DNA of 64,000 nt from Pseudomonas profundi. Lineage in GTDB: Bacteria; Pseudomonadota; Gammaproteobacteria; Pseudomonadales; Pseudomonadaceae. The DNA lies in assembly GCF_008638305.1 (NCBI RefSeq), contig NZ_VTPZ01000005.1:201444-265443 (forward strand). The letters are read 5' to 3'. Positions 1-64,000 of the stretch are shown here, one piece after another (the first letter of the stretch is position 1; each line of letters begins with the position of its first letter). Position numbers and translations under genes: made by a program. Below the pieces are notes generated by a model. The model did no database searches. It worked only from the letters and a program-made list of their open reading frames with translations, and was not told where the DNA came from.

Positions 1-177
1 CGCGCCTTCCTCGACCTGCAGAACGTGCCGCAGCTGGGCGAGCCGGAAGATATTGCCAATATGGCGCTCTTCCTCGCCTCGGATGAGGCGCGTTATGTGA
101 ACGGCGCCCTGATGCGCGTCGACGGCGGCATGAGTTGCGGCACGCCCATGGTCCCGGTAGTCCGTGCCTACCTTTGA
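1..177 (+). CDS. SDR family oxidoreductase, C-terminal end only
   Basis: This is the last 58 codons of a short-chain dehydrogenase/reductase whose start lies left of the window. The visible part has the usual SDR ending: a GEPEDIANMALFLASDEA segment, then YVNGALMRVDGGMS, which forms the C-terminal strand and the dimer interface. The nucleotide-binding and catalytic motifs are outside the window, so neither cofactor nor substrate can be judged. The next gene starts 38 bases after the stop on the same strand, so the two probably share an operon. The family call is firm and the function is unknown. Confidence 0.85.
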   Translation, partial: RAFLDLQNVPQLGEPEDIANMALFLASDEARYVNGALMRVDGGMSCGTPMVPVVRAYL

Positions 178-215
178 GCGCAGACCTTCAACCTACTCCA
201 GAAGAGATTTTTGCA

Positions 216-662
216 ATGGGCTTACGACAAGAAGAAATCATCAGGGAATTCTGCGCGGCATGGGGTGACGGCACAGCTACGTCGCGCCCGCAGCTGGACA
301 CCATTTTGAACATGATGAGCGAGGACGCAGTCTGGCAGCTTTGGGTTCCCGGCGGGCCAGTGATTCGCGGCCGCGCTGCGCTACGTGACGAGATCCAGCG
401 GCAGATGAGTTACGTCACCCACAACCACTGCGTCATCCGCAACATGGTGTCCTCGGACAGCATCGTGATGACCGAACGGGATGACTACGCCGTCTCCAGC
501 GGCAAGCCCATGCCGCATTCCATGGTCGCGGTTTACGAACTCGATGCCGAGGGCAAAATCACGGCGTGGCGCGAGTACCTCGACACCGCCGATCTGGCAA
601 AGAAAAAGGGCGTGTCCCTGGATCAGGTTGGCGGGCCGGAACTGGCTGCCCCAGGGGCCTGA
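216..662 (+). CDS. Limonene-1,2-epoxide-hydrolase-like NTF2-fold protein
   Basis: This 148-residue protein belongs to the SnoaL/limonene epoxide hydrolase (LEH) group. LEH uses an Asp-Arg-Asp triad. Here TERDDY supplies Arg88 and Asp90, and AWREYLD (117-123) carries Glu120 where the second Asp is expected. The Tyr and Asn that hold the water in LEH appear to be Trp40 and Leu42, so epoxide hydrolysis is plausible but not assured. I chose the ATG at 216 because GAAGAGA lies about 8 bases upstream; a longer reading from 135 would overlap the preceding SDR gene. The gene sits between an SDR and a kinase-like gene, which suggests a role in oxidised terpenoid or cyclic intermediate metabolism (inference). 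Confidence 0.75.
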   Translation: MGLRQEEIIREFCAAWGDGTATSRPQLDTILNMMSEDAVWQLWVPGGPVIRGRAALRDEIQRQMSYVTHNHCVIRNMVSSDSIVMTERDDYAVSSGKPMPHSMVAVYELDAEGKITAWREYLDTADLAKKKGVSLDQVGGPELAAPGA

Positions 663-725
663 GCGCTCTATTCATTTACAGACCTGGCCGGCGCCAGGTC
701 CAAAAGCTTATTCGTGGAGTAACCA

Positions 726-2096
726 ATGAACATGGTCTTAGACAATGCCAGTACCGACCAGTTGATGGAACAAAAGATACGTGGCTTCGTGGAAACGCTG
801 CTGGGCGGGACCGTGGTCAGCACAGACCGGCTACCGCGCTGGCGCCCGGCCTGGAACATGGACCTGCAACGTGGCGACGAAATACTCAAACTGCACATCC
901 GCGGCGACCGGGGCGGTGACGTCAGCCCGTTTCCGGATGATCTGCGCCGCGAAGCGGATATTCTCGCGCTGATCGGTCAGCAGGGCGTTCCGGCACCGCA
1001 TATCTATGGATTCTGCGAAGACCCGCTGGCCATCGTCATGCAAGCCGTGCCCGGCACTAGAGATGTTTCCACCGCCAGGGACGACGCCGAACGCCTGAGC
1101 CTGGCCAAGCAATACATAGACGCCATGGTCGCCATGCACCAATTGCCATTGGATGGCTTTGTAGCCAAGGGCATCGATCTGCCCGAGGGTGCCGAAGCCA
1201 TTTCGCTGGCCGGGCTTAACGCCTATTACCCGCTTTACGCGCGCAATAAAACCCGTCCGCAGCCGCTACTGGAATTTGCCCTCAACTGGCTACGCCGCAA
1301 TGTGCCCCAGCACCGCACCAAGCCCAGCCTGGTGCAGTACGACTCGGGTCAGTATCTGTTCGAGAACGGCAAGCTGACCACTCTCTATGATTTCGAGTTC
1401 GCGATGATCGGCGACCCGCTGGCCGACCTGGCATCAGCGCGGATGCGGGACAATTACGAACCGCTTGGAGGGCCTTTCAAACAGCTCTACGAATATTACC
1501 AGCAGGTCAGCGGCGAACCGCCTGAGCCCGACGTTGTGCGGTTTCATACCACACTGTTCTCCACCGTCAGCACCATGCAGTTCTCCTCGACCGTCGCTAC
1601 GCCAAAGCCGGGAGATCCCCACGATACCTATATTGAATTCGATATTGCCCTGCGCCGCGTAGTAGTCCACGCCCTGGCTGAATCAATGGGCGTGGCAATC
1701 GAGACGCCAGTGACTCCCATCAAACCACAGGGACCCAACGCCGAACTGCTGAGCATGCTGAGCGATGCGGTCGAACAGGTCGAAGTGGCTGATCCCTTTC
1801 AGAAGACCAAGCTGAACGCCGTGCGCAAGATCGTGGAATATCTGGGCAAGGCCGACGCCATGATGCTGGAGCTACAAGCCCAGGACATACGTGAAACCGA
1901 AGCACTGCTCGACCAGCGCTTTGCAGATCATCAGGAAATGGAGGCTGCGCTGGAGAGCTTCGTTACCACCGCTGGCGCTGAGCATGATCTGCCCCTGCTG
2001 ACACTTTTTGCTTCGCAAATTGAACGGCGCGTCCAGGTGTTCGGCGGCACTGCTATTGGCGCCTCCGCCAGCCATATCGACCTTCCCCCCCTATGA
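726..2096 (+). CDS. Phosphotransferase (APH-fold) family protein
   Basis: This 456-residue protein has the aminoglycoside-phosphotransferase/choline-kinase fold. Motifs in order are a nucleotide Lys in ILKLHIRG (about 55), a catalytic-loop equivalent VQYDSGQYL (203-211), and the metal-binding DFE block LYDFEFAMIGDP (220-231) followed by LADLASAR. The usual HGDxHPGN loop is altered: His is replaced by Gln204, the loop is two residues shorter, and the Asn is Gln209. Kinase activity is therefore uncertain. After the kinase core there is an extra segment of about 130 residues. Relatives often sit with acyl-CoA dehydrogenase and SDR genes in bacterial lipid catabolism clusters (family knowledge). 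An antibiotic-resistance role is unlikely in this context. Confidence 0.8.
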   Translation: MNMVLDNASTDQLMEQKIRGFVETLLGGTVVSTDRLPRWRPAWNMDLQRGDEILKLHIRGDRGGDVSPFPDDLRREADILALIGQQGVPAPHIYGFCEDPLAIVMQAVPGTRDVSTARDDAERLSLAKQYIDAMVAMHQLPLDGFVAKGIDLPEGAEAISLAGLNAYYPLYARNKTRPQPLLEFALNWLRRNVPQHRTKPSLVQYDSGQYLFENGKLTTLYDFEFAMIGDPLADLASARMRDNYEPLGGPFKQLYEYYQQVSGEPPEPDVVRFHTTLFSTVSTMQFSSTVATPKPGDPHDTYIEFDIALRRVVVHALAESMGVAIETPVTPIKPQGPNAELLSMLSDAVEQVEVADPFQKTKLNAVRKIVEYLGKADAMMLELQAQDIRETEALLDQRFADHQEMEAALESFVTTAGAEHDLPLLTLFASQIERRVQVFGGTAIGASASHIDLPPL

Positions 2097-2126
2097 ACCT
2101 GGACACTGATCGTACCCGGAGCGGAT

Positions 2127-2972
2127 ATGTCTGAAGAAACCATCAACCAGCTGGACGATGCGCCCGCGTTTCACCGTCGTTATGGTGACTGGGCGCTTAT
2201 CGCGGGGGCATCGCATGGCATCGGTGCAGCCTTCGCGCGCGAGGTCGCGGCGCAGGGTCTGAATTGCATTCTGGTCGCCCGAAACGAGACAGCGCTTGAG
2301 TCCCTGAAAGCCGAGCTTGAAGCGCAGCACGGCATTCAGGCGTTATGCGTGACGCAGGACCTGTCGGCAGCGGATGCCACCTCAAGGCTGCTAGGAGCCA
2401 TCGGCGCCCGTCAGGTCGGCCTGGTGATATACAACGCCGGCGGTGATCCCTTTATCAGCCAGTTTCTCAACACCGATGCCGAGCATTGGATGAAGCTGCT
2501 CAGAATGAACACGCAGACGGTCATGGATATCAGCCACGCGTTTGGACGCCGGATGATAGAGCAAGGCCGTGGCGGGTTGCTGCTGGTAGGTTCACATGCG
2601 GCACTGGGCGGCGTGCGCAAGCTGGGGATGTATTCAGCAACGAAGGCCTTTTCGCTGAATCTGGGCGAATCGCTTTGGGCCGAGTGGAAGGATCGAGGCG
2701 TCGATGTGCTCAATCTGCTGATCAGCACCGTGGATACCCCAACGATGCGCGAGACCATGCAACGATTGAATATTCCCAACGCAATGACCATGCCGTTACC
2801 GCAGGCGGATGACATTGCCCGCCTGGCTCTGCAGGAACTGCGAAACGGGCCGACGCTGATTCATCCGGAAGATCTTGCGGTTGCGGCAGGCGCAGACTCG
2901 CCCGGCAGCCTGAGACGTGACCACGTAGTAAAGAAAAGCGCCGAGGCGGCTCAGTTTATCGGTAACGACTGA
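2127..2972 (+). CDS. SDR family NAD(P)-dependent oxidoreductase
   Basis: This is a 281-residue classical SDR with every catalytic element: GASHGIG at 27-33 for the dinucleotide, NAGG at 103-106, catalytic Ser156 in VGSHAA, and YSATK with Tyr169 and Lys173. ARNE around residue 51 after the second strand suggests NADP preference (inference). The best ATG is at 2127, about 30 bases after the preceding gene, so it reads as part of the same operon. It likely reduces or oxidises a hydroxyl or keto group on an intermediate of this region; the substrate is unknown. Confidence 0.88.
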   Translation: MSEETINQLDDAPAFHRRYGDWALIAGASHGIGAAFAREVAAQGLNCILVARNETALESLKAELEAQHGIQALCVTQDLSAADATSRLLGAIGARQVGLVIYNAGGDPFISQFLNTDAEHWMKLLRMNTQTVMDISHAFGRRMIEQGRGGLLLVGSHAALGGVRKLGMYSATKAFSLNLGESLWAEWKDRGVDVLNLLISTVDTPTMRETMQRLNIPNAMTMPLPQADDIARLALQELRNGPTLIHPEDLAVAAGADSPGSLRRDHVVKKSAEAAQFIGND

Positions 2973-3018
2973 CGCTATACCGCAAGATTTGAAACCATCT
3001 TTAACGGGCAGAGAGACC

Positions 3019-4272
3019 ATGAAACAGTTCGATAACAGAGAATTCAAAATCGGCTGGAAGATCCTCATTCTCGCCATCGTCGGCGTGGCGACCAGCTCCA
3101 GCTCGCTGCTGTTATACAGCTTCAGCGCAATGATGATACCGCTGGAGCAGGCAATGGGCTGGGGCCGCAGCGAGTTGCAGGCCGCCATCACCGCCCTGTC
3201 GCTCGGCACCATAGTCGCGGCTCAACTAGCGGGCTGGCTGAACCTGAAATTCGGGTTGCGCATTGTCACCATCCTCTCGCTGCTCGCTCTTTCAATCAGC
3301 ATGGTTCTGCTGACCCAGATGCAGACCACGATATGGAGCCTTTATCTGGGTTATTTTCTGGTACCCCTGGCGGGTCTGGGGACGTTGCAGATCACCTGGT
3401 CCCACCTGGTCAACCTCTGGTTTGTGGAAAATCGTGGGCTGGCCCTGGCCATCATTCTCAGCGGCTCCGGACTCGCCGCAGCCGGGTTGCCGCTACTGGT
3501 CACCTGGGCTGTATCAACCTGGAACTGGCAAGCCGGATTTATCGCGCTGTCGCTGCTGCCGGTTCTGATAGCCCTGCCGCTGACCTTGCGCTGGTTGATG
3601 CCTGTCAGGTCAGAAAACAGTGCGGCTTCGGTGGGACAACCCCAGCCCCAGGACCCATCCAGCGGCATGCTGCTGAGTGAGGCGCTAAAATCCTGGCGCT
3701 TCTGGGTGTGCAACCTGTCCATGACCCTGGTGGTAGCCTGCGTTGTCGGACTGGTCACCAATATCATCCCGCTGCTGCAGGACAGAGGGCTGAGCGCCGT
3801 TGAGGCCGGACAGATTTTCAGTGCCTTCGGTATTTCGCTGATCTTCGGAAGACTGGTAGTAGGCTATCTGATCGATCGTTTGTGGGCCCCGGGAGTAGCG
3901 TCCATCGCCCTGCTTATGCCCGCTGTTGCCTGCCTGATTTTCGCCCTGAGCAGCGGCAACACCGGGCTCTATGTTCTGGCAACCTTGCTGGTAGGCATAG
4001 GTGCAGGAGCGGAGTTCGACATCGCCGCCTTTCTTATCGCCCGATATTTCGGCATGCGTGATTATGGCCGGCTCTTTGGTGTTCACCTGGGTTTGATCAC
4101 AGCGGGTGCTGCCGCAGCGCCGTTACTGTTTGGCGCGCTCTACAGTCTTACTGGCGACTACTCCGGCCTCCTGGCCTTCAGCGCCGTCTGCTTTGTTGTC
4201 GGACCCCTGATGCTACTGACGCTGGGCGGTTACCCGGTATTTCGCCGCGACGACGCCGTGCCCGCTTACTGA
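3019..4272 (+). CDS. MFS transporter, monocarboxylate/oxalate-formate antiporter-like
   Basis: This 417-residue inner-membrane carrier has 12 predicted hydrophobic segments in two six-helix halves joined by a polar loop (about 197-220) and preceded by a short cytoplasmic N-terminus. Its layout resembles the OxlT/monocarboxylate porter group. I chose ATG 3019, which follows a GGGCAGAGAG ribosome site at the right distance; an upstream in-frame start at 2989 lacks one. It ends the left operon, 47 bases after the SDR, and faces the AraC gene tail to tail. Its place suggests uptake of the organic acid handled by the neighbouring enzymes (inference). Confidence 0.85.
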   Translation: MKQFDNREFKIGWKILILAIVGVATSSSSLLLYSFSAMMIPLEQAMGWGRSELQAAITALSLGTIVAAQLAGWLNLKFGLRIVTILSLLALSISMVLLTQMQTTIWSLYLGYFLVPLAGLGTLQITWSHLVNLWFVENRGLALAIILSGSGLAAAGLPLLVTWAVSTWNWQAGFIALSLLPVLIALPLTLRWLMPVRSENSAASVGQPQPQDPSSGMLLSEALKSWRFWVCNLSMTLVVACVVGLVTNIIPLLQDRGLSAVEAGQIFSAFGISLIFGRLVVGYLIDRLWAPGVASIALLMPAVACLIFALSSGNTGLYVLATLLVGIGAGAEFDIAAFLIARYFGMRDYGRLFGVHLGLITAGAAAAPLLFGALYSLTGDYSGLLAFSAVCFVVGPLMLLTLGGYPVFRRDDAVPAY

Positions 4273-4282
4273 GAGCAACTGC

Positions 4283-5188
4283 CTACCGGTGCATTTGACG
4301 AAAGGCTTCAGGGGTCATACCGACCTCCTTGCGGAATGCTGCCGTAAAGGAGGCCGGATTGAGGAACCCGGTTTGATAGGAGATCTGCTTGATCAACACC
4401 TTGCTATCGAGCAGCAGTGACTTTGCGCGGCGGATGCGTGCCTGCGCGGCAAATTGGCGTAGCGTGAGACCGGTGGTGTTCTTGAACTGCTCCGAAAGGC
4501 GCCTGGCCGGCATATCGAGCGCGTCTGCCAATTGCTTGAGGGAGCTGCTGTGTTCAGGTTCCGTCTCGAACATTTCGCGCAGGGTTCGCAGCTGCCTGGG
4601 GCTCAATTTTCCTGAATCAGCGGTAACCTGGGAACTCAGGAACTGCCGATGCAAATCAAGTGCAACACCGGTCAGCAGGCACTCGGTATGCAGCTCGCTG
4701 GCAAAACCGGGTGCAGCAACTTCCTGGGCAAGACGCTGCAGTGACGTCCTAAGGTAGGGGCTCTCCAGATTCAGCATGCTGTCGCTCAGACAGCCATCCC
4801 ACTGCCACTGGATTCCAGCCAGCGGGCCCATGATGCCGGGATCGAACAGGCATATCATGGCCTTGTATTCGGATACGCCGTGGCAAAACTGAAATTCCGT
4901 ATCCCGCGGCAGAAACAGCGCCTGCCCAAGCGGCTGAAATTCACAGCTGAGGTCGGAAAAACGGCCTTTATTATCCGAAAAAGGAGACCACCGTCTTGCT
5001 GGTGTTGGTAGTACCAGACGCAGCAGACAGCTGCTCTTCGCCTGAATCACCGCCGTGCCGGAATTTGACCAATGCGCATGTTCAATACGTATGTCAAAGC
5101 CCTCATTCACCAGTCGAGATTCTGTCAGAAACTCTCCAGCTGCGGACGGATCGTATTCATCGTAATGTACTGAATACATAAGAGGCAC
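4283..5188 (-). CDS. AraC family transcriptional regulator
   Basis: This 301-residue regulator has a C-terminal AraC/XylS DNA-binding domain (about 196-301) with two helix-turn-helix units: LKQLADALDMPARRLSEQF and the second around ISYQTGFLNPASFTAAFRKE, ending GMTPEAFRQ. The N-terminal 190 residues are a divergent sensing half with no clear cupin motif. It is convergent with the MFS gene (10-base gap) and may control the left catabolic operon. I see no operator repeats that I could assign to it with confidence. Confidence 0.87.
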   Translation of the reverse strand: MPLMYSVHYDEYDPSAAGEFLTESRLVNEGFDIRIEHAHWSNSGTAVIQAKSSCLLRLVLPTPARRWSPFSDNKGRFSDLSCEFQPLGQALFLPRDTEFQFCHGVSEYKAMICLFDPGIMGPLAGIQWQWDGCLSDSMLNLESPYLRTSLQRLAQEVAAPGFASELHTECLLTGVALDLHRQFLSSQVTADSGKLSPRQLRTLREMFETEPEHSSSLKQLADALDMPARRLSEQFKNTTGLTLRQFAAQARIRRAKSLLLDSKVLIKQISYQTGFLNPASFTAAFRKEVGMTPEAFRQMHR

Positions 5189-5444
5189 TCTCAGCGGTTA
5201 TTTTTGTTGAACACTGAATTTACATTTCAGCATAACCACTCAAGCTCAATAAACAATCCACAAATAACAGTTTCAGGTATTCGAAAAACCAATACCTGAA
5301 ACTACTTTTTTAATCAATAAAGAGCGAAGTGGTAACTTGTTCTTTTCGTCGAACAAACCCAAACTTCTCGGAGCAATTGCAGGAACTCCTGAGAGGGTAG
5401 CGTCTCTACAGATAAGCCCCTCCCAACATAGCAGGAGAATTACA

Positions 5445-5801
5445 ATGAAGAAGATTGCGGCGACACTAGGCTTGCTCGCTTGTCTGCCATTGGCGGCTTT
5501 CGCGGAAAATATCGAGCTGGACAAGGAGCTGAACGGCCTGGATATCGAAACGAAGATAGTCGGTGATGATACTGCCACTACGCCAGGGCCTGGAGGAGCA
5601 GTCGGTACCCAAGTGCTTCAGGTAACCAATAACAGTGATTCTACCGTGACCTGTCAGTTAAACCCGGGGCCTGCCGAAACTGCGGCTTCTGAATCCCCAA
5701 TGACTCCCATCAAGGCAGGTGCGTCGGCCGTTCTGCGATTGGACGGCAGTTATGCAAGCGCCACGATGCGAGCGAAACTGATCTGCAAGGAAGAAGAGTA
5801 A
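5445..5801 (+). CDS. Small secreted protein of unknown function
   Basis: This encodes 118 residues. The first 19 form a clear Sec signal peptide (MKKIAATLGLLACLPLAAFA) with probable cleavage before ENIEL. The mature part is about 100 residues, with an ELDKELNGLDIETKIVGD opening, a single CQLNP cysteine in the middle and a LICKEEE tail, so one disulfide is possible. Start choice: ATG 5445 follows GCAGGAGAAT; the longer upstream reading lacks a ribosome site and has no signal peptide. I recall similar small periplasmic proteins in Pseudomonas without an established function. A strong hairpin follows the stop. Confidence 0.75.
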   Translation: MKKIAATLGLLACLPLAAFAENIELDKELNGLDIETKIVGDDTATTPGPGGAVGTQVLQVTNNSDSTVTCQLNPGPAETAASESPMTPIKAGASAVLRLDGSYASATMRAKLICKEEE

Positions 5802-5811
5802 TATACGTCTA

Positions 5812-5843
5812 TTGCCGGCTAACCAGCTGTGGTTAGCCGGCAA
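5812..5843. terminator. Perfect 14-bp stem-loop after the secreted-protein gene
   Basis: The arms 5812-5825 and 5830-5843 are perfectly complementary around a GCTG tetraloop. It starts 10 bases after the stop codon and ends 32 bases before the next start. There is no T-run on either side, so it may act as a Rho-independent terminator of poor quality, an mRNA 3' stabiliser, or both. Confidence 0.55.
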
Positions 5844-5875
5844 GAGGCAAACTCCATAAAAACGGCAGGCAAGCC

Positions 5876-6283
5876 ATGATTCTCAGAATGGACCACTTCA
5901 CCATCGTCACTGACCAGCTCGAGGAGACACAGCAGTTCTATGTGAACCTGCTTGGACTCGAAGTCGGAGCAAGGCCACCCTTTCCAGTGCCCGGGCTGTG
6001 GCTTTACGCCAAGGGCCGCCCTGTGCTTCACGTTATCGCAATAAATGACATGCCCAACCCTCGCCGCGGCGTGCTGGATCATATGGCGTTCTTTGCGCAG
6101 GGTTTGACAGAGACATTAGACAAACTCGACCGGCACGCCATTCGTTATCGAATCATCCGCGCGCCGGGGGACATCCGGACCTGGCAGGTGTTCTTCAAGG
6201 ATCCCAATGACGTGGACGTCGAACTCGATTTTGCCCCCGCAGAGCAGGCTCCAGCCGATTGGAAAACCAGAAGCAAAGCCTGA
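5876..6283 (+). CDS. VOC family protein (glyoxalase/extradiol dioxygenase fold)
   Basis: This single VOC unit of 135 residues has two beta-alpha-beta-beta-beta modules. Likely metal ligands are His7 in MDHFTIV, His in LDHMAFF near residue 69 and Glu in VDVELDF near residue 114, the usual His/His/Glu set of glyoxalase-type enzymes. ATG 5876 follows the AGGCAAGCC region. It is on the + strand and ends 3 bases from the end of the convergent SDR. The substrate is unknown; similar proteins act as isomerases, lyases or resistance factors. Confidence 0.8.
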   Translation: MILRMDHFTIVTDQLEETQQFYVNLLGLEVGARPPFPVPGLWLYAKGRPVLHVIAINDMPNPRRGVLDHMAFFAQGLTETLDKLDRHAIRYRIIRAPGDIRTWQVFFKDPNDVDVELDFAPAEQAPADWKTRSKA

Positions 6284-6285
6284 TT

Positions 6286-7065
6286 TCAAATCAGGCCGGT
6301 ATAGGCTCCGCCATCCAGCTGCAAATTCTGCCCGGTAATGTAACCCGCCTGAGCCGCGCACAGAAAAGCGCAGGCGGCGGCGAATTCCTCAGGAGTGCCG
6401 AAACGCCGTGCCGGAACCGGGCGGAGCATTTCGGTTCTCGCCTCCTCCAGACTGATGTTCCTGTGCTTTGCCAACTGGCCGGTCATGTAGGCCAGCCGAT
6501 CGGTCGCGATGCGTTCGGGCAAAAGATTGTTGATCGTGACATTGTCACGGATAACTTCTACCGACAGGGCTTTCGAGAACGCCGTCAGCCCGGCTCTGGC
6601 TGCCGTCGAGAGACCCATTGGCAACCGCGGGGACTTGACCATGGCCGAGGTGATATTGACGATCCGACCAAAACGCCTCTCGCGCATTCCGTCAACGACA
6701 GCCTGAATCAAAAGGATGGCGCTGAGCATATTGGCCTCCAGCGCTTGCTGCCAGCAATCGAGATCCCAGTCCTGGAACTTGCCCGGCGCGGGCCCACCAT
6801 TGTTGGTGATCAGAATATCCGGAGCGGGACAAGCCGCCAGGAGCGCGTCCCGGCCAGCGCTGGTGTTGAGATCCGCGACCACCTGAACCACCTCAAGACC
6901 CGTGCTGTCACGGATTGCCATCGCAGCCTCATTCAAGCTGACGGCCTCGCGGCCATTGATGAAAACCTCGCATCCTTCAGCGGCCAGGGCCATGGCGCAG
7001 GCTTTACCCAGGCCCCGCGAAGAAGCACAGACAATGGCTTTGCGACCGGTAATATTCAGATCCAT
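6286..7065 (-). CDS. Atypical SDR family protein lacking the YxxxK motif
   Basis: This is a 259-residue SDR fold. The cofactor loop is CASSRGLG (13-20), with NNGG at 88-91 and Ser140 in NITSAM. Where a classical SDR has YxxxK, this one reads STAAR (Ser153, Arg157), so both the catalytic Tyr and Lys are missing. A related FabG-like subgroup with this substitution is known to me, often annotated as 3-oxoacyl-ACP reductase. The C-terminal GTPEEFAAACAFLCA...GYITGQNLQLDGGAY block is normal. It is divergent from the TetR gene 113 bases away, a common regulator-target arrangement. Any activity must rely on other residues or be non-catalytic. Confidence 0.85.
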   Translation of the reverse strand: MDLNITGRKAIVCASSRGLGKACAMALAAEGCEVFINGREAVSLNEAAMAIRDSTGLEVVQVVADLNTSAGRDALLAACPAPDILITNNGGPAPGKFQDWDLDCWQQALEANMLSAILLIQAVVDGMRERRFGRIVNITSAMVKSPRLPMGLSTAARAGLTAFSKALSVEVIRDNVTINNLLPERIATDRLAYMTGQLAKHRNISLEEARTEMLRPVPARRFGTPEEFAAACAFLCAAQAGYITGQNLQLDGGAYTGLI

Positions 7066-7141
7066 ATCTGCTCCCGTTGCCGACTCGTCAGCGGCTCAAG
7101 TTCATTACAGTGATGCCGCAATCCTTTATGCTATGAGCACT

Positions 7142-7154
7142 AACATCTGATGTT
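7142..7154. promoter_or_regulatory. Candidate operator between the SDR and TetR genes
   Basis: A 13-base palindrome, AACATC-T-GATGTT, lies in the 113-base divergent gap, 24 bases before the TetR start. TetR proteins commonly bind such repeats in shared promoters. Only the symmetry and position are seen; binding is inferred. Confidence 0.35.
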
Positions 7155-7178
7155 TTTTCACTGAAGCCAGAGACAACT

Positions 7179-7820
7179 ATGAACACCCCGTCAACCCGTG
7201 CAGAACCTGGCAAGCGGGATACCATGAATCGTCTGCTCGCCGCCGCCAGGCAGATCTTTGCTCTGAAAGGTCTGGCGGGTGCCCGAGTAGAAGATATCGC
7301 CCGGGAAGCCGGCGTGACCAAACAACTGGTCTACCACTATTACGGCTCCAAGGAAGTGTTGTTTTCAACCGTCCTGGATGACGCCTCCCAGCGGATAATG
7401 CAGGAACTGATCGCACTTGATATAGATGACCTGCCGCCGGAAGAAGCGCTGCGAAGACTGCTCAATTGCTGTTTTGACCAGTATATGGAAGACCCGCTCC
7501 TGGGCGCCCTGGCCCTGGAAGGCATTCGCTATCACGAGGCGTCGGAGACCAGGCCCAACAGCTTCACCAGCCAATCCCCAGCGCTGGCCATCAAGTTTTC
7601 AGGGGTTCTCAAGCGTGGAATCGACGCTGGCGTATTCAAGCAAAATATCAACGCCCGTCTGTTCCTGGCGAGTTCCGCGCTGCTGATGTCAGGCGGGTTC
7701 ACCAACCATTACACCATGTCCGTTCTGGTCGGCTTTGACACTACCTCGGAAGATGGCATGCGGATCTGGCGTGAACACTCGGCCAACTTCATTCTTGCCA
7801 GCATCAGGCGACAGCCCTGA
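7179..7820 (+). CDS. TetR/AcrR family transcriptional regulator
   Basis: This 213-residue regulator has an N-terminal helix-turn-helix (about 30-60) in the typical form RVEDIAREAGVTKQLVYHYYGSKEVLF. The C-terminal ligand domain contains ALEGIRYHEASE, as in regulators of small-molecule catabolism. The start at 7179 is an ATG; a second ATG at residue 16 (GKRDTMNRLL) is possible. It is divergent from the atypical SDR and convergent with the next SDR, so it likely controls one or both flanking units. Confidence 0.88.
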   Translation: MNTPSTRAEPGKRDTMNRLLAAARQIFALKGLAGARVEDIAREAGVTKQLVYHYYGSKEVLFSTVLDDASQRIMQELIALDIDDLPPEEALRRLLNCCFDQYMEDPLLGALALEGIRYHEASETRPNSFTSQSPALAIKFSGVLKRGIDAGVFKQNINARLFLASSALLMSGGFTNHYTMSVLVGFDTTSEDGMRIWREHSANFILASIRRQP

Positions 7821-7870
7821 CGCCTGTAGCGCCCCAGGCCAGGAGCGCAAATCAAAGACACTGACCCCGA

Positions 7871-8701
7871 CTACATGCCGCCGCGCCCCGACTGCTCGAA
7901 GAAGGCGCGCATTGCCACCAGCGAAGGCGTGTGACTGCCAAAGCCGCCATCTGCTACCAGCGTAGTACCGGTCACAAACGATGACTCGTCGCAGGCGAGA
8001 AAGGCCACCACATCAGCAATCTGCCGCGGGGTGCCCAGCTCCTGCGTCAGGTGATTGTCACGCAGAATACTCAGCAGCTCGGGCGGCATGGAACCGTGGG
8101 CATTTTCCGCAGGCGCCAGACCAATCTGCACCGCATTGCCGCGCACACCCAGCTTGCCATACTGCGCTGCTACCAGCTTGGGCAGCATATTCAACGCAGC
8201 CTTGGTTGACGCGTAACCGGTCAGGGACAGATCTCCCTGGGCGCCCAGTCCGGAGGTGGCAAAGATTACCGAGCCTTTGCCCTGTTTCAGCATCACCGGA
8301 ATGACATGCTTGGAACACAGCACGGCGCCGCGCAAATTCACCGCAATGGCGCGATCAAAGGCGTCCATGTCCAAGTTGCAGATATCGCGGTCCTTCTGGC
8401 GCTGGCTCACATCCAGCACGGCGGCATTGTTGTGCAGCACGTCGATACGGCCGAACCGGTTCATCACCTGCTCGACCATCGCCTTGACGTCGTCTTCGCT
8501 GGATACATCGGTGCGTATGGCAATGGCCTGGCCACCGGCCGATTCGATCTCTGCCGCCACACTGGCCGCTGCTTCCTGATTGATATCGACGATCGCGATG
8601 GCGGCACCATGGGAGGCCAGTACCCGCGCGCACTCGGCGCCCAGACCACCACCAGCGCCGGTGATGATGGCTACACGATCCTTGAGCTTGTCTGTTGTCA
8701 T
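7871..8701 (-). CDS. SDR family NAD(P)-dependent oxidoreductase
   Basis: This is a 276-residue classical SDR. GAGGGLG at 15-21 binds the dinucleotide, an Asp in IVDINQE after the second strand suggests NAD preference, HNNAA replaces NNAG, and YASTK provides Tyr and Lys. The tail FVTGTTLVADGG is standard. I start it at 8701, where AAGAGAAC lies upstream; the longer reading to 8776 would run towards the crotonase gene and has no ribosome site. It is the last gene of a leftward unit with the crotonase and VOC genes, which suggests 3-hydroxyacyl-CoA or alcohol oxidation (inference). Confidence 0.88.
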   Translation of the reverse strand: MTTDKLKDRVAIITGAGGGLGAECARVLASHGAAIAIVDINQEAAASVAAEIESAGGQAIAIRTDVSSEDDVKAMVEQVMNRFGRIDVLHNNAAVLDVSQRQKDRDICNLDMDAFDRAIAVNLRGAVLCSKHVIPVMLKQGKGSVIFATSGLGAQGDLSLTGYASTKAALNMLPKLVAAQYGKLGVRGNAVQIGLAPAENAHGSMPPELLSILRDNHLTQELGTPRQIADVVAFLACDESSFVTGTTLVADGGFGSHTPSLVAMRAFFEQSGRGGM

Positions 8702-8738
8702 TTTAGTGTTCTCTTGTCTTGATACGAGATGATCGGTT

Positions 8739-9551
8739 TCACTCACCAGTGAACTGCGGCGCACGACGCTCGGCAAATGCCAGAGCAGCCTCCTTTGCGT
8801 CCTTGGTGGTGGCCAACAACGAAAACAGGTCCAGTTCCAGATCCAGCCCTTTCTTCAGGTCGACTTCCGAGGCAGCCCGCGCGGCTCTTTTTGCATACAC
8901 CGAAGCCATAGGAGATTTGCCAGCGATCTGCAATGCCAGCGCCGACACTTCCTCAAGCAAGGTTTCGGCGCTTTTAGCGACACGCGATACCAGGCCGATC
9001 TGCCGCGCCCTTTCGGCGTCCAGGCGTTCACCCGTCAGCAGCAGATCAAGCGCATGACCTGGCGCCACCACCCGGCACAAGCGCTGCGTACCGCCGCCGC
9101 CCGGGATCAATCCCAGGCCGGTTTCCGGCAGCGCCAGCACCGCATTGGGCGAAGCAAAGCGGATATCACAGGCTAGCGCCAGTTCCAGACCGCCGCCCAT
9201 GCAGTAGCCGTGAATGGCGACGATGACCGGCTTGCTTATCGCATCGATAGCTTCGATCCAGCGGGCGCCCTCCATTCGTTTACGCACCTGGATGGAGGTC
9301 TCGACTCCGCGCTTTTCCTTGATGTCCGCCCCGGCACACAAGCCCCGTTCGCCCTCACCGCGAATCACGATGACGTGAATTCTGTCGTTCTTCTCCAGCC
9401 GTTCGAGGGCCGCTGGTACACCAACGCGGATTGCATCGTTGATGGCATTGATCTGGCCGGGACGGGTGAGTACCACCCAGCCCACGGCCCCGTCGCAATG
9501 CATCTGCACTGCTTCATTGATTACTTCGGGCAGGCTTTCCTCAATGCTCAT
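8739..9551 (-). CDS. Enoyl-CoA hydratase/isomerase family protein (crotonase)
   Basis: This 270-residue crotonase-fold protein keeps both catalytic glutamates of true hydratases: Glu123 in GGGLELALACD and Glu143 in LPETGLGLIPGGGG. The oxyanion-hole segments are LCAGADIKE (71-79) and CMGGGLEL (117-124). Hydration of a 2-enoyl-CoA is therefore credible. It is one base from the VOC gene upstream and 37 bases from the SDR downstream, all leftward, so the three are one transcription unit. This points to beta-oxidation-like processing of a CoA ester. Confidence 0.9.
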   Translation of the reverse strand: MSIEESLPEVINEAVQMHCDGAVGWVVLTRPGQINAINDAIRVGVPAALERLEKNDRIHVIVIRGEGERGLCAGADIKEKRGVETSIQVRKRMEGARWIEAIDAISKPVIVAIHGYCMGGGLELALACDIRFASPNAVLALPETGLGLIPGGGGTQRLCRVVAPGHALDLLLTGERLDAERARQIGLVSRVAKSAETLLEEVSALALQIAGKSPMASVYAKRAARAASEVDLKKGLDLELDLFSLLATTKDAKEAALAFAERRAPQFTGE

Positions 9552-9552
9552 G

Positions 9553-10518
9553 TCAGCACTCCTCGAACTCGAACAATTGGCCTCTGAGCTCAGACGGATC
9601 GATCCTGATCAGTGCCTTGCCACCCACCGCATCGCTGGACTCGATCCAGCTGAACGCCGTGCCCCGCGCGCGCAGATCTTCAGCCTTGGCGGCCAGATCG
9701 TTTACTGCGATGCGGATGTAATAGGGGCCGGGACCCCAGCTGTTGAGGTACAGACCCGCTTCACTGTTCCAGCGGGTCGCTTCGATGATGTCCAGCGTGG
9801 CGCTGTTGGCCAGGCTGAAGCCCATGCGCGCGCGGCGATAACCTTCGCCCTCGATCAGCTCAATCGGACCGGAGGGCTCCCAATCGAGATTGGCAGAGCA
9901 ACGGCGAAGTGTCTCGTTCAGGTCGCGCACCAGATAGCCGCGGGCGGAAACACGCACCATATCGCCGGGCTTGGAATCACGTGGCTGCGGAGCGGGGACC
10001 GAGAACGTATCGGCAGGCATCTGCAGCGGCTCCATTGGCATGACTTCGATACACAGTCCGCCATCGACGATGGGATCGTAGACCGGCTTTTCTGGCGACG
10101 CTCCTAACCACAGACGGTCGAAGGGCATGTCTGGCGTGCGTTGCGCCATTCGGAACGGTAGACGCCGACGCATCAGTTTCGCTACCAGGGCATCGAACTT
10201 GTCCCCGTGCAGGGACAGCACAATGGAGTGCGTCAGCATCGGACGATGCCGGCCCTGATACTCCTTCAGGCTTTCCAGGAAATCATGGAACATCGGATCA
10301 CCCGGGTTGGGGCGGTCCAGATGCCACTGCGGCTCGACCCGGGTCGGCGACACGGCCAGTGATTTGTGCACCCGCAGGAAATGGGCGATATAGGGATGGT
10401 CATCAAAGGCCTGGCGCCAGCGCTCGTGCTTGTGGATGCCCAGCTTGTCCACCAGCAATTCGGTCATTCCATCCGGGTCTGGCACCATCATGTCGGCGCT
10501 CATCAGTAATTCGAACAT
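9553..10518 (-). CDS. Two-domain VOC-like protein of unknown function
   Basis: This 321-residue protein has weak resemblance to the vicinal-oxygen-chelate fold in two halves. The C-terminal half (about 230-320) has the typical ending YYIRIAVNDLAAKAEDLRARG then ALIRIDPSELRGQLFEFEE. I chose the second ATG (10518) because GGAG lies 6 bases upstream of it, whereas the first ATG at 10530 overlaps that site. It heads the leftward crotonase-SDR unit. A lyase or dioxygenase role on an aromatic or alicyclic intermediate is possible, but I do not recognise the substrate. Confidence 0.65.
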   Translation of the reverse strand: MFELLMSADMMVPDPDGMTELLVDKLGIHKHERWRQAFDDHPYIAHFLRVHKSLAVSPTRVEPQWHLDRPNPGDPMFHDFLESLKEYQGRHRPMLTHSIVLSLHGDKFDALVAKLMRRRLPFRMAQRTPDMPFDRLWLGASPEKPVYDPIVDGGLCIEVMPMEPLQMPADTFSVPAPQPRDSKPGDMVRVSARGYLVRDLNETLRRCSANLDWEPSGPIELIEGEGYRRARMGFSLANSATLDIIEATRWNSEAGLYLNSWGPGPYYIRIAVNDLAAKAEDLRARGTAFSWIESSDAVGGKALIRIDPSELRGQLFEFEEC

Positions 10519-10588
10519 CTTTATCTCCATTTCTTACAGGGGAGCGAAAAAATCTTGTTGTTTGGCAAGCGCTACCTCAAGTAGCGCT

Positions 10589-13102
10589 TCAATGAGTGTC
10601 TACCACCGCCTGCTTTTGAGCTTGAGTAGGCTGCGAGGCAATAGGCACCGGAGCCTCGGCGGGGGACGAAAATCCTCCGCTGCCCTTCTTCCCGGTACCA
10701 AAATCTCTGAGCAGAAAGTGCGACAGTGCCGGAATCAGAATCAGCGCTCCCAGCATGTTCCAGAGGAACATGAAGGTCAGCAGGATGCCCATGTCGGCCT
10801 GGAACTTGATCGGTGACCAGGCCCAGGTGACAACGCCTGCTGCCATCGTCAAACCGATCAGCGCTACTACCCGGCCAGTAAAATCAAGCGAACGACGGTA
10901 GGCCACTGCCAGCGATTCCCCGCGGCCCTGCACGGCAAGCTGGACACTCAGCAGATAGAGCGCGTAATCAACCCCGACTCCGACACCCACCGCCATGACC
11001 GGCAAGGTGGCGACCTTCAGGCCAATCCCCAACCAGACCATCAGCGCCTTGGCAATGATGGTGGTCATGATCAACGGGATCAGCGCAACCAGGGTGGCGC
11101 GAATACTGCGGAAGGTGATCAGACACAACAGAGCGGTAGCGCCGTAAACCGCGAAGTACATGATGATGATGCCTTTCTGTACCTCGATATTGGTTGCCGC
11201 TTCGATGCCCGCGTTGCCGGCAGCCAGCAAGAACTGGACAGGCTGCTCACCGTCGGGCCCGGTTCCGTGCTCCGCGTTGAAATCCTCCACCACGTTCAGC
11301 ACGCGGGTAAGGGTCTCTGCCTTGTGGTCGGTGAGATAGGCGATCAATGGGGTAACCGAGCAGTTCTGGTTGGTGATGCCAGGCGACGAGATCATCGCTG
11401 CGTCGACGGATGCGTTGGTAATCGCCTGATCACGGCTGATAGTCAGCCACTTGCCGCTACCCTCAGCCATTCCCGCGGTCATGAACCGTACTGAGTCGGC
11501 CAGGGAATTGGTGGTCTGCACGCCTTCGGTCTGGCGTAGACGCCATGCCAGCTTATCCATGGTTTGCAAAGGTCCATAAAAGCGGCAGCCGTCTACGTCG
11601 GTCTTCATGATCACCGCAAACTGATCACTGGAAAGACCATAGTTGGCTGAGATAAACGCATTGTCCCGGTTGTATCGTGAATCGGCCCGCAACTCGGGCG
11701 CACCGGGATCCAGATCGCCGATCTTGAGGTCCATCATGACGACCGCACTGACGCCAGTGATCAGCACCGAGACCGCGACGGCAGCGGTAGCCCACTTGCG
11801 CTGGGTGAACAGATCCAGACCCTGCCAGATCTTGCCCTGCCAGCTCTTGTTCTGCTGCTCGGCCGCGTCCTTCTCGATGGCCAGCCTGGCGGCTTTCCTG
11901 CTTACGCCGATATAGGACAGCGCGACGGGAATCAGAATCAACTTGGTGAAAATCAGCACGGTGACACCGATACTGGTGGTCAGCGCGAGGTCCCGAATGA
12001 CCGGAATATCGATGATCGCCAGCACCGCAAACCCGACCACGTTGGTCAGCAGTGCAGTCAAGCCGGTCAGAAACAGCCGTCTGAAGGTATACCGTGCTGC
12101 AACGTATTTATGGGTGCCACGTCCGATATCCTGAAGAATGCCGTTCATCTTCTGGGTGCCATGGGACAGACCAATGGCGAAGATCAGAAACGGAACCAGG
12201 ATTGAATAGGGGTCGAGGTCATAGCCTAGAAGCTGCATCAAACCCAACAGCCAGACCACGCCGGTAATCGCGATACTCACCAGCAGCAGTGTGCTGCGTA
12301 CGCAATGCGTGTAGAGATACACAAACAGCGCAGCAATCGCCACGGAAATCGCAAAGAACAGCATCACGACCTGCAACCCATCGATCAGATCACCGACCAG
12401 CTTGCTGAAACCCACAATATGGATACCGATCTGATCGCTTTCCAACGATCTGATTTGTTCCTCGAGCTGGTCAGAAAATTCGCTGTAATCCAGCGGCTCA
12501 CCCGTTTGCGGATGTGTCTCCAGTAGCGGCGCAACAATCATGCTTGATGCCCTGTCGTTGGCCACCAGGCTGCCTGTCAGACCCGCGCGGGTGACGTTAC
12601 GACGCAGCGCGGTGATGCTGGCGTCGCTGCCGTCATAATCGGATGGCATGACCGCCCCGCCGCTGATGCCGTCTTCGGTGACTTCGCGCCACCGCACGAT
12701 CGGCATCCACAACGAGCGCATCCAGGATCTGTCTATCCCTGGAATCAGATAGAGGGTGTCATTTACTTCCTGCAGAGCTTCCAGATACTCCGGGTCATAA
12801 ATACTGCCCTGCTTGTTGGAGACCACGACCCTGATGTTATTACCAAGCCCGGGTAGTTCACTCTTGTTATCGAGATAGTTCTGAATATAAGGGTTGTTGA
12901 CCGGAATCATTCGCTCGAAACTGGCGTTAACGTCCAGTTTGGTTGCAAAGAATCCCAGTACGATAGTGACTAAAAGACAAGTAACAAGGACCAGAATCCG
13001 ATGGCTGAAAATAATACGCTCAAACAGGCCACCAGAACTTTTGTCAAAGTCCTTGACGTCACGCACGACCGGCATCCCAGCGTTGCTTTTAAGATCGACC
13101 AT
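10589..13102 (-). CDS. RND/MMPL family transporter
   Basis: This 837-residue inner-membrane protein has the RND layout: one helix near the N-terminus, a large periplasmic loop, five helices, then a second loop and six helices, with a cytoplasmic C-terminal tail. GVGVGVDYALYLLSVQ marks the second sterol-sensing/MMPL-like bundle. There is no membrane fusion protein or TolC partner nearby, which fits the hydrophobe/MMPL branch rather than drug efflux. The ATG at 13102 has GGAG 6 bases upstream; ATG 13105 is the alternative. It follows the YCF48, DUF1329 and DUF1302 genes on the same strand, a set that recurs together in Pseudomonas and relatives. Confidence 0.88.
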   Translation of the reverse strand: MVDLKSNAGMPVVRDVKDFDKSSGGLFERIIFSHRILVLVTCLLVTIVLGFFATKLDVNASFERMIPVNNPYIQNYLDNKSELPGLGNNIRVVVSNKQGSIYDPEYLEALQEVNDTLYLIPGIDRSWMRSLWMPIVRWREVTEDGISGGAVMPSDYDGSDASITALRRNVTRAGLTGSLVANDRASSMIVAPLLETHPQTGEPLDYSEFSDQLEEQIRSLESDQIGIHIVGFSKLVGDLIDGLQVVMLFFAISVAIAALFVYLYTHCVRSTLLLVSIAITGVVWLLGLMQLLGYDLDPYSILVPFLIFAIGLSHGTQKMNGILQDIGRGTHKYVAARYTFRRLFLTGLTALLTNVVGFAVLAIIDIPVIRDLALTTSIGVTVLIFTKLILIPVALSYIGVSRKAARLAIEKDAAEQQNKSWQGKIWQGLDLFTQRKWATAAVAVSVLITGVSAVVMMDLKIGDLDPGAPELRADSRYNRDNAFISANYGLSSDQFAVIMKTDVDGCRFYGPLQTMDKLAWRLRQTEGVQTTNSLADSVRFMTAGMAEGSGKWLTISRDQAITNASVDAAMISSPGITNQNCSVTPLIAYLTDHKAETLTRVLNVVEDFNAEHGTGPDGEQPVQFLLAAGNAGIEAATNIEVQKGIIIMYFAVYGATALLCLITFRSIRATLVALIPLIMTTIIAKALMVWLGIGLKVATLPVMAVGVGVGVDYALYLLSVQLAVQGRGESLAVAYRRSLDFTGRVVALIGLTMAAGVVTWAWSPIKFQADMGILLTFMFLWNMLGALILIPALSHFLLRDFGTGKKGSGGFSSPAEAPVPIASQPTQAQKQAVVDTH

Positions 13103-13230
13103 CATCCTCTCCACATATATCAGCTTGCACGGCGGTTTTCTCAACCCAGTGCAACCCGGACATAAACTCGTTTAGACCAACTGTCCTTACCCAAACCTCT
13201 AGCGAGGTGAACGGAAGTGCGGTATGGCTA

Positions 13231-14379
13231 CTATTGAAACTGGCTGATATCTATCTTTCGAAGCCCGGAAAATTGCGCAACGATGAGCGTGCCGGGCGCT
13301 TCCGGTCTGGCCGAGGAATACACCTGCCCGGCATAAGGGACCGACAGAAGATCGGTCTCCAGCGTCGTGGTATCCAGGCGAACCAGCTCACCTCGCTCGC
13401 TCACCAGCAATACCTCTCCGCCGGCGGCGCCATCCAAGGCGTCGATCAGCGTCGCGTTTTGCTGAGTGTCCACATGCTGCCAGTTCTCGCCTCCGTCACG
13501 ACTGACGTAGAGATTGCCCCTCAGACCGTAGGCCATCAGCGCGCCATTACTGATATGCACTCCGAAGAAGGTGCCGGTATAGGGAGTATCAACCTGCACG
13601 AAACGCTGCGCTTCACGGTCCAGCCGCATCAGCAAGCCCTGCTCTCCGCTGATGTAGACCTGATCGCCCTGCATGTCGATGCTGTACAGATGCATACGAC
13701 GGTCGTTCTCGGTATGTTCGGTCCAGGGTTCCCAGGTAGCGCCGTTGTCGGTAGTGCGCAGCAGCATGCCAAAAGCACCCAGCACGAATCCTTCGCCGTT
13801 CTCCCTCACGAATACGTCGAGAAAAGGCGTGGCCATGATGTCGGGATCGGCAGACGTGCTGGTTCCAAGGTCGACTTCCCGGAGCATGCTTTCCGCTTCG
13901 AACTCATCAAGATCCGATACGTTGGCGTAATGTTCCCTGAGAAGAGTGACCAGACTCCGACCGTCCAGCTGCACTTCCCATGAAAATCCACCATCGGTGG
14001 TTGCCAGCAAGACAGAGTCATGGCCGACGGCCCAGCCGTTGAGCTCATTCTGGAAGTACACCTGAACCAGATCGACAGCCACTGGACTCGGGGACTGGGT
14101 CCAGGTTTCGCCATCATCGTCAGATATCATGATCAATCCGCGCAAGCCGACACCCACGAGGTTCTCACCAGCACGGGTGACGGCGAGAGTGGGCTGCGCG
14201 TGCGCGGCGGCCTGAACCAAAGCGGATTGTTGCAACGGGTCATGGAAACCGGTTGGCGATTCCGAAGCTTGCTCCGAAGCCGATACCGTTAACCCGATGC
14301 AGCAAGCCCCTGCCATGGCGAGCAAGGCACCTGGGCGGCGTTTACCAGCAGACCAACTGAACAGACGGGATACATTCAT
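13231..14379 (-). CDS. YCF48-related (BNR-repeat) beta-propeller protein
   Basis: This 382-residue exported protein has a signal segment in the first 41 residues (hydrophobic GALLAMAGACCIGLTVSAS). It has repeated BNR/Asp-box blades such as SDDGETWTQSP, TTDGGFSWEVQ, TTDNGATWEPW and SRDGGENWQHV. YCF48/HCF136-type propellers act as assembly factors in plastids. In proteobacteria they accompany RND exporters and DUF1329/DUF1302 proteins, with no proven role that I know. ATG 14379 follows GAGGA; the reading to 14415 has no ribosome site. It lies between the RND gene and DUF1329 and probably acts in the periplasm with them. Confidence 0.88.
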   Translation of the reverse strand: MNVSRLFSWSAGKRRPGALLAMAGACCIGLTVSASEQASESPTGFHDPLQQSALVQAAAHAQPTLAVTRAGENLVGVGLRGLIMISDDDGETWTQSPSPVAVDLVQVYFQNELNGWAVGHDSVLLATTDGGFSWEVQLDGRSLVTLLREHYANVSDLDEFEAESMLREVDLGTSTSADPDIMATPFLDVFVRENGEGFVLGAFGMLLRTTDNGATWEPWTEHTENDRRMHLYSIDMQGDQVYISGEQGLLMRLDREAQRFVQVDTPYTGTFFGVHISNGALMAYGLRGNLYVSRDGGENWQHVDTQQNATLIDALDGAAGGEVLLVSERGELVRLDTTTLETDLLSVPYAGQVYSSARPEAPGTLIVAQFSGLRKIDISQFQ

Positions 14380-14498
14380 TGTTTTTATCCTCAGTGATCC
14401 CAGGAGCATCCTCATGCGGGATGCACCCGGGTCAACCGGTATGATCGGCAGCGCTTTATCCGTCCTGGAGAACCAGCGTTGCCCTGGTCTGGCTCTGG

Positions 14499-15866
14499 TT
14501 AGCGAACGCTTTCTCGGCCCACGATGGCTTCAGGGTTCAACTCGCGCTCAGAACGAGGCTCCTCGAGTACCTGATAGCCGCCATTGAGCGCATCATTGAT
14601 CAAACCGTACATGCCCTTGTTGAAGTCATAGATAGAGTGCTTGACGACGTAAGGAATATCGTGGTTATAAAGCTGAACGCCACCCAGCATCATTGAACGA
14701 TACAGCTGACCACTCTGGTCCCAGGCGTCATACAGGCCAGCCCCATAGGTGTCTTCGTCCAGGTAGTAGGTCCGCTTGCTGTAGACGTGGCGGTTGCCTT
14801 CCTTGAGCGTCGCTTCCACTTCCCATACACGGTGCAGTTCCCACCGCTCGCATTCGGGGTTGACGTGGGACTCCATCAGCTGGGTGTCAGCATCGCAGTG
14901 AAAATACAACTCGTAGTTGTTGTAAGGAATGTACATCTCCTTTCTACCAACCAGATCGAAGTCAAAGCGGTCCTGCATACCCGAAAACATGAACAGCTCA
15001 TCGAACAATTCCAGCCCGCCCATACTGGCTACGGGGGTATCGTAGGCAAACTCGGGGGCCAATTTGACCCGACGCTGTCCTGGCGTATAGCTCCAGGCAC
15101 GACGTGGTTGCTCGGTCGGATCGAGGAAATCCGTATAGCCGGTCAGCTCACCCGCCCGGCGTGCAGGGGCTTTGGTAACCGAATACACACGGGTGTACAT
15201 CTGCGGATCCCGTTCTTCCAGATCCGTCTGATAGTAAGGACGCTCAACGAAGGTGGCCTGCTCGGAAGCCTTGGTCACGGTGCCGTTGGAGGCCACGATC
15301 CAGCTATTGGATGAGGCGGTAGTGGTACCGTATTGGCCGTCGTTGTAACGGGTCTGCTGGTTCCACATCAGCTCATGCCCGGTTTGTGGAATCGGGAAGG
15401 GTATACCGCCCCGACATTCCGGCTCCAGGGCAAGACCGTCTTTCACGGTTTCACAGGTGGTAGCATTGCGCACGGTGGCGTCGAGAACATTCTGGGGATG
15501 CGCCGCCGTACGATGACTGGGGTAGATATCCATGTAATAGGTGTCTGGATTACGTTTGAGCAATTCGATCTGACCTGCACTCAGCTGATCCGCATACTGC
15601 TCATAGTTACTGGCATCGATACGAAACAGCGGCTCTTCATCCTTGAAGGGATCCGCCCAATAACCGCTACCCGGTTCAAAATCAGCAGGAGCGTCACGAA
15701 GCCCCCCTTCAAAAGGGGGGATAGTGCCAGCTTCATTGCCCGCTTGAATCGCCCCGACCATGGTAAGAGACTCGCCAAGCTTGGAAGCCTCCTGCTCAGG
15801 CACTGCGGCCAGTGAATATGCCGAAATCCCTGTCAAGGCGATGCTTAAGGCAAAATGAAGTTTCAT
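14499..15866 (-). CDS. DUF1329 family protein
   Basis: This 455-residue periplasmic protein has a signal peptide ending near SLAAVPEQEA (about residue 20). DUF1329 markers seen include PPFEGGL early, the run RRVKLAPEFAYDTP, and AWDQSGQLYRSMML with YDFNKGMYGLIND at the end. The family is thought to share a LolA/LolB-like lipid-binding fold, so a shuttle for a hydrophobic molecule between the RND pump and an outer-membrane barrel is a reasonable inference. The start at 15866 follows CGGAGC; it lies 23 bases after the DUF1302 stop. Confidence 0.9.
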   Translation of the reverse strand: MKLHFALSIALTGISAYSLAAVPEQEASKLGESLTMVGAIQAGNEAGTIPPFEGGLRDAPADFEPGSGYWADPFKDEEPLFRIDASNYEQYADQLSAGQIELLKRNPDTYYMDIYPSHRTAAHPQNVLDATVRNATTCETVKDGLALEPECRGGIPFPIPQTGHELMWNQQTRYNDGQYGTTTASSNSWIVASNGTVTKASEQATFVERPYYQTDLEERDPQMYTRVYSVTKAPARRAGELTGYTDFLDPTEQPRRAWSYTPGQRRVKLAPEFAYDTPVASMGGLELFDELFMFSGMQDRFDFDLVGRKEMYIPYNNYELYFHCDADTQLMESHVNPECERWELHRVWEVEATLKEGNRHVYSKRTYYLDEDTYGAGLYDAWDQSGQLYRSMMLGGVQLYNHDIPYVVKHSIYDFNKGMYGLINDALNGGYQVLEEPRSERELNPEAIVGRESVR

Positions 15867-15889
15867 AACGTGCTCCGATATTGTGTTTA

Positions 15890-17560
15890 TTAAAAGGAGG
15901 TCTTGTAGGTCAGCGATACCCAACCGCGGTCAGTACCACCTACTGCCCCGTTGCCATTGACCATTTCTGCGCCGTTGGCATTCAGGGTGTTCTTCTCCTG
16001 AGCTGAAGTATCCGCGTAGCGCAAGGTAAAGTCGTGGCTCTGACGATAGGTCATTTGCGCACCAACAGACCAGGCCAACGCGCCTTCAGATCCGCCACCG
16101 GCAGTGGCCGCGTTACCATGCAAGCCGTAGTTGACGGTCAACGGAACGGATAGATCCCACGACGGCAGGATGGCCAGGTATTGCGGTGTATAGTTCACAG
16201 CTACGGCCGCGTAGTTGCGGGTCGAGCAACCGTCTTCCTTATCTCCAGAGCCTGGAATAGTTGGCGTTCGAAGATCGGTACAGGCTGCGTTACCCTCTCC
16301 TTTATAAAGCTCCTCGTTCTTGGTGACCTTGTCCAGATGACTGAATGCGAGTTCAGCTACCAGCACCGAGTTATTTGCCAGCCAGTTGCGGGGCACACCA
16401 TACACTGCGTTAATCACGGCATGATAGGTGTCACCGCGAGGACCTTCGTTATTGACGGAACTGATGCCTGTGGCGTTCAGTGCGCCATCCTGGCGGTACG
16501 ACACTTCCGCGCCGATGGCTGCAGAACCAATATTGCCTGCGTAGCTGATACCCATCAGTTTCACGTTCCGTGGGTAAACCAGGCGGTACTGGCCAGCCGC
16601 CATATCAATCTGAGGAGACAGCCATGCCTGGTAGTCATCAAATTGACGGTAATAAGCGCCCACCGTTGCGCCTAGATCCTGCAGGTCATAGCGTGCCATG
16701 ACACCCCAGTTGGCATCGTCGCGTCCGAACTTGGAGTCCGCATGACGAAGATTGAAGCCGGGCGCCGCTGGCAGACGGTCTGGACCTTCAAAGAAAGGAT
16801 CGGCTGCGCCGAAATAGGTGCCGCCATACGGAAAGCGGGTGTGATCCCATTCGTAGAAATACTGGCCGGAGATGGACAGGTTATTGGTCACCTGGGCCTT
16901 GGCAGATACCTGCCCGATCGGCAAAAACACTTCTTTGGTTTCAATACCCGGGCTGGTGACGGCTTTCACCGCATCCGTTGGCGCCTGGGAGTAGGACATG
17001 GCGTGGGCGCCAAACAACAGACCCTCACCCCAGTACTGCGTGTGCTGCCCGACTTTTATGTTGACCGGCGTGTTGCCCAGATCGAAGTTGGCCCAGACAA
17101 ACGCATCCAGAATCTCTCCAGATGGACCGTAGACGTAGCGCTCTACTTCCGAGCTGTAGGTGTCGTTGTTATAACTTGTCGAATAACCCGGCACGTTGCT
17201 TTCAACGGTGCGATCACTGTAGGCGTCGTCGTACCATGCAGCCGCGCTGACCCGGGCACCGTAATGCCATTTGTAGGCGAGGTCGATTTCCGTCAGCAGA
17301 TCGAGGCGGTTGGTGACGATGTCGCCTTTATCAAACTTCCCGTTCGACTCGTCAAAGTTGGGGTTATTCATAATCGCGCTGTCCTGGTCCTCCGCGCGGA
17401 TACCCAGGTTATAGCGAACGGTATTGTCCCAGCGCAGCCGAATATCAGGATTTCCGACATCGATTTGCATGGCTGAAGCGCTGCCCGTAGCCGCTAGAAC
17501 TGCAAGAGCCAGCGCACTACGAGCCAAACCGATGTGACCAAATTTGATTTTAGTGTTCAT
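15890..17560 (-). CDS. DUF1302 family outer-membrane protein
   Basis: This 556-residue protein has a signal peptide (cleavage likely after TGSASA, residue 30). The mature start IDVGNPDIRLRWDNTVRYNLGIRAED is the hallmark of DUF1302. Alternating strands and a final aromatic residue (SLTYKTSF) indicate an outer-membrane beta-barrel. It is first in the leftward unit DUF1302-DUF1329-YCF48-RND, with AGGAATACAG before the ATG. The set probably forms an envelope-spanning path for a lipophilic compound; import or export cannot be told from sequence. Confidence 0.9.
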   Translation of the reverse strand: MNTKIKFGHIGLARSALALAVLAATGSASAMQIDVGNPDIRLRWDNTVRYNLGIRAEDQDSAIMNNPNFDESNGKFDKGDIVTNRLDLLTEIDLAYKWHYGARVSAAAWYDDAYSDRTVESNVPGYSTSYNNDTYSSEVERYVYGPSGEILDAFVWANFDLGNTPVNIKVGQHTQYWGEGLLFGAHAMSYSQAPTDAVKAVTSPGIETKEVFLPIGQVSAKAQVTNNLSISGQYFYEWDHTRFPYGGTYFGAADPFFEGPDRLPAAPGFNLRHADSKFGRDDANWGVMARYDLQDLGATVGAYYRQFDDYQAWLSPQIDMAAGQYRLVYPRNVKLMGISYAGNIGSAAIGAEVSYRQDGALNATGISSVNNEGPRGDTYHAVINAVYGVPRNWLANNSVLVAELAFSHLDKVTKNEELYKGEGNAACTDLRTPTIPGSGDKEDGCSTRNYAAVAVNYTPQYLAILPSWDLSVPLTVNYGLHGNAATAGGGSEGALAWSVGAQMTYRQSHDFTLRYADTSAQEKNTLNANGAEMVNGNGAVGGTDRGWVSLTYKTSF

Positions 17561-18005
17561 CTGTATTCCTTGTTTTTATTTTCAGTGGCTAATGAAAATT
17601 TTTCGCGTATCGCTGCAACACCACAAGCCTCTTCAACCACAACACCAGTTGGCTTAGCCTGCCGCGCTCCGTTCAGCGTCTAGCCATCCTAGCGGAAGAC
17701 AATCCGCAATTCCATATTAAGATTTTCATTCTGCATTCAGATTTGAAGATAACAGCGAAATTGGAGCAGATGCAACAGCCATCAAATCTGCTGTAGAACC
17801 CTTGAAACCGCACATTCGCCGTTTTTTGCTTGTAATCAATGGCATAAATTAAACATAAATTTATTTTTTGTTCCATTTGTGTTTCTTTTTTTCGGCGGTT
17901 GTCGGTTTAATAGAAAGCAGGGGCTCGACTGGAAACGCCCTGAAATGGCGCTTCCAGCCGAGGGTAGAGCGTGTATACCCCAACTTCCATCACTACGGAG
18001 AATGT
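17561..18005. other. Divergent intergenic region, no gene seen
   Basis: These 445 bases separate the leftward DUF1302 unit from a rightward SDR gene and must hold both promoters. The stretch 17820-17880 is very AT-rich compared with the flanks. I see no recognisable small gene, riboswitch or clear repeat here. Confidence 0.6.
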
Positions 18006-18869
18006 ATGAATATTGATTTAAGTGGTAAGCGAGTGATCATTACAGGCGCCTCCCGCGGCATTGGCCGAGCGATTGCCAGAGCGTTTGCGGCGGATAGTGC
18101 CAAGGTCGCTATCTGCGCGCGCGATGCGCAGGCTGTTGCGGAAGCCGGCAACGAACTGGAGCGCAGCGCAGCGGCCGTGATAGCCCGCTCGGTCGATGTC
18201 ACTGATACCGCTGCGGTCCAGGCATTCGTTGCAGAAGTCACCGAAGCCTGGGGCGGTGTGGATGTGCTGGTCAATAACGCAGGCCAGGGTAAAGGCGGCA
18301 ATCTGGATAGCCTCACGCCCGAAGACATTCTTGCCCATGCCAACGTGTTGCAAATGGGTCACTTTCGCTTTGTTCAGGCTGTTGTGCCTTTCATGCGCAA
18401 GCAGCGCTGGGGCAGAATCGTTGAGATCAATGCACTGGCAGGCGTGGTGCCCACTCCCGAAGGGATTCCGTCGGTCATCAACCGCGCCTCCTGCGTAGCC
18501 CTTTCGAAATCGCTTGGCATGTCGCTGCCCAAGGACAATATCCTCGTCAACACACTGAACATGGGCTGGATCGATACCGGGCAATGGGATCGGCATTTCA
18601 AGGAAATGGGCCCCGGCGTAACCCGGGAAGAGTTTGATGCGATGGTCATGAAAGTGGTGCCGGTCGGTCGATATGGTCAGCCGGAGGACGTGGCGGGCAT
18701 GGTGCTGTTCCTCGCCAGCGATTACGCAAGTTTTATCAGCGGCGCATCAATCGACATCGCTGGCGGAATGGGTGGCCAGATCGCCTACTACCCCACGCTC
18801 AAGCGCGATTTTGCTGAAGCCATCAGACAAAGACGCGAACAGACGAGCCAGAGCGAGCCGGGGGAGTGA
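18006..18869 (+). CDS. Atypical SDR family oxidoreductase
   Basis: This 287-residue SDR fold has an intact nucleotide loop GASRGIG (14-20) and NNAG (90-93), but the active site is unusual. The strand that should carry the catalytic Ser reads VEINALAG, and the YxxxK position reads SVINR (Ser156 to Arg160), so Ser, Tyr and Lys are all missing. The C-terminus (QPEDVAGMVLFLASDYASFISGASIDIAGGMGG) is normal. The start at 18006 follows ACGGAGAATGT. It is alone on its strand, divergent from DUF1302 and convergent with the LysR gene. The substrate is unknown and classical dehydrogenase chemistry is doubtful. Confidence 0.85.
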   Translation: MNIDLSGKRVIITGASRGIGRAIARAFAADSAKVAICARDAQAVAEAGNELERSAAAVIARSVDVTDTAAVQAFVAEVTEAWGGVDVLVNNAGQGKGGNLDSLTPEDILAHANVLQMGHFRFVQAVVPFMRKQRWGRIVEINALAGVVPTPEGIPSVINRASCVALSKSLGMSLPKDNILVNTLNMGWIDTGQWDRHFKEMGPGVTREEFDAMVMKVVPVGRYGQPEDVAGMVLFLASDYASFISGASIDIAGGMGGQIAYYPTLKRDFAEAIRQRREQTSQSEPGE

Positions 18870-18886
18870 TGTCCTGGCACATCACC

Positions 18887-18940
18887 CTAGGGTCTGTTGC
18901 CGTTTCGGCACGGCCGCGACGAAACGGCAACAGACCCTAG
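18887..18940. repeat. Perfect 21-bp inverted repeat with 12-base loop
   Basis: Arms 18887-18907 and 18920-18940 are exact reverse complements (CTAGGGTCTGTTGCCGTTTC is the start of the left arm). It lies in the 72-base gap between the convergent SDR and LysR genes. There is no T-run, so it could be a bidirectional terminator or a dispersed palindromic element; only a genome search can tell. Confidence 0.7.
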
Positions 18941-18941
18941 C

Positions 18942-19850
18942 TCAGGACCCACAAGCATGAATGAGGAATTGCTGGAAGGCGCTGGCAGCCTCGTTCAGGC
19001 TTGCGCCTTCACGCCACAGCAAGCCCAGTTCCATCGGCGGTACGGCGTCGGTAAGCGGACGAATTTCGATTTTCTTGCCTTCCAGCGACCAGGCGCGGTA
19101 CAGCATGTCCGACAGAATGGTCACTCCGAAACCGTGTGCCACCAGCCCGCGCAACGATTCCATCGAAGAGGTACGAAAAGCCACCTGCGGCTCTAGGCTC
19201 TGGCTATGCCAGTAGCGCAGCGCCGATGTCTCGCCTTCATCCACCGTGGGCATGATATAGGCGTATCCGGCAACATCCTTCAAGGTGATGGACGCCGACT
19301 GCATCAGGGGATGGGTGGAAGCCAGCCACAATTGACGGCGAGACCTGATCAACACGCTGTGCTCCAGGCCGCCGAGATCGCTGGCATTGGAGATCACGGT
19401 CAACCCCACGTCGAGCTCACCCGAGCTGACTGCCGCCTCGATATTGCTTCGATCCATATCGATCAGGTCGATTTCGACGTCGGGGTAGCTGCGCTTGAAC
19501 CGCGCCAGCAAATTGGGCAGAAAGTAGCCCAGCACCGTATAGGTCGCCCCTACCCTGACCACACCGCTGATCGCATGGCTGAGAAAAAACGGCTCGCTGA
19601 GCGCATCCTGCAGCGTATCGAGAATGTGACTTGCGTGCTGAAAGAACTTGTTGCCCTCCGCTGTGAGGCTGACGCCGTAGGGCATCCGCTCGAACAGCTT
19701 CACGCCCAGGCGCTCCTCCAGCTGCATGACCGCAGTGGTGATGGCCGACTGCGATACATGCACCTTGCTGGCCGCCTGGGAAAACTGGCCGGTCTCCGCA
19801 GCGGCAACGAAATAGCGCAACTGGCGCATCGAAACGTCATGGTTTGCCAT
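18942..19850 (-). CDS. LysR family transcriptional regulator
   Basis: This is a 302-residue LTTR. Its N-terminal winged helix-turn-helix reads QLRYFVAAAETGQFSQAASKVHVSQSAIT (9-37), followed by the linker helix LEERLGVKLFER. The C-terminal 210 residues are the two-lobed effector domain. It is divergent from the 2-oxoacid oxidoreductase that heads the leucine cluster, the classic LTTR arrangement, so it is the best candidate regulator of that operon. This differs from the MerR-type LiuR known for P. aeruginosa liu genes. Confidence 0.9.
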   Translation of the reverse strand: MANHDVSMRQLRYFVAAAETGQFSQAASKVHVSQSAITTAVMQLEERLGVKLFERMPYGVSLTAEGNKFFQHASHILDTLQDALSEPFFLSHAISGVVRVGATYTVLGYFLPNLLARFKRSYPDVEIDLIDMDRSNIEAAVSSGELDVGLTVISNASDLGGLEHSVLIRSRRQLWLASTHPLMQSASITLKDVAGYAYIMPTVDEGETSALRYWHSQSLEPQVAFRTSSMESLRGLVAHGFGVTILSDMLYRAWSLEGKKIEIRPLTDAVPPMELGLLWREGASLNEAASAFQQFLIHACGS

Positions 19851-19859
19851 TTGTTTTTC

Positions 19860-19873
19860 AGATACCTATATCT
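19860..19873. promoter_or_regulatory. Candidate LysR-type operator
   Basis: AGATA-CCTA-TATCT is a short palindrome 10 bases upstream of the LysR start and about 108 bases before the oxidoreductase start. It resembles the T-N11-A style LTTR box in placement. Only symmetry and location support it. Confidence 0.4.
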
Positions 19874-19980
19874 AGTTTTTATAAATTTACGATACCCGCC
19901 GCCCTTCATATACTCCAGTCAATCCGTACTACCGTGCATTGCAGTAGCCATAAACAGAACAAGACAGGTAATGATCAGCC

Positions 19981-22900
19981 ATGGGAACTTCCCTCTCGCT
20001 TGACGACAAGTATACGCAGATAAGCGGCTATCAATTGATGACCGGAGTCCAGGCGCTGGTCCGGCTGCCGCTTATGCAACGCCAGCGCGATCTGGCTGCG
20101 GGGCTGAATACCGCTGGCTTTGTTTCGGGCTATAGAGGCTCACCACTCGGCGGCTTCGACCAGCATCTGTGGCGCGCCCGGGAATACCTGAAAGAGAGCC
20201 ACACCCATTTCCAGCCAGGCGTTAACGAAGAGCTGGCCGCCACCTCCATCTGGGGCACCCAGCAGGTCAACATCTTTGAGGGCGCCACCTATGACGGCGT
20301 ATTCGGCATGTGGTACGGCAAAGGTCCGGGCGTGGACCGCTCCGGAGACGTCTTCCGGCATGCCAATGCTGCCGGCACCTCGAAGTTCGGTGGTGTACTG
20401 GCCGTCGCCGGTGATGACCATGGCGCCCGCTCCTCTTCACTGCCGCACCAGACAGAGCATATATTCAAAGCCGTGATGATGCCGGTTCTGGCACCTTCTG
20501 GCGTGCAGGAATACCTGGATTACGGCATTCACGGTTGGGCCATGTCCCGTTACTCCGGTTGCTGGGTGGCGCTGAAAGCCGTCGCCGATACCGTTGAGAG
20601 CGCAGCGATTGTCGATATCGATCCGTTCCGCGTCGAATCGATCATTCCCGACTTCCAGATTCCCGAAGGCGGCCTGAACATCCGCTGGCCCGATCCGCCG
20701 CTGGCTCAGGAACAGCGCCTGCTCGAACACAAGCTGTATGCCGCCTTGGCCTATGCCCGCGCCAACCGTATCGACCGCGTGGTCATGGACTCACCCAACG
20801 CCCGGATCGGCATCATCACCGCAGGCAAATCGTACTTGGATGTGTGCCAGGCGCTTGAGATGCTCGGCATCGATGCAGAACAGGCCCAGCAGATGGGACT
20901 GCGCGTTTACAAAGTGGGCATGGTCTGGCCCCTCGAAGCCGAAGGCGTACGCCATTTCGCTGAAGGCCTGGAAGAGATCATCGTGGTGGAGGAAAAGCGC
21001 CACATGATCGAGTACCAGATGAAGGAAGAGCTGTATAACTGGCGCGAGGACGTGCGGCCACGCATCGTCGGCAAGTTCGACGACAAGGGCGAGTGGAGCA
21101 TGCCCCACACTGATTGGCTGCTGCCGGCCATCAGTGAGCTGACGCCGGCGCACATCGCCCGCGCCCTGGCCAAGCGGATTCTGCGCCTGCGTCCGGACGA
21201 CAGATTGCAGAACCGCTTGCAGCAGCTCGAAGCACAGCTCACCACCAAGAACGTAATGGGCGCGCTGATGGATCGGGTACCTCACTACTGTTCGGGCTGC
21301 CCGCACAACATCTCCACCAAGGTGCCGGAAGGCAGTCGGGCGCTGGCGGGTATCGGCTGTCACTACATGGCCGCGTGGATCTATCCGCAAACCCAGACCT
21401 TCAGCCAGATGGGCGGTGAAGGCGTAGCCTGGATTGGCCAGGCGCCGTTTACCACCACCAAGCACGTATTCGCCAACCTGGGCGACGGCACCTACTTCCA
21501 TTCCGGCATCCTGGCAATCCGCGCAGCGGTCGCTGCCAAGGCGCAGATCACCTACAAGATTCTGTACAACGATGCCGTAGCCATGACCGGCGGACAACCG
21601 GTTGACGGCACTCTGACCGTGCCGCAGATCACCCAGCAACTGGCTGCTGAGGGGGTCAAGCGTATTGCCGTGGTGACCGACGAGCCGGAAAAATACGAAT
21701 CGGTGAAGAACCTGGCCGACGGCGTGCCAGTCCTGCACCGTGACGAAATGGAAAAGCTGCAGCAGGAGCTGCGCGAGTTCGACGGCGTGTCCGCTATCGT
21801 TTACGACCAGACCTGCGCTGCCGAAAAACGCCGCCGCCGCAAGCGCGGCAAGTTCCCTGATCCGGCGCGCCGGGTGGTCATCAACCAGGCGGTTTGCGAA
21901 GGTTGCGGCGATTGCAGCAGCAAATCCAACTGCATGTCGGTGGTGACCGTCGATACCGAATTCGGCCAGAAGCGCAGCATCGACCAGTCATCGTGCAACA
22001 AGGACTTCTCCTGCCTGTCCGGCTTTTGCCCGAGCTTCGTAACCGTGGAAGGCGGCGCATTGCGCAAGGCCAAGGCGCTGGGCAACACCGGTGACGATGA
22101 ATGGCATCTGCCAACGCCGGCCATGGCCTCACTGGATCAGCCCTACAGCATTCTGGTCACTGGCGTGGGCGGCACCGGCGTGGTGACCATCGGCGCCTTG
22201 CTCGGCATGGCTGCCTACATCGAAGGCAAAGGCGTGCTGAACCTGGATATGGCCGGCATGGCGCAGAAAGGCGGCGCCGTGTGGTCGCATATCCGCATCG
22301 CTGCCGAGCAATCGCAGCTACATGCACCGCGCATTGCTGCAGGCGAAACCAGTCTGCTGCTGGGTTGCGATCTGGTGGTCAGCGCCAACAACGAGACCCT
22401 GGAAAAGCTCCGCCACGGCGTGACCCATGCCGTGGTGAATTCGGACGAAAGCATCACCAGCGAGTTCGTACGCACCTTTGCCCTGCAGGCCGAGAGCGGC
22501 AACCTCGAAGCCCATCCCGATCCCAAGTTCCGCACCCAGGCCATGTCGGCGCAGATTGCTGAAGCGGTTGGCGAGGGTCAGTCCAGTTTCCTGGATGCCA
22601 GTCGTATCGCCACCGTACTGATGGGCGACTCGATTGCCACCAACACCTTCATGCTCGGCTTCGCCTATCAGAAGGGCTGGCTACCTGTCGCGCAAGAATC
22701 GCTGGTCCAGGCCATCGAGCTGAACGGCACCGCAATCGAGTTCAACCTCAAGGCATTCGATTGGGGCCGCCGCGCCGCCGCTGATTTGCCGCGCCTGCGC
22801 AGCCTGATCGACAGCAACAGCAGCAAAGCCGCAGCGCAACCGCTGTCGCAGAATCTGGATGAGGTCATTCAGCGCCGTATCGCCACTCTTACCGAGTATC

Positions 22901-23544
22901 AGAACGCCAAACTGGGTGACAAATACCTGGCGCGCGTGCAGCAGTTCCGCGAGGCTGAAACGCGAATCGCTGGCGAGCCGGGCAAGCTGACCGAGACCGT
23001 CGCACGTAATTACTTCAAGGTGCTGGCTACCAAGGACGAATACGAAGTGGCGCGGCTGTATACCAACGGCGATTTCATGAAAAAGATCGAAGCGCAGTTC
23101 GAGGGCAACTACAAGCTCAACTTCCACCTGGCTCCGCCCATCATGAACAACGCCAAGCCAGGCGAAGAACCAAAAAAACGCAGCTTCGGCCCGTGGATGA
23201 TGCGCAGCTTCAAGTTGCTGGCACGTCTGAAGTTCCTGCGTAATTCGGTCATCGATCCCTTTGGCTATACCGCCGAGCGCAAGGTAGAACGCGAATGGCT
23301 GGCGACCTACGAAGGCATTCTTGACGAGGTGCTCGACAAGCTGACCGCAGAGAAACTGCAAACCGCCGTAGAGCTTACCAACCTGCCAGACATCGTTCGC
23401 GGCTACGGTCCGGTCAAGGAGCGTTTCCTGGATCAGGCCCGCATTCAGCACGCCCGGCTGCTATCGGCATGGCGCAATGAGCGCAAAGCGGAATTTCACG
23501 ACGCCACCGCCAAGGATGCGCGCATCCAGGCCACGCAGCTATAA
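19981..23544 (+). CDS. Fused indolepyruvate-type 2-oxoacid:ferredoxin oxidoreductase
   Basis: This 1187-residue protein joins the catalytic and gamma parts of an archaeal-type IorA/IorB enzyme. The N-terminal pyrimidine-binding part contains [14 protein letters not shown] (about 80-93). A CSGCPHN segment near 436-442 and [11 protein letters not shown] belong to the TPP half. A cysteine cluster [13 protein letters not shown] near 638-650 plus CxxxxxCxxxxCP near 671-682 provides Fe-S ligands. The gamma domain begins at [15 protein letters not shown] (about 728). The family oxidatively decarboxylates 2-oxoacids to acyl-CoA. Placed directly upstream of liuA, it probably makes isovaleryl-CoA from 4-methyl-2-oxopentanoate (inference); arylpyruvates are the alternative. 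Confidence 0.9.
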
Positions 23545-23569
23545 ACATAAGAACAGGAGATTACATAGT

Positions 23570-24751
23570 ATGAGCGCTATACCCGGACTGGACTTCTTCC
23601 TTGGTGAAGACATCGACATGCTGCGTGATTCGGTTGCCGGCTTTGCTGCCAAGGAAATCGCCCCGCGTGCCGCCGAAGCCGACCGCACCGACGAGTTTCC
23701 GATGGATCTGTGGCGCAAATTTGGCGACATGGGCCTGCTTGGTCTTACCGTGGCCGAAGAATACGGCGGCTCGGGTATGGGCTATCTGGCGCATATGATC
23801 GCCATGGAAGAAATTTCCCGCGCAGCCGGCGGTATCGGCTTGTCCTACGGAGCGCATTCGAACTTGTGCGTGAACCAGATTCACCGCAACGGCAGCGAAG
23901 CGCAGAAGCAGAAGTTCCTGCCCAAGCTGATCTCCGGCGAGCACATCGGCGCCCTGGCCATGAGTGAGCCGAATGCCGGCTCTGATGTGGTCTCCATGAA
24001 ACTGCGCGCCGACAAGAAAGGCGACCGTTACGTGTTGAACGGCACCAAGATGTGGATCACCAACGGACCTGATTGCCACGTGTTGGTGGTCTACGCCAAG
24101 ACCGATCTCGCCGCTGGTGCCAAAGGCATGACTGCCTTTATCCTGGATACCAATACCCCTGGTTTCTCCGTTGCGCAGAAGCTCGACAAGCTCGGCATGC
24201 GCGGCTCGCACACCGGCGAGCTGGTATTCAACAACGTTGAGATCCCGGAAGAAAACATTCTCGGCGGCCTGGGTGAAGGCACCAAGGTGCTGATGAGCGG
24301 CCTGGACTATGAACGCGCGGTGCTGAGCGGTGGCCCGATGGGCCTGATGCAGGCGTCCATGGACATCGTCACGCCCTATATTCATGACCGCAAGCAGTTC
24401 GGTCAGAGCATCGGCGAGTTCCAGCTCATTCAGGGCAAGGTCGCTGACATGTACAGCACCCTCCAGGCGTGCCGCGCCTATCTCTACAGCGTCGGCAAAT
24501 ACCTCGACGCCATGGGCAGCGGGCATGTCCGCCAGGTGCGCAAGGATTGTGCGGGCGTGATCCTGTATACCGCCGAAAAAGCCACGTGGATGGCCGGTGA
24601 AGCAATCCAGATCCTCGGCGGCAATGGCTATATTAATGACTACCCCACCGGCCGCATCTGGCGTGACGCAAAACTGTACGAGATTGGCGCAGGCACCAGC
24701 GAAATTCGGCGCATGCTGATCGGGCGCGAACTGTTCAACGAGACCCGGTGA
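23570..24751 (+). CDS. liuA: Isovaleryl-CoA dehydrogenase
   Basis: This is a 393-residue acyl-CoA dehydrogenase. The catalytic base Glu248 lies in [14 protein letters not shown] on helix G, the position specific to isovaleryl-CoA dehydrogenases; most other family members use a later Glu. FAD and substrate motifs are present: [34 protein letters not shown] and the final [12 protein letters not shown]. It oxidises isovaleryl-CoA to 3-methylcrotonyl-CoA and passes electrons to ETF. ATG 23570 follows ACAGGAGATTA, 25 bases after the upstream stop. Confidence 0.95.
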
Positions 24752-24791
24752 AGCCCCTCATAAAAAGCGCCCTTATAAAAAGAGATAACCC

Positions 24792-26399
24792 ATGAGCATT
24801 CTCAACAGTCAAATCAACCGCAACGCGCCAGAATATGCGGTTAACTGCTCGGCCATGCAGACACTGGTGACGGACCTGCGCGAGTTGCTGGCGCGCGTTG
24901 CCGAAGGCGGCGGCGCCAAGGCCCAGGAGCGCCACCTCTCGCGCGGCAAACTGTTGCCCCGCCAGCGCATCGATGCCCTGCTCGACCCAGGTTCGCCGTT
25001 TCTGGAAATCGGCCAACTGACCGCCCATGAGGTCTACGGCGAAGACGTGCCCGCCGCCGGTCTGATCGCCGGTCTAGGGCGTGTGGAAGGTGTCGAATGC
25101 ATGATCGTGGCCAACGACGCAACGGTCAAAGGCGGCTCCTATTATCCGCTGACAGTTAAGAAGCACCTGCGCGCGCAGACCATTGCCCAGCAGAACCGCC
25201 TGCCGTGCATCTATCTGGTGGATTCCGGCGGCGCCAACCTGCCACGCCAGGATGAGGTCTTTCCCGACCGCGAGCACTTCGGCCGCATCTTCTTCAACCA
25301 GGCCAACATGAGCGCCCAGGGCATTCCGCAGATTGCCGTGGTCATGGGCTCCTGTACCGCTGGCGGCGCGTATGTGCCAGCGATGGCAGACGAAGCCATC
25401 ATGGTGCGCAACCAGGCAACCATTTTTCTTGCCGGCCCACCGCTGGTCAAGGCCGCCACCGGTGAAGTGGTCAGCGCCGAGGATCTGGGCGGCGCCGATG
25501 TGCACTGCAAGACCTCAGGCGTGGCCGATCACTATGCCGAGAACGACGAACACGCCCTGGCCCTGGCCCGGCGCTGCATCGCCAATCTGAACTGGCGCAA
25601 GCAGGGTGAGCTGAACTGCCGCGCACCAATCAACCCGCGCTACGCCAGCGACGAGCTATACGGCATCATCCCGGCCGATGCCAAGCAACCCTTTGATGTG
25701 CGCGAAGTGATTGCCCGCCTAGTCGACGACAGCCAGTTCGATGAATTCAAGGCGCTGTATGGCACCACGCTGGTATGCGGCTTTGCCCATCTGCATGGGC
25801 ATCCGGTAGCGATCCTGGCGAACAACGGCATCCTCTTCGCCGAGTCCGCGCAGAAAGGCGCCCACTTTATCGAACTGGCCTGCCAGCGCGGCATTCCGCT
25901 GCTGTTCCTGCAAAACATCACCGGCTTTATGGTCGGTCAGAAATACGAGGCCGGTGGTATCGCCAAGCACGGCGCCAAACTGGTTACCGCTGTGGCCTGC
26001 GCCCAGGTGCCAAAATTCACCGTGATCATCGGTGGCAGCTTCGGTGCCGGCAACTACGGCATGTGTGGCCGCGCCTACGATCCCCGTTTCCTGTGGATGT
26101 GGCCCAATGCTCGCATTTCGGTGATGGGCGGCGAACAGGCAGCAGGCGTGCTGGTGCAGGTCAAGCATGAGCAGGCTGAACGCGCCGGCGAGACCTTCAG
26201 CGCCGAGCAGGAACAGACGCTGCGCAAACCGATTCTTGAGCAGTACGAGCGGCAGGGTCATCCCTACTATTCCAGCGCGCGGTTATGGGACGACGGGGTA
26301 ATTGACCCGGCGCAGACCCGCGACGTGCTCGGTCTGGCGATATCGGCCGCGCTAAATGCGCCTATTGCACCGACCCGCTTTGGGGTGTTCAGGATGTGA
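24792..26399 (+). CDS. liuB: Methylcrotonoyl-CoA carboxylase carboxyltransferase (beta) subunit
   Basis: This 535-residue protein has two crotonase-like carboxyltransferase lobes. The N-lobe has [20 protein letters not shown] and [13 protein letters not shown]; the C-lobe has [23 protein letters not shown] and [16 protein letters not shown]. The length matches known MCC beta subunits. It transfers the carboxyl group from carboxybiotin on LiuD to 3-methylcrotonyl-CoA. It begins 40 bases after liuA with AAAGAGATAACCC before the ATG. Confidence 0.95.
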
Positions 26400-26459
26400 T
26401 TGCTTTCAGCTGCCGCTTCACCCAGGCGGCTGATTGCCACAACACGGATTGAGAAAGCC

Positions 26460-27254
26460 ATGACCAGCTTCAAGACAATCGAACTCGAATACAGCGACAA
26501 CGGCGTAGCAACCCTGTGGCTGAACCGGCCCGAACGCAACAACGCGTTCAATGCCGAGATGATCCGTGAGCTGCTGGCAGCCATGGATGAGGTTCAGGCC
26601 GCCAAAGGGCTGCGGTTTCTCCTGCTGCGCGGGCGCGGCAAGCACTTTTCTGCCGGAGCCGATCTGGCCTGGATGCAGGAGTGCGCCAAGCTCGATTATC
26701 AGGCCAACCTGAGTGATGCCCGAGAACTTGGGCAACTGATGGCCAGTCTGGCGCAGCTCAGCCTGCCGACTCTGGCCGTGGTACACGGGGCAGCCTTTGG
26801 TGGTGCGCTGGGTTTGATCAGTTGCTGCGATATCGCTATTGGCACCAACGACAGCCTGTATAGCCTGTCCGAGGTGCGTATCGGCTTGCTTCCCGCAGTC
26901 ATCAGCCCCTATGTAGTGCAAGCCATCGGGCAACGGGCGGCGCGCCGCTACGCCCTGACCGCCGAGCGTTTCAGCGGTGAACGGGCGCGGGAACTGGGAT
27001 TGCTCGCCGAATGCTATCCGGCCGAGAAGCTGGACGTGGCGCTACAGGAGTGGGTCGATAACCTGCTGCTGAACAGCCCCCAGGCCATGAATGCGACCAA
27101 GGCGCTTATGCAGACCGTCAAGCACGGTGAACTGACCGGGGAAGTACGCAGTTATACCGAAGCGGCCATTGCCGGCATCCGGGTCAGCGCGGAAGGTCAG
27201 GAAGGCCTGAGCGCCTTTCTGGAAAAGCGCAAACCGGCATGGCAGCCAGACTGA
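26460..27254 (+). CDS. liuC: Methylglutaconyl-CoA hydratase (crotonase family)
   Basis: This is a 264-residue crotonase. The oxyanion-hole segments are HFSAGADLAWM and the GGALGL turn. The first hydratase Glu position is Gly (GGALGLISCCD), while the second is kept in SLSEVRIGLLPAV, as in the LiuC/AUH branch as I know it. It hydrates 3-methylglutaconyl-CoA to HMG-CoA. The ATG at 26460 follows TTGAGAAAGCC; the upstream reading starting right at the liuB stop has no ribosome site. Confidence 0.93.
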   Translation: MTSFKTIELEYSDNGVATLWLNRPERNNAFNAEMIRELLAAMDEVQAAKGLRFLLLRGRGKHFSAGADLAWMQECAKLDYQANLSDARELGQLMASLAQLSLPTLAVVHGAAFGGALGLISCCDIAIGTNDSLYSLSEVRIGLLPAVISPYVVQAIGQRAARRYALTAERFSGERARELGLLAECYPAEKLDVALQEWVDNLLLNSPQAMNATKALMQTVKHGELTGEVRSYTEAAIAGIRVSAEGQEGLSAFLEKRKPAWQPD

Positions 27255-27322
27255 GAGCTACCCGGTAAAGATAGTGAAAACCGAACAACATAAAACTTCG
27301 CCATGATGTGGGACGAACAAAA

Positions 27323-29278
27323 ATGATCAATACCCTGCTTATCGCCAACCGCGGCGAAATTGCCTGCCGGGTCATGCGCACCGCCAGCGAGATGGGCATT
27401 ACCACTGTCTCCGTACACAGTGACGTTGACCGTCAGGCACAGCACGTCCTGCAAGCCGATATAGCCATCGGCCTTGGTGGCGCGAAACCAGCGGACAGCT
27501 ATCTGCTGGTCGACAAGATTCTCGCCGCCGCCCACGCCAGCGGTGCCCAGGCGATTCATCCCGGCTACGGTTTTCTGTCCGAGAATGCCGGTTTTGCCCG
27601 TGCCTGCGAAGAGCAGGGCCTGATCTTCGTCGGGCCACCCGCCTCGGCCATCGATGCCATGGGCAGCAAATCAGCGGCCAAGGCGTTGATGGAAAAGGCC
27701 GGCGTGCCGCTGGTGCCCGGCTACCATGGCGACGAACAGGACCTGCAGACCTTCGTAACGGCTGCCGAGCGCATCGGCTACCCGGTGCTGCTCAAGGCCA
27801 CCGCCGGTGGTGGCGGCAAGGGTATGAAGGTGGTCGAGCGCGAAGCGGATATGGCTGACGCCCTGGCGTCGGCGCAACGCGAAGCCCAGTCCTCCTTTGG
27901 CGATGCGCGCATGCTGGTGGAAAAGTACGTGTTGCAGCCCCGCCACGTGGAAATCCAGGTGTTTGCCGACCAGCATGGCAATGGTGTTTACCTGAACGAA
28001 CGCGACTGTTCGATCCAGCGCCGTCACCAGAAAGTGGTTGAAGAAGCGCCTGCGCCGGGCCTTTCGCCCGAGCTGCGCAAGGCCATGGGCGATGCGGCGG
28101 TGAAAGCTGCCCAGGCTATCGGCTACGTCGGTGCCGGCACGGTGGAGTTTCTGCTGGACGCGCGCGGCGAATTCTTCTTTATGGAAATGAACACCCGCCT
28201 GCAGGTCGAGCATCCGGTCACCGAAGCCATTACCGGACAGGATCTGGTCGCCTGGCAATTGCGGGTGGCCCAGGGCGAGAAGCTCCCGCTGACCCAGGAG
28301 CAGGTGCCGCTGATGGGGCACGCCATTGAGGTGCGCCTGTACGCTGAAGATACCGATAACGACTTTCTCCCGGCCAGCGGCACCCTGCAGCTGTATCGCG
28401 AGCCACCCGCCGGCAAGGGCCGCCGCGTGGACAGCGGCGTTACCGAAGGCGACGTTGTCTCGCCTTTCTACGATCCGATGATCGCCAAACTGATTGCCTG
28501 GGGCGAGACGCGGGAAGAGGCGCGCCTGTCCCTGCTGGCCATGCTGCGCGAGACCGTGGTGGCTGGCGTGCAGACCAACCTGAAGTTCCTGACCCGTATT
28601 CTGGCCCACCCCGCCTTCGCCCAGGCCGAACTGGATACTGGTTTTATTCCGCGTCATGCAGAGCAATTGTTGCCCGCGCCTGAAGCACTTGATGAGCAGT
28701 TCTGGCGCACCGCGGCGAAGGCCTGGTTGCTGGCAATGCCTGGCGCCTCGTCCGTAGCCTCCGGACCTGGCGAATCCAGCCCATGGACTGACCTGACTAG
28801 CTGGCGCGCTGGACTGCCCGCGCAGAGCCGCCTGCACCTGCGTTGTGGTGAGCTGGATCAGCCCTTTGCCGCCGTAGACGTAACCGGCTGCTCGTATTGC
28901 CCGACTACCCAGACGCTATTGATCACCGAGGCGCAGCAGACCCGCCGCCACCGCCTGCTGATCAGCAATGGCGCGCTGTATCTGCACTGGCACAACAGCT
29001 GGCAGCGGATCGATCGATTTGACCCGATTGCTGAAGTGGACCATTCCCACCAGCATGCTGGTGGTTTGCAAGCGCCGATGAATGGCAGCGTCGTGCGCGT
29101 CATGGTCGAGCCAGGCCAACAGGTCGAGGCTGGCGCCGTGCTGCTGGTGCTCGAAGCGATGAAGATGGAACACAGCATTCGCGCAGCCGAAGCCGGCACG
29201 GTGAAGGCAATCTTCTGCGCCGAAGGCGAGCTGATCGCCGAGGGCACTCTGCTGGTGGAAATGGAGGAAGCGCAATGA
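27323..29278 (+). CDS. liuD: Methylcrotonoyl-CoA carboxylase biotin (alpha) subunit
   Basis: This 651-residue protein has biotin carboxylase (about 1-450: IANRGEIACRVMRT, GGGGKGMKVV, the EMNTRLQVEHPVTE motif), a BC-BT linker region, and a C-terminal biotinyl domain with VLEAMKMEHSI, the biotin Lys being near 614. It carboxylates biotin with ATP and bicarbonate for LiuB. ATG 27323 is preferred over a GTG at 27308; GGGACGA precedes it. It overlaps the next gene by four bases (ATGA). Confidence 0.95.
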   Translation: MINTLLIANRGEIACRVMRTASEMGITTVSVHSDVDRQAQHVLQADIAIGLGGAKPADSYLLVDKILAAAHASGAQAIHPGYGFLSENAGFARACEEQGLIFVGPPASAIDAMGSKSAAKALMEKAGVPLVPGYHGDEQDLQTFVTAAERIGYPVLLKATAGGGGKGMKVVEREADMADALASAQREAQSSFGDARMLVEKYVLQPRHVEIQVFADQHGNGVYLNERDCSIQRRHQKVVEEAPAPGLSPELRKAMGDAAVKAAQAIGYVGAGTVEFLLDARGEFFFMEMNTRLQVEHPVTEAITGQDLVAWQLRVAQGEKLPLTQEQVPLMGHAIEVRLYAEDTDNDFLPASGTLQLYREPPAGKGRRVDSGVTEGDVVSPFYDPMIAKLIAWGETREEARLSLLAMLRETVVAGVQTNLKFLTRILAHPAFAQAELDTGFIPRHAEQLLPAPEALDEQFWRTAAKAWLLAMPGASSVASGPGESSPWTDLTSWRAGLPAQSRLHLRCGELDQPFAAVDVTGCSYCPTTQTLLITEAQQTRRHRLLISNGALYLHWHNSWQRIDRFDPIAEVDHSHQHAGGLQAPMNGSVVRVMVEPGQQVEAGAVLLVLEAMKMEHSIRAAEAGTVKAIFCAEGELIAEGTLLVEMEEAQ

Positions 29279-30183
29279 GCCTGCCCGCCTCGGTCAAACT
29301 GGTCGAAGTAGGCGCGCGTGACGGCCTGCAGAACGAAGCCCAGCCAGTCAGCAACGCTGACAAGATCCGCCTGATCGATGACCTGAGCAACGCCGGGGTG
29401 GGCTACATCGAAGTGGGCAGTTTCGTCTCGCCCAAGTGGGTCCCGCAGATGGCCGGCTCTTTGGACGTATTTGCCGGGATTCAGCGGCGCGCCGGCACGA
29501 CCTACGCGGCGCTCACGCCTAACCTGAAAGGTTTTGAAATGGCTCTGCAAGCCGGCGCTGAAGAGGTGGCGGTGTTTGCCGCCGCCTCCGAAGGCTTTTC
29601 ACAGCGCAATATCAACTGCTCGATCAGTGAAAGCATACAGCGTTTCGAACCCGTCATGAGCGCCGCAGCCGAAGCCGGCGTGCGGGTACGCGGCTATGTA
29701 TCCTGCGTGCTGGGCTGTCCCTATGACGGTGAGATCGCCGCCAGCCAGGTCGCCAGCGTGGCCCGCGAACTGCACGCCATGGGCTGCTACGAAATCTCCC
29801 TGGGCGACACTATTGGCACCGGCACGCCCGGTGCCACGCGCAACCTGTTTGAAACCGTTGCGCAGCATATTCCGCGCGATCATTTGGCCGGCCACTTTCA
29901 CGACACCTACGGGCAAGCGTTGGCCAATATCTACGCCGGGCTGCTGGAAGGCATCCAGGTATTCGACAGCTCGGTTGCCGGCCTCGGCGGGTGCCCCTAC
30001 GCCAAGGGTGCCACCGGTAACGTCGCCACTGAAGACGTTCTCTACATGCTCAATGGACTGGGCATCCACACTGGAATAGACCTGGACGCACTGATTCAGG
30101 CCGGCAACCGCATCAGTAAGCTGTTGAACCGGCCCTCCGGTTCGCGCGTTGCCCGGGCCAGAAGCAGCCAGTGTGACCAATAA
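29275..30183 (+). CDS. liuE: Hydroxymethylglutaryl-CoA lyase
   Basis: This is a 302-residue TIM-barrel lyase. EVGARDGLQNE near the N-terminus provides the metal Asp and catalytic Arg, HFHDTYGQAL gives the His-x-His metal ligands, and SVAGLGGCPYAKGATGNVATED contains the flexible-loop cysteine of the family signature. It cleaves HMG-CoA to acetoacetate and acetyl-CoA, the last step of the leucine branch. It overlaps liuD by ATGA, so the two are translationally coupled. Confidence 0.95.
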   Translation: MSLPASVKLVEVGARDGLQNEAQPVSNADKIRLIDDLSNAGVGYIEVGSFVSPKWVPQMAGSLDVFAGIQRRAGTTYAALTPNLKGFEMALQAGAEEVAVFAAASEGFSQRNINCSISESIQRFEPVMSAAAEAGVRVRGYVSCVLGCPYDGEIAASQVASVARELHAMGCYEISLGDTIGTGTPGATRNLFETVAQHIPRDHLAGHFHDTYGQALANIYAGLLEGIQVFDSSVAGLGGCPYAKGATGNVATEDVLYMLNGLGIHTGIDLDALIQAGNRISKLLNRPSGSRVARARSSQCDQ

Positions 30184-30219
30184 CGACAGACTTTAACGGG
30201 AAGAGGAGCATCTATAACA

Positions 30220-30918
30220 ATGAACAAAATCTATCCTAACGCTCGGGAGGCCCTCGCCGGGCTTGTCGACGACGGCATGACGCTGGCGGTCGGCGGGTTC
30301 GGGTTGTGCGGTATTCCCGAAGCGCTGATCGAAGCCCTGCGCGACACGCAGAAGAAGGATCTCACCGTTATCAGCAACAACGCTGGCGTTGACGGTTTCG
30401 GGCTTGGGCTGCTGCTCGAATCCCGCCAGATCCGCAAGATGGTCTCGTCCTATGTGGGCGAGAACAAGGAGTTCGAGCGCCAGTACCTGTCAGGCGAACT
30501 TGAGCTGGAATTCACGCCCCAGGGTACCCTGGCGGAAAAGCTGCGCGCCGGTGGCGCCGGGATTCCGGCTTTCTATACCCGGACCGGCTACGGCACGCTG
30601 ATCGCCGAAGGTAAGGAAACCCGCCAGTTCAACAGCGAGTGGTACGTCATGGAAACCTCGCTGACGGCTGATGTGGCCCTGGTCAAAGCCTGGAAGGCTG
30701 ATAAATCCGGCAATCTGGTGTTCAACAAGACCGCGCGCAACTTCAATCCCCTAGCGGCGACGGCCGGCAAGATCTGCATTGTCGAGGTCGAGGAAATCGT
30801 CGAAACCGGCGCGCTCGATCCCGATCAGATTCACCTGCCGGGAATCTATGTACAGCGGATTGTGCTCAATGCCAATCCGGAAAAACGTATCGAAAAACGT
30901 ACCACACGGAGCGCTTGA
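30220..30918 (+). CDS. 3-oxoacid CoA-transferase subunit A
   Basis: This is a 232-residue alpha-type family I CoA-transferase subunit. [17 protein letters not shown] (22-38) is the glycine-rich oxyanion motif, and [23 protein letters not shown] and the [12 protein letters not shown] segment are typical. Next to HMG-CoA lyase it most likely moves CoA from succinyl-CoA to acetoacetate. The order transferase A, B, thiolase also matches the dehydrocarnitine transferase set dhcA-dhcB-atoB of P. aeruginosa, so a different 3-oxoacid substrate cannot be excluded. AGAGGAGC precedes the start. Confidence 0.93.
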
Positions 30919-30920
30919 TC

Positions 30921-31571
30921 ATGGCCTGGACACGCGAACAAATGGCGCAACGAGCCGCTCAGGAATTGGCTGACGGCTTTTACGTAAACCTCGGCATCGG
31001 GCTGCCTACGCTGGTGGCTAATTATATTCCCGAAGGCATGGATGTGTGGTTGCAGAGCGAAAATGGCCTGCTCGGCATCGGCCCCTTCCCGGAGGAAGAC
31101 AAGGTCGATCCAGACCTGATCAACGCCGGCAAGCAGACCGTTACCAGCCTGCCCGGCAGCAGCTTTTTCGACAACGCTGACTCCTTCGCCATGATCCGTG
31201 GCGGACATATCAACCTGGCGATCCTGGGGGCAATGCAGGTGTCGGAGAAAGGCGATCTGGCTAACTGGATGATTCCCGGCAAGATGGTCAAGGGCATGGG
31301 CGGCGCGATGGATCTGGTCGCCGGCGTCAAGCGCGTCGTGGTGCTGATGGAGCACAACGCCAAGGACGGCAGCCCGAAGATTCTCAAGCAGTGCGAGCTT
31401 CCCCTGACCGGCCTTGGCGTCGTCACCCGGATCATCACCGATCTGGCGGTGCTGGACATCACCGACGCTGGCCTGGAACTGCTCGAACTGGCGCCCGGCA
31501 TCACCGTCCAGGCATTGCAGGAAGCGACCGGTTGCCCGGTGCTGACCGAGCAATATCAAAACAAATATTAG
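30921..31571 (+). CDS. 3-oxoacid CoA-transferase subunit B
   Basis: This is a 216-residue beta subunit. The catalytic glutamate is Glu47 in [12 protein letters not shown], which forms the glutamyl-CoA thioester. The [15 protein letters not shown] start and the [18 protein letters not shown] core are standard. It starts three bases after the stop of subunit A, so the subunits are co-translated. It forms an alpha2-beta2 type enzyme with subunit A in the cytoplasm. Confidence 0.93.
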
Positions 31572-31590
31572 CCTACCCTGCAGGGTAGGC
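31571..31590. terminator. 20-bp perfect palindrome after the CoA-transferase
   Basis: GCCTACCCTGCAGGGTAGGC is self-complementary and begins at the CoA-transferase stop codon. It can fold as an 8-bp stem with a TGCA loop. The following bases (TTCACTGGTTT) are only weakly T-rich, so this is a possible first terminator or an mRNA end-protecting hairpin. Confidence 0.5.
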
Positions 31591-31652
31591 TTCACTGGTT
31601 TCCGGAGTAGCTGACCAAGCTGCACTGGGGAGTGCTGCCCGTTGAAGGTTTT

Positions 31653-31687
31653 ACGTGGCTCACCATTGCGGTAGCCACGTTTTTTTT
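31653..31687 (+). terminator. Intrinsic terminator directly before atoB
   Basis: The arms ACGTGGCT (31653-31660) and AGCCACGT (31673-31680) pair around a 12-base loop and are followed by eight T residues. The Shine-Dalgarno GGAGAAAAG of atoB begins at the next base, 31688. Transcripts entering from upstream must read through or be stopped here, so it may be an attenuator for the thiolase gene (inference). Confidence 0.8.
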
Positions 31688-31699
31688 GGAGAAAAGATC

Positions 31700-32881
31700 A
31701 TGCAAGACGTCGTCATTGTCGCAGCAACGCGTACCGCCATCGGTAGTTTTCAAGGCTCGCTGGCCAACGTGCCTGCGGTTGAACTGGGCGCCACCGTTAT
31801 CCGCTCGTTAATGAGCAGCACCGGCCTGGACGCCAGCCAGGTTGATGAAGTCATCCTCGGCCAAGTGCTGTCCGCCGGCTGCGGCCAGAACCCGGCCCGC
31901 CAGTCGGCGATCAATGCAGGCCTGCCGTTCAGCACCCCGGCGCTGACGCTGAACAAGCTGTGCGGCTCCGGCCTCAAGGCCGTGCACATGGCCATCCAGG
32001 CGATCCGCTGTGGCGATGCCGAGATCATCATTGCCGGCGGCATGGAAAGCATGAGCCTGGCGCCCTACGTGCTGCCCAAGGCGCGCACCGGCCTGCGCAT
32101 GGGCCATGCCCAACTCGAAGACAGCCTGCTGAAAGATGGCTTGATCGATGCTTTCAACGACTACCACATGGGCATCACCGCCGAAAACCTGGCAAGCCAG
32201 TATCAGGTCAGCCGTGAAGACCAGGACGCCTACGCCCTGCTTTCCCAGCAGCGCGCCAATGCGGCGATCAGTGCCGGACGCTTCCAGGATGAAATCACGC
32301 CGGTGATGATTCCCCAGCGCAAGGGTGATCCCGTTGCCTTCGATACCGACGAGCAACCCAGGGCCGACACCTCTGAAGGCAGCCTGGCAGGCCTGCGTCC
32401 AGCGTTCAAAAAGGACGGCAGCGTCACCGCCGGCAATGCTTCGACGCTGAATGACGGCGCAGCGGCGGTAATGCTCATGACGGCGGACAAGGCGAAGGCG
32501 TTGAATTTGCCGGTGCTGGCGCGTATCAAGGGCTATGCCAGCGCAGCGGTGGATCCGGCGATCATGGGTATCGGACCGGTGCCAGCCAGCAAGAAATGCC
32601 TGAGCAAAGCCGGCTGGTCTATCGCGGAACTGGACCTGATCGAAGCCAACGAAGCCTTCGCCGCTCAATGCCTGTCGGTCGGCAAAGAGTTGGAATGGGA
32701 TGTGTCGAAGGTCAACGTCAACGGCGGCGCTATTGCCCTGGGTCACCCCATTGGCGCATCCGGTTGCCGTGTGCTGGTTACCCTGCTCTATGAAATGGCT
32801 CGGCGTGATGCCAGGAAAGGGCTGGCGACGCTGTGTATCGGTGGCGGCCAAGGCGTCGCGCTGGCAGTCGAGCGCGATTGA
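31700..32881 (+). CDS. atoB: Acetyl-CoA acetyltransferase (thiolase)
   Basis: This is a 393-residue degradative thiolase. The acyl-accepting nucleophile is Cys88 in [11 protein letters not shown], His349 lies in LGHPIGASG, and Cys379 in LCIGGGQG is the general base. NEAFAAQ is also present. It splits acetoacetyl-CoA from the CoA-transferase into two acetyl-CoA, finishing leucine degradation. ATG 31700 follows TTGGAGAAAAGATC; the longer reading from 31655 runs through the terminator hairpin and is not credible. Its expression depends on passage through that terminator. Confidence 0.95.
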
Positions 32882-32889
32882 CCAGCGCC

Positions 32890-32923
32890 GGCGCGGAGCC
32901 GGGGACGGCTCCGCGCCACTTTT
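32890..32923. terminator. Bidirectional terminator after atoB
   Basis: An 11-bp GC-rich stem (32890-32900 with 32907-32917) is followed by ACTTTTC. It sits between atoB and the convergent ferredoxin gene, whose stop is at 32926, and could end both transcripts. Confidence 0.65.
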
Positions 32924-32925
32924 CA

Positions 32926-33249
32926 TCAGATTTGTGTTGGTGGAAGAGTCACCACCATGCCCTCATGCACAGCCTCCAGGATCACGCAACAGCCCAGGCG
33001 GCTCTGTGCAAGCCGGGGAGCAGCGGTACCTTCAAGCATGTCATCTTCCATACCATCCATTTCCGGCAACTGGTCCAGCCATGACTCGTCAATATAAACG
33101 TGGCAGGTAGCGCACTGGCACGCCCCTCCACAATCACCCAGGATCCCTTCCAGACCGTGGTTGGCCGCAACCTGCATAAGCGTCTGGCCCGCAACGGCTT
33201 CTACAACCTGTTGACGATCATCTGAAAAATTGAAAATTACGGTCGGCAT
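32926..33249 (-). CDS. 2Fe-2S ferredoxin (adrenodoxin/ISC-type spacing)
   Basis: This encodes 107 residues. The cluster ligands are Cys40, Cys46, Cys49 and Cys87, with spacing C-x5-C-x2-C-x37-C, as in adrenodoxin-like ferredoxins that feed P450s and Rieske oxygenases. A further Cys88 follows the last ligand. The start at 33249 follows GGAGAACC; the reading to 33294 has no ribosome site. It is divergent from the Rieske genes with a 199-base gap, so it is the obvious electron donor for them (inference). No matching reductase gene is in the window. Confidence 0.9.
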   Translation of the reverse strand: MPTVIFNFSDDRQQVVEAVAGQTLMQVAANHGLEGILGDCGGACQCATCHVYIDESWLDQLPEMDGMEDDMLEGTAAPRLAQSRLGCCVILEAVHEGMVVTLPPTQI

Positions 33250-33328
33250 TGGTGGTTCTCCGCGCCTGGTGACTACCGGTAACTGGGTATTCATGATGCC
33301 TTACAAATTAACAGATTTGAACATTTAT

Positions 33329-33357
33329 AAGATATCTGTCTACTTTCATTTGATCAA
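33329..33357 (-). promoter_or_regulatory. Candidate sigma-70 promoter for the ferredoxin
   Basis: On the minus strand TTGATC, 17 bases, then TATCTT lie about 80 bases before the ferredoxin start, within an AT-rich stretch. Spacing is ideal and the hexamers are moderate matches; transcription is not shown. Confidence 0.35.
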
Positions 33358-33448
33358 AATGCCGAGCCAGCCTAAAGTATTTCCAGGCATCTTCAGCAAG
33401 GCGAAGGCTGCACATAACACTAAAACAACAACAACGAGGTAGACCCTG

Positions 33449-34390
33449 ATGGCTAATAGCGCTTGGTGGGCTTCGGCTTTGTCCGAGGCCGTAAACAATG
33501 AAAAACCCCTGGCAGTCGTCTGCAATGGCGAGGAGCTGGTCCTGTTTCGGGACAGGCAAGGTCAGGCGTTTGCATTGGAAGACCGTTGCCCTCACCGCCG
33601 CGTGCCCCTATCCCTTGGCTGCGTTGTAGAGAGCGGAATTCAGTGTGGCTACCATGGCTGGACATTTGACGGCGCCAGTGGCGCTTGCACGGCGATACCC
33701 AACCTGCACGTCGATGAACGAGTGCCTGCCCGATATGCGGCGCGAGCCTATCCGGTGGCTGAACGAAACGGATTTGTTCACGTCTGGTTAGGGGAAGGTG
33801 AGCCGAACGAGTCAGTGCCTGCGGCAACTTATCAGCCTGAAGGTCGCGAATATACCGGCGCGGCCACCGTCAGTATTCTGCACGAGGAATATCTTGCCGC
33901 AATGCTTGATGGACCCCACTGCCTGATCAGTTTTGACGCGGTAAAGATGACCGATTTCTTTCTGGGCGATCCCTGTCTGAAGGATAACCATCTGGTCCTT
34001 GATCGAGGTGCAGTCTGGTCTACCAGGGTGCTTCCGCCGCAATTCGTTGTCGACTATCCCCTGATCGTCCGTACGTCCGTTCCTGTATGCGGAGGCGACA
34101 TTCGCGTCGACCTTCTCACCGAGGAGGAAACGCCGCTGTGTACCGTTTTCATTGCCTCGGGAGCCAACCGACGCAGTACCACCAGTCTCTGTTGGCGAGG
34201 CTTTCTGCACCGAAGCGAAGCCGGAGTTACACCGCTGCGCTGGCGTGCAGCGCGCCGGGCACAACGCCCACCTTTTCGGGTACATGCCCATGTCGATGGC
34301 GAAGCGTTAGCCGCTCTGCTGGTAGCACCCTCCCGTGACCTGGACCGGCTACGCGATCAATCGCTGATTCCTGTACGTGCCGCCGTCTGA
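33449..34390 (+). CDS. Rieske-domain protein with degenerate catalytic domain
   Basis: This 313-residue protein looks like a ring-hydroxylating oxygenase alpha subunit, but only half is intact. The Rieske motif is complete: Cys47-Pro-His49-Arg and Cys66-Gly-Tyr-His69-Gly-Trp. The mononuclear iron site should read D-x2-H-x4-H. Here D154-G-P-H157 is followed by CLISF, so the second His is Phe162. The C-terminal part is short and rich in Arg/Ala, and I find no clear third ligand. It can probably carry electrons but not activate oxygen by itself. The next gene, 21 bases downstream, has the opposite defect. GAGGTAGACCCTG precedes the ATG. Confidence 0.85.
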   Translation: MANSAWWASALSEAVNNEKPLAVVCNGEELVLFRDRQGQAFALEDRCPHRRVPLSLGCVVESGIQCGYHGWTFDGASGACTAIPNLHVDERVPARYAARAYPVAERNGFVHVWLGEGEPNESVPAATYQPEGREYTGAATVSILHEEYLAAMLDGPHCLISFDAVKMTDFFLGDPCLKDNHLVLDRGAVWSTRVLPPQFVVDYPLIVRTSVPVCGGDIRVDLLTEEETPLCTVFIASGANRRSTTSLCWRGFLHRSEAGVTPLRWRAARRAQRPPFRVHAHVDGEALAALLVAPSRDLDRLRDQSLIPVRAAV

Positions 34391-34411
34391 TTGTCCCAAG
34401 GAGAATTCACA

Positions 34412-35449
34412 ATGCACACTGTATCCACCAACGACACCGTCGCAGGGCAGCGCAGCAAGCGTCCCTCCGACTGGACTCCGGTCAATTATGATCTGCACGA
34501 CACCTGGTTTCCGGTCTCGCACAGTCGCGACGTGAGCTCAAGGCCAATCCGCCGAATCATCCATTCCCAGCCTTATTTTCTCTGGCGTGAAAACGGAATA
34601 CCTCAGGCGGCCGAGTTCCATCCATCGCGGCTGGAAGCCCTGCGCCACGCCAGCAGCGCCTTCACCGGAGGTTCCGGCAGCTATCCTGTTATAGAACGCT
34701 ACGGCTATATCTGGGCGTGGTATGGCAACCCCGACAACGCAGACATTCAGCTGCTGCCACATATCCCCTTCCTGCCCCTGGACGGCAATATTCCGGGCTA
34801 CACACAGCGGACTGTGCGGTTCGATGCCTCATCGGCGCTCTCGGTGGAAAACCTCATCGACCTGACCCACGCCGATTTCCTGCATGCCAATACCATAGGC
34901 GACGGCATCTCCGAATCCGACGTCGTCGAAGTCGAATGGACGTCCGAAACGGTAACCAGAACCCGTATGGTCACGCAAAAGTCAGTCGCGCCGGTGATGC
35001 GCTGGGTGGGCGGGGTACGCGCCAAGTATCAAGATTTCCGTGCCGTGCTGCATATTCACTTGCGCAGCAATGTCTGCATTTCCTACCCCCGATTTCGACC
35101 TGGTTACGACGTTCCCAATCTGCAACCGTTTTTGCCGGTAGGACGGCATCGCTCCCGTTGCGACGTTACTTTCAACACCACCGCAGCGCCCTCTCCTTTT
35201 CGCTATTTGATGCCGCGCATCAATTACATCATCCAGCCTCAGGACAACTCGGTGGTACGTCCGCAGAACCAGCGCTATCTGGACGAATCAGACAGGCGTG
35301 ACCTGCATTCTCGCTTCGACGCACCCGGCACTCGATACCGCTACCAGATGGAACAACTGGCTAAGCGCCAGCGCCGGGGGGACTTTTCCTACGGTACTGA
35401 TGCGGAACCGGGACGTGACATCACCACATTGCTAGGCATGGATGGCTAA
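34412..35449 (+). CDS. Rieske-less oxygenase alpha-like protein with intact iron site
   Basis: This is a 345-residue relative of Rieske non-heme iron oxygenases. The catalytic half is complete: E146-N-L-I-D150-L-T-H153-A-D-F-L-H158 gives the bridging Asp and two His ligands, and IIQPQDNSVVRPQ has Asp278 at the usual third-ligand place. In the N-terminal half the sandwich scaffold is recognisable (WFPVSHSRD, PYFLWRENG, YGYIWAWYG), but both cluster loops are gone. There is no CxH or CxxH, and the only cysteines are Cys222 and Cys251-region singles. It would need electrons from a Rieske centre of another subunit, most simply its operon partner. CAAGGAGAATTCAC precedes ATG 34412. Confidence 0.85.
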   Translation: MHTVSTNDTVAGQRSKRPSDWTPVNYDLHDTWFPVSHSRDVSSRPIRRIIHSQPYFLWRENGIPQAAEFHPSRLEALRHASSAFTGGSGSYPVIERYGYIWAWYGNPDNADIQLLPHIPFLPLDGNIPGYTQRTVRFDASSALSVENLIDLTHADFLHANTIGDGISESDVVEVEWTSETVTRTRMVTQKSVAPVMRWVGGVRAKYQDFRAVLHIHLRSNVCISYPRFRPGYDVPNLQPFLPVGRHRSRCDVTFNTTAAPSPFRYLMPRINYIIQPQDNSVVRPQNQRYLDESDRRDLHSRFDAPGTRYRYQMEQLAKRQRRGDFSYGTDAEPGRDITTLLGMDG

Positions 35450-35523
35450 ATGCTCCGCGCGCCCGAGAAACCTTGCGATCAACTGAGCGCCATGTAACGC
35501 GCTCCAACCAGGAGAACTGCCCT

Positions 35524-35898
35524 ATGTTTTCACACGTCACTGTAGGTACCAACGACCTATCCAGAGCTCGCATCTTCTACGATTCAGTGCTTGGCGCACT
35601 GGGTTATGAAAACCTCGGCAACATGGAAACGGCATCGCTCTGGGGCGGCGCAGGCCCGCGCTTCGTAGTGCTGAAACCAGCCGACGGCAACGTCGCCAGT
35701 GTAGGCAACGGCCTGACCGTAGGCTTTGCAGCGGCGGATCGAGCCGCAGTGGGTGAATTCCACAAGCGTGCCCTGGAGGCAGGAGGAACGGATGCTGGCG
35801 CCCCGGGGTTTCGGGACGTGGGGCCGAATGTGTACGCAGCCTATGTACGCGATCCGGATGGTCACAAGATAGTGGCCAGCTGCATTAGCGAAGGTTAG
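35524..35898 (+). CDS. VOC family protein (glyoxalase-like)
   Basis: This 124-residue single VOC unit starts FSHVTVGTNDLSRARIFYDSVLGALGY, with probable metal ligand His4. The C-terminal strand is NVYAAYVRDPDGHKIVASC; the usual last-strand Glu is not obvious there, so the metal site may be incomplete. ATG 35524 follows CCAGGAGAACTGCC. It is 74 bases after the Rieske-less oxygenase on the same strand and may belong to the same operon, for instance to handle a reactive product (inference). Confidence 0.8.
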   Translation: MFSHVTVGTNDLSRARIFYDSVLGALGYENLGNMETASLWGGAGPRFVVLKPADGNVASVGNGLTVGFAAADRAAVGEFHKRALEAGGTDAGAPGFRDVGPNVYAAYVRDPDGHKIVASCISEG

Positions 35899-35967
35899 TG
35901 CTCCCAAAGGCAACGAGAAAAGTCGCCGGAGTAAAACGATCAAATCGCTTCTGCCATTATTAACGCG

Positions 35968-36002
35968 CCCCGGAGCGCTTCCCTTCAGAAGGGCTTCCGG
36001 GG
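35968..36002. terminator. GC-rich hairpin between convergent genes
   Basis: CCCCGGA and TCCGGGG (35968-35974 and 35996-36002) enclose a second short stem CCCTT/AAGGG. It lies between the VOC gene and the convergent molybdopterin oxidoreductase. There is no T-run; termination is plausible in both directions. Confidence 0.45.
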
Positions 36003-36101
36003 GGTCCATGCCAGCATTGCAGCCAAGCTTGAGCCTAAAGCCTCAACATAGCTAATCGAGGCCTTTCGTGCATACATCCTGGCAGGTAGCGACTTACTGA
36101 C

Positions 36102-38444
36102 CTATCCATGGACAAACCTTAACTGGTGCTTCGATCCGCAATCACCCGGATAAAGCTTGATCGGTATGAACTTCGATGCTGGCGTGAAGCTGTCAACACC
36201 GTAACTATCCAGCGGCACCAGCGGATTGATCTCTGGGTAATAGGCCGCTGCCTGCCCTTCCGGAATGTCGTAGGGAAGCAGCGTAAAACCTTTTATCCGT
36301 CGCTCAACACCATCATCCCAGAGTGAAACCAGATCTACTTTCTGAGCCGCCTCAAAGCCCAACCTGTCGATATCCTTCTGATTGACGAAAAGGACTTCGC
36401 GCTGCCCCGAAACTCCCCGGTAGCGATCATTCAAGCTATAGATAGTTGTGTTGTACTGATCGTGTGAGCGGAGGCTTTGCAAGATCAAATCATGGGTTCG
36501 TCCACTGGCATGAACCTTCTCGTGAATCAGACTACCCGGCAGGGAGGTAGCTGAAAAACGCGCCTTCTCGGTACTGGTACGCCACACACGCTGGCTGGCC
36601 AAGTTGGGCAAGTGAAAGCCGCCAGGCTGCTTCAGACGGTCTTCAAACTGATCGAAACCGGGCACCGTCCGGGCAATGGCGTCCCGGATCAGCCGATAGT
36701 CGTCACGCATCGCTTGCCAGTTTAAGGGATGGTTGCCCAGCGTGGCCTCGGCGATGCCGGCTATGATCCAGGGTTCCGAGCGCATCTGCTTTGACAGAGG
36801 CTCTAGTTGCCCAAACGATGCGTGCACCATGCTGAAGGAATCTTCAACGGTGACGCATTGAGGGCCTGTTGCCTGCTGGTCGATATCCGTTCTGCCAAGA
36901 CATGGCAAAATCAGAGCATCCCTGCCCACCATCAGATGGCTGCGATTGAGCTTGGTACTGATCTGCACCGTCAACGCACAATTGCTCAGTGCCTGATGGG
37001 TCAGCACGCTGTCAGGCGTGGCTTGCGCAAAATTACCACCCAGCGCTACAAACACACGGGCTTCGCCTTTGAGCATGGCGTGGATGGCTTCAACAGTGTT
37101 GTGGCCATCGCGGCGTGGCGGCTCGAAACTAAAGCTCTCCGCCAGCCGGTCGAGGAAGCCCTGCGGCGGCCTTTCGTTGATGCCCATGGTGCGGTCACCC
37201 TGAACGTTGCTGTGCCCGCGCACCGGACAGAGGCCAGCACCGGGGCGTCCGACGTTGCCGCGCAATAGCTGCAGGTTGACTATTTCCTGAATAGTCGCCA
37301 CGCCGTGATGATGTTGGGTGATGCCCATCGCCCAGCAGAAGATGACGTTGGACGCCTCGCAATAGAGCTTGGCGGCCCTCTCGATCTGACCCAGACTCAG
37401 GCCTGATTGCTCGACGATATGCTCCCAGCCAGTGGCGTCCAGCACCTCCAGATAGGTGGCAAATCCATCGGTCTGCATGAGAATGAAGTCATCGTCCAGT
37501 ACGCCGGAAACCCCGCGGCGTTGCGCGTCTCTTTCCCATGCCAGGAGATATTTCGCCATGCCCCGGAGAATGGCCATGTCACCACCCAGCGCCGGTCGAA
37601 AGAAATCCGTATGCATCGGCTTCGACCGGTTGGTGAGCATTTCCGACATCTTCTGCGGATGCTGAAATCGCTCCAGCCCGCGCTCCTTCAATGGGTTGAA
37701 ACACACCACCTGCGCGCCGCGCCTGACAGCATCCCGCAGCGGCTCAAGCATGCGCGGGTGATTGGTACCGGGATTTTGCCCAAGAACGAATATGGCATCG
37801 GCATGCTCGAAGTCGTCGAAGGTCACCGTACCCTTGCCCGTCCCCAGACTCCCGTTCAGCGCTACACCGCTCGCCTCGTGGCACATGTTCGAGCAATCGG
37901 GAAAATTGTTGGTGCCGTAGGCACGGGCAAACAACTGATAGAGAAAGGCCGCTTCGTTGCTGGCGCGACCCGACGTATAAAATTCGGCCTGATCCGGAGA
38001 TTCCAGATGGTTGAGGTGGCCGGCAATCAGCGCAAAAGCAGCATCCCAACTGATCGGGAGATATCGGTCGGTCGCGGCATCATAGCGCATCGGTTCCGTC
38101 AGGCGTCCCTGGTATTCAAGCCAGTAGTCACTCTGCTCACGCAATTGTGCGACGCTATGCCGGGCGAAAAACTCGGCGTTCACCCGACGACTGGTCGCTT
38201 CCCAATTGACCGCCTTGGCGCCATTTTCACAGAATTTGACCGCACCGGATTCCGGTGAATCACCCCAGGCGCAACCGGGGCAATCAAAGCCTCCCTGCTG
38301 ATTGGTTCTGAGCAACGCCTTGATGTTCTTGATGGGCTGTTCGCTGTTCAGCCACGCATGGGTAACGCTCAGCAACGCACCCCAGCCAGCTGCCGGGCCA
38401 TTGTAGATTTTGAACTGCGTTTTGCTGTTATGTAACCAACTCAT
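36102..38444 (-). CDS. FdhF/YdeP-type molybdopterin oxidoreductase
   Basis: This 780-residue protein belongs to the YdeP branch of the formate dehydrogenase H-like family. FDCPGCAWGD (Cys55, Cys58) and FCENGAKA (Cys72) are the reduced N-terminal cysteine set. The Mo ligand position equivalent to Sec140-His of E. coli FdhF is Cys188-His189 in SNMCHEASG. The C-terminal molybdopterin dinucleotide-binding domain contains NDRYRGVSGQREVLFVN. There is no Tat signal, so it is cytoplasmic. No partner electron-transfer subunit is adjacent. Family members are linked to acid and formate-related stress, but the true substrate is mostly unknown. The start has only a weak GGTGA ribosome site. Confidence 0.88.
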   Translation of the reverse strand: MSWLHNSKTQFKIYNGPAAGWGALLSVTHAWLNSEQPIKNIKALLRTNQQGGFDCPGCAWGDSPESGAVKFCENGAKAVNWEATSRRVNAEFFARHSVAQLREQSDYWLEYQGRLTEPMRYDAATDRYLPISWDAAFALIAGHLNHLESPDQAEFYTSGRASNEAAFLYQLFARAYGTNNFPDCSNMCHEASGVALNGSLGTGKGTVTFDDFEHADAIFVLGQNPGTNHPRMLEPLRDAVRRGAQVVCFNPLKERGLERFQHPQKMSEMLTNRSKPMHTDFFRPALGGDMAILRGMAKYLLAWERDAQRRGVSGVLDDDFILMQTDGFATYLEVLDATGWEHIVEQSGLSLGQIERAAKLYCEASNVIFCWAMGITQHHHGVATIQEIVNLQLLRGNVGRPGAGLCPVRGHSNVQGDRTMGINERPPQGFLDRLAESFSFEPPRRDGHNTVEAIHAMLKGEARVFVALGGNFAQATPDSVLTHQALSNCALTVQISTKLNRSHLMVGRDALILPCLGRTDIDQQATGPQCVTVEDSFSMVHASFGQLEPLSKQMRSEPWIIAGIAEATLGNHPLNWQAMRDDYRLIRDAIARTVPGFDQFEDRLKQPGGFHLPNLASQRVWRTSTEKARFSATSLPGSLIHEKVHASGRTHDLILQSLRSHDQYNTTIYSLNDRYRGVSGQREVLFVNQKDIDRLGFEAAQKVDLVSLWDDGVERRIKGFTLLPYDIPEGQAAAYYPEINPLVPLDSYGVDSFTPASKFIPIKLYPGDCGSKHQLRFVHG

Positions 38445-38640
38445 CCAGTATTCACCAAGTGCGGGTGCTTGGGTCAGAGTATCGCGAAGAGACTTTAGAA
38501 ATGTCCTTCATTCGCCACGCTCCGTTCTTTTGACAGAATATCAATCTTACTACAGAATCATATCCCACTACAGCGCACAAACATGCCAGACATCAGCCGG
38601 AGCTTCTCTCTCACGCATTTGTCGGCAACAGGAGATAACA

Positions 38641-39573
38641 ATGAAAGCAGCTGTCATTACCGAACGCGGCGCCCTCCCCGTTATGCAGGACTTCAAGGAA
38701 CCGGAAGCCCAGGACGGCGCGATACTGATCGACGTTGATACTGCAGGCCTCGGCGGCTGGGACGTGCTCGGCGCGTATCGACTCGGCGTAGCCTATCCCT
38801 GCGTCATCCGTGGCGAGGGCGTCGGTCGCACGGCGGAAGGCAAGCGCGTGTATTTTGGCGAACGCTCTGTATTGCCTTTTGGCGCCTGGGCCGAGCGCAC
38901 ACTGGTCCCTGCCGAAGAAGTCTGGGAGGTGCCGGACCATATCGATGACCGTACCGCCATTACCATGGGTATTGCCGCAACCGGCGCGCTGATCCCGCTG
39001 GAAACCGCAAAGATTCAACCCGGTGAGACCGTATTGATCCTCGGCGGTACCGGCACGCTCGGGCAGATCGCCCTGCAGCTTGCCCGTTATCTGGGAGCGG
39101 GCAAGGTAGTTGCCGCAGGCAGAAGTGAAGCAGCTCTGGCACGCTTGAAAGAGCGCGGAATTACCGACGCGACGGTATGCCTCAAGGGCGACGAAACTGA
39201 TGTGGCGGCACTCAAGGCCGAAGCGGGAGAAGGTTATGACGTAGTGCTTGATCTGGTGTGTGGGCAGCCCATGCTGAATGCATTGAAGGCAACGCGATGG
39301 GGAGCGCGCATCGTAACCGTCGGCACCGGTGCGGGACGGCAACTCAATCTGGATATCGCTGACCTCCTGTTCAGGACGCTTTCATGCATCGGCACCGGTC
39401 AACGCCCTCCGGCTGACCGTCGCAAAATCTGGGAACGCTTGCTGGATATCACCACCACGGAAAACATTACTGTGGACTATGCCGAGTTCGACTTCGACGA
39501 GACGCCAAAAGCCTGGGAATCACAGGTGAATGGGCCCCACGCAAAAATTTACGCGAAGGTCGGTAAATCTTGA
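38641..39573 (+). CDS. MDR-superfamily NAD(P)H quinone reductase-like dehydrogenase
   Basis: This is a 310-residue medium-chain dehydrogenase/reductase. The catalytic N-domain has GLGGWDVLGAYRLGVAYPCVIRGEGVG and no zinc-binding Cys/His cluster, so it is of the zinc-free quinone reductase type. The Rossmann domain has LILGGTGTLGQIALQLARYLGAGKVVAAGRS. It ends cleanly and the start follows ACAGGAGATAACA. It is divergent from the molybdopterin oxidoreductase. The substrate, probably an enone or quinone, is not known. Confidence 0.85.
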   Translation: MKAAVITERGALPVMQDFKEPEAQDGAILIDVDTAGLGGWDVLGAYRLGVAYPCVIRGEGVGRTAEGKRVYFGERSVLPFGAWAERTLVPAEEVWEVPDHIDDRTAITMGIAATGALIPLETAKIQPGETVLILGGTGTLGQIALQLARYLGAGKVVAAGRSEAALARLKERGITDATVCLKGDETDVAALKAEAGEGYDVVLDLVCGQPMLNALKATRWGARIVTVGTGAGRQLNLDIADLLFRTLSCIGTGQRPPADRRKIWERLLDITTTENITVDYAEFDFDETPKAWESQVNGPHAKIYAKVGKS

Positions 39574-40355
39574 GTTTGCACAGGTGAAACTCGACCCAAT
39601 CACATCAGATAGCTAGGTAGGGCGCGCGCTATCCACCAATCCAGCTCCGGGACGGCTAAGGAATGCCGCCTGTGAGCTCAAGACACCCTCTCCCGGCACA
39701 AGCGTTAGCGGTTTAGCGTAAAGATTCAGACGCATCGGGTAAATGTGCTGGAAGTGGTTCGCTCGATAAAAATAAGCTTCTTTAGCTGTCATGGGCGACA
39801 AGGATGTTTTAGAGCAATGCGTGTTGATCGTGGAATTAGAAGCCGCCCGGATGCTCGCCAATCGGCTACATACTGTTGACAGTATTGTTTAAGCTCGATG
39901 CTGATCTGGCATTCCCGTTGTGGTTGCGGTGGAGTCAGTGTGGTATGGCTTGACTATGGAAAACAAATGCAGGTTCTTGGCGCTTACCCTTGATCAAAAA
40001 AATAAAAAAATTCTAGGAAACGTTCATGACCACCTTAGGAGCACCATTTAGCCATGTTTTCAAGATGGGATTTTTCGCACCCTTGTTAGCGCTTGCTTAA
40101 TGCTTTCCGGGCATTGTCGAATGGAAACCAGAGCCCAACGCAACCCATTCGTTGCGTATTTTGATCGCGGCGGTAAGGGCCTGATCATACCCTCCGTACT
40201 TTGCTGCTGAAAAATATTATTGTCGGTACTTCCTCAGCACGCTCTTCCGTACCAGGTAACCACCCGGGTAGCCTGGATGAATCTGAGCTCGGGTACAAAT
40301 TCGGTCGATTCCATGATTTCTCTAACGTCTCTACAACGGAGCGACGTGCTCCTGG
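39574..40355. other. Intergenic region without recognisable gene
   Basis: These 782 bases hold no reading frame I recognise. A minus-strand frame at 39613-39861 (82 codons) has no ribosome site or family resemblance. The composition turns AT-rich around 39995-40010, in contrast to the GC-rich genes before it, which marks the edge of the accessory stretch. Confidence 0.5.
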
Positions 40356-40625
40356 TTACTCTTCAGATGGACTGAAACGAGGGCTTCCGCTTAACAACAG
40401 AGCAAGCTGCTGGTCGTCTGTCTTCAAGCCACACAGCCGCTTTTCTATCTCGCCAATGGCTTCCAGATGAAAATTTTCCGGGTAGTGCCGCAACAGCGCC
40501 CTGGCTTCGTCACGCAGTTCGTGCGGCAAAGCCGTGTCGCCAAGTAGCTGCTGCAAAAACAGCCTGGTACGCAGTACTGCCCGAGCGCGCTCATAAGGCA
40601 GTGTCGTGTCTGCTCCTAGCCGCAT
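40356..40625 (-). CDS. BPSL0761-like small protein
   Basis: This encodes 89 residues. The pattern LPYERARAVLRTRLFLQQLL...LPHELRDEARALLRHYPENFHLEAIGEIEK resembles the small BPSL0761-type proteins often found in genomic islands and near phage genes (from memory). No function is known. The start codon ATG abuts the stop codon of the upstream 69-residue gene, so the two are translationally coupled. Confidence 0.6.
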   Translation of the reverse strand: MRLGADTTLPYERARAVLRTRLFLQQLLGDTALPHELRDEARALLRHYPENFHLEAIGEIEKRLCGLKTDDQQLALLLSGSPRFSPSEE

Positions 40626-40835
40626 TCAGATCCCATCATCAATCAGAATCGGGCGCTCTGGTTTGGTTTTTCTATATATGACGGTTCGCTCAAAATTAGC
40701 CGGACCTTCAGCAAGTCCGAAATAAGGATGCCCCCGGGCAAAATATCTCTTCCCGTTCGAGCAGGTTAACAGTTGCGACGTTCTCCCTTCCTCGATTTCA
40801 CCTTGCTCGACTCGCAACACCATGCCGACTTCCAT
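40626..40835 (-). CDS. Hypothetical small protein
   Basis: This encodes 69 residues with no family that I recognise. The sequence is mixed charged and aromatic (CSNGKRYFARGHPYFGLAEG), with no signal peptide or membrane segment, so a soluble small protein. It ends one base before the start of the BPSL0761-like gene. Support comes from the coupled arrangement only. Confidence 0.45.
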   Translation of the reverse strand: MEVGMVLRVEQGEIEEGRTSQLLTCSNGKRYFARGHPYFGLAEGPANFERTVIYRKTKPERPILIDDGI

Positions 40836-40924
40836 GTCATACGTCTCGCTTTGCTGTCATGGCATGAGCAGGTTGATAATGTGATCCACAACGGAGTCGG
40901 CCTCGATCAGCATCAGTTGGCCGC

Positions 40925-42343
40925 TTAGGTTGGTATGCCTAGAACGTCTTTGGGATGAAGAATCAATTTGTGGGCCACCTCAGGAAAAAGAAAGCTAAGG
41001 AGAGGATCGAAATCGCGGTTTGGCATGTATTTCTCATCGCCCCGTTTCAGCGCAGCTCTGTAACCCTTCGCCTTGGCGAGCCAATTTTTTTTTGGATCAT
41101 GTATTTTCATGGTCGCTGCGCGGTCGTGCGCCTCCAGCATCAATCGAAATAACCAAATCGTTCGCTTTCGTTGATCGACCAAATAATGGCCGACCTTTAC
41201 GAGGTCCGTGTGACGCGTGCCTACGGGCATTCCTGCTCTAGCCGAGTAGGCAGCAACGAGATAAAAGTGCAGGCCATCACTGCGAACCGGCCGATCCGGT
41301 AGCAAAATACCGCGCTGAAAAAAACGAACCATGAAATCAGACCAGGTACGGTCGAATTCTTCACCATGGATTTGCTCCGCCAGGAACGACAAGTAAAAAC
41401 GGTTAAAGTCTTTTCGCAGGCTAGCGTCGTGTTCGTGCAACTGAATTGTATACAGCTTCGCCTGCGTTGCCGACCTGGCTGATTCGTAATCGAAAAAATA
41501 TGCGCGGGGCACGCCTGCATAGCTGTTATCGAAAGTCAATTGATCGAAATAGACTATACTGCGTCCAATCCGTTCGACGATTTCCGTACCTGCCAAAACC
41601 GGCTCAAGCCACATACACTCAAGAGCGAACCTCTTGTTCACTTGCGAAAGCTGCACAGTCTCTCTCGTAATACGAAACGCGTTTCTGTTGTTCGCATAAA
41701 AGATGTCGTCTTCAGACAAACGAAACAGATCCAGTTCTAGATCCCTAAAAAGCCACAGAAGCCTCCCCTCGTTTCGCCGATAAAACGCCATGCGCTCGGC
41801 TATAACGTGAAGGAACGTGGTCGACAACTGTACTTCAAATGCGACGCGCAGACCGTTCCTGCAGCTCCGAACATCAGGCTGACGCCAACTGACGCCATCG
41901 ATATCCCACCACCGCTTCTCTGACATCGTCTCGGAAAAAGAAGCATCTGCAGCCAGGCTCTCGAGAAGCATACCTTTCAGTTGCTTATGTTCATGCCCTT
42001 CTTTAGCCTGGGCGAAGCGCCTTGCGTCAATGGCTTTTGCTCCGGACCCGCCGAGGCCCGTGCACGAGCCATCGTCTCGTAGGTGTTTGAAAAAGAAGCG
42101 TTCGACGGCCCGGTCTCTAATTTTTATAGATGCGAGAATCATTGCATTCTCACACTTTGGGCAAACGTATCTACTCTGCCCCTCGATCAACTGAATACGT
42201 AAAGCGACGCGACGCTCGCTTATTACACTGCCATAATCCTCTCCTCCCATGAATTCCAGCAGGCTGAGCCATCGACCTGTATCTCGGTCCAGCACCATTT
42301 CATGTTCTTGAGTCTGAGCAGGCTCTACGATGCATCCGTTCAT
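40925..42343 (-). CDS. CoiA/DUF6035-like putative nuclease
   Basis: This is a 472-residue soluble protein. Residues 59-94 form a zinc-ribbon-like part (YVCPKCENAM, then FFFKHLRDDGSC). Then comes EGHEHKQLKGMLLESL, QPDV (Asp157) and FEVQLST (Glu170, Gln172). This order, Cys pair, FxH, HxxLK, pD, ExQ, is that of CoiA competence proteins, thought to be PD-(D/E)XK nucleases. The 280-residue C-terminal part is unfamiliar to me. A strong AAGGAGCTTT ribosome site supports the ATG at 42343. It lies in an integrative-element remnant, so roles in DNA uptake, element maintenance or defence are all possible. Confidence 0.65.
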   Translation of the reverse strand: MNGCIVEPAQTQEHEMVLDRDTGRWLSLLEFMGGEDYGSVISERRVALRIQLIEGQSRYVCPKCENAMILASIKIRDRAVERFFFKHLRDDGSCTGLGGSGAKAIDARRFAQAKEGHEHKQLKGMLLESLAADASFSETMSEKRWWDIDGVSWRQPDVRSCRNGLRVAFEVQLSTTFLHVIAERMAFYRRNEGRLLWLFRDLELDLFRLSEDDIFYANNRNAFRITRETVQLSQVNKRFALECMWLEPVLAGTEIVERIGRSIVYFDQLTFDNSYAGVPRAYFFDYESARSATQAKLYTIQLHEHDASLRKDFNRFYLSFLAEQIHGEEFDRTWSDFMVRFFQRGILLPDRPVRSDGLHFYLVAAYSARAGMPVGTRHTDLVKVGHYLVDQRKRTIWLFRLMLEAHDRAATMKIHDPKKNWLAKAKGYRAALKRGDEKYMPNRDFDPLLSFLFPEVAHKLILHPKDVLGIPT

Positions 42344-42842
42344 AAAGCTCCTTCCGATGTGCGGATATCTATCAATATTTTATATCAACGCAGGCCCAGC
42401 GATGCAGGAGATTGGCCGTGTAAGGTTTCGACGAAGCTCTGGGGCTACGGATCAATCAGCGACGTGAATCGTGCCTTTAACTTCTTAAACAGCGATCCAG
42501 ATTAGACCGGCACCAGAAACGGTCTGCTCCGAGCGACTGCGTCTGACTGGGGAGTGGCTTATCCAACTTAAGAATTGCGTCTGTCCCGTTCTTTCGCATA
42601 ACCACTCGGTCAGCTCACCGTTGCACCACACCTGCCGACGGCGGTACGCGTTGTTGCCATCCAGACCGCCGCTCAGCATCGACTGCGTTCGCCGACGCTC
42701 GACGCCCAGGTCACAACGCCGCTACGAAAAGCAACCCACCGACCGCTGGCTTTTCCGTCTAGACACTGTCTCATTTGTCTCTAGCGAGAAAGATGGGAGA
42801 TGAATGCACACCAGCCAACAGACGCCTCAGGCAAACCCGCAA
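42344..42842. other. Non-coding or decayed stretch of the island
   Basis: These 499 bases contain only short overlapping frames on both strands, with no ribosome sites and no family likeness. It may be decayed element DNA and also holds the promoter of the CoiA-like gene at its left edge. Confidence 0.45.
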
Positions 42843-43109
42843 TTAGTGTGGGTCTGCAACGGTCTCGAGCAGCGGATTGTGACAGTGCGCCTTCAACCCG
42901 GACATGGACGCGGCCATCAAATCGCGTGCCGCCGTGCAGCTGTAAGCTTTCAACATCTTCGGCAGTTCGGCCAGCAGCGCGCATCGCTCGATCTTCACCC
43001 GAGTATGTTCGGCCAGGTAGTCCATTCGCAGAAACGATGCCTTTTCGTCATCTGCATTGGCTGCGAGAGAAAACAGGGAAACCATATGACTCAGTGCCTT
43101 GGTGTCCAT
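42843..43109 (-). CDS. Small conserved integrative-element protein
   Basis: This encodes 88 residues beginning MDTKALSHMVSLFSLAANADDEKASFLRMD. It is predicted all-helical and soluble. The sequence is reminiscent of small proteins I have seen next to AlpA-type regulators in Pseudomonas integrative elements, but I cannot name a family. There is no good ribosome site before the ATG. It is downstream of the broken AlpA gene on the same strand. Confidence 0.45.
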   Translation of the reverse strand: MDTKALSHMVSLFSLAANADDEKASFLRMDYLAEHTRVKIERCALLAELPKMLKAYSCTAARDLMAASMSGLKAHCHNPLLETVADPH

Positions 43110-43163
43110 AGGACAGCACTGTCTTGACCTGCATCTCGTTGGGCTGCCCTCCCGTAGCCAGGT

Positions 43164-43433
43164 TCATCCCGGCTGCAGCCAGCGCATCGAGAAGACCCTA
43201 TAGACACGCACGTTTTTATGGGTCTCTCCCGGCACCTCAATCCGGACATCACTTCCGGTGACGCACCAGCCCGTCAACTGATGCTCATACGCTTCCAGTT
43301 TATCGATTGGCCATCGGGTGCTACACCGGCCAATCTTCACCGGCTTCGAGAGCGAGCCATCTGCAGCCCACACCTAGATTGTCGCCCGTGAAACTCCATA
43401 ACGTTTTGCGACTTCGTTGACCGTCAACAACAC
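43164..43433 (-). pseudogene. AlpA-family excisionase/regulator, interrupted by an amber codon
   Basis: Read through, this 89-codon frame gives a textbook AlpA protein: VLLTVNEVAKRYGVSRATI, a TAG codon at 43374-43376, then VWAADGSLSKPVKIG, CSTRWPIDKLEAYE. The family has Trp right after ATI, and a TGG to TAG change explains the stop. Both halves are in the same frame, so only one base destroys it. GAGGA lies before a GTG start at 43433. AlpA proteins control excision of integrative elements, usually beside a tRNA. The intact tRNA-Ser 240 bases away fits this. Confidence 0.75.
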
Positions 43434-43674
43434 CTTCTTTCCTCGCGTATCGGTTTGATAGGCGAATCGTGGCGCAAAGCCCCTTGAAAGCGAGCGGCGT
43501 AAACACAGAAACAAGCGGTTGGACGGGGTAAAGCGACGGATAAAAGTGTCGGCGACAAGAGGGAGCTGGTGTTGTAGACACAAAACTGCCCCAGATCATC
43601 CATTTCCAGGATGTGGGGCAGGATGTTGGGTAGAAACCAAAACGACATATAAGCCGTTGATTTGTAAGGAAGCA

Positions 43675-43764
43675 TGGCGGAGAGTCAGGGATTCGAACCC
43701 TGGGTACGGTTGCCCGTACAACGGATTTCGAATCCGTCCCGTTCGACCACTCCGGCAACTCTCC
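43675..43764 (-). tRNA. tRNA-Ser(CGA)
   Basis: This is a ninety-base cloverleaf with the long variable arm of serine tRNAs, including an encoded CCA end. The acceptor GGAGAGT pairs with ACTCTCC, the anticodon loop is TTCGAAA with anticodon CGA, and the T-loop is GTTCGAATC. It is beside purC as in other Pseudomonas, and it borders the island remnant. Confidence 0.97.
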
Positions 43765-43768
43765 AGTC

Positions 43769-43796
43769 GGCGCGCATAATATCAGCTATGCGCGCC
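43769..43796. terminator. Hairpin between purC and tRNA-Ser
   Basis: The 10-bp arms GGCGCGCATA and TATGCGCGCC pair around ATATCAGC. It starts 13 bases beyond the purC stop, on the side of the tRNA. It lacks a T-run; a purC terminator or a tRNA leader structure are both possible. Confidence 0.5.
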
Positions 43797-43809
43797 GTTA
43801 CAAAGAGTT

Positions 43810-44523
43810 TCAGGGCAAACTGACGCCCAGTCTTTGTGCGACTTCCTCATAGGCTTCGATAACGCCACCGAGGCCCTGACGAAAGCGGTCCTTGTCCATT
43901 TTTTTGCCGGTTGCCTTGTCCCACAGACGGCAACCGTCCGGGCTGAACTCATCGCCCAACACGATTTCGCCCTTGAACACGCCGAACTCGAGTTTGAAGT
44001 CGACCAGCATCAAGCCGGCGTCATCAAATAGCTGCTTGAGAACATCATTCACCTTGAGCGTGAGTTCCTGCATGCGTTCAAGCTGGGCAGCAGTGGCCCA
44101 GCCGAAGGTCACCACGTGCGAGGCATTGATGAAGGGATCGCCCTTGGCGTCATCCTTCAGAAACAGCTCGAAGGTCGGCGGCACCAGGGCCTGCCCTTCC
44201 TCAATACCCAGACGCTTGACCAGACTGCCGGCAGCGTAGTTACGTACAACGCACTCGACCGGAATCATGTCGAGCTTCTTGACCAGACATTCGGTGTCGG
44301 AGACCAGGCTATCGAACTGGGTCGGAACGCCCGCAGCCTCGAGCTTCTGCATGATGAACGCGTTAAAGCGGTTATTGACCATGCCCTTGCGGTCCAGCTG
44401 TTCGATCTTCTTGCCATCGAATGCCGATGTATCGTTGCGGAACAGCAGGATCAGTCGATCCGGATCGTCGGTGGTGTATACCGACTTGGCCTTGCCACGA
44501 TACAGCTCTGTGCGTTTTTCCAT
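43810..44523 (-). CDS. purC: Phosphoribosylaminoimidazole-succinocarboxamide synthase (SAICAR synthetase)
   Basis: This 237-residue enzyme has the full family length. It has [14 protein letters not shown] near the N-terminus (nucleotide loop), [22 protein letters not shown] and [14 protein letters not shown]. It ligates aspartate to CAIR with ATP in purine synthesis. The ATG at 44523 overlaps the stop of the upstream MBL-fold gene by one base (TAATG), so the two are coupled; longer readings would cross into that gene. Confidence 0.97.
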
Positions 44524-45320
44524 TACCGGCTCCCGCTTTCGGCAAATTGGTGATGGGATAATCCCGAAATATCCTGCCAGGGCAAGCCCTGCTTCTGTTC
44601 GGCCAGACACAGCTGGCCAGGCCACTCCTGTAACGCCCGGGAGAGTTCGCCCAGGGCAAGGTCCGGCCGATTGTTCTTCTCACTGATGTGGGCAATCGCG
44701 ACATGCTTCAGCGTGCTGGTATCGATTTCAGCCAGCAGTCCCGCCGCTTGCTGGTTACTCAGATGCCCGAGGCTGCCGCCTACCCGCGCCTGCAGACGGG
44801 GCGGATATGGCCCATTTCTCAACATGACCGGATCGTAGTTGGCCTCGAGAAACAGCGCATCCAGGCTCGCGTATTGCTCGACGATCCAGGGGGTGATGGT
44901 GCCGGTATCGGTCAGGATACCCAGCCGATGCAGGCCGCTATCGAAAATATACTGGCAGGGTTCACGGGCATCGTGCGGCACAGCGACAGGGGTAATTTCC
45001 AGATCACCGATCACAAAACGCCTGCCCAGTTGTACCCGCTCGAAGGGAAGCTCCGGCACGGCCATCGCATGGTGCGTACCGGCAGTCATATACACCGCAA
45101 TGCCGTGGCGCCGGGCCAGGCGCTCGACACCTTGCACATGATCAGAGTGTTCGTGGGTGACCAGGACCGCGTCCAGCTGCTTTGGACTGATTCCAATGGC
45201 GGCCAGACGCTGCTCGGTGTTACGCAAACTGAACCCGCAATCGACAAGCACGCGGGTGCGGCCGCATTCAACCAGCGTGGCATTGCCGCGACTACCGCTA
45301 CCCAGCGAACAGTACCGCAT
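44523..45320 (-). CDS. MBL-fold metallo-hydrolase (YycJ/WalJ-like)
   Basis: This is a 265-residue metallo-beta-lactamase fold. THEHSDH gives the metal motif His56-x-His58-x-Asp60-His61, and [14 protein letters not shown] is the N-terminal signature of the YycJ/WalJ branch. [12 protein letters not shown] and HISEKNN add later ligands. It is likely a cytosolic nuclease-like phosphodiesterase, though the substrate in Pseudomonas is not defined to my knowledge. It lies between bamC and purC, 4 bases after bamC, in the conserved order. Confidence 0.9.
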
Positions 45321-45324
45321 CAGC

Positions 45325-46437
45325 TCAACTCAGATTGTCACGGATGCGTGTCAGCAGATCCCGCGCCAGCCCGAGGTCGGTGGCGCTGTCGATGCTTCGC
45401 TCAACGGTAACCTGAACCTGATTGCCGATTTGCGTCAGACGTACCTGCACGCGGTCCGCACCGCTTTCAGGCTCCGGCTCACCGCGGCCAAACAGACGCG
45501 CGAAGAACCCTGCCTCTTCTGCCTGTTCGCTGGCCGACTGCTCCAGATCGATGTAATAAACGCCAGAGCTGCGGTTCAGGTCAGCCACTGCCAGATCCGC
45601 GCGACCGAGCGCAGATCCCACCGCGGCCCAGGCACGATTGAAGTCACGCTGGATGGTCAGCACCGGATTGCCGGCGCCATCCTCGCTCAGTTCTGCAGTA
45701 TCAGCGACCGATCCCTGCAGGGACGTGGCGAGTGAAGCAGCACTGGCGGTATCGGACTGGTTCAGGTAGGTTTCCATTTCCGCAAGCAGCGCGCGCTCGA
45801 GATTGCTGTTGTCAGAATCATCAGGCCATTCGGACTGTGGTCCGCCCTGGCTGCGCGACATGTGCAGTACGTGGATCTCACTGTTGGCGCCCTGCACGCC
45901 CGGCTCGATACGAACCCGGAATCGCTGTTCCCTGCCTTCAAGCCGTCGCCCTTCTCCCACCGAGGGAGTCAGCCGGCGAACCAGCGGGTTACTGGACTGA
46001 AGGTCAAATGCCAGCCACTCAGTCTCGAACTCACCAAGGGAAGAGGACTCACTGGCGACCGGCACCTGGTAATCATCGAAGAACTGGCGCACCCGACCAT
46101 ACAATTCGGTCGGCGAGTTTGCGGCGAGCAGCCAGCGACGCGAGCCAGTCTGCTGCAGGGAAAACCCCGCATCATTGCCGCTGACCATCATGGGTTGCGG
46201 GCGTGGCACGACGAACTTGTCGGCATTTGCGGGGGCAGTCACACCCGGAACGGGCAACATGTCGCCAAGCGGCTTGCTGTTGATGCCATCGGGAACCTGC
46301 ATACGTGGCTCGACCGTCGACAGCTGGTAATCACCGCCACGATCACGGAAATATCCTTCCTCACCAAACATATAACCACAGCCGCTAAGACTGCTACCCA
46401 TTACCAGGATAGCCAGCGCACCCGTTACAGGCTTCAT
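45325..46437 (-). CDS. bamC: Outer membrane assembly lipoprotein BamC
   Basis: This is a 370-residue lipoprotein with signal peptide and lipobox LSGC (acyl-Cys about residue 20), followed by the unstructured YMFGEEGYFRDRGGDYQ segment that contacts BamD in E. coli. Two helix-grip domains follow, with WLLAANSPTELYGRVRQFFDDYQVPVA and FNRAWAAVGSALGRADLAVADLNRSSGVYYIDL. It helps the BAM complex fold outer-membrane barrels. The ATG at 46437 follows AGGAAT. It is 35 bases after dapA, the order found in most gammaproteobacteria. Confidence 0.93.
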   Translation of the reverse strand: MKPVTGALAILVMGSSLSGCGYMFGEEGYFRDRGGDYQLSTVEPRMQVPDGINSKPLGDMLPVPGVTAPANADKFVVPRPQPMMVSGNDAGFSLQQTGSRRWLLAANSPTELYGRVRQFFDDYQVPVASESSSLGEFETEWLAFDLQSSNPLVRRLTPSVGEGRRLEGREQRFRVRIEPGVQGANSEIHVLHMSRSQGGPQSEWPDDSDNSNLERALLAEMETYLNQSDTASAASLATSLQGSVADTAELSEDGAGNPVLTIQRDFNRAWAAVGSALGRADLAVADLNRSSGVYYIDLEQSASEQAEEAGFFARLFGRGEPEPESGADRVQVRLTQIGNQVQVTVERSIDSATDLGLARDLLTRIRDNLS

Positions 46438-46472
46438 CTTGTATTCCTTGCTAAACATGTTCCGGGGTTGTC

Positions 46473-47348
46473 TCATAACAGACCGCATTGACGCAGCGCT
46501 TCGCGAACCGGCTCGTGGCACCGGGCACTGAGTGGTGTCAGAGGTAGACGCAAACCGTCACCGATCAAACCCATCTCGCTCATCGCCCACTTCACCGGTA
46601 TCGGGTTGGATTCGATGAACAGCGTCTTGTGCAACGGCATCAATGCGTCGTTCAGGCGCCGGGCCAGATCCGCATCGCCAGCCAGGGCAGCCGCGCACAG
46701 TTCATGCATGGCGTGCGGCGCAACGTTGGCCGTCACCGAGATGTTGCCCTTGCCGCCCAGCAGGATCAGTTCGACCGCAGTCGGATCGTCGCCTGAGTAA
46801 ACGCTGATCCGGTTGCCGACCCGGTCAATCAGCTCACGGGCACGCTGCATGTCGCCAGTCGCTTCCTTGATGCCAATGATGTTGGGGATGTCGGCAAGAC
46901 GATCGACGGTCTCCGGCAACATATCGCAGGCGGTACGGCCCGGCACGTTGTACAGAATCTGGGGGATTGCAACCGCTTCGGCGATGAAGCGGTGATGCTG
47001 ATACAAGCCTTCCTGCGTGGGCTTGTTGTAATACGGCGTCACCAGCAAGCAGGCATCAGCCCGCACGCTGCGTGCGGCTTCGGTCAATTCGACCGCCTCG
47101 CGAGTGGAATTGGCACCGGTCCCGGCGATAACCGGAATGCGCCCGGCAACCTGCTCGACGACGCGGCGAATAGCTTCCTTGTGCTCGGTCATATCGAGGG
47201 TAGCAGACTCCCCTGTCGTGCCAACCGCAACGATGCCGTCAGCACCCTGCTCAAGGTGGAAGTCTACCAGTCGCTCCAGCGCGGACCAGTCCAGGCCGCC
47301 GCGCGAGTCCATCGGTGTTACCAGCGCCACCAGGCTGCCTGAAATCAT
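46473..47348 (-). CDS. dapA: 4-hydroxy-tetrahydrodipicolinate synthase
   Basis: This is a 291-residue TIM barrel. The Schiff-base Lys161 is in [10 protein letters not shown], Tyr133 in ILYNVPGRT, and the substrate motif GTTGES is at 43-48. It condenses pyruvate with aspartate semialdehyde in lysine and diaminopimelate synthesis. It heads the leftward dapA-bamC-MBL-purC unit and is divergent from gcvR across 199 bases. Confidence 0.97.
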
Positions 47349-47547
47349 GCAACTGCTCCACTTGAAACGTTAATCGGCAATGGTACTTTCGCGCCGCGAT
47401 CTGCACAAGGAGCGGCGCCGGCAAAGCTGCAATCCAGGCGGATGAAACTGACGGTTGAACCCATGACGACGGACAGGGACAATAGCTCCCTTGCGTCACG
47501 CCTGTCTTGCACTCTGGCCTGACAGAAACACCAGTCAGAGGATCATC

Positions 47548-48105
47548 ATGTCCATTACGCCCAGCCAGAAGGAACAGTTCCTGGTTATCACTGCAATGGG
47601 GCAGCAAACCACCGCGCTGGCCACCTTGCTCACCAAACTATGCATGGAGCACCGCTGCCTCATCGTCAGTAGTCGCATGAGCCGACACGGCACTTGTACT
47701 GCGTTGCTGTTACAGATCAGCGGCAACTGGGATGCCCTTGCCCGCCTGGAGACATCACTGCCGGCCCTGGCCAAGCGTGAACACTTCACGCTTTCGATGA
47801 GCCGCAGCAAGCCATTGGAAGAACGCCCCCAGGCGTTGCCTTATAACGTGTTCGTCACCGCGGCCCAACGGCCGGAGCTGGTGGCCGAGCTCTGCACCTT
47901 CTTTCAGCAGTTGGAAATCGAGCTGGAAGAACTGTTCAGCTTCACCTATATGGCCCAGCACACCGGAACGCCGATGCTCAACCTGACGCTGACCATCGCC
48001 ATCCCGGCCAAGACGCAGCTCAGCTGGCTGCGCGAACAGTTTCTCGACTTCTGTGATGAGCTGAACCTGGACGCCGTCATCGAACCCTGGCGTCCCCTCC
48101 ACTGA
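47548..48105 (+). CDS. gcvR: Glycine cleavage system transcriptional repressor-like ACT protein
   Basis: This 185-residue protein has two ACT domains: FLVITAMGQQTTALATLLTKLCMEHRCLI (10-40) and, after NVFVTAAQRPELVAELCTFFQQLEIELEEL, a second half. There is no DNA-binding domain; in E. coli GcvR acts by binding GcvA. ATG 47548 follows AGAGGATC. It is upstream of bcp by 22 bases, the same pairing as in other Pseudomonas. Confidence 0.9.
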   Translation: MSITPSQKEQFLVITAMGQQTTALATLLTKLCMEHRCLIVSSRMSRHGTCTALLLQISGNWDALARLETSLPALAKREHFTLSMSRSKPLEERPQALPYNVFVTAAQRPELVAELCTFFQQLEIELEELFSFTYMAQHTGTPMLNLTLTIAIPAKTQLSWLREQFLDFCDELNLDAVIEPWRPLH

Positions 48106-48127
48106 TAGCGCTGTAAGGATTTAATCA

Positions 48128-48595
48128 ATGAGCATTGAGCTGGATACCAGGGTGCCTGATTTTACGGTCGTGGCGACAAGCGATAAAACCATCACGCTGT
48201 CAGAGCTGGCCGGACGCAAGGTGGTACTGTATTTCTATCCCAAGGACAGCACGCCCGGCTGTACCACCCAGGGTCAGGGATTTCGTGACCTGCATGAAGA
48301 ATTTGCTGCTGCGAACACGTTGGTGTTTGGCGTTTCGAGGGATAGCCTGCGCAAGCATGAGAACTTCAAAGCCAAACAGGCGTTCCCGTTCGAGTTGATC
48401 AGCGACGCGGACGAGGCGCTCTGCAAACTGTTTGACGTCATCAAACTCAAGCAGATGTATGGCAAGGAGTACGAAGGCATCGAACGTAGCACCTTCCTGA
48501 TCGACGAGAACGGCGTTCTTCGGCGTGAATGGCGTAAGGTCAAGGTCGCAGGCCATGTCGAGGACGTGCTCAAGGCTGCCAGGGAACTCTCCTGA
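48128..48595 (+). CDS. bcp: Thioredoxin-dependent peroxiredoxin Bcp, 1-Cys-like
   Basis: This is a 155-residue PrxQ/BCP-type peroxiredoxin. The peroxidatic Cys45 sits in DSTPGCTTQGQGFRDL. The resolving Cys that BCP of E. coli has five residues later is Gln50 here, so catalysis must use another thiol (Cys98 region or an external one). It reduces hydroperoxides in the cytoplasm. It follows gcvR and is convergent with the AI-2E family gene. Confidence 0.93.
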   Translation: MSIELDTRVPDFTVVATSDKTITLSELAGRKVVLYFYPKDSTPGCTTQGQGFRDLHEEFAAANTLVFGVSRDSLRKHENFKAKQAFPFELISDADEALCKLFDVIKLKQMYGKEYEGIERSTFLIDENGVLRREWRKVKVAGHVEDVLKAARELS

Positions 48596-48604
48596 AGTCA
48601 CGCT

Positions 48605-48630
48605 GGCGGGCAATTTCGACGTTGCCCGCC
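48605..48630. terminator. Bidirectional hairpin between bcp and the PerM-like gene
   Basis: A 9-bp stem GGCGGGCAA with TTGCCCGCC and an 8-base loop lies between the two convergent stops, followed on the + side by TCTATAAAA. It likely ends both transcripts. Confidence 0.6.
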
Positions 48631-48640
48631 TCTATAAAAG

Positions 48641-49732
48641 CTAGGCGCCAGGTTCTTCCAGCGGCGGCACTTCAATATCTGCTTCCACGCCCCGCGGCCA
48701 CGCGTACAGCACCGCCTTGAACAGCGTCGCTAACGGAATTGCAAAGAACACGCCCCAGAACCCCCACAGGCCACCAAAAATCAACACGGCTGCAATGATC
48801 GCTACCGGGTGCAAGTTGACTGCTTCAGAGAACAACACCGGCACCAACACGTTGCCATCCAGTGCCTGAATCACCGCATACACTGCCATCAACACCATGA
48901 ACTCGTTACCCAGCCCCCACTGGAACATGCCAACCATGGCGATCGGCAGGGTGGCGACTGTCGCCCCGATATAAGGCACCAGTACCGAGAGCCCGACTAT
49001 CACCGCCAGCAACGCAGCGTAATTGAGGTGCAACACCGCAAAACAGACATAACTCACCGCGCCCACAATGATGATTTCCACCGCCTTGCCGCGAATGTAA
49101 TTGGCAATCTGCTGGTTCATTTCCGTCCAGATACGCGTCATCAACCGGCGCTCACGTGGCAGATGCGCAATGAACCAGCGCGTGATGGTCTGGTTGTCCA
49201 TGAGAAAGAAAAATACCAGGATGGGTACCAGAATCAGGTAGACCAGAATGGTAATCAACAATGGCAGACTGGCCAGCGACTGGGATAATAACCACTGGCC
49301 GAGCTGGCCAAACTCACCACTGGCAGTATGGATCAGCTGGGTTATCTGCTCCTCGGATACGAATGCCGGGAAGCGATCCGGCAGGTGCATCAGTTGTTCC
49401 TGCCACTCGACAAGCATGCGCGGCAGCTCGCCGATCAGAGCCAGCGTCTGACGCCACACCAGCGGTATCACCACGCCGATCAGCGCGCCCAGCACGCCAA
49501 CAAACAGCAGGAACACTACCCACACAGCCAATACATGCGGCACATGCCAGCGACGCAAGCGCAGCACCAGCCCCTGCAACAGATAGGCGACCACCAGACC
49601 AATCAGCAGGGGCGCCAGTTTGTTGCCGAAGCTGATCACCACGGCGAAGCCCAGTATCAGCACAATGGCGAGGACTACCGCTTCTTCGTCTGAAAAATAC
49701 CGCTGAATCCAGTTACGGAAGACTCGTATCAT
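48641..49732 (-). CDS. AI-2E family transporter (PerM-like)
   Basis: This 363-residue inner-membrane protein has about eight hydrophobic segments in the family pattern: two N-terminal helices, a third at VVFLLFVGVLGALIGVVIPLV, an amphipathic region with PRMLVEWQEQL, and the C-terminal group with VPYIGATVATLPIAMV and FGGLWGFWGVFFAIPLATL. The family is named after TqsA but substrates vary and are mostly unknown. It overlaps the TusA-like gene by four bases. Confidence 0.9.
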   Translation of the reverse strand: MIRVFRNWIQRYFSDEEAVVLAIVLILGFAVVISFGNKLAPLLIGLVVAYLLQGLVLRLRRWHVPHVLAVWVVFLLFVGVLGALIGVVIPLVWRQTLALIGELPRMLVEWQEQLMHLPDRFPAFVSEEQITQLIHTASGEFGQLGQWLLSQSLASLPLLITILVYLILVPILVFFFLMDNQTITRWFIAHLPRERRLMTRIWTEMNQQIANYIRGKAVEIIIVGAVSYVCFAVLHLNYAALLAVIVGLSVLVPYIGATVATLPIAMVGMFQWGLGNEFMVLMAVYAVIQALDGNVLVPVLFSEAVNLHPVAIIAAVLIFGGLWGFWGVFFAIPLATLFKAVLYAWPRGVEADIEVPPLEEPGA

Positions 49733-49980
49733 GCTTTCTTCCGCAGCCAGTAATGAAATTCTCCACCCTCGACAGAGGCGTTGAGCAACTGGTGGCCGGA
49801 CAGCTCGGCAAAACGTTCAAAGTCGCGCTGGGAGCCGGCATCGGTGGCACTGACTTGCAGGACCTCGCCGGGTACCATCTCGTTGAGAGCCAGCTTGGCC
49901 TTGAGCAAAGGCAGAGGACAGGATAAACCCCGAGCGTCCAGTAGCCGATCGGCCCCTGATTCACACGATTTAACAACCAT
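49729..49980 (-). CDS. TusA/SirA-like sulfurtransferase (PA1006 homologue)
   Basis: This 83-residue protein has the TusA fold signature LDARGLSCPLPLLKAK; Cys21 is the persulfide carrier. By position (between the M48 protease and PerM genes) it corresponds to PA1006 of P. aeruginosa, which I recall being tied to molybdenum cofactor homeostasis rather than tRNA thiolation. The match to PA1006 is from synteny. The window also holds a molybdopterin enzyme that could depend on it (inference). Confidence 0.88.
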   Translation of the reverse strand: MVVKSCESGADRLLDARGLSCPLPLLKAKLALNEMVPGEVLQVSATDAGSQRDFERFAELSGHQLLNASVEGGEFHYWLRKKA

Positions 49981-50062
49981 TTGCAGACTCCTTGTGATGC
50001 CTCAGTATAACCTTGCCGAACAGCGCGCAGACAATCATATACCGACGGGTTAGTTTACTTTC

Positions 50063-51523
50063 ATGCAACGTATCAAAGCGGCCATCGCCCTCCTGCTCCA
50101 GGCAACGCTGATGTACTCGTTGGCGGTGGTCACGCCTGCCGCGGCAGCCTCTGAAATCAATCTTCCTTCGCTGGGTGATACCAGCTCATCGATCATGTCC
50201 CGCGAGCAGGAACACCAGCTCGGCCGGGCCTGGGTCTCGATGTTGCGCGGCGCGGTTGCGACGCTCGACGACCCGCTGCTCAAAGACTTCGTCGAGGACC
50301 ATGTCTACAAGCTCGCCGAAACCAGCCAGCTAGAAGACCGAAGGCTGACCTTCGTAGCGATAGACAGCCCTCAGCTCAATGCGTTTGCTGCGCCAGGGGG
50401 CGTGGTAGGCGTGAATGGCGGCCTGTTTCTGCATGCCCACACCGAGGCCGAGTTCGCTTCGGTCATGGCACACGAGCTGGCGCACCTGTCGCAGCGGCAT
50501 TTCGCGCGCAATCTGCAACAGCAGCAGCGCATGCGTATCCCATTGATGACGGCCATGCTTGCCAGCGTGGTACTGGCTGCTGCAGGGGGCGGTGATGCAG
50601 GCTTCGCCGCCCTCGCCTCCACCCAGGCTGCGGCGATTCAGGAACAACGTCGCTTTTCTCGTCAGAACGAACAGGAAGCCGACCGCATCGGCATCACCAA
50701 CCTGCAGCAGGCCGGCTATGATCCAGAGGCCATGCCTGACATGTTTGAACGGCTGGCGCAGCTAAGCCGCTTCAGCCGCACCCCGCCGGAGTTCTTACTG
50801 ACACACCCGGTACATCAGTCGCGCATCGCCGACTCACGCAACCGTGCCGAGCAGCTGAGCGGCAATGACCGCAAGGACAGCGTCGCGTATCAGATGATGC
50901 GTGCCCGGGTGCAGCTGAAATACGAACAGAGTCCGGGCCTGGCCGCACAGCGCTTCAAACTGTTGCTGGACGAGCATGACGGTGAGCATGATGCCGCTCG
51001 CTATGGCCTGGCGCTGGCTCTGACCCGCAGCGGTCAGTATGACGACGCAGCACAGGCGCTGAAGCCACTGCTGGAATCGCGTAGTAACGACATTGCGGTG
51101 AATCTCGCACAGGTTGAGCTGGACGCCAGTCGCGACCAAACGGAGCTCGCGTTGCAGCGCCTGGACCGCCTGCTGGCCATAGCGCCCGATAGTTATCCGG
51201 TACTCCAGAGCAAAGCAGACACCCTGCTTGGCGCACGGCGTTACAAGGACGCCGAACAGGTTATCAACCGTCTGGCCAACCTGAGGAGCGACGATCCGGA
51301 TGTGTGGTTTCTGGCGGCGGAAATTCGCGGGCTGGCGGGGAATATCCTGGGTGTTCACATGGCCCGCGCCGAATACTTCATGCTGGCCGGCGATCTGGAT
51401 CAGGCCAGCCAACAACTCGACCTGGCGTTGAAACGCGCCGATGACAGCTTCGTGATGACCTCGCGTATCAATGCGCGCAAGCAGGAGCTTGCGCGCCAGC
51501 GGGAGATCATCGACAGCTTCTGA
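50063..51523 (+). CDS. M48 family beta-barrel assembly-enhancing protease-like protein
   Basis: This is a 486-residue periplasmic metalloprotease. It has a signal peptide of about 29 residues ending in AAAA, then the zinc site HELAH (His137, Glu138, His141) and the third ligand Glu205 in NEQEADRIG. TPR-like helices fill the C-terminal 230 residues. The layout equals BepA, which degrades or helps stalled outer-membrane proteins. It is divergent from the TusA-like gene and its stop directly abuts the nadA stop. Confidence 0.9.
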   Translation: MQRIKAAIALLLQATLMYSLAVVTPAAAASEINLPSLGDTSSSIMSREQEHQLGRAWVSMLRGAVATLDDPLLKDFVEDHVYKLAETSQLEDRRLTFVAIDSPQLNAFAAPGGVVGVNGGLFLHAHTEAEFASVMAHELAHLSQRHFARNLQQQQRMRIPLMTAMLASVVLAAAGGGDAGFAALASTQAAAIQEQRRFSRQNEQEADRIGITNLQQAGYDPEAMPDMFERLAQLSRFSRTPPEFLLTHPVHQSRIADSRNRAEQLSGNDRKDSVAYQMMRARVQLKYEQSPGLAAQRFKLLLDEHDGEHDAARYGLALALTRSGQYDDAAQALKPLLESRSNDIAVNLAQVELDASRDQTELALQRLDRLLAIAPDSYPVLQSKADTLLGARRYKDAEQVINRLANLRSDDPDVWFLAAEIRGLAGNILGVHMARAEYFMLAGDLDQASQQLDLALKRADDSFVMTSRINARKQELARQREIIDSF

Positions 51524-52564
51524 TCAGACCCTGGCTTTGCTGGTGAAATCCAGCATCCGCTCCAGCGGCTTGATCGCCTTGGGAATCAGAGTCTCTGGCA
51601 CCAGAATTTCGTCAGTGCCCTGCTCCAGCGCCTGCAACACCCGGGGCAAGGTATTCATTGCCATCCAGGGGCAGTTGGCGCAGCTGCGACAGGTTGCGCC
51701 GCTTCCGGCCGTTGGCGCCTCGATCAGCTGCTTGTCCGGCGCACCCTGCTGCATCTTGTAGAAAATGCCGCGGTCAGTCGCCACGATGAACGTCGGATTG
51801 GGCAAGGTCTGGGTTGCCTTGATCAACTGGCTGGTCGAGCCTACAACGTCGGCCAATTCCACCACCGGTGCCGGCGACTCCGGATGGACCAGTATTGCCG
51901 CGTCCGGATAGACCTTCTTCAAATCCAGCAGCGCCTTGGCCTTGAATTCCTCGTGCACGATGCAAGAGCCCGACCAGAGCAACATGTCTGCTCCGGTCTT
52001 CTGCTGGATGTAGCCACCCAGATGCTGGTCCGGCGCCCAGAGGATCTTCTCTCCCTTATCCATCAGATGCTCGACAATCGCCTCGGCACAACTCGAGGTA
52101 ACCACCCAGTCCGCTCGCGCCTTGACCGCTGCTGAAGTGTTGGCATACACCACCACAGTGCGATCGGGATGCTGATCGCAAAACGCCGAAAACTCGTCGA
52201 TCGGGCAGCCGATATCCAGTGAGCAGGTCGCCTCAAGAGTAGGCATCAACACGCGCTTTTCCGGGCTGAGGATCTTTGCCGTCTCCCCCATGAAACGCAC
52301 GCCCGCCACCACCAGCGTGCTGGCAGGATGATTCTTGCCGAAACGGGCCATTTCCAGTGAGTCCGAAACACAGCCGCCAGTCTCCTCAGCCAACGCCTGT
52401 ATCAACGGGTCGGTGTAATAATGAGCAACCAGCGCAGCGTCGTGCGCCTTGAGCGCAGCCGCGATGCGAGCCAGATAATCGGCCTGTTCAGCTTCGCTCA
52501 ATACGCGCGGCGCCTTGGCCGCGAGATGCGCCTGAACAAGTACACGCTCGGGAATCTGAGACAT
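51524..52564 (-). CDS. nadA: Quinolinate synthase
   Basis: This is a 346-residue enzyme of the pseudo-threefold NadA fold. The [4Fe-4S] cysteines lie in [23 protein letters not shown] and [10 protein letters not shown] segments, and [13 protein letters not shown] gives the substrate His near the N-terminus. It condenses iminoaspartate and DHAP to quinolinate for NAD synthesis. The ATG at 52564 is preferred to a codon 12 bases earlier. Its 3' end touches the M48 gene with no spacer, so the transcripts overlap antisense. Confidence 0.96.
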
Positions 52565-52742
52565 AGTTCGAACCACTCAACGAGATTTGACCGGCCAATA
52601 ATACCATGCCAGGTCAAGCCCCCGTGCTTCCTGTTGTCGCCAACTCTGATTACGCGGGTGTTCCCACGGCGTGAACTTAGCGCAACGCTATCCAGTCAAC
52701 CGTAACAGGCCCAGCCTGTATTAATCACTCCAGGAGCTCGTC

Positions 52743-53384
52743 ATGTTTCAATTATTGCCCAAGCTATTCACCTCTCCGCGCTCTGCCTGGCTGCCGATTC
52801 GGGAACACGCCGAGCAACACCCATGGGGCTTCCTTCCCGTTCTGCTCGTGTTGTCGGTCATTCCAGCGATCTGCGCCTATATCGGGACGGCACATGTGGG
52901 TTGGGAGCTCTTTGGCAGTGAAGACCCGACCTATCTCAATCAGGGCAGTGCGCTCTATCTCGCATGCATGGTTTACCTGGGTTTTTTGTGCGGCGTGTCG
53001 ATAATGGCTCTCATGACGCGCTGGGTCCTGTTCCGCACACCGGGCCGGCCCACCCTGTTGCTTGCCTATACCTTCGCCACCTGCCTTTCCGTTCCATTGA
53101 TGCTCGCCAGCATCGGCGCGGTGATACCTGTGCGCATGATGCTTCTGCTCTTCGCGGTGCTCGGAACGCTGTACTCGATAATTCTGCTGTTTCGCGGCCT
53201 GCCGGTTTTCATGCATCTCAAACGCAACGATGAAACGCGCTTTTACGGAGCCTGCATTCTTGCTGTTGGCTTTCTGGTGTTTTTGACTAATGGCTTTATT
53301 TTCATGGAGCTGTGGTGGCAGCCCCTTAGCGGCGGTGAGTACATTAGCGAGCCCGCCGAATCAGACGATTTTTCACTGCCATGA
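52743..53384 (+). CDS. Yip1 family membrane protein
   Basis: This is a 213-residue inner-membrane protein with five or six hydrophobic helices (about 25-50, 70-95, 105-130, 135-155 and 165-190), starting PKLFTSPRSAWLPIREH, a Yip1-domain opening. ATG 52743 follows CAGGAGCTCGTC. The function in bacteria is unknown. It is divergent from nadA and stands alone; no lipobox or catalytic motif is seen. Confidence 0.8.
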   Translation: MFQLLPKLFTSPRSAWLPIREHAEQHPWGFLPVLLVLSVIPAICAYIGTAHVGWELFGSEDPTYLNQGSALYLACMVYLGFLCGVSIMALMTRWVLFRTPGRPTLLLAYTFATCLSVPLMLASIGAVIPVRMMLLLFAVLGTLYSIILLFRGLPVFMHLKRNDETRFYGACILAVGFLVFLTNGFIFMELWWQPLSGGEYISEPAESDDFSLP

Positions 53385-53787
53385 GCTCAAGGGTCGGCCT
53401 CCCGCTGCTACCGACAAGCCGGGCCGACCCGATCATCACTCCAGGCGATTCAATAGTCCGCGATATATCCCAGTAAGAAAAGTTCAGTTCGCCAGGAACT
53501 TCGATTCATTCCAACAAGCATCCGCGGCTTTACGAACTTTTGCATAAATAACCAATCCATATTACCGAGAAGGGCATAACGCTCGGTCCATACACTGGTG
53601 TACGGAGGGTTTGAGATACGGCTAGATGACGTTCCGGCCCGTTTGTGTTTTGGAATCGGATCAACGCTTGCCTCGTATAAATGCAATTTTTTACTCCCGC
53701 CAGAAGCTCCTCGGATAATGCGAGCTCGTGTAATCCGCAAGATCAGCTTCTAGGCCTAATCAATCAACAAACCGAAGGATAACTACC
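53385..53787. other. Intergenic region before the stress cluster
   Basis: These 403 bases contain no gene I can support. A minus-strand frame at 53450-53740 lacks a ribosome site and family likeness. The last 20 bases hold the GAAGGATAAC ribosome site of the next gene, and the promoter of the DUF4142 gene must lie here. Confidence 0.5.
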
Positions 53788-54303
53788 ATGACCAAAGTGA
53801 ATTATATCAAGAACGGTATGCTCGCAGTGATTCTCGGACTCTCCGCGTCAACTTCCTGGGCGCAGGATATGGATGCGACAGAGTTTGTTGATGAAGCAAC
53901 TGCAAAAGGCATCGCCGAGATCGAAGCAGCTAAGCTTGCAATCGAACAAGGCGAAAGCTCGGAAATCAAATCTTTTGCTGAACGGATGATCGAAGATCAC
54001 ACCGAGATGAACCAGAAGCTTAAGGAACTCGCCCAGGAAAAGAATCTCGAAGTTTCCGATGATGCCACTTTGATGGATCAGGCCAAAGCGATGATTCTTG
54101 AAATGCGTGACGGTGAAGGTTTTGACGACCATTACGCTAGCAACCAGGTAAACGCCCACGAGCAGACCATCGAACTGTTCGAAAACGCTGCGAAGAACCT
54201 GAACGATGAAGAGCTCCAAGAGCTTGCCAAAGACAACCTTGAAACCCTGCGCGAACACCTCGCCAAGGCCAAGGAGCTTGAAGGCCAGACTGAAGCTCAG
54301 TAA
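53788..54303 (+). CDS. DUF4142 periplasmic protein
   Basis: This 171-residue protein has a signal peptide (LAVILGLSASTSWAQ, cleavage near 25). The mature part is four helices with the DUF4142 pattern: EFVDEATAKGIAEIEAAKLAIEQGES, IKSFAERMIEDHTEMNQKLKELA and a final LETLREHLAKAKEL. The His in the DH motif near residue 71 recalls ferritin-like folds, but metal binding is not known. Members are common in stress-responsive clusters. Confidence 0.88.
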   Translation: MTKVNYIKNGMLAVILGLSASTSWAQDMDATEFVDEATAKGIAEIEAAKLAIEQGESSEIKSFAERMIEDHTEMNQKLKELAQEKNLEVSDDATLMDQAKAMILEMRDGEGFDDHYASNQVNAHEQTIELFENAAKNLNDEELQELAKDNLETLREHLAKAKELEGQTEAQ

Positions 54304-54691
54304 TCAGACGGTCCGGGGAGGCAGCGCTAGCGCGCTGCCGCAACCCGAAGAGTACTTCCCTGCCCGCCCCTTCCCGCAGCATCAGACCACCTCAGCTCAT
54401 CCCTACCCTGACTCTCTGACTTCAGAGTCGATCAGTCCGCCCAAGCGGCATTAACTGTTAGCTGTAACCGGGCAAACCGGTCAATCCATCGACACTTGAG
54501 TGTAGTGTGTATAACGGGTCGTACCACGCGAAGGTGGTTCGCGTCGGGAGGGGGGCTAGGCGATCGATCGAGGAGGTTAGTAGGCAGCCATTCTGGCGCT
54601 TGAACCTCAGACGACAGGAACATGCCCCTCCTTTTTTCAATACGAACACAAAAAAGGGCAGCCTGGGCTGCCCTTGTCCGAACCGTATCGA
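54304..54691. other. Intergenic region, convergent 3' ends
   Basis: These 388 bases separate the DUF4142 gene from the convergent PA2169-like gene. A terminator at 54648-54675 is the only feature I can support. Short frames on both strands are not credible. Confidence 0.55.
54648..54675 (-). terminator. Intrinsic terminator of the PA2169-like gene
   Basis: Ten-base arms AAGGGCAGCC/GGCTGCCCTT (54654-54663, 54666-54675) are followed on the minus strand by TTTTTTGTG. It lies 17 bases after the stop of the 151-residue gene. Confidence 0.85.
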
Positions 54692-55147
54692 TCAAGCCTT
54701 GTGACTATCGCGCAATGCTTTTACCTGATCGTGGTTGCGCAGAACACCGTCATACTGGCGCTGCACGACCGCCCGTATATCGGTTGGTAGTTCTTTGTCT
54801 AGCGCTTTCTTATAGCTCTTCTTGGCTACATCTTCCCCGCGCTCACACTCATTCAGAACTGCCTGATCGTCTTTTCCGGTAATTGCCGATTTTATATCGA
54901 CCCAGCGGCGGTGCATATCGCCACTCACGCTGGTGCTATCCTCGGGATCACCACCAAGCTGAAGCACCAGGGCTTGCAGCTCAGCAGCTGCCTTGCCACA
55001 TTCCTGGGCTCTCGCTGAAAAGGTGTTCTTCAGATTTACGCTTTGGGCATCTTCGGCACAGGCTTTAAAACCAGCCTCGCCATCTTTGCTGGTTTCGATA
55101 AGATCGTTAAGCGTGGAAATTACGTCTTTAGTGTCCATGGTCGTCAT
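54692..55147 (-). CDS. PA2169/DUF2383 family four-helix-bundle protein
   Basis: This 151-residue cytoplasmic protein opens with DVISTLNDLIETSKDGEAGFKACAEDA, the PA2169 family signature, followed by a second helix AQECGKAAAELQALV and the C-terminal helix ending RNHDQVKALRDSHKA. It is related in fold to ferritin-like proteins. The E. coli relatives are general-stress proteins; the exact role is unknown. AACAGGAGT precedes the ATG. Confidence 0.88.
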   Translation of the reverse strand: MTTMDTKDVISTLNDLIETSKDGEAGFKACAEDAQSVNLKNTFSARAQECGKAAAELQALVLQLGGDPEDSTSVSGDMHRRWVDIKSAITGKDDQAVLNECERGEDVAKKSYKKALDKELPTDIRAVVQRQYDGVLRNHDQVKALRDSHKA

Positions 55148-55206
55148 AATTGACTCCTGTTTCGAACGAAAGTGTATCTAGCCTGGAAGCCGCAGCGAGA
55201 CAGGCT

Positions 55207-55527
55207 TCAACCCGTCTTCTGCATCATTTTTTTCTTCATCTCGCAGTGGCCCGTATAACCGCGATAAATAGCGGCGCCGCCCATGGCCAGACTGATCAAT
55301 CCAAACAGTCCGCCCTTGCGCAGTCCTTTGCCCACCAGCAAAGCGCCGCCCGCGACAGAGGCCACACGCTCCATACCGGTCACATTGATGTCGCTGGATG
55401 AACCGGATTTGGTCACACTGGATGAGCCGGATTTGACCGGAGGCGTCTGGGCCTGAGTGGAAGGGCCAGCATTGGGCGTTGCGGAAGTTGCCGTAACATT
55501 CCCTTGAGGCTGATTTGTCTGAACCAT
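55207..55527 (-). CDS. DUF2892-like small membrane protein
   Basis: This is a 106-residue protein. The first 50 residues are Gln/Ser/Thr/Pro-rich and look disordered. Residues 51-95 match the two-helix DUF2892 pattern: NVTGMERVASVAGGALLVGKGL then LFGLISLAMGGAAIYRGYTGHC. It is probably inserted in the inner membrane. It follows the DUF2061 gene direction within the stress cluster, and its function is unknown. Confidence 0.7.
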   Translation of the reverse strand: MVQTNQPQGNVTATSATPNAGPSTQAQTPPVKSGSSSVTKSGSSSDINVTGMERVASVAGGALLVGKGLRKGGLFGLISLAMGGAAIYRGYTGHCEMKKKMMQKTG

Positions 55528-55671
55528 AAGTGTTCCCCTTTGATGATATTAATGAACATATGCCAGTACCGGAACGGGACGTTGCCACCTCTAATAGAGA
55601 CTCGTTGATCCCCCGGTGGTTCAACGACACGGCTTTATGCTCATGAATAAACAAGACTAAATTGTGGAGGT

Positions 55672-55896
55672 CTATTTAGTGCGGCGGCCAAGATTGCCAT
55701 GACCAAGACCTTTTTGCGGACTCCGTTCGGAGCCAAAACGCTGCCACGCTCGCTCATGGAAGTAATACGCCACGGTATTTACCATCGGTTCTACCAGAGC
55801 GATGAGGCCGCCGGTGATTACGCTCCCGGTAAGCAAATAGGCAACGGTGAACGCAACGGTGAAATGAACAACTGCGAAGGTAAATGTCTTCAGCAT
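55672..55896 (-). CDS. DUF2061 small membrane protein
   Basis: This is a 74-residue protein with two hydrophobic helices (MLKTFTFAVVHFTVAFTVAYLL and SVITGGLIALVEPMVNTVAYYFHERAW), the family core HxxVAFxxAYxLTGxxxxGGxxAxxEPxxNTxAYxxHE. I start at 55896 after GGGAGTGG; the longer reading to 55968 would overlap the DUF892 gene. It is 37 bases downstream of that gene. Confidence 0.8.
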   Translation of the reverse strand: MLKTFTFAVVHFTVAFTVAYLLTGSVITGGLIALVEPMVNTVAYYFHERAWQRFGSERSPQKGLGHGNLGRRTK

Positions 55897-55933
55897 TCCA
55901 CTCCCGAAAAAGGCAGGCCGTAGCCTGCCCCTA

Positions 55934-56452
55934 TTAGCGTTTGGCCGTCGTGTCCGGCGCGGCGTCACGAGTAAGATAGGCTTGGGTCAGTTCCGGAAGA
56001 TGGTCTTTAAGCCATGCTGCCATAGCTTCTTCCTGAGGCAGAATCTGCTCGCAAGCGCGCTGTGTTTCAATATCGCCGGTGGCTTTCGCTGCAGCAATAA
56101 GGACAGTGTAGGAGGCTATTTCCATATTCTCGAATACGTAGCCAGACATAGCGCCCTTGATAACCTCGTCACTGACGAACATGCCAGACGCGCCTTGGCC
56201 GAACGCCATGACCTTGCCCCCCATATCCTTGATGGTTGAAGGACTTGCATTCAGCCTCGCCAGGCAGCCGTCCAATAGCTTCTGCTGGCCCAGAGTTTCC
56301 TCAATATGCTGATCGATACGGGCCTTTAGCTTCGGATAATTCTCCAGCCGAGACGATTGCGCTTTCAACATGGTCTCAGCCTGTTGTTCCATCGCATGTG
56401 CGTCACGCAGCCAATCCACGAGGTTGTCAACTTTTGCATTGCTGTCGGTCAT
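55934..56452 (-). CDS. DUF892 (YciE/YciF-like) ferritin-like protein
   Basis: This is a 172-residue four-helix protein of the YciE type: LVDWLRDAHAMEQQAETMLKAQ, then IDQHIEETLGQQKLLDGCL, IKGAMSGYVFENMEIASYTVLIAAA and CEQILPQEEAMAAWL. The Glu and His residues (AMEQQ, QHIEET, NMEIASY, PQEEAMA) match a di-iron carboxylate pattern. I start at 56452 after GAGGGCACCCC. It is divergent from the ferritin-like gene on the other side. Confidence 0.85.
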   Translation of the reverse strand: MTDSNAKVDNLVDWLRDAHAMEQQAETMLKAQSSRLENYPKLKARIDQHIEETLGQQKLLDGCLARLNASPSTIKDMGGKVMAFGQGASGMFVSDEVIKGAMSGYVFENMEIASYTVLIAAAKATGDIETQRACEQILPQEEAMAAWLKDHLPELTQAYLTRDAAPDTTAKR

Positions 56453-56800
56453 CGGGGTGCCCTCTTGATAGGTGATCCTGTAATTGAGAAAGGCTGAGGA
56501 CAACGAAGTTCCGACCTGGTGAATTCAAATCTTTTCCGCCGACTTTTAAATCAGTGTATTAGGCGCAACCTGAACGGCTCGTCTCATTTTCCGGACGGAT
56601 ATTGCACGGCATCCAGGCATACCAAAGTTGGAGACCAGCGATGCGTTACTTGGTTCTATCCGTTCTTCACTGATTATTCCAAGAAATTAAAAACGGGCAC
56701 TAAGAACCATTTGATATATAAAAACTATGAACGTTCTTGCTGGTTAAACTTCTACTTTGTACTACCACATCAACGTGCCATTAACCGTCTGGAGGCATTC
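56453..56800. other. Divergent promoter region in the stress cluster
   Basis: These 348 bases lie between the leftward DUF892 gene and a rightward ferritin-like gene. An open frame runs through it in the phase of the rightward gene, but without a start signal. The stretch is AT-rich around 56690-56760, as expected for promoters. No small gene is seen. Confidence 0.5.
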
Positions 56801-57970
56801 ATGCACGGACTTTCGGGAATATTCGACAACCAGGGCGTTCCGCTTGAAAAGCAGGAATTCTCCTGGAAGGACATAGCCAGTAAACCGATCAGCAAACTGG
56901 ACGATGATGCGTTTACCCGGGTGCGCGTGATACTTATGAATGGTATCGAGCAGGATGCACTGCGTTTAAAGCATATCGGCGCAAGAATGAACAAGTCACT
57001 GCGGCTGCCCCTGGCCCAGGTCCGTCGGGTGGAACAGCACCAGATGACTGCCATAAACTGGCTTCTATCCTCGGATCACTCTCCACTGGAAACCACTGTC
57101 GCCTACGAGCAAGTCGCGATTGAAGTGACCGCAGCCGTGGCTCAAAACGAGCCTGACCCGTATCAGGCGCAGACCTACCGCTTCGGACTGCTGGAGGATT
57201 TCGATCACCTGTACCGCTACTCCGCCATGCTCGACCGGCTGGAGGGAAAGGACGCTAACAACATTCTGCAGGGCTATACCGACATCATCCCCGGCCGTCC
57301 CACCTCCGAGCATCACCGCGCCCCTGAAAGCGACCTGCGCGACAATTACGAGAGAGAAAACGCCGCGCTCATCACCAAGATTCACGCAGCCATGATCACT
57401 GCTGCGGAATATCAAACACATGATTACTACATGAATATCGGCCCGCTGTTCGCCGACCCGGTGGCGCGTCAACTTTATGCTGAAATCGCCTCGGTGGAAG
57501 AGCAGCACGTTACTCAGTACGGCTCGCTCATGGACCCTGACGAATCCTTCCTGGAAAAGTGGCTGATCCACGAAGCCATGGAAGTCTATAACTATCAAAG
57601 CTGCGCTCAACAGGAGGACAACCCTCGCATCAAGGCCATGTGGGAGCGCTTCCTGGACTACGAACTGGGTCATTTGAATCTGGTCTGTGACCTGTTCAAG
57701 CAATACGAGCGTCGTGATCCGGCGGAGATTATCGGCGGGTCCGTACCCGCAATGATCGAGTTCAAGAGCCAGCGCGAATTTGTTCGCAAGGTGGTATCCG
57801 AGGAAGTCAATCTGCGCACTTCGGGCAACAAATACGTGCCCAAACAAGAGGAAAGCCCGCTATCGCTGGCTTACCGCACCCAGATGAACACCCCGATTAT
57901 CCCGGCCAACATAGTCTCAGCAGGCTATAACTGGCGCCCGGGTACCGAATTGGCAGAGAAAAAATCCTAG
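56801..57970 (+). CDS. Large ferritin-like domain protein
   Basis: This 389-residue protein has di-iron-like helices: NGIEQDALRLKHIGARM, LYAEIASVEEQHVTQYGSL (ExxH), EKWLIHEAMEVYNYQSC and FLDYELGHLNLVCDLF (ExxH). There is an N-terminal extension and a C-terminal tail after IEFKSQREFVRKVV. It probably stores or oxidises iron or acts in peroxide defence. Start: ATG 56801 follows CTGGAGGCATTC; the open frame upstream to 56519 has no start signal. It is nine bases before the next ferritin-like gene. Confidence 0.8.
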   Translation: MHGLSGIFDNQGVPLEKQEFSWKDIASKPISKLDDDAFTRVRVILMNGIEQDALRLKHIGARMNKSLRLPLAQVRRVEQHQMTAINWLLSSDHSPLETTVAYEQVAIEVTAAVAQNEPDPYQAQTYRFGLLEDFDHLYRYSAMLDRLEGKDANNILQGYTDIIPGRPTSEHHRAPESDLRDNYERENAALITKIHAAMITAAEYQTHDYYMNIGPLFADPVARQLYAEIASVEEQHVTQYGSLMDPDESFLEKWLIHEAMEVYNYQSCAQQEDNPRIKAMWERFLDYELGHLNLVCDLFKQYERRDPAEIIGGSVPAMIEFKSQREFVRKVVSEEVNLRTSGNKYVPKQEESPLSLAYRTQMNTPIIPANIVSAGYNWRPGTELAEKKS

Positions 57971-57979
57971 GAGGCTTCC

Positions 57980-58711
57980 ATGGTGAGTTCAGCAAAAATG
58001 GGCCATAACCTGACCGGCGCCCAGATGTCCCCAAAAGACACCGCAAAGATGGCAGAGGCAGTCGAGCATTACCCGGCGGATGTCCCGGGCAACGCATCAG
58101 ACCTCTTGATTGCCCGTCGTAACGAAACCAACGAATCCGGCCGTATCGGATCCGTACCCGTGCCGGGTTCTGCAAAGGGCATGCTCAAGTCCACCTTCGA
58201 AAAGATGATGGGCAAGAACCCGGAAGTCCTGATCGACAAGCTGGGTGAACGGCTTGCTTACGAGCGTACCGGCGTGCGGCTTTACGAAGCCGCCATTGCC
58301 AAGGTTCAGGCACTCGATACCGGCGCCGGCGCACCCCCGGACCTGCTAAAGACCTTGCAAACAATACGCAACGAGGAGGAAGAGCATTTCCACCTGCTCG
58401 TTGCAGCAGTGGAAAAGCTCGGTGCAGATCCGACTGCCATGACGCCCTCGGCCGATGTCGCAGGCGTGATCGCACTAGGCGTAATGCAGGTGCTTACTGA
58501 TCCACGCACCAACATTTCGCATGCACTGAACGCGCTCCTGACCATCGAACTTGCGGACAACGCAGCCTGGGAACTACTGATCGAAATGGCAGAAAGTGCG
58601 GGGCAGAAAGATATCGCCAAGAGCTTCGGCAAGGCGCTCACCCAGGAAGAACAGCACCTCGCCAATATCAAGGCGTTACTCAGACAGGACCAGCTCAAGC
58701 AGCTGTCCTGA
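57980..58711 (+). CDS. Ferritin-like protein
   Basis: This is a 243-residue protein. After an 80-residue lead (SDLLIARRNETNESGRIG) it has four helices with metal-type motifs: ERLAYERTGVRLYEA, RNEEEEHFHLLVAAVEKLG (ExxH), TIELADNAAWELLIEMA and ALTQEEQHLANIKALL (EEQH). These are bacterioferritin/rubrerythrin-like without a rubredoxin part. GGAGGCTTCC precedes the ATG, nine bases after the upstream stop, so the pair is one transcript. It ends at a strong terminator. Confidence 0.82.
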   Translation: MVSSAKMGHNLTGAQMSPKDTAKMAEAVEHYPADVPGNASDLLIARRNETNESGRIGSVPVPGSAKGMLKSTFEKMMGKNPEVLIDKLGERLAYERTGVRLYEAAIAKVQALDTGAGAPPDLLKTLQTIRNEEEEHFHLLVAAVEKLGADPTAMTPSADVAGVIALGVMQVLTDPRTNISHALNALLTIELADNAAWELLIEMAESAGQKDIAKSFGKALTQEEQHLANIKALLRQDQLKQLS

Positions 58712-58735
58712 TAAAAATAGCCTGAGCCAGGGCCT

Positions 58736-58761
58736 GGGCCGACATGATCGGCCCTTTTTTT
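58736..58761 (+). terminator. Intrinsic terminator after the ferritin-like gene
   Basis: The arms GGGCCGA and TCGGCCC pair around CATGA and are followed by seven T residues. It lies 25 bases after the stop codon. Confidence 0.9.
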
Positions 58762-58800
58762 CCGCACTGTCCGTCGCGGAGCCGTCGATGAGGATTAGCC

Positions 58801-59262
58801 ATGAATGCGATAGACCTGTTGATTCAGGATCATGAAAAGCTGAAAAAACTGCTCGAACAGATCAGCTCGACGACCGAGCGAGCCGCCAAGACACGCACTG
58901 ACGTACTGGCGCAGATCGAGACCGAGCTGCTCAGCCACACCCGTATCGAAGAAGAGATTTTCTACCCAGCCTACCGCGACGCTAGCGACAAGGAAGGGAA
59001 AAAGATGTTTCACGAAGCAGTGGAAGAGCATCGTGCGGTCAGCGAACTGGTGTTACCCGATCTGCTGAAGACGCAGCCTGACACCGTGCAGTTTTCCGGC
59101 CGAATCAAGGTGCTCAAAGAGCTGCTTGAACATCATATCGAGGAGGAAGAAAGCGAGATGTTTCCCGATGCCAGAGAGGTGCTCAAGGACGAGGAGCTAA
59201 ACAGGCTAGGCGAGGAAATGGAGACGAAGAAAAAATCCATCAAAGCTGAAATGAAGAAGTAG
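58801..59262 (+). CDS. Hemerythrin HHE domain protein
   Basis: This is a 153-residue four-helix bundle with the hemerythrin iron set: His11 in QDHEKL, His46-x3-Glu50 in SHTRIEEEIFYP, His71/His77 in HEAVEEH, and HHIEEEESEMFP near 111-122. It probably binds a di-iron centre and reacts with oxygen, nitric oxide or peroxide. The last 30 residues are Lys/Glu-rich. It has its own gene after a terminator. Confidence 0.88.
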   Translation: MNAIDLLIQDHEKLKKLLEQISSTTERAAKTRTDVLAQIETELLSHTRIEEEIFYPAYRDASDKEGKKMFHEAVEEHRAVSELVLPDLLKTQPDTVQFSGRIKVLKELLEHHIEEEESEMFPDAREVLKDEELNRLGEEMETKKKSIKAEMKK

Positions 59263-59363
59263 GCACAGGCTGAGGTAGTCAGGCTGGCGCAGATCAAGAG
59301 CCTGGCTCACCTTCAACACCAACGGAAAACCGAAAGAAAAGACACAGCGGGGGAATCAAAAAA

Positions 59364-59439
59364 TGGTGGGTCGTGTAGGATTCGAACCTACGACCAATTG
59401 GTTAAAAGCCAACTGCTCTACCAACTGAGCTAACGACCC
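59364..59439 (-). tRNA. tRNA-Lys(TTT)
   Basis: This is a seventy-six-base cloverleaf with encoded CCA: acceptor GGGTCGT/ACGACCC, D-loop AGCTCAGTTGGTAGAGC, anticodon loop CTTTTAA (anticodon TTT), T-loop GGTTCGAATCC. In P. aeruginosa a tRNA-Lys lies near the tol-pal genes too. Confidence 0.98.
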
Positions 59440-59594
59440 CTTTGATGCGCGGTATATTACTGATTTTGCACAGAAACTCAAGAATTTTTTGCGCTTTTTT
59501 TCCAGGGTCCGCTACCGCTTCGTCGCGAGCCAAAAAGCAGTAATCCGAAGGTCCAGAGAGACGGCAGAGCGAGCGCCCTGCCGAAAGAGATATC

Positions 59595-60449
59595 CTAACC
59601 GAGGTTGTCCAGGTCGCGCCGCGCGAGTTGTGCAGCTGAAGAACCGGGATGCTTGGACAGAACTTCCTGATACAGCTGACGCGCCTTGTCTGCATTGCCT
59701 AGACGACGTTCGACATCAGCCAGCTTGTACAGGGCGTCTGCTTCTTTCCGATGGCCCTGAAAGTTGCTGATGACCTGAGCGAAAGCGCGACCCGCTGACT
59801 CCAGATCAGACTGGGCCAGATGGACCTCACCCAACCAGTACTGCGCGTTTCCAGCGTATGTACTGTCAGGATAGCGACGCAGAAACGCATTGAACGCCAT
59901 GGCTGCTTTTTCAAAATCGCGGGTCTTGACCAGGTCAAAAGCCGCCTCGTATAGCAGTTTCTCGCGTTCAGGATCTGCCGGCGCCTGCTGGCTCGGCGCA
60001 TCGGGGCGGTTCGCACCTGATTGCTGCTGCGCTGTCGGAGCGTTCGCCGCTGGTGCCTGGTTGCTCGGCGGCTGAACGGTCGCAAGCGGATCATCAGGCG
60101 AGCCGTTGGCCCTCCCGTTACGCGGTAATGCTGTAGTACCGCCCGTCATTGATGTTAACCGGCGGTCGAGATCCTCGTACTGGTCAAGCTGGTTCTGTTC
60201 CAGCTGTTTCAGTCTATGTTCCTGCTCTTCAAGCAGGCCACGCAACATCGATACTTCCTGCTGCAGTTGGTCCACCTGCTGCATGAGCTGGCCCTCGATA
60301 GAGAGCCGGCCCCCGGAAGTCGCGGGTGCAGGAGTGGCTGGCTGGCTGGGGCGTGCACCGCCCGAGCTGCCATCGATGATCGGTGCCTGTGCCAGGGCCG
60401 CTAACGGCGACAGCAGACAGACAAACGCAACACTCCTGAACCCTTTCAT
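59595..60449 (-). CDS. cpoB: Cell division coordinator CpoB (YbgF)
   Basis: This is a 284-residue periplasmic protein. The signal peptide ends near ALAQAP (20-22). A coiled coil (about 55-95, QLMQQVDQLQQEVSMLRGLLEEQEHRL) is followed by a Pro/Ala/Gln-rich linker (about 105-155). Three TPRs come at 160-284, with YPDSTYAGNAQYWLGE and KADALYKLADVERRLG. In E. coli CpoB links peptidoglycan synthesis by PBP1B with Tol constriction. It starts eight bases after pal. Confidence 0.93.
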   Translation of the reverse strand: MKGFRSVAFVCLLSPLAALAQAPIIDGSSGGARPSQPATPAPATSGGRLSIEGQLMQQVDQLQQEVSMLRGLLEEQEHRLKQLEQNQLDQYEDLDRRLTSMTGGTTALPRNGRANGSPDDPLATVQPPSNQAPAANAPTAQQQSGANRPDAPSQQAPADPEREKLLYEAAFDLVKTRDFEKAAMAFNAFLRRYPDSTYAGNAQYWLGEVHLAQSDLESAGRAFAQVISNFQGHRKEADALYKLADVERRLGNADKARQLYQEVLSKHPGSSAAQLARRDLDNLG

Positions 60450-60457
60450 GCGACCTC

Positions 60458-60973
60458 TTACTTACGCAGTTCTACGCGACGGTTCTGAGCCCAGTCTTCT
60501 TCGCTGGAACCCAGTGCATCCGGCTTCTCTTCACCGTAGGAAACCAGCTCCAGCTGTGCCGGAGAGACGCCCTGAAGAACCAGATAACGCTGAACCGCAC
60601 CGGCACGACGCTCGCCCAGAGCCATGTTGTACTCGCGGGTGCCACGCTCGTCAGTATGACCTTCGAGGACTACACGATTTCCTTCGGCTTTCAGGTCCTT
60701 GGCGTGAACGTCCAGGGCGCGCATGGCTTCCTGTTTCAGGTCAGCGCTGTCGAATTCGAAGTAGAAGGTGGTGATTGCACGCAGAGCGGCTTCTTCGCTG
60801 GTCACGCCGTCATCCGCCGAAGAGGGAGAAGTGCTGGTGTAACCGGCGTTCGGGTCAACTGCCCCGGTGCCAGCGCCAGTACCGGACGCATCACCACCCT
60901 TGGAGGAACACCCTACAACCACACCAAAAGCTACGATCAGAGCTGCTGCTTTGCCGAACTTGATAACTTCCAT
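60458..60973 (-). CDS. pal: Peptidoglycan-associated lipoprotein
   Basis: This is a 171-residue outer-membrane lipoprotein. The lipobox VVVGCSS gives acyl-Cys near residue 22. The OmpA-like domain has [38 protein letters not shown] and the final [10 protein letters not shown], including the Asp and Arg that bind meso-DAP. I start at the second ATG (60973) since GGAG is then 7 bases away. Pal anchors the Tol system to peptidoglycan. Confidence 0.96.
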
Positions 60974-61015
60974 CATAAAACTCCTGAAACCCCATACGGT
61001 TTGTGTTGTTGCACC

Positions 61016-62329
61016 CTAAGGCAGGTACGGTGACCATGAAGGCACGCGCAGGTCGGTGAACTGTGTCGGTATGACCGACCGCGCACGACCGTTAGTCGAG
61101 ACCAGCATGAGAACGCCTTTTCCCTGTTGACGGGTGGCATAAATTAACATAGTGCCGTTGGGAGCGACAGTAGGCGACTCATCCAGCGACGTTTCTGTCA
61201 AAATCCTCAGATTGCCGCTCTTCAGATCCTGAGTGGCAATATGAAAATTACGGTAGCCCTGCTGCCGGTGAACCATGACCATGGTCTGCCCATCCACCGA
61301 GAGCTTGGCATTGGCATTATAGTTGCCAACAAATGTCAGGCGCTCCGAAGAACCGCCGTTTATATTCTGTTTGTAAATCTGTGGTCGCCCACCCCGATCG
61401 GAAGTAAACACGATCGTATTGTTATCCATCCAGGCCGGCTCGGTATCGATTCCGTAATGGTTGGTCACCCGCCGCATATTCTTGGTGGCAAGGTTCATCA
61501 CATAAATTTCTGGATTGCCGTCCCGCGACAACACAAACGCCAACCGCTCACCATCAGGCGACCACGCCGGAGCACCGTTGAGGCCCTCAAAGCTGGTGAT
61601 ACGCTCACGCCGCCCCGTCTGTACGTAATGAACATAGATCTCGGGCCGGCGCGACTCGAAGGATACGTAGGCAATACGTTGACCGTCCGGGGCATAGGAA
61701 GGCGTCAGGATCGGCTCCTTCGATTGCAGCAGGGTCACGGCACGTGCGCCGTCATAATCCGAGCGCTGCAAGGTAAAACGCGTGTTCTCCGCCGAGTGAC
61801 GCTCGGCAGCCACGTAGAGCAGCTTGGTGTTGAACGCGCCCTTGATGCCCGTGAGCTCCTCGAAAATTTCATCGCTCATATGGTGCGCCATATCACGCAG
61901 CTGCCGCTGGGTACCGCTCACCGTCTTGGACAACAGAACCTCTTCGCGAGCCACACCGTAGAGCACATATTTTATTTCGAAGCGGTCAGCCGACGGATTG
62001 GTAACGCGGCCAGCCACTACGTACTGCACGCCCAACGCATTCCAGTCCCGCGGGAATATCTCACTGGCCTGGGTCGGATAGCTGAGCATGTTGCCGCGAT
62101 CAAACGGCACGAACATACCAGTATGACCGAGGTCGTTGCCGACAATCTCAGCGACGTCCTCTGGCAGTGGCGACGAACCCTGCCACCCAAGAGGAACGAC
62201 TGCGACCGGCGTTGCCTTGTCCGTACCACGGGTAATTTCAATGGCATTCTGTGCCATTGCAGTCTGGGCCATGAACAGTACGGCCACAGCCGCCATCCAC
62301 AACCGGGTTAACTTCGCTGCTTTTCTCAA
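61016..62329 (-). CDS. tolB: Tol-Pal system protein TolB
   Basis: This 437-residue periplasmic protein has a signal peptide of about 26 residues (MAQTAMAQ) and an N-terminal domain (about 27-160). The six-bladed propeller has repeats such as [27 protein letters not shown] and [26 protein letters not shown]. It binds Pal and TolA. Its start overlaps tolA by four bases. Confidence 0.97.
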
Positions 62330-63405
62330 AATGACAAATCCTCTGGCCTGAATCGCAGGGTCAGGTTACGGAACCTGCGATCGAACGTTGTTGGATCTTC
62401 CCGCGACAATTGTTGCATTTCCGGGATCCGTCCCACATTACGCACCGCCTGCACTGCCGATTGGTCAAAGCCCGCATCACCGCTCGAACGAGACACTACC
62501 GCATCGGTAATCTGCCCGGTGGGCAGCATGCTGATCTTCACTTCTACCACCATACCGTTCCGCGCGGTGGGCGGTCGACGCCATTGGGCGCTAACGTAAC
62601 GCCGTATGACGTCTTCGTAGCTGGCCGCAACTTCATCGCCCACCTGGTTGGCCTGGGCCTGCTGATACTGTGTTTCATCCGCCAGCAACTCGGCCAGCGC
62701 TTTGGCCCGGGCGTCTTCCTGCTCGCGCTTCTGTTTTGCGACGCGATCGGCTTCAGCCTTCTTCTTTGCCTCTTCGGCAGCCTTTTTCTTGGCGTCCTCG
62801 GCAGCTTTGTTCCTGGCCGCTTCAGCGGCTTTCTGCTTGGCGGCTTCTTCGGCTTTGCGTTTGGCGTCTTCTGCTGCCTTCTTCTTCGCAGCTTCAGCCT
62901 CGGCAGCTTTCTTGCGGGCCTCTTCCTCAGCGGCCTTGCGCGCGGCATCCGCTTTACGCTTGATCTCTTCTTCAGCCTGTTGCTTGGCTTTTTGCTCGGC
63001 TTCGGCGCGTGCCGCAGCAGCCTGTTGCTGCTGTTCGGCCCGGGCTGCTTCAGCTGCGGCGGCAGCGGCCTGCTTCTCAGCCTCGGCGGCGCGCTGCGCG
63101 GCCTCCTGCTCTTGTTGTTGCTGCTGTTGCTGCTGTTCCAGTTCTTCCGCTTCGTGTCGCGGCGCAGCAGTGCGCGCCGATTCGCCGGCAATCTGCTGAT
63201 CCGTCTGGTTGGTCGCCGGGCTCTTCGAATCCAGCTGCACCAGGGTCGCCTGCACAATGGGCTTGGCCGGTTCAAACTCGGGTGCCGACGAGAACGAAAC
63301 GAACAGCATCATCGCCACCAGCAGGTGTAGCGCCAGCGCCTTCAGCAGAGGCGCAGCGTAACCTGCCGAGTGCTCTTCCGGTGTCCGGTCTTCGCGCGTA
63401 TTCAC
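62326..63405 (-). CDS. tolA: Cell envelope integrity protein TolA
   Basis: This is a 359-residue protein. One membrane helix (about 22-41, [15 protein letters not shown]) is followed by a long Ala/Lys/Glu/Gln helical rod (about 85-245) and the C-terminal TolA domain III (about 262-359) with [49 protein letters not shown]. The rod repeats cause GC-rich low complexity in the DNA. It reaches from the inner membrane to TolB and Pal. Confidence 0.96.
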
Positions 63406-63848
63406 GGTGCCTCGGTAATCAATCCGACATTGGGAACGCCAGCCTGCTGCAGCGTTGCCATAGCGGTTACCACGATGCCGTAATTGGCCGTCTCATCGCC
63501 CCGTATGTATACCAGCGTATCCGGTCGGGCGTTGATAATCTTGGTCACCTTCTCTGACATTTCTTCGAGGGACACAGCGCTCTCGCTCTGATTCTCGGTA
63601 TCCACTGCTTCACCCAGATTCCAGTAATAGGTACCGTCCGCCAGAACAGACAAGGTCAGCACCTGCTGATTGCTGTCGGAGGGCAGTACTTCGCTGGACA
63701 CCTGAGGCAGGTCGACCTTCACGCCCTGGTTGAGCATGGGCGCGGTCACCATGAAAATCACCAGCAGCACCAGCATGACGTCGATATAAGGCACGACGTT
63801 CATCTCGGCTACTGGCTTGCGTTTACGGCGTCTGCCTTGCACCTGCAT
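63402..63848 (-). CDS. tolR: Tol-Pal system protein TolR
   Basis: This is a 148-residue inner-membrane ion-channel subunit. One helix is at about 16-38 (NVVPYIDVMLVLLVIFMVTAPM) with the proton-path Asp in YIDVMLVLL. The periplasmic domain contains VYIRGDETANYG. It overlaps tolA by four bases and follows tolQ after 11 bases. Confidence 0.96.
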   Translation of the reverse strand: MQVQGRRRKRKPVAEMNVVPYIDVMLVLLVIFMVTAPMLNQGVKVDLPQVSSEVLPSDSNQQVLTLSVLADGTYYWNLGEAVDTENQSESAVSLEEMSEKVTKIINARPDTLVYIRGDETANYGIVVTAMATLQQAGVPNVGLITEAP

Positions 63849-63859
63849 CGTGACTCCTG

Positions 63860-64000
63860 TTATTCGTCCCGGCTATGCACGCGGCGGTGCAGGATGCTCG
63901 AGAACTCGTCAGCGAAAGTGTAATAACGGCTGATCAGCGTCTCGGAGCGCGCAGAGAATCGGTTGTAGGCAATCACCGCAGGGATGGCCGCGAACAGGCC
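63860..64000 (-). CDS. tolQ: Tol-Pal system protein TolQ, C-terminal end
   Basis: The last 46 residues are visible, running off the right edge: GLFAAIPAVIAYNRFSAR (the end of the third membrane helix), then a cytoplasmic tail with YYTFADEFSSILHRR. This ending fits TolQ of Pseudomonas. The start is outside the window. Confidence 0.92.
   Translation of the reverse strand, partial: GLFAAIPAVIAYNRFSARSETLISRYYTFADEFSSILHRRVHSRDE

Follow-up and report, generated by a model that had tools for sequence, protein, structure and literature searches.

The 64,000-nucleotide stretch of Pseudomonas profundi DNA analysed here (the window) carries two neighbouring genes, P1 and P2, which raise the question of how two unlike chains could be accommodated in the Rieske oxygenases, a family with threefold symmetry. 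Rieske oxygenases pass electrons between subunits, and since both metal sites recur in each subunit of a homotrimer, this transfer is hard to dissect. A sequence-only reading of this locus had proposed that P1 keeps the Rieske centre, that P2 keeps the iron site, and that the two form an obligate alternating hetero-oligomer. The present analysis of ligands, gene order and co-inheritance suggests that P1 and P2 are very probably obligate subunits of one Rieske oxygenase with its metal sites on separate chains, while strict alternation is doubtful. The features are listed in Table 1.

Table 1. Features of the P1-P2 locus and associated genes, in window positions; P2 residues are numbered from the ATG at 34412.
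Feature	Position	Strand	Basis
Short-chain dehydrogenase (SDR), proposed next step (alcohol oxidation)	6286..7065	-	
[2Fe-2S] ferredoxin, divergent from P1, proposed electron donor	32926..33294	-	PF00111 1.7e-9, motif, co-distribution
P1, 313-aa Rieske subunit with degenerate catalytic half	33449..34390	+	ORF, PF00355
P1 [2Fe-2S] ligand codons C47, H49, C66, H69	33587..33655	+	sequence, conservation, DdmC alignment
P1 D154 to F162: bridging-Asp position kept, iron-His positions lost family-wide	33908..33934	+	
21-base gap from P1 stop (34388-34390) to P2 ATG, AAGGAG upstream of ATG	34391..34411	+	sequence
P2, 345-aa catalytic subunit, predicted mononuclear iron site, cluster loops deleted	34412..35449	+	ORF, PF19112
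P2 A66 to Y91: short linker replacing two cluster-binding loops of complete enzymes	34607..34684	+	
P2 D150-x2-H153-x4-H158: bridging Asp, two iron His	34859..34885	+	sequence, conservation, alignment
P2 D278, third iron ligand	35243..35245	+	86/87, alignment

Pfam assigns P1 to the Rieske family (PF00355, 1.7e-21, overlapping Rieske_2); a Gemini_AL2 match was discarded (0.26, under the Pfam cut-off). The residues C47-P-H49, C66-G-Y-H69, D154-G-P-H157 and F162 were read in the window exactly as first reported. Pairs were collected at 87 loci from alpha-, beta- and gammaproteobacteria, and 86 P1 and 87 P2 were scored. In the aligned loci, C47, C66 and H69 are present in 86/86 P1 and H49 in 85/86, one locus (L096) having Ala instead. 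The bridging-Asp position D154, which aligns with D157 of DdmC, a reference whose residue roles we assume here, is retained in 85/86 (the exception is L036). The iron motif D..Hx(3-6)H was found in 0/86 of the aligned P1 segments. The loss goes beyond the F162 described earlier, since position 157 is mostly occupied by other residues (E in 40, Q in 11, His in only 9 of the 86), with F in 54 and I in 22 at position 162; all 27 P1 rows compared lack the segment of the third iron ligand. The Rieske half of P1 is better conserved than its remaining half (0.67 vs 0.53).

P2 matches VanA_C alone (PF19112, 2.4e-32). Its N147, D150, H153 and H158 align with DdmC residues 154, 157, 160 and 165 and are present in 87/87 P2. 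D278, which aligns with the Asp of the ED motif in complete enzymes, occurs in 86/87, the remaining row being cut by a contig end. The loci were collected by the patterns EN[LI][LIM]DLTH[ASI] or W[VA]WYG[ND]P, so that some of the conservation seen in P2 follows from the selection itself; H158, D278 and all P1 results are independent of these patterns. About 30 residues, those carrying the cluster-binding loops, are missing from P2: the stretch measures 21-26 residues in 27/27 P2 (median 24), whereas the medians are 54 for 30 complete enzymes and 58 for 27 P1. The catalytic half of P2 is its better conserved one (0.73 vs 0.57). A motif search plus alignment over the 87 loci found no Rieske ligands elsewhere in P2, in line with the reported lack of any CxH/CxxH pair. 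In one P2 from Trinickia (L109), a regular-expression hit lay outside the deleted loops and was judged a chance match from the alignment. The same ligand pattern recurs in 86 P1 and 87 P2 and is therefore not due to chance.

The two genes are indeed 21 bases apart, and the adjacency is conserved, P1 lying immediately upstream of P2 in 86/87 loci, the other being cut by a contig end. Searches of 390 Pseudomonadales genomes with P1 and with P2 gave the identical 4 genomes (6 copies), strong matches to both fell in the identical 9 genomes among 96 relatives, and the plasmid searches shared 4 records at a coverage of at least 80%. No solo P1 or P2 was found in the genome searches, which score only the top candidates per genome. 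The order search gave one more P1-profile match, G369 at 128 bits, which carries both motifs. The plasmid search likewise gave one more match at a coverage of 80% or above, in Acinetobacter johnsonii (30%); its annotation is ring-hydroxylating dioxygenase alpha subunit, and a VanB-family gene lies next to it. The remaining 106 of the 111 plasmid records that match P1 fall below this coverage and were set aside by coverage alone. Five Rieske proteins flagged as lacking the iron motif (L130, L131, L134, L135 and L143) carry it in the variant form D-x2-H-x3-H and seem complete. When 54 aligned relatives were searched (10 read-through fusions, 22 P1 and 22 P2), Rieske and VanA_C matched 32 each, totals that fit the fusions plus one kind of chain each, the individual members being unlisted. 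Fusion of P1 to P2 by stop read-through was also considered, as the two genes share a frame in the window and a single TGA separates them, but the frame offsets (38/24/22 over 84 loci) do not suggest it. A scan of 32900-36150 for promoters and terminators gave none, fewer than in shuffled sequences.

The pair also evolves together. The P1 and P2 distance matrices correlate with r = 0.94, a value reached in 0/1000 permutations, and 13/24 tree splits are common to both chains vs 0.2 by shuffling. Purifying selection acts on both genes, with dN/dS of 0.17-0.22 for P1 and 0.035-0.061 for P2 in 7 comparisons, and the pairing is constant down to protein identities of 24% (P1) and 32% (P2). Mutual information over 85 pairs (Neff 44) placed 23 of the top 100 in the Rieske half of P1 (38% expected) and 58 in the catalytic half of P2 (67% expected); covariation in this set, too small for the purpose, did not indicate the expected Rieske-to-catalytic interface. 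Taken together, the ligand sets, their complementary loss, adjacency, co-occurrence, co-evolution and selection are directly established. In three annotated plasmid records, P1 is labelled 'Rieske (2Fe-2S) protein' or similar and P2 'oxygenase' or 'aromatic ring-hydroxylating dioxygenase subunit alpha', separate labels that hide what appears to be a single enzyme.

How the chains would be arranged is another matter. Strict alternation of P1 and P2, in an even-numbered ring or a 1:1 dimer, is a sub-form of the obligate pair, and its odds overlap with those of the pair. It would be the simplest way of supplying one P1 cluster to each P2 iron, and a heterodimer was once suggested for the Micromonas chlorophyllide a oxygenase (CAO), according to the available part of PMC9615114. 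However, the structurally known Rieske oxygenases have threefold symmetry (PMC12445004, available part), and a three-membered ring cannot alternate two chains. Moreover, the almost invariant D154 of P1 would face a loop-less P2 domain and have no obvious partner. Of the sequence-only reading, the complementary split stands, and it proved to be conserved, adjacent and co-inherited, none of the findings named there as refuting having turned up; a physical complex is predicted, and its strict alternation seems unlikely. The chains probably do not alternate strictly; a ring with contacts between P1 subunits, or a stack of rings, suits the evidence better.

P1 could also be a dedicated Rieske-type electron carrier, comparable to a Rieske ferredoxin that has retained a vestigial C-terminal domain, and visit a P2 homotrimer transiently instead of being a stable subunit. 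In favour of this are its faster evolution relative to P2, the weaker conservation of its catalytic half, and the supply of electrons to other Rieske oxygenases by Rieske-type ferredoxins (PMC9361823, available part). This reading is nevertheless improbable. Some 190 residues of the degenerate catalytic domain persist in P1, 7 of 193 positions (including D154) being conserved at 97% or more, and this exceeds the apparent needs of a carrier. In addition, P2 keeps the bridging Asp but has lost the cluster loops, so that a cluster is expected at the usual place of the neighbouring subunit. The lack in each chain of one centre normally needed might suggest that P1, P2 or both are pseudogenes in decay, or that they are independent enzymes adjacent by accident, but the purifying selection, the constant pairing at low identity and the lack of solo copies among the top candidates make this highly improbable. 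There is equally little chance that P1, with its degenerate catalytic half, is a regulator or chaperone with a redox-sensing cluster and that P2 takes its electrons from elsewhere, given the bridging Asp and preceding Asn kept in every P2, since these residues work with a docking Rieske cluster.

For the obligate pair, we infer the complex, the electron path, the role of a ferredoxin and the reaction as follows. Some reductase would reduce the ferredoxin encoded beside P1, which has the spacing C-x5-C-x2-C-xn-C and is presumably of the putidaredoxin type, and the ferredoxin would hand electrons to the P1 Rieske cluster. P1 would dock on the P2 catalytic domain like adjacent subunits of an ordinary Rieske oxygenase, and the electron would pass via the bridging D150 to the iron liganded by H153, H158 and D278. 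O2 would be activated at this iron and a C-H bond hydroxylated, perhaps of an alicyclic or terpenoid-like substrate, and the SDR may oxidise the resulting alcohol. Among 37 genomes of the genus, an orthologue of the ferredoxin was found in 8/8 with the pair and 0/29 without it, a co-distribution that may be mere co-inheritance of one block, as the gene adjoins the pair within the genus. A ferredoxin gene of the same type lies in the examined flanks of only 24/87 loci, so that the other loci must use other donors. Homologues of the SDR (73-76%) come after P1-P2 in Pseudomonas and Stutzerimonas loci; it also occurs in genomes of the genus without the pair (14/58 genomes at E 1e-70). The pair is also carried by chromosome 3 of Paraburkholderia xenovorans LB400 and by Pseudomonas vancouverensis Dha-51, which raised the suspicion of diterpenoid catabolism (the abietane, dit, cluster). 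In the available parts of PMC13063091 and PMC10710418, the word 'Rieske' is absent and no such pair is mentioned.

As to the origin of the chains, comparing the profile of P1 with that of P2 gave an alignment of 152 columns at 89.7% probability. In the tree, P1 forms one clade (100/97) and P2 another (100/100), with 81/84 rows kept after three long-branch rows were dropped. Sisterhood of P1 and P2 was neither rejected by the AU test (p = 0.479) nor demonstrated. A tentative scenario is that gene duplication followed by complementary loss split the metal sites and gave a widespread bacterial class with an asymmetric assembly. Example layouts are a P1-P1-P2 ring with one productive interface and two stacked rings, one of P1 and one of P2. 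If true, asymmetry of this kind would break the rule of one cluster, one iron and threefold symmetry in this family and would permit separate tuning of electron supply and catalysis. With its sites on separate chains, a natural pair would also let each site be altered, reduced or counted separately.

Compared with known systems, the features of a Rieske oxygenase alpha subunit are divided between the chains: CxH...CxxH occurs in P1 only (85-86/86), the 2-His-1-carboxylate set with bridging Asp in P2 only (86-87/87), and neither chain has both centres. DdmC (PDB 3gb4/3gke) is the closest solved sequence to P1 (3e-29) and, after 7qwt, the second match of P2 (4.1e-12). It is fed by the adrenodoxin-type ferredoxin DdmB and, unlike P1 and P2, carries both sites on one chain. 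DdmC is a homotrimer (alpha3; PMC12445004 Table 1, available part). The top NCBIfam match of both chains is the SdmA 4beta-methylsterol monooxygenase (NF052579), which covers the Rieske part of P1 (2e-20) and the surroundings of the iron-His motif of P2 (1.5e-7), at 73.1 and 30.7 bits against a cut-off of 600 bits; SdmA is a single chain. In the case of the caffeine N-demethylase NdmC/NdmD(/NdmE) of Pseudomonas putida CBB5, a Rieske-less catalytic chain obtains its cluster from a partner. The partner there, NdmD, is a reductase that contains flavin and plant-type ferredoxin domains, whereas P1 joins a Rieske domain to a degenerate oxygenase half and has no reductase Pfam domain (FMN/NAD, ferredoxin). 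NdmA and NdmB are each complete chains. They assemble as an alpha3-alpha'3 heterohexamer of two different alpha-type chains (PMC12445004 Table 1, available part).

The system most like P1-P2 in architecture, with two homologous chains bearing one centre each, is the CAO of Micromonas pusilla (MpCAO). Kunugi's 2013 work in JBC is said to have placed its Rieske site and mononuclear iron on separate chains, both genes being needed. The available part of PMC9615114 describes MpCAO as two polypeptide chains, active when purified with VanB as reductase. The sequence-only reading, which knew of no described operon of this kind, thus overlooked a two-chain precedent (PMC9615114), but was right in so far as no bacterial two-chain Rieske oxygenase was found in the literature searched, part of which was available only in part. 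Given this precedent, P1-P2 is a new bacterial variant. MpCAO comes from a eukaryotic alga and acts on chlorophyll, and its likeness to P1-P2 is drawn from descriptions of its chains; P1 and P2, in contrast, are encoded by adjacent genes in apparent catabolic clusters of heterotrophs. By this analogy, the pair would be a bacterial parallel to the algal CAO split, and the architecture may have arisen twice.

The P1/P2 pair, a Rieske subunit (P1) followed by a catalytic subunit (P2), is real and conserved, and the positions of both genes and the residues named for them in the sequence-only reading match the sequence. The mechanical open reading frame of P2 opens at 34391, immediately 3' of the P1 stop codon; its best start is listed in the table below. 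In Pfam searches, P1 showed a Rieske and an overlapping Rieske_2 domain, while VanA_C was the sole domain of P2. The top NCBIfam match of both proteins was the 4beta-methylsterol monooxygenase SdmA, which they matched in different regions and well under the family cut-off. In a profile-profile comparison P1 and P2 aligned over 152 columns with a probability of 89.7%, which argues that they are homologous chains and not two parts of one broken gene. Of the solved sequences, the dicamba O-demethylase DdmC comes closest to P1 and second closest to P2. Residues N147, D150, H153 and H158 of P2 align on DdmC 154, 157, 160 and 165, and D154 of P1 aligns on DdmC D157, the bridging aspartate.

Relatives were collected from GTDB 220, one genome per species, with a six-member P2 alignment as query, and the best 80 of 142 were retained. 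They include Halopseudomonas, Pseudomonas, Stutzerimonas, Marinobacter, Paraburkholderia, Massilia, Thauera, Aromatoleum, Zoogloea, Polaromonas, Porticoccaceae, Spongiibacter, many sphingomonads and Acidocella. Together with three plasmid loci, three loci of genome G087 and the window, they make up 87 loci, some of them near-identical. The genes are kept together: a same-strand P1 lies directly upstream of P2 in 86 of these 87 loci, and in the remaining one (L104) the contig start cuts into the P2 gene itself. Each chain has lost the metal site that its partner keeps. The Rieske ligands C47, C66 and H69 were each present in 86/86 P1 proteins and H49 in 85/86; the P1 of L096, from a Robiginitomaculum MAG, bears Ala at this otherwise constant His, either a sequencing error or an altered cluster. 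Within the aligned segment examined, none of the 86 P1 proteins had the D..H motif with a second His 3-6 residues later. At position 157, 40 of them have Glu, 11 have Gln and 9 have His; at position 162, 76 have Phe or Ile. In an alignment with complete enzymes, which carry both sites on one chain, all 27 P1 rows are gapped over the segment that bears the third iron ligand. In P2, N147, D150, H153 and H158 were each kept in 87/87 and D278 in 86/87 (the exception is a truncated sequence); because the scan searched for W[VA]WYG or ENxxDLTH peptides, it partly preselected for N147, D150 and H153, while the conservation of H158, D278 and all P1 features is independent of these peptides. The column span A66-Y91 has a median of 24 residues in P2, against 54 in 30 complete enzymes and 58 in P1: P2 has had its cluster-binding loops cut out. 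In each chain, conservation is higher within the half which that chain uses.

Solo copies were also sought; the large genome searches score the top five candidates per genome only, so a weak solo gene could escape detection. In 390 Pseudomonadales genomes, P2 gave six copies in four genomes and P1 the identical genomes and copies, all adjoining P2 by coordinates. One extra P1 match there (128 bits) is an enzyme that carries both motifs. In the set of 96 relatives, nine genomes had P1 (E up to 1e-36) and the same nine had P2 (at least 238 bits); eight of these fall among the 37 of the window's genus. In 11 more genomes there were only weak and partial P2 matches (at most 49 bits). Across the phylum (398 genomes), P1 (507 bits) and P2 were found in the window's genome only. 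The P1 profile also matched 17 other phylum genomes at up to 125 bits, and the 18 loci examined each combine a Rieske with an iron-His motif. Of 72,556 plasmid records, six matched P2, four of them with at least 80% coverage, and 111 matched P1; the P1 matches with this coverage were those four records and one annotated dioxygenase. Genome G087 has three divergent copies of the pair (L035, L036 and L037; P2 46%, 47% and 38% to the window), with P1 adjoining P2 in each, which suggests different substrates.

The two chains are inherited together. Their distance matrices correlate with r = 0.94 over 86 loci, unmatched in 1000 permutations, and separate trees of 27 loci have 13 of 24 splits in common, against 0.2 after shuffling. 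In a tree of 81 of 84 rows, three long branches being dropped, P1 and P2 each formed one clade relative to the complete enzymes (bootstrap/SH-aLRT 100/97 and 100/100, respectively); that they are sisters was neither rejected nor demonstrated (p-AU 0.479). In seven comparisons within the window's genus, dN/dS was 0.17-0.22 for P1 and 0.035-0.061 for P2. Taken together, these sequences read as one old split that selection has preserved and that is passed on as a unit; it possibly arose by duplication followed by complementary loss.

A candidate electron donor is encoded by a ferredoxin gene divergent from P1. Its orthologue (E up to 1e-30) occurs in 8 of 58 relatives and, in the window's genus, in 8/8 pair-bearing versus 0/29 other genomes (Fisher p 2.6e-8, without correction for relatedness); since the gene adjoins the pair, this co-distribution may mean that a single block is inherited whole. 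Of the 87 loci, 24 have ferredoxin genes of the same type in their flanks, all with the C-x5-C-x2-C-xn-C motif. DdmC receives electrons from an adrenodoxin-type ferredoxin. The most likely path would lead from the ferredoxin to the P1 Rieske cluster, and from there over the subunit interface, via P2 D150, to the P2 iron. The ligand sets, the losses in each chain and the joint inheritance are shown directly, while the complex, this path and the reaction are inferred. P1/P2 covariation lent no support to the expected interface, and the signal, if any, lay away from it.

The sequence-only reading had proposed an obligate alternating hetero-oligomer in which each chain carries one site. The ligand sets bear out the division of sites, but the alternation meets a parity problem, because Rieske oxygenases of known structure have threefold symmetry (PMC12445004), and two chains cannot alternate over three positions. 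In the degenerate half of P1, 7 of 193 positions are conserved in at least 97% of sequences and D154 is one of them, which hints at continued docking of a Rieske cluster at this site; such a cluster could only come from another P1. This conservation would be explained by a P1-P1-P2 ring or by a ring of P1 stacked on one of P2. A purely structural role of D154 is possible.

The flanking genes vary among loci while the pair itself is constant. On a Massilia putida plasmid the pair follows a DUF1302-DUF1329-YCF48-MMPL-VOC-ECH-SDR-QOR series, most of which also lies 5' of the pair in Thauera, Aromatoleum and Zoogloea. The window has the same kinds of genes at 7.9-17.6 kb and, at 38.6 kb, a QOR 76% like that of Massilia. 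Its transporter cluster, which shares a region with the pair, holds the same kinds of genes as the Castellaniella defragrans Ame system for monoterpene efflux, which includes DUF1302, DUF1329 and an RND transporter (PMC6394551). In Pseudomonas and Stutzerimonas, the next labelled gene after the pair encodes a short-chain dehydrogenase, whose window homologue occurs also in pair-less genomes of the genus. Many sphingomonad loci place the pair among LLM oxidoreductases, a sulfotransferase, a ferredoxin and a ketosteroid-dehydrogenase-like FAD enzyme. These neighbours hint at a hydrophobic, alicyclic or terpenoid-like substrate, which might be hydroxylated and then oxidized by the SDR. Homologues of the adjacent molybdopterin oxidoreductase were found in the flanks of 2 of 86 other loci, and genes like the large fusion in those of four.

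Features of the window in and around the P1/P2 pair
Feature	Position	Strand	Remarks
P1	33449-34390	+	ORF, 313 aa
P2	34412-35449	+	345 aa; best start ATG at 34412, 3' of AAGGAG
Ferredoxin	32926-33294	-	divergent from P1; C-x5-C-x2-C-xn-C spacing
Short-chain dehydrogenase	6286-7065		73-76% to Pseudomonas/Stutzerimonas homologue
MMPL/RND transporter, YCF48-like BNR protein, DUF1329, DUF1302	10589-17560	-	in a row
2-oxoacid:ferredoxin-oxidoreductase-like fusion	19981-23544	+	large; POR, TPP_enzyme_C, DUF6537
FdhF/YdeP-type molybdopterin oxidoreductase	36102-38444	-	beside pair
472-aa protein	40925-42343	-	DUF6035 + DUF7830
Two adjoining ORFs	56519-58711	+	second ferritin-like; first without Pfam match at 0.001

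Among known systems, NdmC/NdmD is a looser parallel to the pair. The sequence-only reading knew of no described operon of this exact kind; for bacteria this still holds among the literature matches listed, with subscription literature mostly outside them, which is weak evidence of absence. A two-chain precedent does exist elsewhere, and the clearest is the chlorophyllide a oxygenase of Micromonas, which occurs as two chains, has been suggested to form a heterodimer and may be a trimer of dimers (PMC9615114).
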